Below are positions 1 to 38,587 of a stretch of DNA of 38,587 bases, piece after piece. Source of the stretch: Clostridia bacterium (lineage in GTDB: Bacteria; Bacillota; Clostridia; Christensenellales; Aristaeellaceae); contig JAFRNK010000008.1 of NCBI GenBank assembly GCA_017430225.1, forward strand, positions 1 to 38,587. The letters run 5' to 3'. The first letter of the stretch is position 1. Each line of letters opens with the position of its first letter. The notes under the pieces are model-generated. The model was not told the origin of the DNA. It saw only the letters and a list, made by a program, of their open reading frames with translations, and ran no database searches. The position numbers and the translations under genes are program-made.

Positions 1-68
1 CCCCATTGTTATACACGATTTTCGGCCCTTAAGCCACACCGATTTCTATCACTTCGTTCACCTCGACA

Positions 69-126
69 CAAAGTGCCTGTCACTTGAGCCACACCGACGC
101 GTGTATCTCAAGAGGCAGGCGCTTTG
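69..126. repeat. Long imperfect hairpin in left flank
   Basis: Two 20-nt arms (69-88 and 107-126) are inverted copies with about four mismatches. The loop itself contains ACAC/GTGT complementarity. The rest of 1-288 shows no convincing gene. A 10-mer gccacaccga is repeated at 33 and 88. The region is chromosome downstream of the tRNA-Val gene before the element inserted. It could be a transcribed stem-loop or a remnant of a small repeat. Confidence 0.5.
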
Positions 127-288
127 TTATGCAAGACGGTGAACACTCCGGATTTTGAACACCCCTCCGGGCAGTGGAAAAGAATACATCGTTCGGAAAT
201 CATCTGTTTTTCGATGTGAACGGCGTGATGAATTCTGCCCGGTTTAAGCTCTCCAAAATGAACATATCAGCTTCCGGAGAAAATGAAA

Positions 289-319
289 AACCCTCGAAAA
301 CGTAGTGTTTTCAAGGGTT
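289..319 (-). terminator. Original tRNA-Val terminator, displaced
   Basis: Stem AACCCT-c-GAAAAC pairs with GTTTTC-a-AGGGTT around a 5-nt loop. On the minus strand it is followed by a T-rich tract (TTTTTCATTT). It lies 5 bp from the left attachment repeat, exactly where the terminator of the leftward tRNA-Val gene would have been before the 8.2-kb insertion. Confidence 0.7.
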
Positions 320-323
320 TGTG

Positions 324-344
324 GTGGTCGCAACAGGACTCGAA
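324..344. repeat. attL core, copy of tRNA-Val 3' end
   Basis: Identical over 21 bp to 8531-8551, which is the 3' acceptor and T-arm part of tRNA-Val. Identity stops at 345 (t) versus 8552 (c). This is the attachment site copy left after site-specific recombination. Confidence 0.9.
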
Positions 345-449
345 TTCGATGGATGTCAATTTTTGGCACATATTTGGATTTTTGGAAACATTGATGGCAC
401 AATCGTTTCCGGTACTTGAAACATGTGGAGACATGCTCGGAAATGCTCG

Positions 450-482
450 AATTGTGGTCAAAATTATGGTCAATTGTGGTCA
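450..482. repeat. Arm-type repeats AATTRTGGTCA, left cluster (3 copies)
   Basis: Three copies of AATTRTGGTCA start at 450, 462 and 472, i.e. about one helical turn apart. Two more copies lie at 8445 and 8457 near the other end. Position inside both ends and spacing suggest integrase arm-binding sites. The rest of 345-666 shows no convincing gene, only terminators for the leftward genes. Confidence 0.6.
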
Positions 483-531
483 GGCTTTCATGCAGTATCT
501 GGTTCTCTTTTTATACATGGGCAGAAGAAAA

Positions 532-553
532 GGATCAGCATGTTCACTGATCC
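532..553 (-). terminator. Possible back-up terminator of leftward cargo operon
   Basis: GGATCAG/CTGATCC stem with an 8-nt loop. On the minus strand it is followed by TTTTCTTCT. It lies about 130 bp downstream of the stop at 683. Confidence 0.4.
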
Positions 554-666
554 CATCATATCAAAAAAGAGGACGCTATCATAGGTGTTGTCCCAGATAA
601 TGAATCTGAGTTCACGCCTCCTGCATCCTCATATAAAGTATAGACGAAATCACATGGTAAGTCAAC

Positions 667-692
667 TAAAAAGGCGACCTTCTCAGGTCACC
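667..692 (-). terminator. Terminator overlapping stop of 78-aa gene
   Basis: On the minus strand GGTGACCT-gaga-AGGTCGCC is followed by TTTTTA. The stem overlaps the stop codon of the leftward 78-residue gene. Confidence 0.7.
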
Positions 693-919
693 TCAGAATG
701 TATAAGTGGTTTCTTTCCTATTCTGCCCCTTACCGTTGCCCTGTGTCCTCTGACGAATCCTGCCTGATATGCTGTGACTACTGCCTCATATACCATGTTT
801 GGATTCCTTGTGCGGAAAAACTCGTCGAGCAGTTCTTTAAGTTCATTCACGGATAGATCATAGGTGATTGGCATTTTCTTATTTGCTTCAGCTGCTAACT
901 TTTTGATACTGCTTTTCAT
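683..919 (-). CDS. Small hypothetical protein of the element
   Basis: 78 residues, basic, with an N-terminal MKSSIKKLAAEANKK stretch and a helical middle (VNELKELLDEFF). I recognise no family. The start is well supported by AGGAG six bases upstream of ATG. It begins 9 bp after the stop of the 104-residue gene and so is the second gene of a two-gene leftward operon. A terminator overlaps its stop codon. It occupies the accessory end of the element next to attL, where satellites usually carry cargo. No membrane segment or cysteine motif is visible. Confidence 0.6.
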   Translation of the reverse strand: MKSSIKKLAAEANKKMPITYDLSVNELKELLDEFFRTRNPNMVYEAVVTAYQAGFVRGHRATVRGRIGKKPLIHSEVT

Positions 920-928
920 ATCTGTCTC

Positions 929-1243
929 CTATTCTGTCTGACTCAGGGTGAAGAATCGTGCCTTGTAGATCGCACCGTCGCCTTTGCTGCCGTAGATCAG
1001 GTCGACACCGAATACTGCCTTGCTGCCGTGGATCACTTCTCGTCCAATGGCTTTCCAGCCTGACCATGTGTTGACAGCTTCGACGATGCCTGCAGCTGCT
1101 TTCGCTGCTTCGATGCGTGCTGCATTCACTGTCTCAGCTTTTGCACACAGCCATGCGCGGTGAAGTGCTTCGCTGAAACTGATAAGATGTTTCCGGAAGA
1201 TCACCCATGCGCTGCTCATGATCCTGCTGAGATTCCACTTCAA
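929..1243 (-). CDS. Small phage/ICE-type hypothetical protein
   Basis: 104 residues starting at TTG. The start is chosen because a strong purine-rich site (GGAAGGGGG) lies about ten bases upstream; an internal ATG (MSSAW) has no comparable site. The N-terminal pattern (MKWNLSRIM, then EALHRAWLCAKAE) resembles short proteins common in mobile elements of Firmicutes, function unknown. It is the first gene of a leftward pair, behind a leader of nearly 300 nt and a TTGATA-17-TATACT promoter. No catalytic motif is visible. Confidence 0.6.
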   Translation of the reverse strand: MKWNLSRIMSSAWVIFRKHLISFSEALHRAWLCAKAETVNAARIEAAKAAAGIVEAVNTWSGWKAIGREVIHGSKAVFGVDLIYGSKGDGAIYKARFFTLSQTE

Positions 1244-1537
1244 TGCTCCATCCCCCTTCCTAAAAATGGTGGGCTGTATCGTCGCCCTGCACGCCTGTTC
1301 TTTTCTCAGGTGTCAACCCGTCTCATTCCGTGTCCGTCACCGCTGTTCTCGGTTCGCAGGTTTCCGGCTGTCTTTTCCAGCTGTCACCTCGTGTCGTGAT
1401 GGCTCCGGCGGTTCGGTGCGAGTGGCGGTGGGCTTTTTGTTACCATCGGACTTCCTGCCGTGGAGCTTTTCTCCAAATCCCGTTCCGCTCTTGTCTTGCC
1501 GTCTCATTCCGACCTTGACTCGCGCTTCCCTTACCGT
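1244..1537 (-). promoter_or_regulatory. Long untranslated leader of leftward cargo operon
   Basis: About 290 nt lie between the predicted start of transcription (near 1537) and the TTG start at 1243. No open frame with a start and ribosome site is apparent on either strand. The minus strand contains GGAATGAGACGG twice (near 1499-1510 and 1318-1329). Function unknown. Confidence 0.4.
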
Positions 1538-1543
1538 GACTAT

Positions 1544-1572
1544 AGTATAGCATATCTGTACATATATATCAA
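1544..1572 (-). promoter_or_regulatory. Promoter for the leftward cargo operon
   Basis: On the minus strand TTGATA (1567-1572) and TATACT (1544-1549) are separated by exactly 17 bp. It diverges from the ribbon-helix-helix promoter, and one TGTACA site (1557-1562) lies inside its spacer. Confidence 0.65.
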
Positions 1573-1632
1573 TATGTCATACCCAACAAATATTGTACAG
1601 ATATATTGTGCAATATGTATAATTGTACAATT
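1557..1632. promoter_or_regulatory. Cluster of TGTRCA operator-like sites
   Basis: TGTACA or TGTGCA occurs at 1557, 1594, 1607 and 1624. Two are embedded in longer palindromes: ATATTGTGCAATAT (1603-1616, one mismatch) and AATTGTACAATT (1621-1632, perfect). They lie between and within the divergent promoters of the RHH gene and the cargo operon. Autoregulation by the RHH protein is an inference. Confidence 0.5.
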
Positions 1633-1651
1633 ATATGTGTTATGCTATAAT
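1623..1651 (+). promoter_or_regulatory. Promoter of the RHH gene
   Basis: TTGTAC (1623-1628), 17-bp spacer, TATAAT (1646-1651), just upstream of the ribosome site AGGGGG at 1661. The perfect palindrome AATTGTACAATT overlaps the -35 box. Confidence 0.65.
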
Positions 1652-1672
1652 TTTCTGTGAAGGGGGTAGTGT

Positions 1673-1903
1673 ATGATGGCAACTACTAAAGCACAGATTC
1701 GAGCTACTAACAAGTATATGGCAAAAGCCTATGATTCTTTGCGTATCATTGTTCCTAAGGGGCGAAAATTGACCGTAGAGACTTATGCTCGTGAACATGG
1801 GCAATCTGTCAACGGCTTAGTTAATGAATTGTTGGCTGCTGCTATCGGAATTGAGAAGGATAGCTGGAAACTGCCAATGCCGGAAGGACGTGAAGCAGAA
1901 TGA
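1673..1903 (+). CDS. Arc/ribbon-helix-helix-type small DNA-binding protein
   Basis: 76 residues. Residues about 25-60 (RIIVPKGRK, then a helix-turn-helix-like VNGLVNELLAAAIG) have the short strand plus two helices typical of Arc/MetJ ribbon-helix-helix proteins. These dimerise and bind palindromes. AGGGGG precedes two tandem ATGs (1673 and 1676); either can be used. The gene overlaps the following 55-codon frame by ATGA, so the two are probably co-translated. Four TGTRCA sites in the upstream region are candidate operators. It could be an antitoxin-like regulator or simply the element's accessory-region repressor. Confidence 0.75.
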   Translation: MMATTKAQIRATNKYMAKAYDSLRIIVPKGRKLTVETYAREHGQSVNGLVNELLAAAIGIEKDSWKLPMPEGREAE

Positions 1904-2067
1904 CAGAAGAACAACAGAAAGAATTCGAGAAAGAGCTAAGCGAATTGACAGAGGAGTTAAAAGGACAATTACAGGGTCCACCGCGGTACGTCTTAACAGG
2001 AGAAATTATTCCTGAAGAAAGCCTAAAACGGAACTACAAAAATGAAGATCAACTTCACAGTCACTGA
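1900..2067 (+). CDS. Small acidic partner of the RHH protein
   Basis: 55 codons, ATG overlapping the upstream stop as ATGA. The N-terminal half is strongly charged and helical (MTEEQQKEFEKELSELTEEL); the rest (residues 26-36) includes GPPRYVLTGEI. No family is recognised. The tight overlap with the DNA-binding gene and the presence of a full start and stop argue that it is real. A toxin or a co-regulator role is possible, but nothing in the sequence proves either. Its length is below usual gene-calling cutoffs. Confidence 0.55.
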   Translation: MTEEQQKEFEKELSELTEELKGQLQGPPRYVLTGEIIPEESLKRNYKNEDQLHSH

Positions 2068-2078
2068 TGTCTTACGGC

Positions 2079-2178
2079 TTGACAGTCTTGATAACATCGT
2101 CTATACTCATAGTTGAAGGCGTAGGAGGCGTATGATCAGATTTATCTGGTGCTGCACTTATGATTGCGCCTTCTTTTT
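2079..2178 (+). ncRNA. Small RNA gene (about 65 nt) with consensus promoter
   Basis: TTGACA (2079-2084), 17 bp, TATACT (2102-2107) predicts transcription from about 2113. From 2115 GAAGGCG pairs with CGCCTTC (2167-2173) and is followed by TTTTT, an intrinsic terminator. The RNA is therefore about 60-66 nt, essentially a closed hairpin with an inner CAGAT/ATCTG helix. No reading frame with a start is apparent. Family not recognised; an antisense or protein-binding regulatory RNA is conceivable. Confidence 0.6.
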
Positions 2179-2181
2179 ATA

Positions 2182-2211
2182 TTGACAATGCCTGACTGCT
2201 TCGCTTATACT
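2182..2211 (+). promoter_or_regulatory. Promoter of the large structured RNA
   Basis: TTGACA (2182-2187), 18-bp spacer, TATACT (2206-2211). Predicted start near 2218-2220, 40 bp after the preceding small RNA terminator. Confidence 0.7.
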
Positions 2212-2218
2212 AATAAGC

Positions 2219-2577
2219 GGACCATCTGAGCTTGTGCTATTGGGCAATTGGAGCCTCTTACCGACAAGCCGGATGACTTCAAAGAAGCAAGTGATGTGCG
2301 CCGGGTAAACTCAGTTTCAGCTGACCCCCGGCAAGAGGCCTGGCTTGCTTCTAAACAGGAGATGTGTCCGCACGCCTGGCACCAGTATTGGTGCCCGCCT
2401 GCGGGGGTTACCGCTCCTGTTCTGAAGGGGCCAAAGGCATGACTGGGTTACCAGCAACTGCGAGGCGTTTAGCGCTTGCAACCCCTTCACAAAGATAAGA
2501 GTGTTCGATTTCGGACTCGGACCTTGCTCTATATTGGGACAAGCCGAGTGGGCCGAAGTCGGGCACTCTTTCTTTTG
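2219..2577 (+). ncRNA. Large structured RNA, about 360 nt, family unknown
   Basis: It begins after a consensus promoter and ends in a terminator hairpin (AGAGTG 2498-2503 with CACTCT 2564-2569, then TTCTTTT). Visible helices are: GCCTCTT 2253-2259 with AAGAGGC 2333-2339; GAAGCAAG 2284-2291 with CTTGCTTC 2344-2351, which crosses the previous helix and so forms a pseudoknot; GCCGGG 2300-2305 with CCCGGC 2327-2332; CAGGAG 2356-2361 with CTCCTG 2414-2419; the perfect GGCACCA-gtat-TGGTGCC hairpin at 2378-2395; GAAGGGG 2424-2430 with CCCCTTC 2482-2488 enclosing CTGG-gtta-CCAG. No protein frame is convincing. It is not tmRNA, RNase P, 6S or SRP by any motif I can see. Confidence 0.7.
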
Positions 2578-2705
2578 TAGAAGTATGCCCTCTGGCATTT
2601 GCATTTTAAGGGGCTTTCCTGCGTTTCCAGCTGAGAGCAGTAGTGTTTATACGGCTCATGCTTCAGAAACGATTTTAGATCTCGCAGAATTGAAAATAGA
2701 GGGTA

Positions 2706-3179
2706 TTATTCCTCGCTGCACTGATCCGGCATGATAACTACACCGGACTGTTCAATGCTCGGTTCCGTGTTATCCGGATAGATGGTTTTCAGCACACATG
2801 CCACGTCACGCAGCGCGCCGACCATGTTCCGCAATGCTCTTGTATCGACTTTCTTGAACCGCAGCTCACTTTTACCGATGACATAGTTGTATAGTGCAGC
2901 ATCATCGGTCATGCAGTTGTTCAGCAGCGCAATTGCTTTATTCGTCGCGGTCATAATATCATCAATCGCGCGTGCATCTTTCTGACCCATATTCGATAAT
3001 ACCTTTTTCAATACGGTTCTTTTATACTCTGCCCGTTCTTCTGTATATCTATCCGCTTTCGCGTGCTTCTTCAACGTATCAATGGGTATCTGGACTTCAG
3101 CTGCTAATTCCTGCAGGCTCATATCACCTGTTACATATTGGAGCTTTATTTTCGTCCAGTCATATTTTGTTTTTCCCAT
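2706..3179 (-). CDS. Terminase small subunit-like protein
   Basis: 157 residues. The N-terminal helix-turn-helix (YDWTKIKLQYVTG, then LQELAAEVQIPIDTLKKHAK, about residues 5-42) is the pattern seen in phage small terminases and related DNA-recognition proteins. A charged helical segment follows. GAGGTGG precedes the ATG, and the gene overlaps the upstream 83-residue frame by 34 bp. It is the last gene of the leftward operon, and no large terminase follows. A satellite TerS that redirects a helper phage's packaging would sit here. The family call rests on motif appearance only; a generic HTH protein is possible. Confidence 0.5.
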   Translation of the reverse strand: MGKTKYDWTKIKLQYVTGDMSLQELAAEVQIPIDTLKKHAKADRYTEERAEYKRTVLKKVLSNMGQKDARAIDDIMTATNKAIALLNNCMTDDAALYNYVIGKSELRFKKVDTRALRNMVGALRDVACVLKTIYPDNTEPSIEQSGVVIMPDQCSEE

Positions 3180-3397
3180 GGCTCCACCTCATATACTTTA
3201 ATCAGCTTCTCAGCATAAGGACACAAGCACCATTTGTATTGATCGCAATAATTCCGCTTGTGCCATAATGCCGTGACTTGTGTGTCAAATGCGAATACCT
3301 GACGCGCTCTGTGTATCCGGCTTTCACATTGTATTTCATAACCTTCATAATGCTCATAAAACGGACAGATAGCCCTTGCATTCTCGGTCAAATTCAT
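3146..3397 (-). CDS. Cysteine-rich small phage protein
   Basis: 83 residues with five cysteines (about positions 12, 24, 50, 57, 59) and a CPFYEHYEGYEIQCE start that is familiar from small proteins in clostridial phages. A metal-binding fold is plausible. No clear ribosome site precedes the ATG; it starts 15 bp after the stop of the upstream gene, so it may depend on coupled translation. Function unknown. Confidence 0.6.
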   Translation of the reverse strand: MNLTENARAICPFYEHYEGYEIQCESRIHRARQVFAFDTQVTALWHKRNYCDQYKWCLCPYAEKLIKVYEVEPWEKQNMTGRK

Positions 3398-3412
3398 AGT
3401 GTCATTTGTGCG

Positions 3413-3874
3413 TTATTTGTGCCGTTTCGCACAGTCGGCACACAGCACAGAACCAAAGCGGTTCTTCGTATATTCTGCGACTTTCGCAGCAGTCATATCA
3501 CCAGCTGCGGTGATCCGCTTTCCGCAGCACTCGCAAATGCCGGATACCTTTTCCAGCTTGATCCTCACAGCATCGACCTGGTCACCGAATGCGCTGACCT
3601 TCTTAACCACGAGCGCGATATTCAGACCAGACCATTCCTCAATATACGGCGTGCCAGCCAGCTTCTCGATCATCTTTGCGTTTGTATGGTTCAGGATCAT
3701 GGGCTTTAAGTCCTTCTGCCGGAAGTACAGCACCATGCAATCCGACTTCCTGCCCTCAGCTGCGGTGACTGTCTCCTCGGTGACCTTGTCAATAGTGGCA
3801 AGTTTCTCCTCACCACGTTCGAAAGCGTATGATCCTAAATAATCCGGATTAGTCAGCTTTTTCCAGTGTGTCAT
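3413..3874 (-). CDS. Phage protein with C-terminal zinc-ribbon-like motif
   Basis: 153 residues. The N-terminal three quarters (MTHWKKLTNPDYLGSYAFE, and PYIEEWSG near residue 76) match a conserved phage protein usually found near recombination nucleases. The C-terminus carries CECC near residue 114 and CADC near residue 146, a four-cysteine zinc-binding arrangement. It follows the RecE-like nuclease gene by 6 bp in one operon, so a recombination or single-strand-DNA role is likely, but the exact function is not known to me. Confidence 0.6.
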   Translation of the reverse strand: MTHWKKLTNPDYLGSYAFERGEEKLATIDKVTEETVTAAEGRKSDCMVLYFRQKDLKPMILNHTNAKMIEKLAGTPYIEEWSGLNIALVVKKVSAFGDQVDAVRIKLEKVSGICECCGKRITAAGDMTAAKVAEYTKNRFGSVLCADCAKRHK

Positions 3875-3880
3875 ATATGC

Positions 3881-4654
3881 TTACTCCTCATCTATCGCCC
3901 ATGCCGGAACATCAAGCTCGTCAGTCTGGTAGCCAGGCCAATCATCGGTATCAATACAATGCTTTAGTTTATCCATCAGTTGCCAACGTGTATAAGCACC
4001 TAATTCCAGAAACTGCTCGGATGCTTTGAAAACATGTACTGCATACGGCGGTTTCTTCTCGATTGCGATGAAGTACCAGTCAGGTCGGTTTCCTGTCACC
4101 GCTTCGATGCCATCCAGATAGTGCGCTGCCTGCACATGGTATCCGTAACTGATAGCATCGCGCTGAAATGCCCGTGTGCTGCAGTCCGTTGTGGTTTTCA
4201 GGTCGATCACGGCAGCAGCTGAGAATGCGTCGACTCTGCACTTGCATGGAAGTCCGGTTTCCTTATCCATCCAGAATAGTGCTTCTTCTCTGCTGGTGTT
4301 ACTGATCAGTGATTTTGCTGTTTTATCCATCCTGAATGCGTGGAGCATTCCGCGAATCTGCTGCATCTCACTACGAGACAGAATGACTGCATCCTCGTCC
4401 TGATCCCTGAGCCAGTTCTTATACAGTTCCTTCCCACCTTTAGTCCGTACATCTACATCCGGTGCTTCGACGTATGACGCTTTGAAAATCTCTGGTGTCA
4501 GGATCGCTGCATGTACCGCGCGACCTAACCGCAGTGATGGTGTATCCTCTGACGGATTATTGAGCGCGTACTGATAATGCGCTGGACTTTTCCGGATTTC
4601 CCATAAGGTACTTTTATTGATCCCGTGAGCTGCTCGGTATTCAGCTTCAGTCAT
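3881..4654 (-). CDS. RecE-like PD-(D/E)XK exonuclease
   Basis: 257 residues from the ATG at 4654, chosen because GGAGAAGG lies just upstream; a longer frame to 4780 would run through the upstream gene. It shows LRLGRAVHAAILTPE, then CKCRVDAFSAAAVIDLKTTTDCS (core D and D-x-K residues) and YGYHVQAAHYLDG. These are hallmarks of phage RecE/lambda-exonuclease-type PD-(D/E)XK nucleases that resect double-stranded DNA for annealing-based recombination. The gene overlaps the DUF5681-like gene by 8 bp. A RecT-type annealing protein is not recognisable next to it. Confidence 0.8.
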   Translation of the reverse strand: MTEAEYRAAHGINKSTLWEIRKSPAHYQYALNNPSEDTPSLRLGRAVHAAILTPEIFKASYVEAPDVDVRTKGGKELYKNWLRDQDEDAVILSRSEMQQIRGMLHAFRMDKTAKSLISNTSREEALFWMDKETGLPCKCRVDAFSAAAVIDLKTTTDCSTRAFQRDAISYGYHVQAAHYLDGIEAVTGNRPDWYFIAIEKKPPYAVHVFKASEQFLELGAYTRWQLMDKLKHCIDTDDWPGYQTDELDVPAWAIDEE

Positions 4655-4973
4655 GATCCTTCTCCTCGGCTGCTGCCCATACTTCTTCGAGTAAACGGTC
4701 GAGCTTTTCCATAGTACCCATTTCCTGATCAGAAACTGTGACCGTAGGCTTTCCAAACGTTCGATCAAGTATGATCTCAATGGCTTTCAGTTTTGCTGAT
4801 GCGCTGGTGTCAGGAGATTCCAGCATGATTTCCAGCTGCTCGACTGCCAACGGTGTTAGTTGCCGGATCGCTTCGAGTGCGTCACGCTGTGCGACTGTCA
4901 GTGCAGGTCGACCACTCGGATTCCCTGATGATCCTTTGCAAAACTGACCTGTTTTTTCCCTGTTAGCAGGCAT
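4647..4973 (-). CDS. DUF5681-like small phage protein
   Basis: 108 residues. The N-terminal GNPSGRPALTVAQRDALEAIR segment, with its GNPSGRP signature, is typical of DUF5681 proteins of phages and mobile elements. A helical middle and acidic C-terminus follow. The ATG at 4973 has GAGGTG six bases upstream; an upstream GTG (4982) has its purines too close. It overlaps both neighbours slightly, so it is inside a tightly packed operon. The biochemical role of the family is unknown to me. Confidence 0.7.
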   Translation of the reverse strand: MPANREKTGQFCKGSSGNPSGRPALTVAQRDALEAIRQLTPLAVEQLEIMLESPDTSASAKLKAIEIILDRTFGKPTVTVSDQEMGTMEKLDRLLEEVWAAAEEKDHD

Positions 4974-5295
4974 GGGGATCACCTCTTTCGTAAAGTTTCA
5001 GCCAATCTTCCAATAACATGGTTACATGCCAGTCCTCGCAGTTGCGTCGGTGAAAGACGGCTGGCAGTCCGTCATTGAATCGCTCTGAATCCCTGATCGA
5101 CTGAGCCATTGCATCATGCAGCTTCAAGTGTTCAGTTCGCTTCACTTCGATATGAACATCTGGTAAACCGACTACATCCGGAATACTGCCATACGTTTGT
5201 GAACCACCGCGCCGTACTGAATACCCATGCCGTTGAAGGATGTCAACCAGTTCACGTTCTCCGGCTGCACCTTTGCGCTGAGACTGTCTACCCAT
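4963..5295 (-). CDS. Hjc-type Holliday junction resolvase/PD-(D/E)XK nuclease
   Basis: 110 residues. GERE (about 13-16), PDVVGLPD (about 39-46) and HIEVKR (about 48-53) supply the Glu, Asp and E-x-K residues of the archaeal-Hjc-like nuclease fold. Length is normal for the phage version. Its ATG overlaps the replication gene's stop as TAATG. It probably resolves recombination or replication intermediates of the element. Confidence 0.8.
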   Translation of the reverse strand: MGRQSQRKGAAGERELVDILQRHGYSVRRGGSQTYGSIPDVVGLPDVHIEVKRTEHLKLHDAMAQSIRDSERFNDGLPAVFHRRNCEDWHVTMLLEDWLKLYERGDPHAC

Positions 5296-5957
5296 TATCG
5301 TATACCTCTCAGATACTCGATAAACTTTTCATCATTATTGAGTCGCTCGATAAGCCCCTCTAAAGAGCTCCTTCCCTTTTCTTCGTTGAGAGCGGTAATA
5401 ACTTTAAAATTAGAGCATGAAATACCTTTTTCACTTGCGATATTAATAGCATCTCTCATGGTGAAAGAGTGGGTTCCCTCTCGGGGCTCTCCTTCCTGAT
5501 CTTGACTGGGCTCTACTGGGCTTTTTAAACTGGGCTCTACTGGGCTAAGCTTTACTATGCTCCGATCTGTCGCCGTATTGGTTCCATCTTGGATACAGTA
5601 TGGTTCCATATTGGAAACAATCTCGATCCTACGGTCTTTATTTACGAAAGTCTGGGCAAATTCTGTCTGAAACTTTGTAGGATGATATCGGTCTTTCTTC
5701 AGTTCGTTATTGATATTCCAGTCGAGTATTACGATGACTCCGCTGTCAAACCGATAGATGAAATCATGGTCGATCAGCTCTTGTATCTCTTTTTCTCCGG
5801 TTCGCGACAATAGTTCCGGCAAAGCTGAGTCACTCTGAAAACCATCATCGTCTGCACTCATGGACAAATAGAAATACAAGCATTTTGCACCGTGTGATAG
5901 ATTGAGGAATTTGCCTTTGCAGGTTATCTGTTTTGAGAACATGCGTTTTTCAGCCAC
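5295..5957 (-). CDS. DnaD/replisome-organiser-type replication protein
   Basis: 220 residues from a GTG at 5957 preceded by GGGGTGG; a TTG 45 bp further upstream has no ribosome site. The N-terminus (VAEKRMFSKQI, then LYFYLSMSADDDGFQ, ELIDHDFIYRF) is the winged-helix module of phage replication organisers. A Ser/Pro/Glu-rich linker follows, with SPVEPSLKSPVEPS repeated, and then a short helical C-terminus. The start of the operon's replication module fits this role. Origin binding would most likely be within or near this gene; no clear iteron set was seen. Confidence 0.7.
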   Translation of the reverse strand: MAEKRMFSKQITCKGKFLNLSHGAKCLYFYLSMSADDDGFQSDSALPELLSRTGEKEIQELIDHDFIYRFDSGVIVILDWNINNELKKDRYHPTKFQTEFAQTFVNKDRRIEIVSNMEPYCIQDGTNTATDRSIVKLSPVEPSLKSPVEPSQDQEGEPREGTHSFTMRDAINIASEKGISCSNFKVITALNEEKGRSSLEGLIERLNNDEKFIEYLRGIR

Positions 5958-6086
5958 GTGATCACCACCCCTGGCTTTCAATAGCCGTGATAATTCCTTC
6001 AAGGATGACCAGAAGCGAAAGCCCCTGTCCCTCCAACCGCTGCGCGAATATTATCTCGTGGCACACATGCTGACGTTTACCGACGG

Positions 6087-6287
6087 TCACGATGCCACCG
6101 CCTTTTCAGCCTGCCGACTGAGCCAATCGTCGAATTCACGAATCGGGATCAGTACACGCCGACCGACGCGAATGTGGGGGAGAGGATCATCCTGTCTCCG
6201 GATCAGTGCGTCGAGCGTGATAAGACCGATACCCATGGTTTCTGCTGTTTCCTCACGCGAGAATACACGCTTGACTGTTTCGCTCAT
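6087..6287 (-). CDS. Excisionase/AlpA-type HTH protein
   Basis: 66 residues with a MerR-like winged helix. FSREETAETMGIGLITLDALIRR is the helix-turn-helix, followed by PHIRVGRRVLIPIREFDDWL, the signature of excisionase and AlpA-type proteins. It overlaps the Cro-like gene's stop. Expected roles are excision together with the integrase and/or activation of the leftward operon. The 129 bp between it and the replication gene hold no clear gene. Confidence 0.8.
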   Translation of the reverse strand: MSETVKRVFSREETAETMGIGLITLDALIRRQDDPLPHIRVGRRVLIPIREFDDWLSRQAEKAVAS

Positions 6288-6469
6288 CGTGATACTCTCC
6301 TCTCTCCAATCTCCTTGATGATGTCCAGAATACGGTTCTTCTCATCTTCTGGTAGCTCTCGACGTAATTTGCGTGAAAAGTTGCCGTCTGTGATTCCTAG
6401 CTTTTCAGCAATCTCCCAGAGACGAACACCTGCTCCGGCTGCTTTGAGCTTGATTTCTTGGTTGGTCAT
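6284..6469 (-). CDS. Cro-like HTH regulator
   Basis: 61 residues from the ATG at 6469 with AAGGAG seven bases upstream. A longer frame to 6496 lacks a site. IKLKAAGAGVRLWEIAEKLG then ITDGNFSRKLRREL is a lambda-repressor-like helix-turn-helix, a common first gene of the early operon in Gram-positive phages. It is divergent from the CI-like repressor, with the two promoters overlapping in between. Confidence 0.75.
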   Translation of the reverse strand: MTNQEIKLKAAGAGVRLWEIAEKLGITDGNFSRKLRRELPEDEKNRILDIIKEIGERRVSR

Positions 6470-6489
6470 GAAATTCTCCTTTCTAGTGC

Positions 6490-6518
6490 TTGACAAACTC
6501 GGCTTGTAGCACTACAAT
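6490..6518 (+). promoter_or_regulatory. Rightward promoter of the repressor-integrase operon
   Basis: TTGACA (6490-6495), 17-bp spacer, TACAAT (6513-6518). Its -10 box is one half of the palindrome CTACAATcATTGTAG (6512-6526). Confidence 0.75.
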
Positions 6519-6519
6519 C

Positions 6520-6548
6520 ATTGTAGACAACAACAAGAAAGTTGTCAA
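6520..6548 (-). promoter_or_regulatory. Leftward promoter of the early operon
   Basis: On the minus strand TTGACA (6543-6548), 17-bp spacer, TACAAT (6520-6525). It faces the rightward promoter with only one base between the two -10 boxes. A GACAAC/GTTGTC inverted repeat lies in the spacer and -35 zone and may be an operator. Confidence 0.75.
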
Positions 6549-6621
6549 CACGTATTCAATTAATGACGCAAGAAATCAACAAGTGTGTATTTATACAAAA
6601 ATGAAAGAGGAGATAAGCTAC

Positions 6622-7209
6622 ATGGAGAAAAAGAAAGTCAAGCCAGGCAGAATACCAGAATTTAAAAAGAGGTTCAATGAATTATCTGAAGCTTATGAAA
6701 ACCGAGCTGCTTTTGCAGACATGCTTGGACTATCCAGACAATCTGTAAACTTCTGGCTGAATGGCGATCGTACACCTGATGCAGAAAGCTTACGAATTAT
6801 TGCAAATAAGCTTCATGTTAGCATCGACTGGCTACTCGGAATCCCGGGAGCATTAAGGAATCCTGATCCAGATGTACAAGCTGCTGTTTCATATACTGGT
6901 CTATCTGAAAAAGCAATTGAGAATCTTCATTTTTTAACAAATCTGAATGATAGACGAGTCGTACCAGCTTTAAACTATGTAATGACTAATAACCTCCCGT
7001 ATCTGTTAGGAACATTAGCCATGATTTCAGATTATTGTGAAACTGTTGATAAGTATAAATCAGTTGAATTTGAGAAACTTGAAGAATTCAGAAACAGGGA
7101 AGATATAGATGGGAGTGTTATCTTGTCGCCATTCAACACAATTAGGTACTACAAGTTGGCAGCACAAGAAGCTTTTGCTAAATTAATTGAAAAAGAAGGT
7201 GATTCCTAA
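6622..7209 (+). CDS. CI-like phage repressor
   Basis: 195 residues from the ATG at 6622, preceded by AGAGGAG; an upstream in-frame ATG at 6601 overlaps that site. The N-terminal lambda-repressor HTH (FKKRFNELSEAYENRAAFADMLG, then LSRQSVNFWLNGDRTPDAES and LHVSIDWLLG) is clear over residues about 10-75. The C-terminal half is helical, with no S24 protease Ser/Lys motif visible, so induction by RecA-type autocleavage is not evident. An antirepressor would be needed instead, as in PICIs. It overlaps the integrase start as TAATG. Confidence 0.8.
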   Translation: MEKKKVKPGRIPEFKKRFNELSEAYENRAAFADMLGLSRQSVNFWLNGDRTPDAESLRIIANKLHVSIDWLLGIPGALRNPDPDVQAAVSYTGLSEKAIENLHFLTNLNDRRVVPALNYVMTNNLPYLLGTLAMISDYCETVDKYKSVEFEKLEEFRNREDIDGSVILSPFNTIRYYKLAAQEAFAKLIEKEGDS

Positions 7210-8393
7210 TGGCACGTGGACGCGCTGCTAATGGCTCCGGACTGCAACCTCGTAAGCGTGCTGACGGTCGGTGGGAAGTGCGGTTTTCAAGTGGCATAAA
7301 TCCTAAGACGGGCAAGGCAAAGCAAAAGTCCATCTATGGCAAAACCTCACAGGAAGTGGCAGAGAAGCTGAGGAAAGCCACGTCTGAGGTTGACTCCGGC
7401 GACTATCTTGATCCCACGAAAATGAAAGTCAGGGAATGGTTGAATACATGGAAAACCACCTATTGTCAATCTATTAAACATGCAACACTAATCCAGTATG
7501 AAGGGTATATCAAGAATTATCTGATACCTAATCTCGGCGGTGTAGCACTTAATAAGCTGACTCCCATGCTCGTGCAAGATATGCTTAATAAGCTGGCAAA
7601 ACCTGGAAAACAGGGAAAGAAAGCACTGGCATATAAAACAATCAAGAACATTCATGGCTGTTTATCCACCTCGCTAAAAAAGGCGGTTGAGCTGCACTAT
7701 CTGAAGAATAATCCGGCGACAGGGTGTAGCATACCACGGGGGAATAATGCAGCTGACACAAAGCAAGTCCATCCGTTTACGCCTGATGAAGTGCATGATT
7801 TTATGAAGTACGCTGACGAGAGTAAATACCATGCGATCTACTTCATGGCACTAAATACGGGAATGAGGTTGTCAGAAATCCTCGGTCTCAGATGGTCAAG
7901 GATCAACTTCAAAACGGGTAGGATCACGGTTGATGCACAGCTGCTGATCCCGCGCGAAAAAGGTGAAAACAGATCACTTGGTCAGACAAAGAACCGGAAA
8001 GCGCGCTCTTTCAAAGTTGCTGAACAAGTGACAAATGAATTGATGAATATCCGCAAGCTGCAACTTCAGGCACGTTTACAAGCTGGTTCGGCATGGAATA
8101 ACGACGATGATCTTGTTTTCACTAATGAAATTGGTGGTTCCATACCCCATAGCACGATTGAGAGCGATTTCCAGAGGTTGACAAAACGGTCTGGGATCAC
8201 GAACCATCGTTTTCATGATCTCCGGCATACGTTCGCAACAGAAGCACTCAGGCATGGAGCAGACGCAAAGACAATCTCAGAAGCACTCGGTCACTATTCA
8301 GTTGGATTTACGCTTGACGTATACGCGCATGTCTCTGAGGAAATGGCAGACAATTTCGCAGCACTCATGTCGACGATCATTTCCGAAAGATAA
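7209..8393 (+). CDS. int: Tyrosine-recombinase integrase
   Basis: 394 residues, full length for phage/ICE integrases. The order is an N-terminal arm-binding beta domain (about 1-60), a SAM-like core-binding domain (about 70-175) and a catalytic domain. Visible catalytic residues are R220 (NTGMRLSE), H336 and R339 (HDLRH), H362 (LGHYS) and nucleophile Y372 (LDVYAHV). It is translated by TAATG coupling to the repressor gene and ends 137 bp from attR. It should recombine the tRNA-Val 21-bp core. Confidence 0.95.
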   Translation: MARGRAANGSGLQPRKRADGRWEVRFSSGINPKTGKAKQKSIYGKTSQEVAEKLRKATSEVDSGDYLDPTKMKVREWLNTWKTTYCQSIKHATLIQYEGYIKNYLIPNLGGVALNKLTPMLVQDMLNKLAKPGKQGKKALAYKTIKNIHGCLSTSLKKAVELHYLKNNPATGCSIPRGNNAADTKQVHPFTPDEVHDFMKYADESKYHAIYFMALNTGMRLSEILGLRWSRINFKTGRITVDAQLLIPREKGENRSLGQTKNRKARSFKVAEQVTNELMNIRKLQLQARLQAGSAWNNDDDLVFTNEIGGSIPHSTIESDFQRLTKRSGITNHRFHDLRHTFATEALRHGADAKTISEALGHYSVGFTLDVYAHVSEEMADNFAALMSTIISER

Positions 8394-8405
8394 TAATAAC
8401 AAAAG

Positions 8406-8439
8406 CGGTTGGAGGGACATCCCCCCAACCGTCTTTTTT
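8406..8439 (+). terminator. Terminator of the repressor-integrase operon
   Basis: CGGTTGG (8406-8412) pairs with CCAACCG (8425-8431), with inner GGG/CCC, followed by TCTTTTTT. It lies just downstream of the integrase stop. Confidence 0.85.
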
Positions 8440-8444
8440 AGTTG

Positions 8445-8467
8445 AATTGTGGTCAAAATTGTGGTCA
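8445..8467. repeat. Arm-type repeats AATTGTGGTCA, right cluster (2 copies)
   Basis: Copies start at 8445 and 8457, with a partial AAGTGGTC directly after. They match the three left-end copies at 450-482. Candidate integrase arm sites. Confidence 0.6.
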
Positions 8468-8497
8468 AGTGGTCTTTTTTTGCCCTTCAAAAACGAA

Positions 8498-8525
8498 GAA
8501 AGTCTCTGATTTCACAGAGACTTTC
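8498..8525 (-). terminator. tRNA-Val terminator supplied by the element
   Basis: An 11-bp perfect stem (GAAAGTCTCTG with CAGAGACTTTC) is followed on the minus strand by TTCGTTTTTG. It lies 7 bp past the tRNA 3' end and inside the element, so it replaces the original terminator now found at 289-319. Confidence 0.8.
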
Positions 8526-8530
8526 GCCGA

Positions 8531-8551
8531 GTGGTCGCAACAGGACTCGAA
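8531..8551. repeat. attR core within tRNA-Val
   Basis: 21-bp copy of 324-344 formed by the tRNA 3' acceptor and T-arm. The tRNA remains intact because the element carries this stretch. Confidence 0.9.
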
Positions 8552-8604
8552 CCTGTGACCCCATCGATGTGAACGATGTGCTCTACCAACTGAGCCATGC
8601 GACC
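8532..8604 (-). tRNA. tRNA-Val (anticodon CAC)
   Basis: 73 nt without encoded CCA. The acceptor stem is GGTCGCA/TGCGACC, the D-stem GCTC/GAGC and the anticodon stem CATCG/CGATG with loop TTCACAT, giving anticodon CAC (reads GTG). The T-arm is ACAGG-TTCGAGT-CCTGT. The discriminator base is A. Its 3' part is the attachment site of the element to the left. Confidence 0.95.
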
Positions 8605-8646
8605 TTATCTATCCATACGGCTTTCCGGAAAAGGTACCAGTAGGTA

Positions 8647-8668
8647 CTACCAACTGAGCCATGCGACC
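8647..8668 (-). pseudogene. tRNA-Val 5' fragment
   Basis: 22 nt identical to the first 22 nt of tRNA-Val (8583-8604), in the same orientation and 64 bp upstream of it. After this point the sequence becomes a GGTACC-rich stretch, not a tRNA. It is probably a remnant of a former tandem tRNA copy. Confidence 0.75.
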
Positions 8669-8672
8669 ATAT

Positions 8673-8846
8673 ATGTTATCCGATTTCTGGGCTTGGCGGC
8701 CCGTGTCACATCCACGGACACCCATCGCATCGGTTGAGCGACAGTGTTTCGGGGTTTGAGCCCCGGAATAACATGCTACTCTATGTGATCCGGATTTCTG
8801 GGCTTGCGGTCCGTGCCATGTCCACGGGCACCCATCGCACCGGTTT
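8673..8846 (-). ncRNA. tRNA-Val leader with two foldable repeats
   Basis: Two units of about 63 nt (8673-8735 and 8783-8846) are about 85% identical. Each can fold as an outer CCGR/YCGG helix, a TGGG/CCCA helix and an inner GTGYC/GRCAC helix. Two positions change in a compensatory way: A8683-T8730 becomes G8793-C8840, and T8706-A8718 becomes C8816-G8828. Both lie between the leftward promoter at 8876-8904 and the tRNA, so they should be transcribed as its leader. The linker holds a GGGG/CCCC hairpin. Alternatively they are spacer repeats of a decayed tRNA array. Confidence 0.55.
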
Positions 8847-8875
8847 CGCGGGCGGCTTTTTTCAACCGCCGAAAT

Positions 8876-8904
8876 ACTTTATCACACTTCCGGAGGAATG
8901 TCAA
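8876..8904 (-). promoter_or_regulatory. Promoter of tRNA-Val
   Basis: On the minus strand TTGACA (8899-8904), 17-bp spacer, TAAAGT (8876-8881). Predicted start near 8869, at the foot of a GGCGG/CCGCC hairpin (8851-8870), roughly 265 nt ahead of the tRNA. Confidence 0.7.
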
Positions 8905-8992
8905 TACTAAATTTGGGGATTTTTGGAAAAACGGAGAAAATTTTTAGCGTCGGAAGGAAGCATTGAAGTCGCCGCCGGATCATGATCCACGG

Positions 8993-9021
8993 TTGTGCGG
9001 AGGGGAGCTTTGTGCTATACT
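8993..9021 (+). promoter_or_regulatory. Promoter of the dipeptidase gene
   Basis: TTGTGC (8993-8998), 17 bp, TATACT (9016-9021), about 60 bp ahead of the start codon. Confidence 0.55.
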
Positions 9022-9079
9022 GATTCCCGCTTCAATCAAGCACATCGGTGCATTTTGATAGGAAGAAGGAGAGATGAAG

Positions 9080-10540
9080 ATGGCCTGCACAACAGTATTG
9101 GTGGGGAAAAAAGCGAGCAATGACGGCTCGACCATGATCGCGCGGACGGATGACGGGCACTTCGACGTCAAAAAGCTCATCGTCGTCACGCCGGACAAAC
9201 AGCCGAAAAAGTATAAGAGCGTGATCTCCCACGTGGAGGTGGAGCTGCTGGAGAAGCCGCTGCGCTATACTGCCTGCCCCAACGTGGACAGGAAGGGGGG
9301 CATCTGGGCTGCTACCGGGATGAACGAGGCCAACGTGGGTATGACGGCTACGGAAACCATCACCAGCAATCCCCGGGTGCTCGCGGCAGACCCGCTGGTG
9401 GAACTGAAGAAAGCCCACGGGCGGGAAAAGGAAGTCCCCGGCGGCATCGGCGAGGAGGATATCGTCGTACTGGTGCTGCCCTATATCCGCAGTGCCCGCG
9501 AGGGCGTTCTGCGCCTAGGCGCGCTTCTGGAGCGCTATGGCACGTATGAGTCCAACGGCATCGCCTTCAACGACGAGAACGAGATCTGGTGGATGGAGAC
9601 CATCGGCGGCCATCACTGGATGGCGAAGCGGGTGCCGGACGAGGTCTGCGTGATGATGCCCAACCAGTTCGGTATGGACTGCTTCGACCTGAAGGACGCT
9701 TTCGGCGCGCAGGAAGCGCATCTCTGCTCTTCGAACCTTCGGGAGTTCATCGCGGACAATTTCCTGGATCTGAATCAGGACGGCAAATTCAATCCCCGGA
9801 ATATATTCGGCTCCCACACGGATATGGATCACATCTACAATACGCCGCGGGCGTGGTTCATGGGCCGGTATCTGGCGCCCAGGACTTTCCGCTGGGAGGG
9901 GCCCAACCCGGATTTCACGCCTGAAAGCGACGATCTGCCCTGGGCGCTGCGTCCGGAACGGAAACTCACGGTGGAGGACGTCAAGTACCTGCTGTCCGCC
10001 CATTACCAGGGCACGCCCTATAACCCGTATACCAGCCAGGATACCGGCAAACGCGGGATGTACCGTTCCATCGGCATCAACCGCACCGGCGTTACCGCGA
10101 TCTGCCAGGTGCGCGGATACGCGCCGGAAGCTGTTAAGGCGCTGGAGTGGGTCTGCTTCGGCTCCACCACTTTCTCCGCCATGCTGCCGGTGTATCCGAA
10201 CGTCGAGCGCATGCCCGGGTATCTGAGCGACGTGGCCCCGGAGACGTCCACGGAGAATTTCTACTGGTGCAGCCGCCTGATCGGAGCCCTGGCGGACCCG
10301 ATTTACGCTTCTGGTATACAGACGGTAGAGCGCTACCAGAACGCGATGGCCGTGGAAGGACGGCGAATCGTGCGCGAATATGACCAAAAGATCACCGAAA
10401 CCGGTGACGCGAAGCTGATGGCCGAGGCCAACGGCAAGCTGGCCGCCATGGCAAAAGAAAAGACCGCCTCCGTCCTCACCGACCTGGTGCTGGAGGCGAG
10501 CAAGCACATGAAGAACGGCTTTAACTTGGCGGATAATTAA
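9080..10540 (+). CDS. C69-family dipeptidase
   Basis: 486 residues. The ATG at 9080 is preferred over 9074 because GGAG (9068-9071) is eight bases from the former and only two from the latter. The product then begins MACTTVLVGKKAS; Cys3 is the N-terminal nucleophile that peptidase family C69 (PepD-like Ntn hydrolases) exposes on maturation. DGSTMIARTDD (about 14-24) and GIWAATGMNEANVGM support the family. There is no signal peptide, so it should act on dipeptides in the cytoplasm. Monocistronic, with its own promoter and terminator. Confidence 0.9.
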   Translation: MACTTVLVGKKASNDGSTMIARTDDGHFDVKKLIVVTPDKQPKKYKSVISHVEVELLEKPLRYTACPNVDRKGGIWAATGMNEANVGMTATETITSNPRVLAADPLVELKKAHGREKEVPGGIGEEDIVVLVLPYIRSAREGVLRLGALLERYGTYESNGIAFNDENEIWWMETIGGHHWMAKRVPDEVCVMMPNQFGMDCFDLKDAFGAQEAHLCSSNLREFIADNFLDLNQDGKFNPRNIFGSHTDMDHIYNTPRAWFMGRYLAPRTFRWEGPNPDFTPESDDLPWALRPERKLTVEDVKYLLSAHYQGTPYNPYTSQDTGKRGMYRSIGINRTGVTAICQVRGYAPEAVKALEWVCFGSTTFSAMLPVYPNVERMPGYLSDVAPETSTENFYWCSRLIGALADPIYASGIQTVERYQNAMAVEGRRIVREYDQKITETGDAKLMAEANGKLAAMAKEKTASVLTDLVLEASKHMKNGFNLADN

Positions 10541-10547
10541 TTCAAAT

Positions 10548-10580
10548 CCCCCGGAAAATATCCGGGGGAATCAAATTTTT
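10548..10580 (+). terminator. Terminator after the dipeptidase gene
   Basis: CCCCCGGA (10548-10555) pairs with TCCGGGGG (10561-10568), followed at a short distance by TTTTT (10576-10580). It lies between convergent genes and may also serve the leftward mnmM-rluB pair. Confidence 0.75.
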
Positions 10581-10589
10581 ATGGGGTTA

Positions 10590-11174
10590 TTATTTTGCAG
10601 AGCTGATCTGCTTTTCCGCTGCGAAGCACACTGGCGCGCCGGGACCGGCGTTCACGAAACGGTGCTCGAGGATGTTGAAGGCCTGGGGCGGGACGGAAGC
10701 GAACAGCTCCCGCAGGGCGTCCAGTTCGCGCTGGCCTTCCGCGTGGCCCGGATAGCAGCAGACCAGCAGCATGCCGCCGGGGGAAAGCAGTTCCATGGCC
10801 GCCTGTACCGCTGCCAGCGTGGAATCGAGCAGGGTGGTGACCTGCTTGTCTCCGCCGGGCAGGAATCCGAGATTGAAGACGATGAGTTTCGGCGGGCGAT
10901 CCACATGGGCAGCCATATTCGCGTGGCTGTCCCGGATCAGGGTCACACGGCCGCTGAGGCCCGCGTCGGTGAGGCGCCTCCGGGTGCTTTCCACCGCCTG
11001 CTCCTGGATGTCGAAGGCGAATACATGCCCTTCGGGGCCGACGAGGTTTGCCAGGCGCTCGGTGTCGTGGCCGTTGCCCATGGTCGCGTCGACAGCGGTG
11101 TCTCCGGGGCGGAGCACCTGCGCCATATACTGCGCCGCCAGCCAGCGCGCGGAGCGCAGGATCAGCTCAGACAT
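10590..11174 (-). CDS. mnmM: MnmM/YtqB-type tRNA methyltransferase
   Basis: 194 residues, the usual length. VDATMGNGHDTERLA (about 28-42) is the SAM-binding motif I, AFDIQ (about 53-57) motif II and FNLGFLPGGDK (about 100-110) the family signature. The YtqB/MnmM family makes the final methylation of mnm5-type wobble uridines at position 34 of tRNAs. Its ATG overlaps the stop of the pseudouridine synthase gene by 8 bp, so both are one leftward operon of RNA-modification genes. Confidence 0.85.
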   Translation of the reverse strand: MSELILRSARWLAAQYMAQVLRPGDTAVDATMGNGHDTERLANLVGPEGHVFAFDIQEQAVESTRRRLTDAGLSGRVTLIRDSHANMAAHVDRPPKLIVFNLGFLPGGDKQVTTLLDSTLAAVQAAMELLSPGGMLLVCCYPGHAEGQRELDALRELFASVPPQAFNILEHRFVNAGPGAPVCFAAEKQISSAK

Positions 11175-11877
11175 CGAGTTCCCTCAGCTTCTCGATTTCT
11201 TCGGGCGTCAGGTCGCGCCACTCGCCGCGCTTCAGTTCGCCCAGCGTCAGCGGACCGAGCCCAACGCGCTTGAGCGCCAGCACCTGAAGGCCGACGGCCT
11301 CGAACATGCGGCGGACCTGGCGGTTGCGGCCTTCGTGGATGGTGACGGTGACATAGCAGTAATCCGCCTCCTGTTTGGTGAGACGGACCCGGGCGGGGGA
11401 GGTCTTGCGCTCGTCCAGCACAACGCCGCCGCTCAGCGTCTTCAGCTGCTCACGGGTCACTGTGCCGCCCACACGGGCTACGTAGGTCTTGTCCACCTCG
11501 TTGCGCGGATGCAGCAGGCGGTTGGTCAGCTCGCCGTCGTTGGTCAGCAGCAGCAGACCCTCGCTGTCGTAGTCCAGGCGCCCCACCGGATAGAGCCGGA
11601 CGCGCAGGTGTGCAAAGTGGTCCAGCACGGTTTTGCGGCCTTCGGGATCGGAAGCCGTAGTGACTTCGCCCGCGGGCTTGTGATACATGATATAGCGTTT
11701 GACGCTCTCCAGGCGCACCGCTTTGCCGTCCACGGTGACGCGGTCGCCCTCTTCCACCTGCGTGCCCATCTCCGTGACGGTTTTGCCGTTGACCGTGACG
11801 CGGCCCGCGCGGATCATGTCTTCAGCGTGCCTTCTGCTGGCGACGCCGCAATCTGCCAGATATTTCTGCAGCCTCAA
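11167..11877 (-). CDS. rluB: RluB/RsuA-family rRNA pseudouridine synthase
   Basis: 236 residues from TTG at 11877, chosen because a perfect AGGAGG lies eight bases upstream; a GTG at 11904 lies upstream of that site. An S4 RNA-binding domain (RLQKYLADCGVASRRHAED) is followed by the catalytic domain with VGRLDYDSEGLLLLTNDG (catalytic Asp in GRLD) and the C-terminal EGRNRQVRRMFEAVG. It modifies 23S rRNA near the peptidyl-transferase centre in characterised relatives. It is divergent from cmk, the usual clostridial neighbourhood. Confidence 0.9.
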   Translation of the reverse strand: MRLQKYLADCGVASRRHAEDMIRAGRVTVNGKTVTEMGTQVEEGDRVTVDGKAVRLESVKRYIMYHKPAGEVTTASDPEGRKTVLDHFAHLRVRLYPVGRLDYDSEGLLLLTNDGELTNRLLHPRNEVDKTYVARVGGTVTREQLKTLSGGVVLDERKTSPARVRLTKQEADYCYVTVTIHEGRNRQVRRMFEAVGLQVLALKRVGLGPLTLGELKRGEWRDLTPEEIEKLRELDV

Positions 11878-11936
11878 TTTCCTTCCCTCCTGAATGCCGA
11901 TCACATGCCCGGCATTGGTGCCGGGGTATCATTCAA

Positions 11937-11965
11937 ATTATACCATGATTGGCATAAAAGCGCAA
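11937..11965 (-). promoter_or_regulatory. Promoter of rluB-mnmM
   Basis: On the minus strand TTGCGC (11960-11965), 17 bp, TATAAT (11937-11942). A CCCGGC/GCCGGG hairpin (11909-11926) sits in the short leader. Confidence 0.55.
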
Positions 11966-11969
11966 ACAG

Positions 11970-11998
11970 TTGTGTAAGCGGACGTTTCGTGGTATAAT
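11970..11998 (+). promoter_or_regulatory. Promoter of cmk-plsC
   Basis: TTGTGT (11970-11975), 17 bp, TATAAT (11993-11998). Divergent from and close to the rluB promoter. Confidence 0.65.
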
Positions 11999-12073
11999 AC
12001 TTCCAATGTCGTGCAGAATACGGTGTGAATGGCCTGCGCATGACAAAAACGAGTGTAATGAAAGGAATCGACT

Positions 12074-12790
12074 ATGTCTTCCGAAAACATATCCCGGAAT
12101 GTCCGCCCGCTGCTGATCGCCATCGACGGCCCAGTAGGCGCGGGAAAATCTACGATCAGCGATGAGGTCGCCAAACGTCTGGGCATCCTGCACCTGGATA
12201 CCGGCGCGATGTACCGGGCGGCGGGCCTGTATGTGCTGCGGCAGGGGCTGAACCCGCATGACGAAGCCGCCGCGACGGAAGCGGTCGCTCAAGCGGACGT
12301 CAGCGTGCGCTATCAGGACGGCGCCCAGCGGACGCTGCTCGACGGCGAGGACGTGACCGGGCTGATCCGTACCCCCGAGGTCGCCGCCGCCGCCAGCGCA
12401 GTCTCGAAGCACCCAGGCGTGCGCGCGCAGCTGGTCCGGGCCCAGCGTGCCTTGGCGGAATCGACGCCGATGCTGATGGACGGCCGGGATATCGGCACTG
12501 TGGTGCTGAAGGACGCGCCGGTCAAGGTTTACCTGACCGCATCCCCGGAAGCGCGCGCCGAACGCCGCCTCAAGCAGTACAGGGAGCAGGGGGAGGAGCA
12601 TACCTTTGAAGAGGTCCTGGAAGCAGTCAACGCCCGGGACTACCAGGATATGCACCGCGAGGCCGATCCGCTTCGGCAGGCTGAAGACGCGACCGTCGTG
12701 GACAGCTCGGACCTGAGCTTCGAGGAAACTGTCGAGGCCATCCTCGGCCTGGTCAGGGCCGCGATGGCGAAGGAGGCGCTCCATGTCTGA
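12074..12790 (+). CDS. cmk: Cytidylate kinase
   Basis: 238 residues. A P-loop GPVGAGKST (19-27), LDTGAMYRA (about 41-49) and MDGRDIGTVV (about 134-143) identify bacterial CMP/dCMP kinase, which phosphorylates CMP with ATP. AAAGGA precedes the ATG. The gene overlaps plsC by 8 bp (ATGTCTGA). The rluB-cmk-plsC neighbourhood is conserved in clostridia. Confidence 0.95.
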   Translation: MSSENISRNVRPLLIAIDGPVGAGKSTISDEVAKRLGILHLDTGAMYRAAGLYVLRQGLNPHDEAAATEAVAQADVSVRYQDGAQRTLLDGEDVTGLIRTPEVAAAASAVSKHPGVRAQLVRAQRALAESTPMLMDGRDIGTVVLKDAPVKVYLTASPEARAERRLKQYREQGEEHTFEEVLEAVNARDYQDMHREADPLRQAEDATVVDSSDLSFEETVEAILGLVRAAMAKEALHV

Positions 12791-13424
12791 GGAAAAGGTA
12801 CCTGCCCCGGAGAAGCGCACCTTCTGGTTTACCATGGCGCGGGGCCTGACGTGGTTCCTGGGCCACACGTTCTTCCCGGTGCGCTACACCGGGCGTGAAT
12901 ACACCGGTCTCGACGCGCCGTTCATTCTGGTTTCGAACCATAAACACTGGCTCGATCCGTTGGTCGTCGGCAACGGGATCAAGCGCTACGAGGTCCGTTT
13001 CCTGGGCAAGAAAGAGCTGGTCAAGACCAAGGTTGGCGCATGGCTGATGGAAAAGCTGCACATGATCGTGGTAGACCGGCACAACAGCGACCTGAAAGCG
13101 ATGCGCGACTGTGTGAATGTGATCCGCCAGGGCCATGTGCTGGGCATCTTTCCGGAAGGCACGCGCTGCAAGGAGACGACCCTCGAACACATGGAAAACG
13201 GCTGCGCTTTCATCGCCCTGCGGGCGAAAGTGCCGCTGCTGCCGGTGCTGATCGACAAACCTTGCAAGCTGTTCCGCCTGACGAAAGTCACCTATGGCCC
13301 GGCGGTCGATATTTCCGATCTCGTCGCCGAGGGGATCTCCAACGAAACGGCGGAGAAGCTGAATGAACGGATCCGCACAGCCATCCTTTCGCTGGCCGAT
13401 GGTGGCGATGACGGAAAGAAATGA
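12783..13424 (+). CDS. plsC: 1-acyl-glycerol-3-phosphate acyltransferase
   Basis: 213 residues with the acyltransferase HX4D motif NHKHWLD (H53, D58) and FPEGTR (123-128), typical of the PlsC family that makes phosphatidic acid at the cytoplasmic membrane face. AAGGAGG is embedded in the end of cmk, so translation is coupled. The N-terminus has one hydrophobic segment (TMARGLTWFLGHTFF). Confidence 0.93.
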   Translation: MSEEKVPAPEKRTFWFTMARGLTWFLGHTFFPVRYTGREYTGLDAPFILVSNHKHWLDPLVVGNGIKRYEVRFLGKKELVKTKVGAWLMEKLHMIVVDRHNSDLKAMRDCVNVIRQGHVLGIFPEGTRCKETTLEHMENGCAFIALRAKVPLLPVLIDKPCKLFRLTKVTYGPAVDISDLVAEGISNETAEKLNERIRTAILSLADGGDDGKK

Positions 13425-13483
13425 CGGGAAAACAGCCAAAAAAGTGGGGCCAAATTCCCATCGAAATGGCAAAAAGAAGGATT

Positions 13484-13512
13484 TTTACACTTTTCGAAGA
13501 ATATCCTATCTG
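13484..13512 (+). promoter_or_regulatory. Possible promoter of the mreB-like gene
   Basis: TTTACA (13484-13489), 17 bp, TATCTG (13507-13512), about 100 bp upstream of the start. The -10 match is weak. Confidence 0.35.
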
Positions 13513-13605
13513 AAATGCTCTGTGACAGGACTGTCCGGTGGCGCAGCCGGCGGTTCGGGAGCGTGGAAAAACTGCCTTCAACAGGCGTGACAAAGGAGTC
13601 GTTTC

Positions 13606-14628
13606 ATGCGTCACTCTTCGGACCTGGGTATCGACCTGGGTACGTCCAATGTCCTGATCTACGGACGCGGACGCGGGATCATCTATAAGGAGCCAGCCGT
13701 GCTGGCGCAGAACCGCGATACCGGGGCGATCATCGCCCTGGGCGAGGAAGCGCACCGCATGCTGGGCCGCGCGCCCGGTAGCATCGAGGTCAAGCGCGTA
13801 CTGAGAAACGGGTCGGTCGGCAAGGACCTGCACCTGGTCGGCGCGATGCTGCTGCGCTTCGTCATTGCGGCGAACGGCAAGCATCTGATCAACGGTCCGC
13901 ACATCGTACTGAGCGTCCCCTCCACCCTGAACGAGTCCGAACGCCGCAGCCTGTCCGGCTCCCTGTTTGAAACCGGCGCCCGCCGCACCCAGATCATCAA
14001 CCGCAATATCGCCGCCGCGCTCGGCGCGGACCTGCCCATCGGGGAAGCCTACGGCTCCATGATCGTCGATATCGGGGGCAGCCTGACGGATATCGCCGTG
14101 CTGTCCATGGGCAATGCCGTAGTCAGCGAGAACGTGGCGCTGGGCGGCGATTCTTTCGACGACGCGATTGCCCGCTATATCCGGCGCAAGCATAACCTGC
14201 TTATCGGTGAGATTACTGCGGAGGACATCAAGATCCGCATCGGCTCCGTCATGCCTCGGCGCGACGAGCTTTACCTGGACGTGACCGGCCGCGACCTGAT
14301 CAGCGGCCTGCCCAAGACCCTGCGCGTGACCTCGGACGAGGTGCTGGAAGCGATGGAAGAACCGCTGCAGGAGCTCATCGAAGTCATCCATTCCGTGCTC
14401 GAGCGTACGCCGGCTGAACTGGCCGCCGATATCTTCGACAACGGTATCGTGCTGAGCGGCGGCGGCGCGCTGCTGGACGGACTGGCGGATGCGGTGTCCA
14501 TCGCGCTGAAAATCAACTGTCGTGTGGCTGACCAGCCGCAGGAGTGCATCGCGCGCGGCTGCGGCCTGACTATGGAGAAGTTCAGCGAACTCGGTCATTA
14601 TCTGGCCGCGAGCCGGAAACGAAAGTAA
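13606..14628 (+). CDS. MreB/Mbl-family bacterial actin
   Basis: 340 residues, normal length. LGIDLGTSNVLIY (7-19) is phosphate motif 1, IVDIGGSLTDIAVLSMG phosphate motif 2 and GIVLSGGGALLDGL the adenosine motif. These proteins polymerise on the membrane and guide elongation-phase wall synthesis. Divergences: the usual DIGGGTTE is DIGGSLTD, and the segment that normally reads G-VIADF is degenerate. Its neighbours are not mreC/mreD, so it may be an Mbl/MreBH-like paralog. AAAGGAG precedes the ATG. Confidence 0.88.
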   Translation: MRHSSDLGIDLGTSNVLIYGRGRGIIYKEPAVLAQNRDTGAIIALGEEAHRMLGRAPGSIEVKRVLRNGSVGKDLHLVGAMLLRFVIAANGKHLINGPHIVLSVPSTLNESERRSLSGSLFETGARRTQIINRNIAAALGADLPIGEAYGSMIVDIGGSLTDIAVLSMGNAVVSENVALGGDSFDDAIARYIRRKHNLLIGEITAEDIKIRIGSVMPRRDELYLDVTGRDLISGLPKTLRVTSDEVLEAMEEPLQELIEVIHSVLERTPAELAADIFDNGIVLSGGGALLDGLADAVSIALKINCRVADQPQECIARGCGLTMEKFSELGHYLAASRKRK

Positions 14629-14642
14629 CAGGAGGGATCAGC

Positions 14643-15284
14643 ATGGCAATTCAGCTTGTCGCGATCAAGAACCAGTCGGGAGGCCTGCCGCTGCGCGTGG
14701 CGAAAGGGCATTTTGCCACCAGCCACAGCCATATCAACTACTACATCGACCTGACGATGACCAAGCACCGCCTGTCCGAAGCGCGCCAGGCCGCCCGGAT
14801 CCTGTGCGGCGAGTTCTCGGCTTCGACGATCGTCGACACGATCCTGTGCCTGGACGGCACAGAGGTCATCGGCGCGTGCATGGCCAGCGAGCTCACCCGC
14901 GCCGGTTTTACCAACATGAATGCCCACCGCACGATCTACGTGACGACGCCTGAGCACACGTCAGGCAGCCAGCTGATTTTCCGCGAGAACATTGCGCCGA
15001 TGATCGTGGGCAAACATGTGCTGATCCTTGCCGCTTCGGTCACGACGGGATACACCGTGCAGGCCGCTGTGGAAGCCATCCGTTACTATATGGGCATTCC
15101 AGAGGGCGTCTGCTGCATCTTCAGCTGCGTGGATGAATGCGAGGGCTTCTCGATCAAGAGTGTCTATACCAAGGAAAAGAACCTGAGCGACTATGAAAGC
15201 TGTCCATCGCACGACTGCCCGCTCTGCAAGGCGAATATCAGACTCGACGCGATGGTCAACAGCTTTGGCGTCTCGTCGTTCTGA
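14643..15284 (+). CDS. Phosphoribosyltransferase-like protein
   Basis: 213 residues from the ATG at 14643 with AGGAGG upstream; the longer frame into the mreB-like gene is not used. The overall pattern (LDGTEVIGACMASELTRAG, then VLILAASVTTGYTVQAA) is that of type I PRTases annotated as orotate phosphoribosyltransferase. The PRPP loop (about 127-138) lacks the acidic pair of the usual V-DD-TTG motif. The C-terminus carries three cysteines (C187, C192, C195; CPSHDCPLC). A catalytic OPRTase is doubtful; a regulator or PRTase paralog is possible. Confidence 0.75.
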   Translation: MAIQLVAIKNQSGGLPLRVAKGHFATSHSHINYYIDLTMTKHRLSEARQAARILCGEFSASTIVDTILCLDGTEVIGACMASELTRAGFTNMNAHRTIYVTTPEHTSGSQLIFRENIAPMIVGKHVLILAASVTTGYTVQAAVEAIRYYMGIPEGVCCIFSCVDECEGFSIKSVYTKEKNLSDYESCPSHDCPLCKANIRLDAMVNSFGVSSF

Positions 15285-15303
15285 GAAGGAATCTTCAATA
15301 TAA

Positions 15304-15337
15304 CAGGAGCTGCTGCGTTTGCAACAGCTCCTGCTTT
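15304..15337 (+). terminator. Terminator between convergent genes
   Basis: CAGGAGCTG (15304-15312) pairs with CAGCTCCTG (15325-15333), then CTTTAT. It lies between the PRTase-like and esterase genes. Confidence 0.65.
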
Positions 15338-15343
15338 ATGCCT

Positions 15344-16126
15344 TCAGGCTTTGTCAAACATCCATTTGACGATGTTGACGATATGCTCCGACCAGAAGGC
15401 CGGATTGTGATCACCAGGCGCCTCATGGTATTCATGGGGCACTTTTTCTTTCAGAAGGAAATTGTGGAATTCACGGTTGGTCTCCAGCAGGCCGTCTTCC
15501 GTGCCGCAGGCCATATAGATCTCCGGGATCTTCTTTTTCGCGGCTTTGAGCTTACTGACGAGGGCCTCCGGGTTTTTGTCGCTTGCTTCCAGCTTGTCCA
15601 GGGGCCCGAATTGGCGCACATAGTAATCGTAGTTGGCCATGCCGTTGTCTGTGCCAGGCTTCATCTTCGAGATGCCGTGGACGATGAGGGCGGAGGAGAG
15701 CGCGCCGATCTTGCCGAAGGTCTCCGGATAGGCGAGGCCGGTATGGAGCGCACCGAAGCCGCCCATGGACAGGCCGGCGATGCATGTGTTTTCCGGCTTC
15801 GTCGCCAGGCCGAAGGTGCGGCGGACGTAATCCACCAGTTCCACGCCTACCATGGTCTGGTATTTGGTGCCGGTGGCCGGACCGTCCAGGTAGAAGCTGT
15901 TCTCGCCGGTCGGGATCACGATGGCGAAGCGGTACTGCTGAGCCAGTCCGTCCGGTACCCAGTTATAGGCTTTGGCATGGTAGCCGTGCAGCAGGAACAG
16001 GGTATACAGCGGCTTTTCCCATTCGGCGGCGGGGGCGCCGGCGTTGGGATCGTTGGGGAGCAGCATCTCAAAGTTCGCGGTGCGCCTAAGCGCGTTGGAA
16101 TTATAGTCGATCCTGAAGTATGCCAT
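15344..16126 (-). CDS. Esterase-family alpha/beta hydrolase
   Basis: 260 residues from the ATG at 16126 (GAGGAG nine bases upstream). A longer open frame to 16411 is AT-rich leader. FLLHGYHAKAYNWV (about 44-57) is the oxyanion region, GLSMGG carries nucleophile S120, CGTEDGLLE the Asp region and PGDHNPAFW the His. This is the EstA/tributyrin-esterase, antigen-85-like family that includes acetyl and feruloyl esterases. No signal peptide, so an intracellular deacetylase of imported oligosaccharides is plausible given the neighbouring sugar operons. Confidence 0.82.
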   Translation of the reverse strand: MAYFRIDYNSNALRRTANFEMLLPNDPNAGAPAAEWEKPLYTLFLLHGYHAKAYNWVPDGLAQQYRFAIVIPTGENSFYLDGPATGTKYQTMVGVELVDYVRRTFGLATKPENTCIAGLSMGGFGALHTGLAYPETFGKIGALSSALIVHGISKMKPGTDNGMANYDYYVRQFGPLDKLEASDKNPEALVSKLKAAKKKIPEIYMACGTEDGLLETNREFHNFLLKEKVPHEYHEAPGDHNPAFWSEHIVNIVKWMFDKA

Positions 16127-16199
16127 GTCATATTCTCCTCTCGCGTATGTTTGCGGCTTTTCAGCTGTTGCGTTTCGGCCGCCTGCCTGACGGTGTATT

Positions 16200-16228
16200 A
16201 TTATAATTGCTTCATAAGGTGTTTGCAA
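16200..16228 (-). promoter_or_regulatory. Promoter of the esterase gene
   Basis: On the minus strand TTGCAA (16223-16228), 17 bp, TATAAT (16200-16205). Confidence 0.55.
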
Positions 16229-16487
16229 CATGTGCAATACTTTGATCATGCGGGCTGCCGTCTGCAAACCGGCCTGATCGTTTTCTACATTAAATATTGA
16301 AGAAACGGATTCAATAAATCCTATATACGGATGAACTGAAAAAGCGCATAATTCCAAGTGTAATCCGATGATTTTATACATGATGACGCTTGAAGACGAT
16401 TGCTTGTGCAACTGAAAAATGAACGAAACTTGTACAATGGAATAGCAATAGTTGGTTAGTCTGACAGCAAAATTCGAGAAAAAATAC

Positions 16488-16516
16488 TTGAATTTGCATG
16501 TCGGATAGGGTATAAT
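16488..16516 (+). promoter_or_regulatory. Promoter of sugar operon 1
   Basis: TTGAAT (16488-16493), 17 bp, TATAAT (16511-16516), giving a leader of about 130 nt before the binding protein. Confidence 0.7.
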
Positions 16517-16654
16517 ACAGACGTTTTAAGAAAGCAATTTAGTTCCGGAGATTTTTTAGCTACGCCTTTCGGCTGTGACTCGTCTTGGATCAGCGCTATG
16601 CTGTTTTAAGAAAAATTGCGGCAGAAGCCGCAACAATAAAAAGGAGGAACCCCC

Positions 16655-18016
16655 ATGAAAAAGGTACTCGCTCTGGTATTGGCCGCGATGATGCTGGTTG
16701 GCTGCATGAGCTTCGCCAGCGCCGACGGCGAGAAGATCAAGCTGGTCGTTTGGTCCTTCACCAACGAACTGCAGGGCATGATCGAGAAGTATTATCTCCC
16801 GAATCATCCCGAACTCGAGATCGAATTCCAGATCTATCCGACTGACGGCCATGCCTATCAGGATAAGGTCGACAACCTGCTGGGCTCCAACGCAACCAGC
16901 GACGAAGCTCCCGACATCTTCACCCTGGAAGCTGCGTTCGTGAAGCACTATGTCGAAATGGACTGGACCGGCGACCTGAAGAGCATCGGCTTCACCGATG
17001 AAGAACTCTCCACCGCTTTCCCGGTCATGGCTCAGATCGGCCAGAATGCTGCCGGCGTCCAGAAGGGCCTGTCCTGGCAGTCCACCCCCGGCGTTCTCAT
17101 GTATCGTGCTTCCCTGGCTGAGAAGTATCTGGGCATCACCTCCCCTGAAGAATTCCAGGCGAAGGTTGCGGATTGGGATGCTTTCCTCGAGACCGCTGAA
17201 GAGCTGAAGGAAAAGTCTGAAGGCGCCTGCAAGATGGTCACCGGCTCCGGCGACATCTGGAACGCTTATCAGTATCAGCGCAGCGAGGGCTGGGTTGTTG
17301 ATGGCAAGCTGGTCATCGACGACGAACTCCTCGACTACGAAGAACTGTGCAAGACCCTCGAGCAGGATGACCTGTCTCAGAAGGGCGGCGCCTGGCAGGA
17401 AATCTGGTTCGCCGGTATGCGCGGTGAAAACGAGACCCTGTGCTACTTCCTGCCCACCTGGGGTCTGCATTACACTCTGAAGCCCAACTGCGTGGCCGGC
17501 TGGGATGCTGAGAACCCCGACAGCGAAGAGAACATCAAGAACGCTACCGAAAACGGCACCTATGGCGACTGGCGCCTGGTTGACGGCCCTGTGGCCTACA
17601 GCTGGGGCGGCACCTGGATGGGCATCAACGCCGCGAAGGCCGCTACTGCGGACGACGCCAAGAAGGCCGCTATGCACGACCTGATCTACAACTTCTCCCT
17701 GAATGAAGACTGGCTGGTCCAGTATGCTAAGGACTCCGGTGACTTCGTCGGCTCTGCCAAGGCTGTGGAAACCATCCTCGCCAACGGCGGCACCCCGAAC
17801 CCCTTCCTGGGCGGCCAGGATCACTATGCCATCTTCGCGAATGCTGCGGCGCTGGCCAACGGCTCCCTGATGAGCGAATATGACTCTGACATCAACGATC
17901 TGTGGGACAAGTACGTGACCCAGCCCTACACCAAGGGCGAGAAGGGCCTCGACGAGTGCCTGCAGGACTTCAAGGATCAGGTCAAGGCTACCATCACGAC
18001 CATCACCGTGGAGTAA
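16655..18016 (+). CDS. Sugar ABC transporter substrate-binding protein 1
   Basis: 453 residues, family 1 extracellular solute-binding protein of the CUT1 class. A 20-odd-residue signal peptide contains LVGC (14-17), a lipobox-like cysteine, so it may be a lipoprotein; ASA-D is an alternative signal peptidase I site. KLVVWSFTNELQGMIEKYY, PDIFTLEAAFVKHY and YSWGGTWMGINAAKAA match carbohydrate binders. AAGGAGG precedes the ATG. Codons are strongly C-ending, as expected of a highly expressed gene. It heads operon 1, followed by two permeases. The substrate cannot be read from sequence. Confidence 0.9.
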   Translation: MKKVLALVLAAMMLVGCMSFASADGEKIKLVVWSFTNELQGMIEKYYLPNHPELEIEFQIYPTDGHAYQDKVDNLLGSNATSDEAPDIFTLEAAFVKHYVEMDWTGDLKSIGFTDEELSTAFPVMAQIGQNAAGVQKGLSWQSTPGVLMYRASLAEKYLGITSPEEFQAKVADWDAFLETAEELKEKSEGACKMVTGSGDIWNAYQYQRSEGWVVDGKLVIDDELLDYEELCKTLEQDDLSQKGGAWQEIWFAGMRGENETLCYFLPTWGLHYTLKPNCVAGWDAENPDSEENIKNATENGTYGDWRLVDGPVAYSWGGTWMGINAAKAATADDAKKAAMHDLIYNFSLNEDWLVQYAKDSGDFVGSAKAVETILANGGTPNPFLGGQDHYAIFANAAALANGSLMSEYDSDINDLWDKYVTQPYTKGEKGLDECLQDFKDQVKATITTITVE

Positions 18017-18050
18017 TCTGTAGAATCTGATTCTGACGGAGATACCTTTT

Positions 18051-18087
18051 GGGGCTGTCTCTTGCCAATGAGGCAGGGGACAGCCCC
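18051..18087 (+). terminator. Hairpin 1 after binding protein 1
   Basis: GGGGCTGTC pairs with GACAGCCCC around an inner stem, 35 bp after the stop codon. Only a weak T tract follows, so partial termination or mRNA protection is likelier than a full stop, because the permeases follow. Confidence 0.55.
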
Positions 18088-18108
18088 TTCCGGTGAATCC
18101 TGCAGAAC

Positions 18109-18164
18109 AAGGAATGAGGAGTGGAAAGGATTGTACCGAACGTCCTTTTCAGTCCTCATTCCTT
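18109..18164 (+). other. Perfect 12-bp intercistronic stem-loop
   Basis: AAGGAATGAGGA (18109-18120) pairs perfectly with TCCTCATTCCTT (18153-18164), with an inner AAAGGA/TCCTTT helix. Second hairpin between binding protein and permease. Probably sets the expression ratio or stabilises the upstream mRNA. Confidence 0.6.
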
Positions 18165-18206
18165 GCATCGAGCGGGAATGTTTATCACAAGCAAAGGGGT
18201 GGATTT

Positions 18207-19172
18207 ATGCAAGCAGCCTCGGGAAAGAAGCGCAAATCGGTAAGCTATAGCCACTGGGGTTATATCTTCATTGCGCCGTTTTTTATCACGTTCCTCATTT
18301 TCCAGCTTTATCCGATTTTTTTCACGTTCCGCACTTCCCTGACGGACGCGGTCACCTGGCAGAAGATCCTTAACAACAAGATCATCGGCTTCGAAAACTT
18401 CCGCCAGCTTTTTGACCCGTCCAGCCTGGTTTATGGCATGTTCTGGGGCTCGCTGAAGAATACGATCATCATTTGGTTCTTCAACTTCGTGCCGCAGCTG
18501 GGCCTGGCGCTGATCCTGGCGTCTTGGTTCACGGATGCCCGTATGCGGCTCAAAGCCCAGGGCTTCTTCAAAGTGACCATCTTCATGCCCAATATCATCA
18601 CCGCTGCTACCATCGGTATGCTGTTCATGTCTCTGTTCGCCTATCCGATGGGCCCGGTAAATACGTTTATGCAGACATCGGGTATTGGCAACATGCCGAT
18701 CGAGTACTTCCGTTCGGTCGCGTGGGCGCGCGGCCTGATCTCCTTCATCCAGTGGTGGATGTGGTGCGGCAATACCATGATCATCATGATCGCCGGCATC
18801 AGCGGCATCAACCCCAGCCTGTTTGAGGCTGCGCTGGTGGATGGCTGCTCCAGCCGCCAGACCTTCTGGAAGATTACCCTGCCCCTGATCAAGCCCATCC
18901 TGGTCTACAACCTGATCACCTCTCTGGTCGGCGGCCTGACGATGTTCGATATCCCGCACATGATGACGCAGGGTCAGCCCGACAATACCACCAACACAGT
19001 GGCCCGCTTCATCTATACCCAGGGCTTCACGGGCTCCAACAACTTCAATATGGCCAGCGCGGCTTCCGTCGTTCTCTTCGGCATCATCATCATCGGTTCC
19101 CTGCTGATCCGCTTCCTTCTGAACGATCGTGAGCCCAGGCCCGTCAAACTGCACAGAGAGGAGAAGAAGTAA
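18207..19172 (+). CDS. Sugar ABC transporter permease 1a (MalF type)
   Basis: 321 residues from the ATG at 18207 (AGGGGTGG upstream). The longer frame to 18093 runs through the intercistronic hairpin. Six membrane segments: the first is GYIFIAPFFITFLIFQLYPI, the last near ASVVLFGIIIIGSLLI. The cytoplasmic EAA loop reads EAALVDGCSSRQTF, which docks the ATPase. Partner of the next gene, from which it is separated by one base. Confidence 0.92.
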   Translation: MQAASGKKRKSVSYSHWGYIFIAPFFITFLIFQLYPIFFTFRTSLTDAVTWQKILNNKIIGFENFRQLFDPSSLVYGMFWGSLKNTIIIWFFNFVPQLGLALILASWFTDARMRLKAQGFFKVTIFMPNIITAATIGMLFMSLFAYPMGPVNTFMQTSGIGNMPIEYFRSVAWARGLISFIQWWMWCGNTMIIMIAGISGINPSLFEAALVDGCSSRQTFWKITLPLIKPILVYNLITSLVGGLTMFDIPHMMTQGQPDNTTNTVARFIYTQGFTGSNNFNMASAASVVLFGIIIIGSLLIRFLLNDREPRPVKLHREEKK

Positions 19173-19173
19173 G

Positions 19174-20655
19174 ATGAAAAAGACACGCAAAATCATCTTC
19201 GTGGTGTTCATATTGATCGCCATCGCCGCCATGTTCCTCCCTGTCGCTACTTTCAATGACAATTCTTCCGCTTCCATGGCTGCGGATATTGAGAAACAGC
19301 AGGGCAAGGTAGACAGTGCCCAGACCCAGCTGGACCGCTGGATCGCCGGCGGCAAAAAGAGCGAAGCTGATATCCAGAAACAGCGCGATAAAGTCGCGAA
19401 GGAAAAGGAGAAGCTCGACGCGCTGCTTGCCGAACAGGCGGCCGCCAGCAGTGAAAAGGGCGCCGGCCTCTCATACGCTTTCCTGCCTGGGCAGCTGCCT
19501 TCTGAGCTTGAAATCGATATGCAGGTCGTCAACCAATACAAACTGTATAACTGGAACTTCCCGGTTTATTACGGCTGTATCTGGGCTGCGTTTGCTGCGT
19601 TTGTCATTGCGCTCGTGCTGGTGCTTGCTGCAGGAAACAAAGACGCCAGCGTGCTTTACACTATCTCTTCCATCTGCCACCTGGTGGGTATCATCCTTGC
19701 ATTCTATGCCATTCTGCGGCTGGCGGCTTTCCCGATCAAGCTGCCCTACGGCAACGCGGAACTGAAAGCGCCTGTGATTGCCTTGCTGATGGGCGGCGCG
19801 ATCATCTCTTTCGTCGCACATGTCCAAGGCGTGCATAACTCCAAGCGCACCATGGTTTATGTGTTCTGCTCGTTCCTGAGTCTGCTGGCCATCGTGCCAT
19901 TCTGGATCATGATCGTCAACGCGACCCGCTCCAGCCAGGCCATCCAGCAGGGCGTCAGCCTGATTCCCGGCACTTACCTGCGCTATAACTGGAACGTGCT
20001 GGCTTCCAAGAACTTCAATATCGCGATCGGTTTCAAGAACAGCGCGATCATCGCCTTCGGCTCGACCATCCTGAGCGTTTACTTCTCAGCCATGACGGCC
20101 TACGGCTTCAAGGTATACCAGTTCAAGGGCAACAAATTCCTGTACGCGGTGGTCATGGCCATCATCATGATCCCCGGCCAGGTCACCGGTACCGGCTTCT
20201 TCATGTTCATGTATCAGATCGGCCTGGTCGATAACCGCCTGGCGCTGATCATCCCCTCCATCGCGGCGGCGTCCACGGTCTTCTTCTTCAGGCAGTATCT
20301 GGAGGCGAACCTGCAGCTTTCGCTGGTCGAGGCTGCACGTATCGACGGCTGCGGCGAGTTCCGTACCTTCAATAATATCATCCTGCCGATCATGGTCCCG
20401 GCCATGGCGACCATGGGCATCATGGCTGTCATCGGCAGTTGGAACAACTACCTGACCCCCCTGATGCTGTTCACCAAGCCCGGCCTGAAGACCCTGCCCA
20501 TGATGGTCCAGGAACTGCGCGGCGATATCTACCGCACAGAGTACGGCTCCATCTACCTGGGCTTGACCCTGACCGCGCTGCCGCTGATCATCGTGTACTT
20601 CGCGTTCAGCAAGTACATCATCGCCGGTGTCGCGCTCGGCGGCGTCAAGGAATAA
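19174..20655 (+). CDS. Sugar ABC permease 1b (MalG type), extended N-terminus
   Basis: 493 residues versus about 280 for the family. The extra N-terminus has a membrane segment (about 7-25), a Lys/Gln/Glu-rich coiled coil predicted outside the membrane (about 36-90) and three further hydrophobic segments (about 133-153, 160-185, 198-217). The canonical permease begins near residue 228 and includes the EAA loop (EAARIDGCGEF, about 386). GAGAGGAG precedes the ATG, one base after the partner permease's stop. There is no internal ribosome site at the canonical start, so this is a fusion or extension, not a mis-called start. The extension's function is unknown. Confidence 0.9.
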   Translation: MKKTRKIIFVVFILIAIAAMFLPVATFNDNSSASMAADIEKQQGKVDSAQTQLDRWIAGGKKSEADIQKQRDKVAKEKEKLDALLAEQAAASSEKGAGLSYAFLPGQLPSELEIDMQVVNQYKLYNWNFPVYYGCIWAAFAAFVIALVLVLAAGNKDASVLYTISSICHLVGIILAFYAILRLAAFPIKLPYGNAELKAPVIALLMGGAIISFVAHVQGVHNSKRTMVYVFCSFLSLLAIVPFWIMIVNATRSSQAIQQGVSLIPGTYLRYNWNVLASKNFNIAIGFKNSAIIAFGSTILSVYFSAMTAYGFKVYQFKGNKFLYAVVMAIIMIPGQVTGTGFFMFMYQIGLVDNRLALIIPSIAAASTVFFFRQYLEANLQLSLVEAARIDGCGEFRTFNNIILPIMVPAMATMGIMAVIGSWNNYLTPLMLFTKPGLKTLPMMVQELRGDIYRTEYGSIYLGLTLTALPLIIVYFAFSKYIIAGVALGGVKE

Positions 20656-20677
20656 TCCGCATCATACTTCACAAACG

Positions 20678-20696
20678 GGGTTGTTGCACAACCCCT
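20678..20696 (+). terminator. Hairpin after operon 1
   Basis: GGGGTTG (20677-20683) pairs with CAACCCC (20689-20695), followed by TTCG. It lacks a long T tract. Confidence 0.4.
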
Positions 20697-20725
20697 TCGA
20701 TCAAATGGATACTCCATTTGATCGA
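20697..20725. repeat. Perfect 13-bp palindrome with 3-nt loop
   Basis: TCGATCAAATGGA (20697-20709) and TCCATTTGATCGA (20713-20725) are exact inverted copies around TAC. It immediately precedes the 197-bp repeat element. Confidence 0.7.
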
Positions 20726-20733
20726 CAGAACAC

Positions 20734-20930
20734 CTTTTCCTCTCGCACCTACGGTGCTCCCGGGCGGAAAAGGTGCAAGGAAAGCATTCTTGCTCTCGCA
20801 GGGCAAACTCTGCTCCGCAAAAATGCTCCTCGCACCGCACATGTCGCTGCTGCGGATTATATTTGGAGGGGCTGCGGCCCCTCCAAACCTCCCGGAGTTT
20901 TCTGATTGCCTGACACTCTTTGTTGCACAA
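20734..20930 (+). repeat. 197-bp structured repeat, copy 1
   Basis: About 92% identical to the inverted copy at 38391-38587; the first 165 bp differ at only about five positions. It contains the palindrome TTGGAGGGGC-tgcg-GCCCCTCCAA (20863-20886) and a GCAAAAATGC/GCATT-TTGC pair. No stable reading frame is preserved between copies. Probably a non-autonomous mobile or REP-like element. Confidence 0.85.
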
Positions 20931-20965
20931 TCTCTTTGGAAAAACAATACACCTGTAAAAAGAGG

Positions 20966-21003
20966 GTATGTTGCAGAGATCTTCTGCAACATACTCGTTT
21001 TTT
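20966..21003 (+). terminator. Strong intrinsic terminator before operon 2
   Basis: GTATGTTGCAGA (20966-20977) pairs perfectly with TCTGCAACATAC (20983-20994), followed by TCGTTTTTT. It isolates operon 2 from operon 1 and the repeat. Confidence 0.85.
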
Positions 21004-21079
21004 CAGACTTGCCATGTGGCTGTTTATTGGCGCCTCGCTTTGTATACATTTATGCAGAACTGTCCATGCAAAAATTTGG

Positions 21080-21108
21080 TAGACTTTTTCAATGGGCTGT
21101 GTTATAAT
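21080..21108 (+). promoter_or_regulatory. Promoter of sugar operon 2
   Basis: TAGACT (21080-21085), 17 bp, TATAAT (21103-21108). TGTATACA palindromes lie at 21041-21048 and 21154-21161, on either side; they are candidate operators. Confidence 0.6.
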
Positions 21109-21231
21109 GAGTCGCCTTGAAAATGCGTTTATCCCGTGATTACAGTTTAATTGTGTATACAGCGGGGGAATGGCTTTGGTTCTTGCGCGCTCTGCGCGTA
21201 GAATAATATATTTTTCAAAGGAGAAAACCCC

Positions 21232-22467
21232 ATGAAAAAGGTTCTCGCTCTGGTTCTGGTCCTGATGATGACCATGACCGCCGTTTCCGCTCTGGCCGAT
21301 CTGGTGATCGTGCAGAACAAGGTGGAAATCGATGCTGCTCTGCAGGAATACGCCAAGGCTTACACTGAGAAGACCGGCGTTGCCGTGAAAGTCATCACCG
21401 GCGGCGGTTCTTCCGACTACAACACCGTCCTGAAGAATGAAATGGCTCAGGTCCGTCAGCCTGACATCTTCGTGTTCGAAGGCCCCTCCGGCTACGAAAT
21501 GTGGAAAGACCGCATCGTGGATATGGCCGGCGCTGAGTGGATTGCCAACACCAGCATGGCTTACACCGACGGTGACAAGGTTGTCGGTTTCCCCGTTGCC
21601 ATCGAAGGCTACGGCCTCGCTTACAACAAGGCGATCCTCGACAAGGCCGGCATCGATCCCGCTACCCTGACCACTGTGGATGCTTATCAGGCCGCTTTCG
21701 AAAAGCTGGATTCCATGAAGGCTGAACTCGGTCTGGACATGGTTGTTTCCATGGTCGCCGGTACCAGCCAGAACATGACCTGGGTTACCGGTCTGCACAA
21801 CTTCAACGTCTACCTGACTGTCGGCCTCGACCGTGATGATACTTCCATGATCGACGGCGTCCTGGCTGGCACCGTGGACGAAGCCCGTTTCCATGACTAT
21901 TGCGAATATGTGGCCCTGATCTTCAAGTACAGCGATCCCGACATGCTGCTCAACGGCACTCAGGACAGCCAGCTGGCCGCTTTCGCCAATGGCAAGGCCG
22001 CTTTCTATCATCAGGGCAACTGGATGGATCCCAGCCTGGTCGTGCTCGAGCCCAGCTTCGAAATCGGCTATGCTCCCCACGCTTTCCTGCACACCGAGAC
22101 CGACGGCATCCTGGTCAACCCGCCGTCCTGGTACGCTGTGAACGCCAACGGCAATCCGGAAGAAGCGATCGCTTTCCTGAACGCGCTGGCCAACACCGAA
22201 GAAGGCGCTGATTACATGGTCAACAAGGCTGGCATGGTTCCCGCCTTCACCAATGTGACCCTGCTGCCCAAGGGCCCCCTGTCTGTCAGCCTGATGAACT
22301 GGAATGCCGCCGGCAAGACCTACAGCTGGCAGCAGTACAAGCTCCCCGATGGCTTTGGCATGGGGACCCTCGGTCCCATCTACGAGCTGCTGGCCTCCGG
22401 TCAGATCGATGAGCCTACCTTCGAACAGCTGATGAAGGATGCCATCGCGACCATCCCCAGCCTGTAA
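21232..22467 (+). CDS. Sugar ABC transporter substrate-binding protein 2
   Basis: 411 residues. The signal peptide (MKKVLALVLVLMMTMTAVSALA) ends in a type I site, with no lipobox cysteine. Mature-part motifs ITGGGSSDYNTVLKNEMAQ, QPDIFVFEG and DKVVGFPVAIEGYGLAYNK are those of CUT1 carbohydrate binders. AAAGGAG precedes the ATG. First gene of operon 2, which continues into two permeases and a GH13 glucosidase, so an alpha-glucan oligosaccharide is a reasonable but unproven substrate. Confidence 0.9.
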   Translation: MKKVLALVLVLMMTMTAVSALADLVIVQNKVEIDAALQEYAKAYTEKTGVAVKVITGGGSSDYNTVLKNEMAQVRQPDIFVFEGPSGYEMWKDRIVDMAGAEWIANTSMAYTDGDKVVGFPVAIEGYGLAYNKAILDKAGIDPATLTTVDAYQAAFEKLDSMKAELGLDMVVSMVAGTSQNMTWVTGLHNFNVYLTVGLDRDDTSMIDGVLAGTVDEARFHDYCEYVALIFKYSDPDMLLNGTQDSQLAAFANGKAAFYHQGNWMDPSLVVLEPSFEIGYAPHAFLHTETDGILVNPPSWYAVNANGNPEEAIAFLNALANTEEGADYMVNKAGMVPAFTNVTLLPKGPLSVSLMNWNAAGKTYSWQQYKLPDGFGMGTLGPIYELLASGQIDEPTFEQLMKDAIATIPSL

Positions 22468-22485
22468 TCGTTAATCGGTAATACC

Positions 22486-22526
22486 GGGGCTGCGCCCGAA
22501 GTGAACGTTTTCGCCGGCGCAGCCCC
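22486..22526 (+). other. Intercistronic hairpin after binding protein 2
   Basis: GGGGCTGCGCC (22486-22496) pairs perfectly with GGCGCAGCCCC (22516-22526). It lies 18 bp after the stop and shows a short TTTCC downstream. Same placement as in operons 1 and 3. Confidence 0.65.
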
Positions 22527-22563
22527 TTTCCATTGAATCAGAATCATGAAAGGGGGGATTTTT

Positions 22564-23463
22564 TTGACCAGCAAAAGCAAGAGAAAGCTGACGGAAGGGC
22601 TGTTCCTGACCCCGACTGTCCTGGCCTTCCTGGTGGTTCAAATTATCCCGTTCATTTACGGTATCTATTATTCGTTCACAGACTGGACCGGTACGGGCGC
22701 CGCGACGAAAATGGTCGGCCTGGAAAACTATATCAAGATTTTCCAGGACAAGGGCTTCCTGCACTCTTTCCTGATCACGCTGGAATTTACGATCCTCAAC
22801 GTCATCGCGGTCAATGTGATCGCCTTCCTGATTTCCCTGCTGGTAACCAGTGAAATCAGAGGGCGCAACATCTACCGCGCCGGCTTCTTTGTCCCCAACC
22901 TGATCGGCGGCATCGTGCTCGGCTCCATCTGGCAGTTCATCTTCAGCTCCATTCTGCCGTCCATCGGCCAGGCGCTGAACATCGCCGGGCTCAGCAAATC
23001 GCTGATTACCAATACGAATACTGTCATGTTCACGATGGTGACCGTCAATACCTGGCAGTACGCGGGTTATATCATGCTGATCTTTGTCGCGGCCATCCAG
23101 GGCATTCCCAAGAGCGTCCTGGAAGCGGCCGAAGTGGACGGCGCGCCTTACTGGCGGCGTATCCGCAGCATCCAGATCCCGCTGATGGCCAACAGCTTTA
23201 CGATCTCCCTGTTCCTGACGCTGACCAACAGCTTCAAGATGTACGACGTCAACGTGGCCCTGACCAACGGCGGTCCTACCGGCCTGTGGAGCAAGACCAT
23301 CGTGAACAGCTCCGAGCTGCTGGCGCTGAACATCTACAATACAGCGTTCAAGTACAACAAGATGGCGCAGGGCCAGGCCAAAGCGGTCATCTTCTTCCTC
23401 GTGCTGGTGGTATTCTCCGTGATCCAGGTCAGCTGGAACAAGAGTAAGGAGGTCGAGATGTAA
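22564..23463 (+). CDS. Sugar ABC transporter permease 2a (MalF type)
   Basis: 299 residues from TTG at 22564: AGGGGGG (22550-22556) lies seven bases upstream, whereas the ATG at 22546 would place the site inside the gene. Six membrane segments, starting with GLFLTPTVLAFLVVQIIPF. The EAA loop is EAAEVDGAPYWRRIRSI. The stop overlaps the next start as TAATG. Confidence 0.92.
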   Translation: MTSKSKRKLTEGLFLTPTVLAFLVVQIIPFIYGIYYSFTDWTGTGAATKMVGLENYIKIFQDKGFLHSFLITLEFTILNVIAVNVIAFLISLLVTSEIRGRNIYRAGFFVPNLIGGIVLGSIWQFIFSSILPSIGQALNIAGLSKSLITNTNTVMFTMVTVNTWQYAGYIMLIFVAAIQGIPKSVLEAAEVDGAPYWRRIRSIQIPLMANSFTISLFLTLTNSFKMYDVNVALTNGGPTGLWSKTIVNSSELLALNIYNTAFKYNKMAQGQAKAVIFFLVLVVFSVIQVSWNKSKEVEM

Positions 23464-24371
23464 TGCAAGCGGAACATGTACATCACGAGCATCCTATTGA
23501 ACGTATGGCGGGCTCCAAGCCGCATCCGGGCCGCCGCCTGGCGCTGGAGATTGTGACGTTCATCCTCTTTATCCTGTTCATGATGCCGTTCCTGATCGTG
23601 GTGCTCAACTCCATGCGCACCAACGCGGAAATCATCAACCAGCCCGTAGGCTGGCCGGAAAATGCCGGTAACCTGTTCGCCAACATCAAATCCGTGTGGG
23701 AAAACCCCACCTTCAACTTCCTGAACGCCCTGCGCGACAGCGTCATCATTACCGTGCTGTCCCTGGCCATCATCTCGATCTGCTCTGCCATGGCGGCGTG
23801 GGTACTGGTGCGCAACAAGACCAAGTGGTCCAACTTCCTGTTCATGATGTATGTCGCGGCGATGGTCATTCCCTTCCAGGTGGTCATGTTCCCGTTGGTG
23901 ACCTGGTTCCGTGACCTGGGCAACTTCCTGCACTTCCCCATGCTGCGCAGCTACCAGGGCATCATCTTCGCTTATCTGGGCTTCGGCGAGGCCATGAGCA
24001 TCTTCATCTTCCACGGCTTCATCAAAGGCGTGCCGCTGGAACTGGAGGAAGCGGCGGACATCGACGGCTGCACCCGCGCGGGAACCTTCTTCCGCATCGT
24101 GCTGCCGCTCCTGCAGCCCGTGTTCGTCACCGTGCTGGTGCTGAACGGCCTGTGGATCTGGAACGACTATCTGCTGCCTCTGCTGCTGCTGGGCGCCGGC
24201 GGTGAAATCCGTACGATCCCCCTGGCTGTGCAGGGCTTTATCGGTTCCTTCGTGAAGCAGTGGCACCTGATCATGGTTTCCACGCTGCTGGCGATGCTGC
24301 CCATCATCATCCTGTATATCTTCGCGCAGAAGTATATCGTACAGGGCATGGTGGACGGTTCTATCAAGTAA
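23463..24371 (+). CDS. Sugar ABC transporter permease 2b (MalG type)
   Basis: 302 residues with a His-rich cytoplasmic start (HVHHEH) and six membrane segments. The EAA loop is EAADIDGCTRAGTFFRI and the C-terminus FAQKYIVQGMVDGSIK is typical of MalG-type subunits. Translationally coupled to the previous permease. Confidence 0.93.
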   Translation: MQAEHVHHEHPIERMAGSKPHPGRRLALEIVTFILFILFMMPFLIVVLNSMRTNAEIINQPVGWPENAGNLFANIKSVWENPTFNFLNALRDSVIITVLSLAIISICSAMAAWVLVRNKTKWSNFLFMMYVAAMVIPFQVVMFPLVTWFRDLGNFLHFPMLRSYQGIIFAYLGFGEAMSIFIFHGFIKGVPLELEEAADIDGCTRAGTFFRIVLPLLQPVFVTVLVLNGLWIWNDYLLPLLLLGAGGEIRTIPLAVQGFIGSFVKQWHLIMVSTLLAMLPIIILYIFAQKYIVQGMVDGSIK

Positions 24372-24382
24372 TTACGATCAAC

Positions 24383-24414
24383 AAAAAAGGGGCAGGATCA
24401 CCTGTCCCTTTTTT
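24383..24414 (+). terminator. Internal terminator/attenuator before GH13 gene
   Basis: AAAAAAGGGGCAGG (24383-24396) pairs with CCTGTCCCTTTTTT (24401-24414). It is an intrinsic terminator shape 12 bp after the permease stop and just before the GH13 ribosome site. It would lower the enzyme relative to the transporter. Confidence 0.7.
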
Positions 24415-24425
24415 CGGGAGGAAAC

Positions 24426-26096
24426 ATGAGCACAGAAAAAAGAGCCTGGTGGAAGGAAGCGGTCGTATACCAGATCTATCCCCGCTCCTTCGCGGATTCG
24501 AACGGCGACGGCATCGGCGACCTGAACGGCATCACGGCGCATCTGGACTACCTGAAAAACCTAGGCGTCGACGTGATCTGGATCAGCCCGTTCTTCGCTT
24601 CGCCCAACCATGACAACGGGTACGATATCTCCGACTACCGCGCCATCATGAAGGAATTCGGCACGATGGAGGATTTCGACCGTCTGCTCAGTGAAACGCA
24701 CGCGCGCGGCATGAAACTGGTCATGGACCTCGTGGTGAATCACACTTCCAACGAGCACCGCTGGTTTGTGGAAAGCTCCAAGGGCAAGGACAATCCCTAC
24801 CGCGATTATTACATCTGGCGCGACGGCGTCAACGGCGGCCCGCCCAACAACTGGGGCAGCTGCTTCTCCGGATCCGCCTGGGAGTATGACCCCGCCAGCA
24901 ACCAGTATTACCTGCACCTCTTCACCAAGGAGCAGCCGGACCTCAACTGGGCCAATCCCAAGGTCAGGGACGCCGTCTTCGATATGATGACCTGGTGGTG
25001 CGACAAGGGCATCGACGGCTTTCGCATGGACGTGATCGGCATGATCGGCAAGGAAAGCTTTAACGACGGGCCCATCGCTCCCGGCGAACTCTATGACATC
25101 TCCGGCACCCAATACCTGCACACCGAGACCACGCACCGCTATCTGCAGGAAATGCGCGAGCGCGTGCTCAGCAAGTACGACCTGTTGACCGTGGGGGAAA
25201 CCAGCGGAACGACCGCCAATGCCCTGCGCTATGCCAACGCGGACGGCAAAGAGCTGAACATGGTGTTCGCTTTTGAGCACAACGACGGCCTGAACGACGG
25301 TACGGAACTGAGAAAGTGGAGCGACCACGGCGCGCCGCTCAATGACGTGCGCACGGTCCTGAACCGCTGGCAGTTGGATCTCCAGGGCAAAGCCTGGAAT
25401 ACCGTCTATCTGGGCAACCACGACCAGCCGCGGCAGGTCAGCCGCTACGGCTGCGACAGCGAACTCTTCCGCACGCTGAGCGCGAAAATGCTCGCGACCC
25501 TCATCCATACCCTGCGCGGCACGCCATATGTATACCAAGGCGAAGAGCTGGGCATGACCAACATTTATTTCACCGACATCAGCCAGTACCAGGACGTGGA
25601 AAATCATAACGCCTGGCGTCAGTGGGTGGAAAGCGGCCGGGTGGACGCCCAGGACATGCTCAGGTACTTTGCGCGCATCTCCCGCGACAACGCCCGCACG
25701 CCCATGCAGTGGAACACGGAAAAGAACGCCGGCTTCACGACGGGCACGCCCTGGCTGCCGGTCAACAAGAATTACCTGCTCGTCAACGCCGAAGATCAGG
25801 TGAACGATCCTAACTCTGTCTACAATTACTATCGCAAACTGATCGCCTTGCGGCACACTTACCCCGTGATCGTGTACGGCATGTTCACGCCGCTCCTTGA
25901 AGACGACCCCAACGTATGGGCGTACCGCAGGGAGTTTGAGGGCAAGACCCTGACCGTCGCCCTGAACTGGACCGATCACAAAGTTCCCTGCACCCTGATG
26001 GACGAAACGGAAGACCGGGAACTGATTTCCAATTATCCGACCCATCAGAAAGGCCTTCTCCAGCCCTACGAAGCGATCGTCAAACTGACGGATTAA
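24426..26096 (+). CDS. GH13 oligo-1,6-glucosidase/alpha-glucosidase
   Basis: 556 residues, the normal length, with no signal peptide. An N-terminal TIM barrel with YQIYPRSFADSNGDGIGDL (metal-site loop), DLVVNHTS, GFRMDVIGM (nucleophile D202), VGET (acid/base E258) and LGNHDQPR (transition-state D333) marks GH13 subfamily 31-type enzymes. V203 after the nucleophile is the residue associated with alpha-1,6 (isomaltose-type) preference in characterised relatives; maltases have Thr or Ala there. It acts in the cytoplasm on oligosaccharides imported by transporter 2. GGGAGG precedes the ATG. Confidence 0.93.
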   Translation: MSTEKRAWWKEAVVYQIYPRSFADSNGDGIGDLNGITAHLDYLKNLGVDVIWISPFFASPNHDNGYDISDYRAIMKEFGTMEDFDRLLSETHARGMKLVMDLVVNHTSNEHRWFVESSKGKDNPYRDYYIWRDGVNGGPPNNWGSCFSGSAWEYDPASNQYYLHLFTKEQPDLNWANPKVRDAVFDMMTWWCDKGIDGFRMDVIGMIGKESFNDGPIAPGELYDISGTQYLHTETTHRYLQEMRERVLSKYDLLTVGETSGTTANALRYANADGKELNMVFAFEHNDGLNDGTELRKWSDHGAPLNDVRTVLNRWQLDLQGKAWNTVYLGNHDQPRQVSRYGCDSELFRTLSAKMLATLIHTLRGTPYVYQGEELGMTNIYFTDISQYQDVENHNAWRQWVESGRVDAQDMLRYFARISRDNARTPMQWNTEKNAGFTTGTPWLPVNKNYLLVNAEDQVNDPNSVYNYYRKLIALRHTYPVIVYGMFTPLLEDDPNVWAYRREFEGKTLTVALNWTDHKVPCTLMDETEDRELISNYPTHQKGLLQPYEAIVKLTD

Positions 26097-26153
26097 GGGT
26101 CAGGCATAGTCATTCATCATAAGAAAAAGGAACTGTTGTACAAGATATTGAAC

Positions 26154-26345
26154 GCCCTCATCCGTCACGCCTGCGGCATGACACCTTCCCCCGAGAGCGG
26201 GGGAAGGCTCTCGCTTGACCTGTGCCGGAATGCTGAATCCTTCAGACGCATTTACAGAATGGTTTGTCAAATTTGTGAGAGCAGAGAAAAGCCTTCCCCC
26301 GATTTCGGGGGAAGGTGGCCGAATGAAGCGAGGTCGGATGAGGGC
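26154..26345. repeat. MITE-like palindromic element
   Basis: Terminal inverted repeats of 11 bp (GCCCTCATCCG, 26154-26164; CGGATGAGGGC, 26335-26345). Inside are two CCTTCCCCC/GGGGGAAGG hairpins (26184-26207 and 26292-26315) with different 6-nt loops. No gene is inside. It lies between the convergent GH13 and GH2 genes, where it can also act as a transcription barrier. The motif resembles repeats common in gut clostridia. Confidence 0.7.
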
Positions 26346-26375
26346 TGTTTTGCTGATGCGCAACAGTCCTTTTTT
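26342..26375 (+). terminator. Terminator downstream of operon 2
   Basis: GGGCTGTT (26342-26349) pairs with AACAGTCC (26362-26369, one G-U), then TTTTTT. Confidence 0.7.
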
Positions 26376-26394
26376 ATTGTTTGATCAGCATGTT

Positions 26395-28137
26395 TTACTG
26401 ATTCTCTTCCATCTTTCCCCAGCGCTCGCGGAAATAATGCGCGGCCATCTTGGGCTGGCGTTCGCGGGTGAAGAGGCCTTTGCGGTTGCCACCGACGCGC
26501 AGCGGGCCCTGGCACGTGCTGAAATCGGCAAAGTTCCAGGGCATTTCGCCGACGATATAGTCCTGCTCGTCCAGGCAGGCGTTGACCATCCTGTAGAATT
26601 CCACCTGGAATTCTTCGGTGAACATTTCGGCGACTGCGCCGTGCAGGCCGGCAATAGTGTCCGCGCCGTATTCGGAGAGCACCGTGGGCTTGCTTTTGTC
26701 CGCCCACCAGGAAAGCTCCATGTGCAGCGCGTACCGTGCCGCCTCGAGGTCGCCGGAGAGGTTGTACCAGCCGTAATAGCGGTTGATGAATACGATGTCC
26801 ATCGCGGGGATGATCAGGTCCTTGTCATAATTGTTCTGGCAGCCGACCAGGGTCACGGGCCGGTTCTGCGGGTCCCAGGCGTGCGCTTTCTCGTAAAGGG
26901 GATACCAGTAATCGTACGCTTTCTGCGGATACTCGTCGGTGTTGGGCTCGTTGCCGAGGCTCCAGATCACCACGGAGGGGTGATTTTTGTCGCGGTCGAT
27001 CATCGCGCGCAGCACGTCGGCGTGATATCCGGCGAGGTCCCAGCCGTAATGCTCGTCCGCCCACATGCCCACGGCGGGGGTTTCGTCCACGATGACGATG
27101 CCTTCGCGGTCGCAGAGGGCGTACATTTCCTCGGCGTAGGGGTAATGGCTGGTCCGGAAGCAGTTGGCGTGCAGCCAGTGGAATAGGTTGATGTCCGTGA
27201 CGTTCACGCACGCGTCCGTGCCGCGGCCGCGGAAGGGACTGTCCTCATGCTTGCAGGGGCCGTGGAAGCGGAAAGGCTTGCCGTTGATCAGGAATTTTGT
27301 GCCCTCGATCCTGACTTCGCGGACGCCGAAGGTCTGGTCGTACCGGTCTTCGCCAAAGCGTACGCGGGCGGTATACAGATAGGGGGTGCCGGGGCGGGGC
27401 TCCCAGAGGTGAGGGCTGTCGATTTTGAAGCTTCCTTCCCGCCCTTCGGCGGTTGCGACGGTCTCGCCCTCCGCGTCCAGGATCTCCAGGGTGACCGTTC
27501 CGTCGCCTACAGTTTCCACGCTGTAGCGGACCTCGCCGCTGATGGCAGGCACCAGCGCCACGTCCCGGATATAATTCTTCGGCGTCGCGCAGAGGCGAAC
27601 GGGCCGGTTGATGCCCGTGTAGTTGAAAAAGTCGAAGGCGGGCCGGTTGACGCCGCGCTCCTGCTGGAAGCGTTTGCCGGCTTCCACCGCGAGAATGCCC
27701 GGGTTGTCGGAACTCAGGAAGGAGGAGTCGCTTTCCGAGCCGATCGGCAGGGTGGTGTGGTTGATGCGGTTGTCCGCTTCGACGGTCAGTTCAGCGGTTT
27801 CGCCAGGCGCAAGCAGACCGTCCAGCTCTATCTCGAAGGGCAGGAAGCCGCCGCGGTGGCTGCCGATCTCTTTGCCGTTCAGGAGCACGCGGCAGGAATG
27901 CGCCACCGCGTCGAAGCGCAGGAAGCAGCGCTGGCCTTTGAAAGCGGCAGGGATCGTGATCGGCCGGCGGTACCGGCTGACACCGACGTAATTGCGGTAC
28001 GCGGGATCGGGATTCTGGTCGTTGTAGGACGCGGGAACGGCGGCGCGCTGCCACGGCGCGCCATCCTTCAGTTGGAAATCCCAGATGCCGTTCAGGTCGA
28101 TCGTGGTACGCGCGGCGTTGGTTTGCGGATAGAGCAT
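26395..28137 (-). CDS. uidA: GH2 beta-glucuronidase
   Basis: 580 residues, no signal peptide. A jelly-roll sugar-binding domain (about 10-185), an immunoglobulin-like domain (about 187-275) and a TIM barrel (about 277-575) are in the usual order. Acid/base E397 lies in SLGNEPN and nucleophile E489 in LSEYGAD. GGNRKG (N551, K553) is the N-x-K motif that reads the glucuronate carboxylate, separating glucuronidases from galactosidases. HFRTSHYPY-like FRTSHYPYAEE is present. Second gene of a leftward operon, 21 bp behind the LacI regulator. It removes terminal glucuronate from imported glycosides. Confidence 0.95.
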   Translation of the reverse strand: MLYPQTNAARTTIDLNGIWDFQLKDGAPWQRAAVPASYNDQNPDPAYRNYVGVSRYRRPITIPAAFKGQRCFLRFDAVAHSCRVLLNGKEIGSHRGGFLPFEIELDGLLAPGETAELTVEADNRINHTTLPIGSESDSSFLSSDNPGILAVEAGKRFQQERGVNRPAFDFFNYTGINRPVRLCATPKNYIRDVALVPAISGEVRYSVETVGDGTVTLEILDAEGETVATAEGREGSFKIDSPHLWEPRPGTPYLYTARVRFGEDRYDQTFGVREVRIEGTKFLINGKPFRFHGPCKHEDSPFRGRGTDACVNVTDINLFHWLHANCFRTSHYPYAEEMYALCDREGIVIVDETPAVGMWADEHYGWDLAGYHADVLRAMIDRDKNHPSVVIWSLGNEPNTDEYPQKAYDYWYPLYEKAHAWDPQNRPVTLVGCQNNYDKDLIIPAMDIVFINRYYGWYNLSGDLEAARYALHMELSWWADKSKPTVLSEYGADTIAGLHGAVAEMFTEEFQVEFYRMVNACLDEQDYIVGEMPWNFADFSTCQGPLRVGGNRKGLFTRERQPKMAAHYFRERWGKMEENQ

Positions 28138-28158
28138 GATATTACCTCCAGAAAAAGA

Positions 28159-29217
28159 TTACTTTTCAAAATGCCTGACGCCCAGCGCCGCTCCGCAGCT
28201 TTCCCGGACAATGAGGCTGCTTTCAAAGGTCTGGTTAAAAGAGATGGGGTGGCCGGCGTTGATGGACATGATCAGCTCCGCGACAGCGGCGCGGCCGTGT
28301 TCGACGGGGTGCAGGTCCACCGTGGTCAGCGAGGGGGAGAGGTAAGGGGCGAAAAAGGCGTTGTCGCAGCCGACGAGGGCGATATCGTCCGGTACCTTCA
28401 GGCCGCTGCGCTGCAGTTCCCTGAGCGCGCCGAGGGCGGTCAGGTCGTTGATCGCGAAGATGGCTGTCGGGTATTCCGTACGCTGCAAATTGCCCAGCAG
28501 GATGCTGACGCCCAGCTCCCCGCCTTGGGAATTGCAGCCGGTGATCATCACGTACCGGGGGTCTCTGACGCAGCCGAGGCGTTCCGCCTCCTCGTAATAG
28601 GCGCCTTCACGAATCACGCTGAACCGCGCGCCCCGGTCGCCGCCGACAAACGCGATACGCCGGTGGCCGAGCATGGCCAGGTGCGCCATGGCTTTGCGCA
28701 CGCATTGGGAGGGATCGGAGGTCAGCCTCGCGCATTCGATGCCTTCGATCGGCGGGCCGATGGCCACCAGGGGCATGGCCTGCTGGATGCGCTGGAGGCA
28801 GGCGCGGGTCACGTCCTGGGAGATGCTGCTTTCCACCGCAAACCCGGCCAGCAGCGCTCCTGCCGGCTGCAGTTCCATCAGGTCGGCAGTGACCGTTTCA
28901 CAGCTCGTTCCTTCGGGATAGGAAAGTACCAGCACCTTGTATCCGTTGCGGGCCGCTTCCGCCGTGATGCCTTCGCACATGGCGGCATAGTAAGGGCTGG
29001 TCTGGGGGGAGAGTACGGCGGCGATGCAGCGCTGGCTGTCGCTCCTTCGCGCGGCGCGTATACTGCCGGGTCGGTAATTCAGCTGCTCCATCGCCGCGCG
29101 CACTTTCCTGCGTGAAGCCTCGGAAGCGCTGCCGCCGGACAGTACGCGGCTGACCGTGGCGATGGATACGTTTGCCTCCCGGGCGACGTCGTGGATGGTG
29201 GGCTGCTTTTCGTTCAT
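28159..29217 (-). CDS. LacI-family transcriptional regulator
   Basis: 352 residues from the ATG at 29217 (AAGGAAGG upstream); extra upstream codons are leader. N-terminal HTH TIHDVAREANVSIATVSRVL (7-26) with a hinge helix, then a periplasmic-binding-protein-like sugar sensor (GHRRIAFVGGDRG, TAIFAINDLTALGAL, PDDIALVGCDN). It is divergent from operon 3 and cotranscribed with beta-glucuronidase, so it probably controls both in response to a uronic-acid sugar. The effector is not readable. Confidence 0.93.
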   Translation of the reverse strand: MNEKQPTIHDVAREANVSIATVSRVLSGGSASEASRRKVRAAMEQLNYRPGSIRAARRSDSQRCIAAVLSPQTSPYYAAMCEGITAEAARNGYKVLVLSYPEGTSCETVTADLMELQPAGALLAGFAVESSISQDVTRACLQRIQQAMPLVAIGPPIEGIECARLTSDPSQCVRKAMAHLAMLGHRRIAFVGGDRGARFSVIREGAYYEEAERLGCVRDPRYVMITGCNSQGGELGVSILLGNLQRTEYPTAIFAINDLTALGALRELQRSGLKVPDDIALVGCDNAFFAPYLSPSLTTVDLHPVEHGRAAVAELIMSINAGHPISFNQTFESSLIVRESCGAALGVRHFEK

Positions 29218-29265
29218 GGGTTCGCCTTCCTTCTGTCGGGACGATCCGTGTTGTTTCTGGCAGGG

Positions 29266-29294
29266 ATTATACCACAAACGGAGACGGGTTTCAA
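29266..29294 (-). promoter_or_regulatory. Promoter of the LacI-GH2 operon
   Basis: On the minus strand TTGAAA (29289-29294), 17 bp, TATAAT (29266-29271). Confidence 0.7.
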
Positions 29295-29368
29295 TAGCGA
29301 AATGATCAAATTTACGCTTATTTTCATTAATTTACAATAGATACATGATAAAAACATCAAAATGGTAC

Positions 29369-29396
29369 TTGACACATTGGCGATATGGGATATAAT
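29369..29396 (+). promoter_or_regulatory. Promoter of uronate operon 3
   Basis: TTGACA (29369-29374), 16 bp, TATAAT (29391-29396), in the 291-bp region divergent from LacI. Leader of about 105 nt. Confidence 0.75.
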
Positions 29397-29440
29397 AGTG
29401 CATGAAAAGCATGGTTACATTTTCGCTCCCGATTTTTGAA

Positions 29441-29454
29441 TGTAAAGATTTACA
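29441..29454. promoter_or_regulatory. Candidate operator TGTAAA-GA-TTTACA
   Basis: A 14-bp palindrome with a two-base centre, located about 40 bp downstream of the predicted operon 3 start. Size and symmetry fit a LacI-family or CcpA-cre-like site, but the usual central CG is absent. Confidence 0.4.
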
Positions 29455-29508
29455 CGTATCAAAACGGCGAGTCCGTTTTCGATAAAATATTGAAGGAGGA
29501 ATTCCATC

Positions 29509-30759
29509 ATGAAAAAAACATTGGCTCTTGTGCTTGCGGCGATGATGATGCTTTCGCTGCTGGCCATTCCCGCCCTGGCGGAAGATCAGGTGCTCAAGAT
29601 TGTCACCTGGGACGCCACCACCACCCCGTACCTCGACGCTCAGAAAGCTGCGTTCGAGGCGTCCCATCCCGGAGTCACCATCGAGTATATCGACGTTGCC
29701 TCCCAGGACTTCTTTGTGAAGACCACCACCATGCTGGAAGGCGGAGATAAGAGCGACATCTTCATGGTCAAGGAAGTTCCGGACCTGATCAACTGGGTTG
29801 CCCAAGGTTTCGCCGCTCCCCTGAACGAATGTGTTGCGGCCAGCAATTATGACCTGGCCGGTTTCGCCGGTACCGAGCAGAACTACGCCGTAGACGGCGA
29901 ACTCTACGCCATCCCCTTCCGCAGCGACTTCTGGGTCCTGTTCTACAACAAGGATCTGTTTGACGCCGCACAGGTGGAATATCCCACCAACGACATCACC
30001 TGGGACGCCTACGCTGAACTGGCGAAGAAGCTGGCCGATCCCGAAAAGGATATCTACGGCACCTACTACCACACGTGGCTGTCCGCGGTCGCTAACTGGA
30101 CCGTAGCCGACGCCAAGAACACCCTGGCTGACGGCGAGTACAGCGACCTGCTCTACTTCTACAAGCTCTACCAGGATTTGGAAGACGCCGGCGCCTGCCC
30201 CGCTTTCGCTGAGCAGAAAGCCGCCAACCTTCATTACAAGAGCTCCTTCTATAAGGGGAATATCGCCATGCTGCCCATGGGCTACTGGTTCGTATCCTCC
30301 CTGATCAACGATATGGCTTCTGGCGAATGCACCCCCTTCAACTGGGGCATCGTATCCGTCCCGCACCTGGACGGCGTGCCTGCCGGTTCCTCCTTCGGCA
30401 ACCTGACCGGCGCCATGATCAACGCGAAGTCTGAGAACAAGGATCTGGCCTGGGAGTACATTTCCTGGCTGGGTGGTGAGGAAGGCTCCGCTGCCACTGC
30501 TTCCACCGGCACCCGTCCCGCCCTGGCGACCGACAGCGTCGTTTCTGTGCTCGCCTCCGTGGAAGGCTTCCCGGCTGACGACAACAGCAAGGCTGCCCTG
30601 AAACCCGTCTTTGTCGGTATGGAATGGCCGGTCGTGGACAAGGTCAACGACATCAAGAGCATCGTGAATGAAGTGCACACGCAGATCATGACCCGTGAAC
30701 TGACGCCCGAAGAAGGCGTGGAAGAAATGAACGAACGTGTGGGAGACCTCTTCAAGTAA
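29509..30759 (+). CDS. Sugar ABC transporter substrate-binding protein 3
   Basis: 416 residues. The signal peptide (MKKTLALVLAAMMMLSLLAIPALA) ends in a type I site, with no lipobox cysteine. LKIVTWDATTTPYLDAQKAAF, KSDIFMVKEVPDLINW and YAIPFRSDFWVLFYNKDLF are CUT1 binder motifs; the last resembles binders next to uronate and rhamnogalacturonan enzymes. GGAGG precedes the ATG. It heads operon 3 and should deliver uronic-acid oligosaccharides to permeases 3a and 3b. Confidence 0.9.
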   Translation: MKKTLALVLAAMMMLSLLAIPALAEDQVLKIVTWDATTTPYLDAQKAAFEASHPGVTIEYIDVASQDFFVKTTTMLEGGDKSDIFMVKEVPDLINWVAQGFAAPLNECVAASNYDLAGFAGTEQNYAVDGELYAIPFRSDFWVLFYNKDLFDAAQVEYPTNDITWDAYAELAKKLADPEKDIYGTYYHTWLSAVANWTVADAKNTLADGEYSDLLYFYKLYQDLEDAGACPAFAEQKAANLHYKSSFYKGNIAMLPMGYWFVSSLINDMASGECTPFNWGIVSVPHLDGVPAGSSFGNLTGAMINAKSENKDLAWEYISWLGGEEGSAATASTGTRPALATDSVVSVLASVEGFPADDNSKAALKPVFVGMEWPVVDKVNDIKSIVNEVHTQIMTRELTPEEGVEEMNERVGDLFK

Positions 30760-30777
30760 GAAGTGGTAATCTCTTCC

Positions 30778-30822
30778 GCGGGCAGGAAAGGCTCTGCCGT
30801 TTCTGCCCGCTTTGTCTTTTTT
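30778..30822 (+). terminator. Attenuator between binding protein 3 and permease
   Basis: GCGGGCAG (30778-30785) pairs with CTGCCCGC (30803-30810), followed by TTTGTCTTTTTT. A good intrinsic terminator 18 bp after the stop, but the operon continues, so read-through must occur. Confidence 0.75.
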
Positions 30823-30853
30823 CAGGTCCGCGCCGCTGGTGCGGACCTGAAAA
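30819..30853 (+). other. Second intercistronic hairpin, 13-bp perfect stem
   Basis: TTTTCAGGTCCGC (30819-30831) pairs with GCGGACCTGAAAA (30841-30853). Its 5' arm overlaps the T tract of the preceding terminator, so the two structures could be alternatives. Confidence 0.6.
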
Positions 30854-30908
30854 GGGACAGAGCGCGTTCCCTCTTTTAAGCAACACAGAGAAAGGGCTGA
30901 ACCGAACC

Positions 30909-31865
30909 ATGACCACCGCAGCACGGACAGAGGAGAGTCCCGCCGCGCGCAGGAGCCGGCGCAGAAAGACGCTGGTCGCCTATTCCTTCCTGGCGCCCAA
31001 CTTCCTGGGATTTGCAATCTTTACCCTGGTGCCTGTCCTTCTTGCCGTCGCCCTCTCCTTCTTTGAATGGAACGGCGGGGATATCTCCCGGATCCGGTTC
31101 GTCGGATTCGATAACTATGCCAATATTTTCAACGTCTCCAAGGTGGCGGAAAAGGGAATCGGATATTTCTTCAACCGTGTGGACCTGGGAATCGCCATGA
31201 AGAACACGGTGTTTTACACCGTGGTAACCGTTCCGCTGACCATCGCCTGCGCCCTGGCTCTGGCGATGCTGCTGAACAAAGTCCGCGGCGCCGTGGTTCT
31301 CCGGGCAGTCTTTTTCTTCCCTTACGTCGCCTCCATGGTCGCCATATGCGTCTGTTGGTCCTTCATGCTGATGAAGAATGGCCCGATCAACCAGATGCTC
31401 ATGGCCCTGGGCGTCAATTACAACAAATCCTGGACCGCCGACAGCACCATGGCAATCTGGTCCATCATCCTCGTCAGCGTCTGGCGGAACATGGGCTACT
31501 ACATGGTCATCTACCTGGCGGCCCTCCAGGGCGTACCGCGTGAGCTGCTGGAAGCTGCTACGGTGGACGGCGCCGGAAGGTGGAAGCAGTTCATCCACGT
31601 GACCCTTCCACAGCTGCGGCCTACCACCTTCTTCGTTTCCGTCATGATGGTCATCTCCTGCTTTAAAATTTACGATGTGGTGGCTATTATGACCGACGGA
31701 GGCCCCGGCCGCGCCACCAAGATGCTGGTTACGTATATCTATGACGAAGCCTTCGCGAAGATCCGGTACGGCCAGGCAAGCGCCATTGCCATGATCCTGC
31801 TGATCATTGTTCTTGCCGTCACTATTATCCAGTTCCGGTCCGAGAAGAAATTTTCTGCCGACTGA
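30909..31865 (+). CDS. Sugar ABC transporter permease 3a (MalF type)
   Basis: 318 residues. A basic N-terminal tail (ARRSRRRKTLVAY) is followed by six membrane segments. EAA loop: EAATVDGAGRWKQF. The ribosome site is weak (AAAGGG about 12 bases upstream). Partner of permease 3b, 17 bp downstream. Confidence 0.92.
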   Translation: MTTAARTEESPAARRSRRRKTLVAYSFLAPNFLGFAIFTLVPVLLAVALSFFEWNGGDISRIRFVGFDNYANIFNVSKVAEKGIGYFFNRVDLGIAMKNTVFYTVVTVPLTIACALALAMLLNKVRGAVVLRAVFFFPYVASMVAICVCWSFMLMKNGPINQMLMALGVNYNKSWTADSTMAIWSIILVSVWRNMGYYMVIYLAALQGVPRELLEAATVDGAGRWKQFIHVTLPQLRPTTFFVSVMMVISCFKIYDVVAIMTDGGPGRATKMLVTYIYDEAFAKIRYGQASAIAMILLIIVLAVTIIQFRSEKKFSAD

Positions 31866-31882
31866 GAAAGGAGAAAAGTGGT

Positions 31883-32749
31883 ATGGAACAGGCTTTTCAC
31901 ACAAAAGCAATCCACCGGGACAATCCGGCGGCCCATCGGATCCTGAAGGCCGTTGTCTATATTCTGCTGCTGGCCATGGCGTTCTTCACGCTGATTCCCT
32001 TTGCCTGGATGCTCTTCTCCTCCTTCAAGCTGGAACGGGAGGTCTTCTCATATCCGATGACCTGGCTGCCGGAAACTTGGCACTGGGAAAACTATTCCCT
32101 GATCTGGCAGAAGGTTTCCCTGCTGACGTATTTCAAAAACACCGCTTTCATCGCCGTCGTTGTCACATTCCTGCAGACCCTGACTTCTTCCTTTGCCGCC
32201 TACGCCTTCGCGAAGCTGGAGTTCCGTGGGCGGGATGCCCTTTTCCTGGCCTATATCGGTACCATCGCGATTCCATGGCAGGCCTACATGCTACCCCAGT
32301 TCATCATGATGCGTTCCATCGGGCTGTATGACACCCTGTGGGCCATGGTGGTCCTGCAGGCCTTTTCCGCCTTCGGCGTCTTCCTGATGCGGCAGTTCTA
32401 CCGCGGGATCCCCACCGACCTGTGCGAAGCCGCCCGGCTGGACGGGTTGAGCGAGTACGGCATCTGGGTCCGGATCATGCTGCCCCTGTCCAAGGCGGCC
32501 ATCGCCACCTTGGTCATCTTCACCTTCGTCAATACCTGGAACGACTTCATGGGACCCATGATCTACCTGACCCGTGATGAAAATAAGACCATCCAGGTTG
32601 GGCTGCGCCGCTTCATTCAGCAGTATTCCGCCGACTACCACCTGATCATGGCCGCCTCCCTCTGCTCTCTGGTTCCGGTTTCCATCGTATTCTTCTGCCT
32701 GCAGCGCTACTTTATCGAGGGCATCGCCACCAGCGGACTGAAGGGCTGA
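31883..32749 (+). CDS. Sugar ABC transporter permease 3b (MalG type)
   Basis: 288 residues, canonical length, six membrane segments. EAA loop: EAARLDGLSEYGIW. The C-terminus CLQRYFIEGIATSGLKG is a MalG-type ending. AAAGGAG precedes the ATG. No ATPase gene follows. Confidence 0.93.
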   Translation: MEQAFHTKAIHRDNPAAHRILKAVVYILLLAMAFFTLIPFAWMLFSSFKLEREVFSYPMTWLPETWHWENYSLIWQKVSLLTYFKNTAFIAVVVTFLQTLTSSFAAYAFAKLEFRGRDALFLAYIGTIAIPWQAYMLPQFIMMRSIGLYDTLWAMVVLQAFSAFGVFLMRQFYRGIPTDLCEAARLDGLSEYGIWVRIMLPLSKAAIATLVIFTFVNTWNDFMGPMIYLTRDENKTIQVGLRRFIQQYSADYHLIMAASLCSLVPVSIVFFCLQRYFIEGIATSGLKG

Positions 32750-32768
32750 TCAACCAACTGAAACTCTG

Positions 32769-32800
32769 CGCCGGACGCCTGCGCTGTCAGCCGTCCGGCG
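32769..32800 (+). other. Hairpin between permease 3b and lyase
   Basis: CGCCGGACG (32769-32777) pairs perfectly with CGTCCGGCG (32792-32800), 20 bp after the permease stop. No T tract, so probably an mRNA-stability element separating transporter from enzyme genes. Confidence 0.55.
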
Positions 32801-32817
32801 TCCTGTAAGGAGCGCTT

Positions 32818-34632
32818 ATGTTTGCTGAATTCCTGAACCGGCATCCGATCGTGGAACTGCTGGCCGATCCGCTTCCGCCGCTCTTTCCGGTTGCGGGCGA
32901 AGATGCCTGGAATGCGGTCATGCCTGAACACCGGGCTGAGATCACGGAACAAGCGAAGGCCTGGCGCGGCCAGCCTTATCCCATGCGCACGGCGTCCGGC
33001 TTCCTGGCTTTCGTGCGCGACGGCAGCCGGCAGGCGGACGAAAAGCCTTACTTTACCCGCCGCAGAAAGCTTTGCTGGCATGTGCTGGACGTGTGCCTCA
33101 ATGCGGAAGCGTCGCTGGACGAGGTGGTTGACGGGATCTGGTGCGTCTGTGAGGAAACCTCCTGGGTCATCTCCGCGCATAACGTGAACCCGATTCCCGG
33201 CGAGCCCGCAGCGCGGGATTATCCGCTGCCGGATAAGAATAAGCCCTATATCGATCTGTTCTCCGCGCAGACCGGCATGATCCTCTCGCTGACCGGGCAT
33301 CTGCTGGGGGAGAGGCTCGACGCCGTCAGCCCGCTGATCGCACAGCGGATCCGGGAGGAGATCGAAGCCCGCATCCTGCGGCCGTTCATGGAGCATGACG
33401 AGTTCTGGTGGATGGGCTTCCGGCGCAGCGACCTGAACAACTGGACGCCGTGGATCATCTCCAACATCATGGTCTGCGCCTGTCTGGCACCGACGGATCG
33501 TGAAAAGCTGGCCGCTCTGCTGGACCGTGCCTGCCGCATGCTGGACCGGTGGCTCGACGTAATGCCGGAGGACGGCGGCTGTGACGAAGGTGCGGGCTAC
33601 TGGAACATGGCCGGCGGTTCGCTGCTCGACTGCCTGGAGATCCTGGAAAAGGCGACCGGCGGCCGGATGACCTTCTGGCAGGACGAAAAGCTGCGTAATA
33701 TCCTCACCTTCCCCCTGAAAGCGGAAATCGGCGGCGGATGGTTCGTCAACTTTGCGGACTGCGATGCGCGGCCCTTCCTGTCCGGGGAGCGGCTGCAGTA
33801 CGCGGGGGAGAAGTTGGAAGATCCGGCGCTGGCCGCGATGGGCTGCCGCCTGCGCGGAACGCTGTCCCAGCAGCTGAACGACGTGCCGCACCTGACCAGG
33901 CTTCTGGACCTGCTCTTCCATCCGGCGGCGGAAGCGCTGCCGTCTGCGGCACCGGGAGATGTCTGGCTGCCCGGCCTGCAGCTGCGCGTCGTGCGGCGCG
34001 GAGGAATGACCTTGTGCTGCAAAGGCGGCCACAACGGCGAAAATCACAACCACAACGACGTCGGTTCCTTTATGCTGTATGCTGACGGTCAGCCGGTGAT
34101 CGTGGACGCTGGCAATATGGTGTATACCGCCAAGACATTTTCGGATCAGCGGTATACGTTATGGAATACACGGGCGGCATACCACAATCTGCCGCTGATC
34201 GGCGGCGAGGAACAGCAGCCTGGTACAGAGTTTGCGGCGCGTGACGTGCGCTGCCTGCCGGATGGGCTCATGCTGGACATCGCGGGCGCATACGGTTGGG
34301 AGGCAGGCGTGAAAAGCCTGCAAAGAACGCTCAGTATCATCGCAAACGACCTCTTCCTGCAGGACGAGATTGACCTGGTGCGCGAAGCGCCGGTGGCATG
34401 GGTGTTCATGTTCAGAGATCGGCCCGCTGTGAACGGGAGCGTCCTGAACTCAGGCGGGGTGTGTCTGGATATACCGGACGCGTTCGAATGCTCGGTTGAA
34501 GAGATCAAAGTCACCGACCCGCGGATGGCGCGGAATTATCCCGGCAGTTTGTGGCGTGTGCTGCTGACCGCGCCGGAAGCGAATCATTTTGATATCGTCT
34601 GGACCTTCAGGAGGGAGGAACGGCATGAATAA
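32818..34632 (+). CDS. Heparinase II/III-family polysaccharide lyase
   Basis: 604 residues. An alpha-helical toroid half (about 60-330) contains NNWTPW and DEGAGYWNMAGGS, motifs shared by alginate/heparin-type lyases. A beta-sandwich half begins near GGHNGENHNHNDVGSFMLY (about 402-420), the hallmark of the Heparinase_II_III family. Such enzymes beta-eliminate uronic-acid linkages and leave unsaturated sugars. There is no signal peptide, so it works in the cytoplasm on imported oligomers. The ATGAATAA overlap with the next gene implies coupled translation. The exact polymer (glycosaminoglycan, ulvan-like or other) is not determinable. Confidence 0.88.
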   Translation: MFAEFLNRHPIVELLADPLPPLFPVAGEDAWNAVMPEHRAEITEQAKAWRGQPYPMRTASGFLAFVRDGSRQADEKPYFTRRRKLCWHVLDVCLNAEASLDEVVDGIWCVCEETSWVISAHNVNPIPGEPAARDYPLPDKNKPYIDLFSAQTGMILSLTGHLLGERLDAVSPLIAQRIREEIEARILRPFMEHDEFWWMGFRRSDLNNWTPWIISNIMVCACLAPTDREKLAALLDRACRMLDRWLDVMPEDGGCDEGAGYWNMAGGSLLDCLEILEKATGGRMTFWQDEKLRNILTFPLKAEIGGGWFVNFADCDARPFLSGERLQYAGEKLEDPALAAMGCRLRGTLSQQLNDVPHLTRLLDLLFHPAAEALPSAAPGDVWLPGLQLRVVRRGGMTLCCKGGHNGENHNHNDVGSFMLYADGQPVIVDAGNMVYTAKTFSDQRYTLWNTRAAYHNLPLIGGEEQQPGTEFAARDVRCLPDGLMLDIAGAYGWEAGVKSLQRTLSIIANDLFLQDEIDLVREAPVAWVFMFRDRPAVNGSVLNSGGVCLDIPDAFECSVEEIKVTDPRMARNYPGSLWRVLLTAPEANHFDIVWTFRREERHE

Positions 34633-36430
34633 ACCGGTGCAATATTCCCTGCGGACCCGGCAGGAACTGGTGGATGCGGCAGTCAGGATGATCGATCCGC
34701 TGGTATCCTGCCTGACGCCGGGCAAGGCCCGGATGATCGTCGGGGAGGGCTCGGCCCACTACCCGGAAGACGTGGCGGGCATGGAGGGCTTCTCCCGTGT
34801 GCTCTGGGCGCTGGTGCCCATGATGATCGGCAAGTGCCCGGAAGCGGAACCGTACTGGCGCTTGTGGCGGGAAGGCCTGATCAACGGCACCGACCCCGAT
34901 CATGAGGAGTACTGGGGCGACATCCACGACTATGATCAGCGGATGGTGGAGATGGCGGTCATCGGCACCGGACTCTGTTTCCTGCCGGACCGGTTCTACG
35001 GCGAGCTGACGGCTGAGCAGCAGGGCAACCTCTACCGCTGGCTGAACCAGATCAACCTCTACGACATGCCGAAAAACAACTGGCGTTATTTCCGCATCCT
35101 GGTCAATACCGGGTTCCTCAAGGTCGGACTGCCGGTGGACGAGGCTCGGCTCAAGGAAGACCTGGACATGATGGAAGGCCACTATGTGGGTGACGGCTGG
35201 TATTTTGACTATCCGACCAAGCGGGATTACTACACGATCTGGGGCTTCCATTACTACAGCCTGGTTTACGCGGCGGCCATGAAGGACGCGGATCCCGAGC
35301 GCTGCCGGCGGTTCATCGACCGGGCGAAACTGATCGCGCCGCGCTTTGCCTGCTGGTTCGACCGTGAGGGCCGCGCCCTGCCTTATGGCCGCAGCCTGAC
35401 CTACCGTTTTGCGCAGGGGAGCTTCTGGAGCGCTATGGCGTTTGCGGGCGTGACGGCGGACGGTCTCGGTTGGGGCGAGATGAAGGGGATGCTGCTCGGC
35501 AACCTGCGCTTCTGGCTGGGCATGCCGATCTTTGACCGCGGCGGGGCGCTGATGGTGGGCTACGGCTACCCCAACCTCTGCGCCGCAGAAGGGTACAACG
35601 CCCCCGGCTCCCCCTACTGGGGCATGAAAGCATTTTTCGCGCTGGCGTTGCCGGAGGATCATCCGTTCTGGCAGGCGGAAGAAAAACAGTATACGCCGCC
35701 GGCCAGATTCCTGGACGAGCAGGTGCGCCTGCTGCTGACCCGGGATGCGGAAAACCGCCAGGTGATCGCCTATACCGCTGGCAACCACGCCTGGGAGCAC
35801 ATGCACGAGGACGAGAAGTACGAGAAATTCGCTTATTCCACCCAGTTCGCCTTCTCCGTGATCAAGGAAGCCACGACCCTGCAGAAAGGCGCGTTCGATT
35901 CCATGCTGGCGGTCAAGCACGCCGGGAAAGACCTCTGGCACGGCCGGAGTGGGTGCGAGACCTTCGAATTGTCGGAGGACCAGATCACGTTCACCTGGTC
36001 GCCTATGGAAGGGGTCATGATCGATACCGTGATCGTGCCCGTCGGAATGTGGCATGTGCGCAAACACGTGATCCGTGCCGAGTTTCCCGTCGAGATTGCG
36101 GAAGGCGCCTTCGCCGTGCGCAGGGACTGGGCCGGCGTGCGCCTCTGCGACAGGATCGCTTCGGTTCTGAACGCGGATGAAAGCTGCGCTCAGGCCCACG
36201 GCGCATACGGCACCAGTGCCATCTTCGCGGTCAGAGGCTATGACAAGGGCGAAATGATCTGGCCTGAACCCAATACCAATCTGATGTGGCCGCGCACGGT
36301 GCTGCCGATGCTGCGCGCCGATCTGCCGGCAGGCGAAAGCACGCTGGTCTGCGCGGTTTACGCGGATGCGGGCGAAGCGCCGCAGGAATCCATCCCCCGG
36401 GAGGTGCAGAACATTGCAGAATCGTTATAA
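34625..36430 (+). CDS. DUF2264 protein, probable uronate-locus enzyme
   Basis: 601 residues from the ATG at 34625 (GGGAGG upstream, inside the lyase gene). An alpha/alpha-barrel-like N-terminal part (EGFSRVLWALVPMM, DIHDYDQRMVEMAVIG, PKNNWRYFRILVNTGF, VGDGWYFDYPTKRDYYTIWGF) matches DUF2264. I recall that DUF2264 members have been linked to a beta-glucuronidase glycoside hydrolase family, but I am not certain. Cytoplasmic, with no signal peptide. It overlaps lyase and GH88 genes on both sides, so its substrate is probably an intermediate of the same pathway. Confidence 0.8.
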   Translation: MNKPVQYSLRTRQELVDAAVRMIDPLVSCLTPGKARMIVGEGSAHYPEDVAGMEGFSRVLWALVPMMIGKCPEAEPYWRLWREGLINGTDPDHEEYWGDIHDYDQRMVEMAVIGTGLCFLPDRFYGELTAEQQGNLYRWLNQINLYDMPKNNWRYFRILVNTGFLKVGLPVDEARLKEDLDMMEGHYVGDGWYFDYPTKRDYYTIWGFHYYSLVYAAAMKDADPERCRRFIDRAKLIAPRFACWFDREGRALPYGRSLTYRFAQGSFWSAMAFAGVTADGLGWGEMKGMLLGNLRFWLGMPIFDRGGALMVGYGYPNLCAAEGYNAPGSPYWGMKAFFALALPEDHPFWQAEEKQYTPPARFLDEQVRLLLTRDAENRQVIAYTAGNHAWEHMHEDEKYEKFAYSTQFAFSVIKEATTLQKGAFDSMLAVKHAGKDLWHGRSGCETFELSEDQITFTWSPMEGVMIDTVIVPVGMWHVRKHVIRAEFPVEIAEGAFAVRRDWAGVRLCDRIASVLNADESCAQAHGAYGTSAIFAVRGYDKGEMIWPEPNTNLMWPRTVLPMLRADLPAGESTLVCAVYADAGEAPQESIPREVQNIAESL

Positions 36431-37523
36431 CGAAGCTTTTCGGAAAGCGGCGGAAAAATACCGCCGGACCGCGCCGCTGGCTGCAGAAACGGGCATCATC
36501 CCCTACAAGAGCGAGAACGGGCAGTGGATTCCCTCCCCTTATGCCGGAAACGGCTGGTGGACGGGCGGCTTCTGGCCGGGCCTCATGTGGCAGCTGTACG
36601 CGGCGGAAAAGGACGGCTTTTTCATGGACGAGGCGCGCCGGACGCAGGCGCTGCTCATCGATCAGTTCCGGGTCTTCCGGGAACTCAATCACGACGTAGG
36701 ATTCATGTACCTGCTTTCCTGCGGCGCGGATTACAAGCTGACCGGGGACGGACAGGCGCGCACGGACACGCTCCACGCCGCGAGCCTGATGATGGGCCGC
36801 TTCAACCCCGCGGGCTTCATCCGCGCGTGGGACGGCCCCGACAGGACGGGATACGCCATCATCGACTGCATGATGAACCTGAGCCTGCTCTACTGGGCGT
36901 CCCGCCAGACGGGCGACCCGCGCTTTGCGCATGTGGCGGATATCCACGCTCACACGGCGCTTCGAGAATTCATCCGTCCGGACGGATCAGTCAGCCACAT
37001 CATCGAATTCGATCCGGAAACCGGTTCGCGCGTATGCGAACACGCGGGTCAGGGTTATGCACTCGGCACCCAATGGAGCCGCGGTCAGGCTTGGGGCCTG
37101 TACGGCTTCACGCTGGCATATGTGAACACGAAGAATCCGGAGTACCTGGAGGCCGCTGAAAAAATCGCCGCCAACTTTGCCGCGCACATCCGCGAAGACG
37201 GCCTGACAGACTGCGATTTCTGCCAGCCGGACACCGAGGAGAGACTGGACAACATCGCCGGCGCGATCGCCGCCTGCGGTTTCCTGGAGCTGGAAAAGCT
37301 GACCGGGAACGATTCGTACCGCATCGCGGCGCTCCGTCTTGTGGATGGTCTGCTGGACCATTGCTGCGACTGGACGGACGCGTGCTGCGGCCTGCTGACG
37401 CACTGCACCGCCAGTTACCATGATGACGGCGCGGGCCGGCACACGAATATCGTGTATGGGGATTATTTCCTCGTGGAGGCGCTGGCGAAACTCTGCGGGA
37501 CGGACCCGATGCTGTGGGTGTGA
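36414..37523 (+). CDS. GH88 unsaturated glucuronyl hydrolase
   Basis: 369 residues from TTG at 36414. GGGAGGTG lies eight bases upstream and inside the previous gene; an ATG at 36366 has no site. The alpha6/alpha6-barrel family is recognised by YAGNGWWTGGFWPGLMWQLY (43-62), NHDVGF (D94) and GYAIIDCMMNL (D151). D94 and D151 correspond to the two catalytic aspartates of characterised unsaturated glucuronyl hydrolases. WSRGQAWGLYGF is also typical. It hydrates and releases the delta-4,5 uronate made by the lyase. Cytoplasmic. Confidence 0.93.
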   Translation: MQNRYNEAFRKAAEKYRRTAPLAAETGIIPYKSENGQWIPSPYAGNGWWTGGFWPGLMWQLYAAEKDGFFMDEARRTQALLIDQFRVFRELNHDVGFMYLLSCGADYKLTGDGQARTDTLHAASLMMGRFNPAGFIRAWDGPDRTGYAIIDCMMNLSLLYWASRQTGDPRFAHVADIHAHTALREFIRPDGSVSHIIEFDPETGSRVCEHAGQGYALGTQWSRGQAWGLYGFTLAYVNTKNPEYLEAAEKIAANFAAHIREDGLTDCDFCQPDTEERLDNIAGAIAACGFLELEKLTGNDSYRIAALRLVDGLLDHCCDWTDACCGLLTHCTASYHDDGAGRHTNIVYGDYFLVEALAKLCGTDPMLWV

Positions 37524-37525
37524 AC

Positions 37526-38302
37526 ATGATCAGGATCGAAGTCAAGTCTGCGGACGGCACGCTGCTGGCCTCCGCGGAGCATGAAAACGAAGCGCTCCTG
37601 TGTGTGGACCGCGAATACGAGCCGGGCGACGTGATCGTGATTTCCGGCGCGCAGCATATCGTGGCCCGGATGGACCAGGCCATGCCTGAGGGAGAGGTGT
37701 ACCTGCCGGAAGGAAGGATGACCTGGACCGTGCCTGCCGGGGAGCACCGCCTGGCCTACGCGCCGGGGACGTTCGAAGCGAAACGCCACGTGATCTCCGC
37801 GCGGCTGATGACGGACGCGGAAATTGCCGCGTGTCGGAATATTGCATGCAATCCGGCCGACCTGCGGGGGGATACGGATTTCTATCCTCACTGCACCGCG
37901 AATGTGGAGACCCGGAATGAAGCCTGCTTCTGCGCCAGGAACGTGATCGACGGGTACCGCCTGAACACCTTCCACGGCGAATGGCCGTTCCAGAGCTGGG
38001 GCATCGGCGCGCGGGAGGACGCCTGGTGCCTGCTGGATTTCGGGCGTACGGTCCGTGCGAAACGGATGGCGCTGACCCTGCGCGCGGATTTCCCGCACGA
38101 CGCTTACTGGGTGTCCGGCCACGCCGTCCTGTCTGACGGCACGGACATCGCGTTCCCGCTGCAAAAGACCGGCGACCGCCAGTACGTCGATTTGGGCGGC
38201 CGCGCGATCCGGTGGATGCGCCTTGAGCGGCTGAAGAAGAGCGACGACCCTTCTGCATTCCCCGCGCTGACGGAGTGGGAAGTGTACGGGATGGATGGAT
38301 AA
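37526..38302 (+). CDS. Probable F5/8-type (discoidin-like) accessory protein
   Basis: 258 residues from the ATG at 37526, two bases after the GH88 stop; the ribosome site is weak, so coupling is likely. No signal peptide. The C-terminal half (NVIDGYRLNTFHGEWPFQSWGIG, AWCLLDFGRTVRAKRMALTLR, ALTEWEVYGMDG) has the order of strands and the conserved Asp/Trp of F5/8 type C sugar-binding folds. The N-terminal half is a small beta domain (IRIEVKSADGTLLASA). I do not know a catalytic role; sugar binding or assistance to the lyase set is inference. Confidence 0.65.
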   Translation: MIRIEVKSADGTLLASAEHENEALLCVDREYEPGDVIVISGAQHIVARMDQAMPEGEVYLPEGRMTWTVPAGEHRLAYAPGTFEAKRHVISARLMTDAEIAACRNIACNPADLRGDTDFYPHCTANVETRNEACFCARNVIDGYRLNTFHGEWPFQSWGIGAREDAWCLLDFGRTVRAKRMALTLRADFPHDAYWVSGHAVLSDGTDIAFPLQKTGDRQYVDLGGRAIRWMRLERLKKSDDPSAFPALTEWEVYGMDG

Positions 38303-38390
38303 AACAGAGATTGGATCTTTGTAATCAGAGATTCTTGTGCTATAACGCGTAAGGAAAAAAGGCGCGGCCAACAGTCGAAATGCGTGTGAA

Positions 38391-38587
38391 TTGTGCAAAA
38401 AAGAACACTGGGCAATCAAAAGGCTCCGGGAGGTTTGGAGGGGCCGCAGCCCCTCCAAGTGTAATCCGCAGCAGCGACATGTGCGGTGCGAGGAGCATTT
38501 TTGCGAAGCAGAGCTTGCCCTGCGAGAGCAAAAATGCTTTCCTTGCACCTTTTCCGCCCGGGAGCACCGTAGGTGCGAGAGGAAAAG
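38391..38587 (-). repeat. 197-bp structured repeat, copy 2 (inverted, reaches window edge)
   Basis: Reverse complement of copy 1 at 20734-20930, with about 15 differences that are nearly all transitions. The central palindrome TTGGAGGGGC-cgca-GCCCCTCCAA lies at 38435-38458. The true end may lie beyond the window. 38303-38390, between operon 3 and this repeat, shows no gene. Confidence 0.85.

Follow-up and report, generated by a model that had tools for sequence, protein, structure and literature searches.

A noncoding RNA of about 360 nt is probably encoded at 2219-2577, on the plus strand of a PICI-like phage satellite, and it matches no Rfam family. The explanation favoured here, with a probability of about 0.45, is a standalone noncoding RNA gene of the satellite, which is one of three promoted RNAs and acts in trans. 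The parts of this explanation differ in strength. From the sequence, transcription of 2219-2577 into a folded RNA seems quite likely; by analogy with other satellites, this RNA could possibly act in trans on the helper or the host. The main reading is supported by the promoters, the z-score of the fold, the strand bias, the pair changes between the small RNAs A and B, the satellite context, and the precedent of PLE. It is weakened because no homologue was found, because the minus strand of the core folds nearly as well, and because some windows of the host flank fold better. The large RNA is considered a lead and not yet a new class, and its pseudoknot is suggestive. All positions refer to the window, which is the whole stretch of 38,587 nt that was analysed.

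The satellite-like element and its genes

A 21-bp direct repeat, identical at 324-344 and 8531-8551, bounds an 8.2-kb element (324-8551). Its main features are:

324-344: left attachment repeat (21 bp, the 3' end of tRNA-Val), identical to 8531-8551
1673-1903, plus strand: small ORF 5' of the RNAs, weakly Arc-like (phrog_13890, of unknown function, E 5e-10; Arc-like repressor phrog_582, E 0.0098)
2706-3179, minus strand: TerS-like gene, convergent with the large RNA (phrog_1206 terminase small subunit, E 7.7e-8)
7209-8393, plus strand: tyrosine integrase (Phage_integrase, E 2.1e-30)
8531-8551: right attachment repeat, within the intact tRNA-Val gene (from the repeat match and the tRNA call)
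8531-8604, minus strand: tRNA-Val gene, the integration site and the only tRNA gene concerned

The element also contains genes for a CI-like repressor, an excisionase-like protein, a DnaD-like helicase loader, a RusA/Hjc-like resolvase, and an exonuclease VIII-like nuclease. No match to capsid, portal, tail, TerL, or other structural families was identified among the 15 element ORFs scanned. The features of a PICI-like satellite were found together: an integrase with attachment repeats at a tRNA gene, genes for replication and for redirecting packaging (DnaD-like, exonuclease VIII-like, RusA-like, and TerS-like), and no structural gene. The closest relative found for the TerS is 33% identical and lies directly 5' of an ORF whose translation is TerL-like, at a locus that looks like a prophage in another genus of the same family. 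No second TerS-like match was found in the own genome (82% complete) at E 0.001. Because of the attachment repeats, the gene set, and the prophage setting of the nearest TerS relative, the element can fairly be read as a phage satellite of the PICI-like kind. Carriage on a mobile element or phage satellite had been proposed from the sequence alone, and it is borne out by the repeats, the integrase, the TerS-like gene, and the lack of structural genes. The PADLOC and NCBIfam scans (10 ORFs each) showed no defence gene, and weak repressor-like matches to the CI-like protein only.

Several other observations were made in and beside the element. The ORFs at 929-1243 (minus strand) and 1673-1903 (plus strand) form a divergent pair. 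The first encodes a very conserved protein of 104 aa (phrog_28198, function unassigned), whose relatives at 53-73% identity occur at 32 genome loci, mostly of the Clostridia type; 16 of these 32 loci also have a match to the 1673-1903 ORF nearby. The cargo outside this pair differs among the loci. Two face-to-face near-consensus promoters (11/12 each) are located at 6490-6548. Since the TTG codon listed as the start of the repressor ORF lies at these promoters, the ORF probably begins further downstream. A 26-bp piece of the tRNA-Val gene is repeated beside the gene (8583-8608 and 8647-8672), and two 69-bp repeats (75% identical) follow at 8672-8850. These repeats are perhaps the remains of earlier insertions.

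Promoter and coding potential of the large RNA

2182-2211, plus strand: promoter of the large RNA, TTGACA-18-TATACT, 11/12 consensus positions
2219-2577, plus strand: putative large structured noncoding RNA, about 360 nt, with the start inferred from the -10 hexamer and the end from the U-rich tail

Promoter sites with at least 11/12 consensus positions and a spacing of 16-18 nt are rare, with only six on both strands of the 38.6-kb window. Two of these six best promoters precede small RNA A and the large RNA. Both promoter-hairpin units lie between a pair of small ORFs (1673-2067, plus strand) and the convergent terS. Four ORFs tested across 2219-2577 gave no convincing family (best E 0.1 in Pfam and 0.28 in PHROGs); the 77-aa ORF at 2501-2734 has none. 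No same-strand gene with a convincing family follows the large RNA, and the next gene, terS, is convergent. Because of this arrangement, a cis-acting leader or riboswitch appears unlikely; the riboswitch was dropped as a candidate for want of a downstream gene.

Predicted structure of the large RNA

The core (2219-2489) contains 12 Watson-Crick helices of at least 6 bp, with outer ends within 140 nt. Seven of the 12 are compatible, with 6-9 bp each and outer pairs 2230/2269, 2253/2339, 2283/2352, 2300/2332, 2354/2421, 2378/2395, and 2423/2489. Among these seven coexisting helices, 2253/2339 joins as a pseudoknot. The predicted domains, all on the plus strand, are:

2223-2275: P1 hairpin (2223-2228/2270-2275 and 2230-2235/2264-2269) with a 28-nt loop; pair probabilities 0.8-1.0
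2283-2352: P2, 9 Watson-Crick pairs, enclosing P3 (2300-2305/2327-2332) and an apical hairpin (2311-2315/2320-2324)
2354-2421: second domain, P4 (8 bp) with inner helices 2368-2372/2400-2404 and 2378-2384/2389-2395; pair probabilities 0.78-1.0
2423-2489: third domain, P6 (2423-2429/2483-2489) closing the hairpins 2443-2446/2451-2454 and 2459-2466/2472-2480
2491-2577: 3' hairpin, lower stem 2497-2514/2553-2570 and an upper stem, A-rich before and U-rich after

The pair probabilities of the third domain range over 0.52-1.0, and are lowest at the tip of the last hairpin. The lower stem of the 3' hairpin has 18 pairs, including 3 G-U and no A-C. Because of its A-rich and U-rich flanks and its position between convergent units, the 3' hairpin is likely a two-way terminator between the large RNA and the convergent terS operon, rather than a part of an ornate fold.

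The sequence-only reading had described an unassigned structured RNA with an independent promoter, its own terminator, and at least seven helices of 6-8 bp. These points agree with the analysis. The promoter is among the six best sites of the window; a terminator-like 3' hairpin with a U-rich tail is present, and is likely two-way; the seven compatible helices have 6-9 Watson-Crick pairs. The RNA is apparently noncoding, has no Rfam match, and folds with a z-score of -7.11.

The putative small RNAs A and B

2079-2107, plus strand: promoter of small RNA A, TTGACA-17-TATACT, 11/12 consensus positions
2115-2178, plus strand: small RNA A, about 65 nt, a hairpin with a U-tract end, just 5' of the large RNA; z -3.34 (2114-2181)
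564-631, minus strand: small RNA B, a paralogue of A lying towards the element's left end; z -3.43 (555-640)
637-665, minus strand: promoter of small RNA B, TTGACT-17-TATACT, 10/12 consensus positions

The A and B copies lie 1.5 kb apart and are 73% identical over 85 nt, including the -10 region. They share the 17-nt promoter spacing, the U-tract end, and the same fold, and both retain two partly unpaired words, AGGAGGCGU and UAUGAU. The shared structure has 19 pairs: three are changed on both sides, four on one side, 12 are unchanged, and none is broken. When the structure was slid by 1-3 columns as a control, 39-66% of cells were paired, with no double change. A column shuffle, which has little power with two sequences, matched the covariation in 57 of 500 cases. 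More weight can be given to the slid control, although the structure was drawn from the same two sequences. A covariance model of the small RNA (R3) found no copy besides the two known ones, either in the own genome or in 92 sources (1.09 Mb). Pairing between the small RNAs and the large RNA was equalled in strength by 39/100 and 79/100 shuffles. Overall, A and B are apparently paralogous hairpin RNAs with their own promoters and terminators, and the element seems to carry three separately promoted noncoding RNAs. The small RNA pair is better supported than the large RNA.

Fold strength of the large RNA compared with chance

The full stretch 2219-2577 has a minimum free energy of -167.6 kcal/mol and a z-score of -7.11, and none of 100 shuffles was as good. 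Much of this z-score is owed to the 3' hairpin. Without the hairpin, the core folds with z -3.74 on the plus strand (0/200 shuffles as good) and z -3.41 on the minus strand (1/200). The core was also ranked against 2840 windows of 271 nt from both strands of the window, with dinucleotide correction, and was placed in the best 1.7% for the plus strand and 3.8% for the minus strand. The best local 200-nt window (2401-2600) has a dinucleotide-corrected z-score of -3.96, compared with -3.34 for the tRNA-gene window. The core fold is not exceptional for the 38.6-kb window.

A hairpin-rich spacer without selected function, consisting of a terminator and a host-type palindromic intergenic repeat, is a somewhat unlikely alternative to an RNA gene. 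Inverted-repeat windows of the host flank (26110-26380, 17902-18172, and 20629-20899) outscore the core, one such repeat recurs in the window (20734-20931 and 38390-38587, 92% identical), and no relative that keeps 2219-2577 was found. Against the spacer stand a dedicated promoter, a single genome copy by blastn, and the helix content of the core. Six core helices of at least 7 bp were found versus 1.7 expected, a count reached by 0.35% of shuffles; the count of 12 helices of at least 6 bp was reached by 3.4%. The host-flank repeat at 20734-20931 is 198 bp long, recurs inverted at the window end (38587-38390), and contains internal inverted repeats.

The core might also work as DNA, as a hairpin-rich site beside terS for replication or packaging (origin, pac, or cos) with an incidental promoter. 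The two strands of the core fold about equally, the stretch adjoins terS, and satellites require such sites. Against this, no direct-repeat family of at least 14 nt occurs in the stretch, which argues against iterons at that sensitivity. Two tandem near-consensus promoters, each before a hairpin with a U-rich tail, also point away from a DNA site, as does the excess of G-U pairs over A-C mismatches in the helices (7 vs 2). A DNA element is rather improbable on this evidence. The plus-over-minus difference in folding is z -2.4 for the full length, -2.0 for the 3' hairpin alone, and -1.1 for the core alone, which is weak; much of the strand preference seen at full length comes from the 3' hairpin. 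Because of the G-U excess and the better plus-strand fold, a plus-strand RNA is mildly favoured.

The proposed loop-loop pseudoknot

2253-2259, plus strand: 5' arm GCCUCUU, in the P1 loop, forming 7 Watson-Crick pairs with 2333-2339
2333-2339, plus strand: 3' arm AAGAGGC, between P3 and the 3' strand of P2

The two arms are perfectly complementary, and their pairing crosses both P1 and P2. The 3' arm follows directly after P3 and could stack on it. Crossing helices of at least 7 and at least 8 bp occurred in 10.1% of 2000 dinucleotide shuffles. Given the helix skeleton, a 7-bp Watson-Crick loop-loop match was obtained in 2.7% of 3000 cases (p 0.027), in a test that was devised after the structure had been seen. 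Freeing the arms costs 8.0 kcal/mol and the duplex yields -9.6 kcal/mol, with the knot penalty and coaxial stacking not included; the pseudoknot is nearly neutral in computed energy. The claim that the helices 2253-2259/2333-2339 and 2284-2291/2344-2351 cross is upheld, since both are present with perfect Watson-Crick pairing. The claim of a pseudoknotted structure stands in part: the crossing pairing is there, but a tenth of the shuffles also cross and the energy is near neutral. In the model, the pseudoknot 2253-2259/2333-2339 is plausible.

Homologues and known RNA families

Homologues of the large RNA were searched by sequence and by structure. By blastn, 2200-2600 gave a single copy in the own genome (itself), and no relative in the phage and plasmid records. 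The BLASTN check suggested for clostridial genomes was run on 308 genomes of the family, and returned only the own genome and one 34-nt match in G012. This match lies inside a 657-aa open frame, and its surroundings fold barely beyond shuffles (z -1.02); it was rejected as chance.

Two covariance models were built from the single sequence, R1 for the 5' domain and R2 for domains two and three. R1 was searched against sets of 396 order genomes and 391 class genomes, counts that include the own genome, and beyond the own genome it gave one weak match in each set. These matches, in G079 (E 0.0023) and G1031 (E 0.0022), are at about chance level over so many genomes and were rejected; the first breaks several pairs, and the second skips about 55 model positions including P3. 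R2, run over the 308 family genomes, hit the own genome alone, where it also matched the minus strand of the locus less strongly. Strict filters, which can lose weak matches, were applied in the genome scans, and the order and class genomes are samples.

Relatives of the satellite were sought through the phrog_21613 protein (12 loci) and the 929-1243 protein (32 genome loci). The TerS matched 22 of the 308 family genomes, own included, and seven further regions were fetched. The integrase matched 70 of 285 genomes at E 1e-60, own included, and 40 regions were fetched. Over the fetched loci, R1 (20, 1, 32, 4, and 40 sources) and R2 (52 and 40 sources) matched nothing except the window and the two weak places in G079 and G1031. 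Another 21 loci were examined with R3 and blastn only. By blastn, the loci of the satellite routes contained no large RNA apart from the window's own loci. In IMG/VR (2.9 million viral contigs), three exact patterns gave 0, 1, and 2 stretches in a scan that requires exact words, and R1 found nothing in these stretches; the TerS, the small Arc-like ORF, and the integrase had no relative there. The large RNA is an orphan within what was searched.

The proposed comparison with Rfam was carried out, and assigned the RNA to no known family: no match was found in 2219-2577 at gathering scores. Up to E 10, there were four weak matches in 1900-2900, of which none was inside 2219-2577 and none was to ROOL, GOLLD, raiA, OLE, HEARO, RNase P, tmRNA, or group I or II introns. 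Models of all of these are presumably in the Rfam library. No tmRNA was detected by ARAGORN.

A small ornate RNA of the ROOL, GOLLD, or raiA sort, with a compact tertiary fold or an RNA assembly centred on the loop-loop pseudoknot, is quite doubtful. The crossing helices are present, the loop-loop pairing is rarer than chance given the skeleton by the post hoc test, and such RNAs are found on phages (PMC12286853). The knot, however, is near neutral and crossing helices are common in shuffles; there is also no Rfam match, no homologue, and a length below that of ROOL and GOLLD. A complexity near that of ROOL, GOLLD, or raiA had been suggested from the sequence, and is not sustained by these results, with a fold that is unexceptional in the window. 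It is very improbable that the stretch is a decayed gene, or a unit of the type I toxin-antitoxin or antisense kind. A relative by integrase and small Arc-like ORF (L122) carries, downstream of the latter, a pair of repeats with hairpins and small hydrophobic ORFs, and another locus (L047) holds a diverged copy of this repeat, but none of the four ORFs tested here rose above noise and the large RNA has no antisense partner in the element beyond chance.

These two loci have features of their own. Each L122 repeat, downstream of the homologue of 1673-1903, has a hairpin next to an ORF of 27 codons, whose hydrophobic peptide product has a basic tail; the repeats look like type I toxin units by sequence. 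In L047, a promoter-like site, a structured stretch, and a terminator-like hairpin lie at 4816-4630 (minus strand), after a PemK-like ORF and downstream of an Arc-like ORF (labels from reading). Rfam gave no match on L047 except a tRNA.

Possible mode of action

Of six comparisons that sought antisense targets in the element, five gave complementary stretches that shuffled queries equalled. The remaining one, with small RNA A (1/60 shuffles as good), matched the antisense strand of the integrase gene, which is not a leader. An antisense action on the element's own genes was dropped, as the complementarity in the element is not beyond chance. Because a leader is unlikely and no antisense target beyond chance was found in the element (with this one possible exception), an action in trans on the helper or host is suggested.

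For the RNA gene of the satellite, the following course is proposed. The main sigma factor of the host would initiate the large RNA at about 2218. The body of about 270 nt would fold into three domains, and the two-way terminator hairpin would end the transcript. Together with the two paralogous 65-nt RNAs, the large RNA would give the satellite three RNAs under separate promoters, and the integrated state is the most likely time of their synthesis. These RNAs may pair with or bind molecules of the helper phage or host in trans, like SviR of PLE. The role in helper-phage interaction or element maintenance that was suggested from the sequence is reasonable by analogy. A stronger version is unlikely, in which the 360-nt RNA is pseudoknotted, represents a new class, and forms a dedicated RNA module with the two 65-nt paralogues, acting in trans against or in tune with the helper.

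A satellite that places two of the window's six best promoters before noncoding RNAs might be a simple place to study the effects of RNA on helper phages. The value of the large RNA hinges on finding relatives; the small RNA pair already gives a first comparative test of structure.

Comparison with known systems

Some known classes were dropped from the comparison by gene content. No reverse transcriptase match was found among the 15 ORFs, so a retron or DRT RNA was rejected; an IscB or TnpB guide RNA was rejected since no such protein matched. No RNA of like kind on PICI-like satellites of gut Clostridia was described in the literature searched, of which the coverage was partial.

ROOL and GOLLD RNAs are similar to the large RNA as phage-borne noncoding RNAs with complex predicted structures. 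However, they are much longer. One ROOL has 659 nt and many GOLLDs exceed 800 nt, and RNAs of this type occur on phages, often near tRNA islands (PMC12286853). The length from promoter to U-rich tail is here about 360 nt, below the roughly 600 nt or more of ROOL and GOLLD, and the sole tRNA gene concerned is the integration site. The raiA motif (205 nt) and a HEARO RNA (343 nt) are in a similar size class (PMC12286853). They differ in that the large RNA has no Rfam match, and no IsrB- or IscB-like partner was found among the 15 ORFs scanned.

The small RNAs A and B are similar in size to the CI RNA of P4. The likeness is that of short structured RNAs of satellites or phages. The P4 CI RNA and its relatives in P1, P7, N15, and PhiR73 are complementary to gene leaders (PMC7567579), whereas no leader complementarity stood out here.

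The closest precedent for action in trans might be found in PLE. In each PLE, a noncoding RNA is the most abundant transcript, and the IIR transcript has antisense homology to the leaders of PLE genes (PMC7567579). IIR thus differs from the RNAs described here, which showed no convincing antisense match within the element. SviR of the PLE satellite is reported to bind helper-phage transcripts (PMC12987554). IIR and SviR are assumed here to be one RNA. The large RNA is like them in being a satellite-borne noncoding RNA with a presumed transcript of its own.
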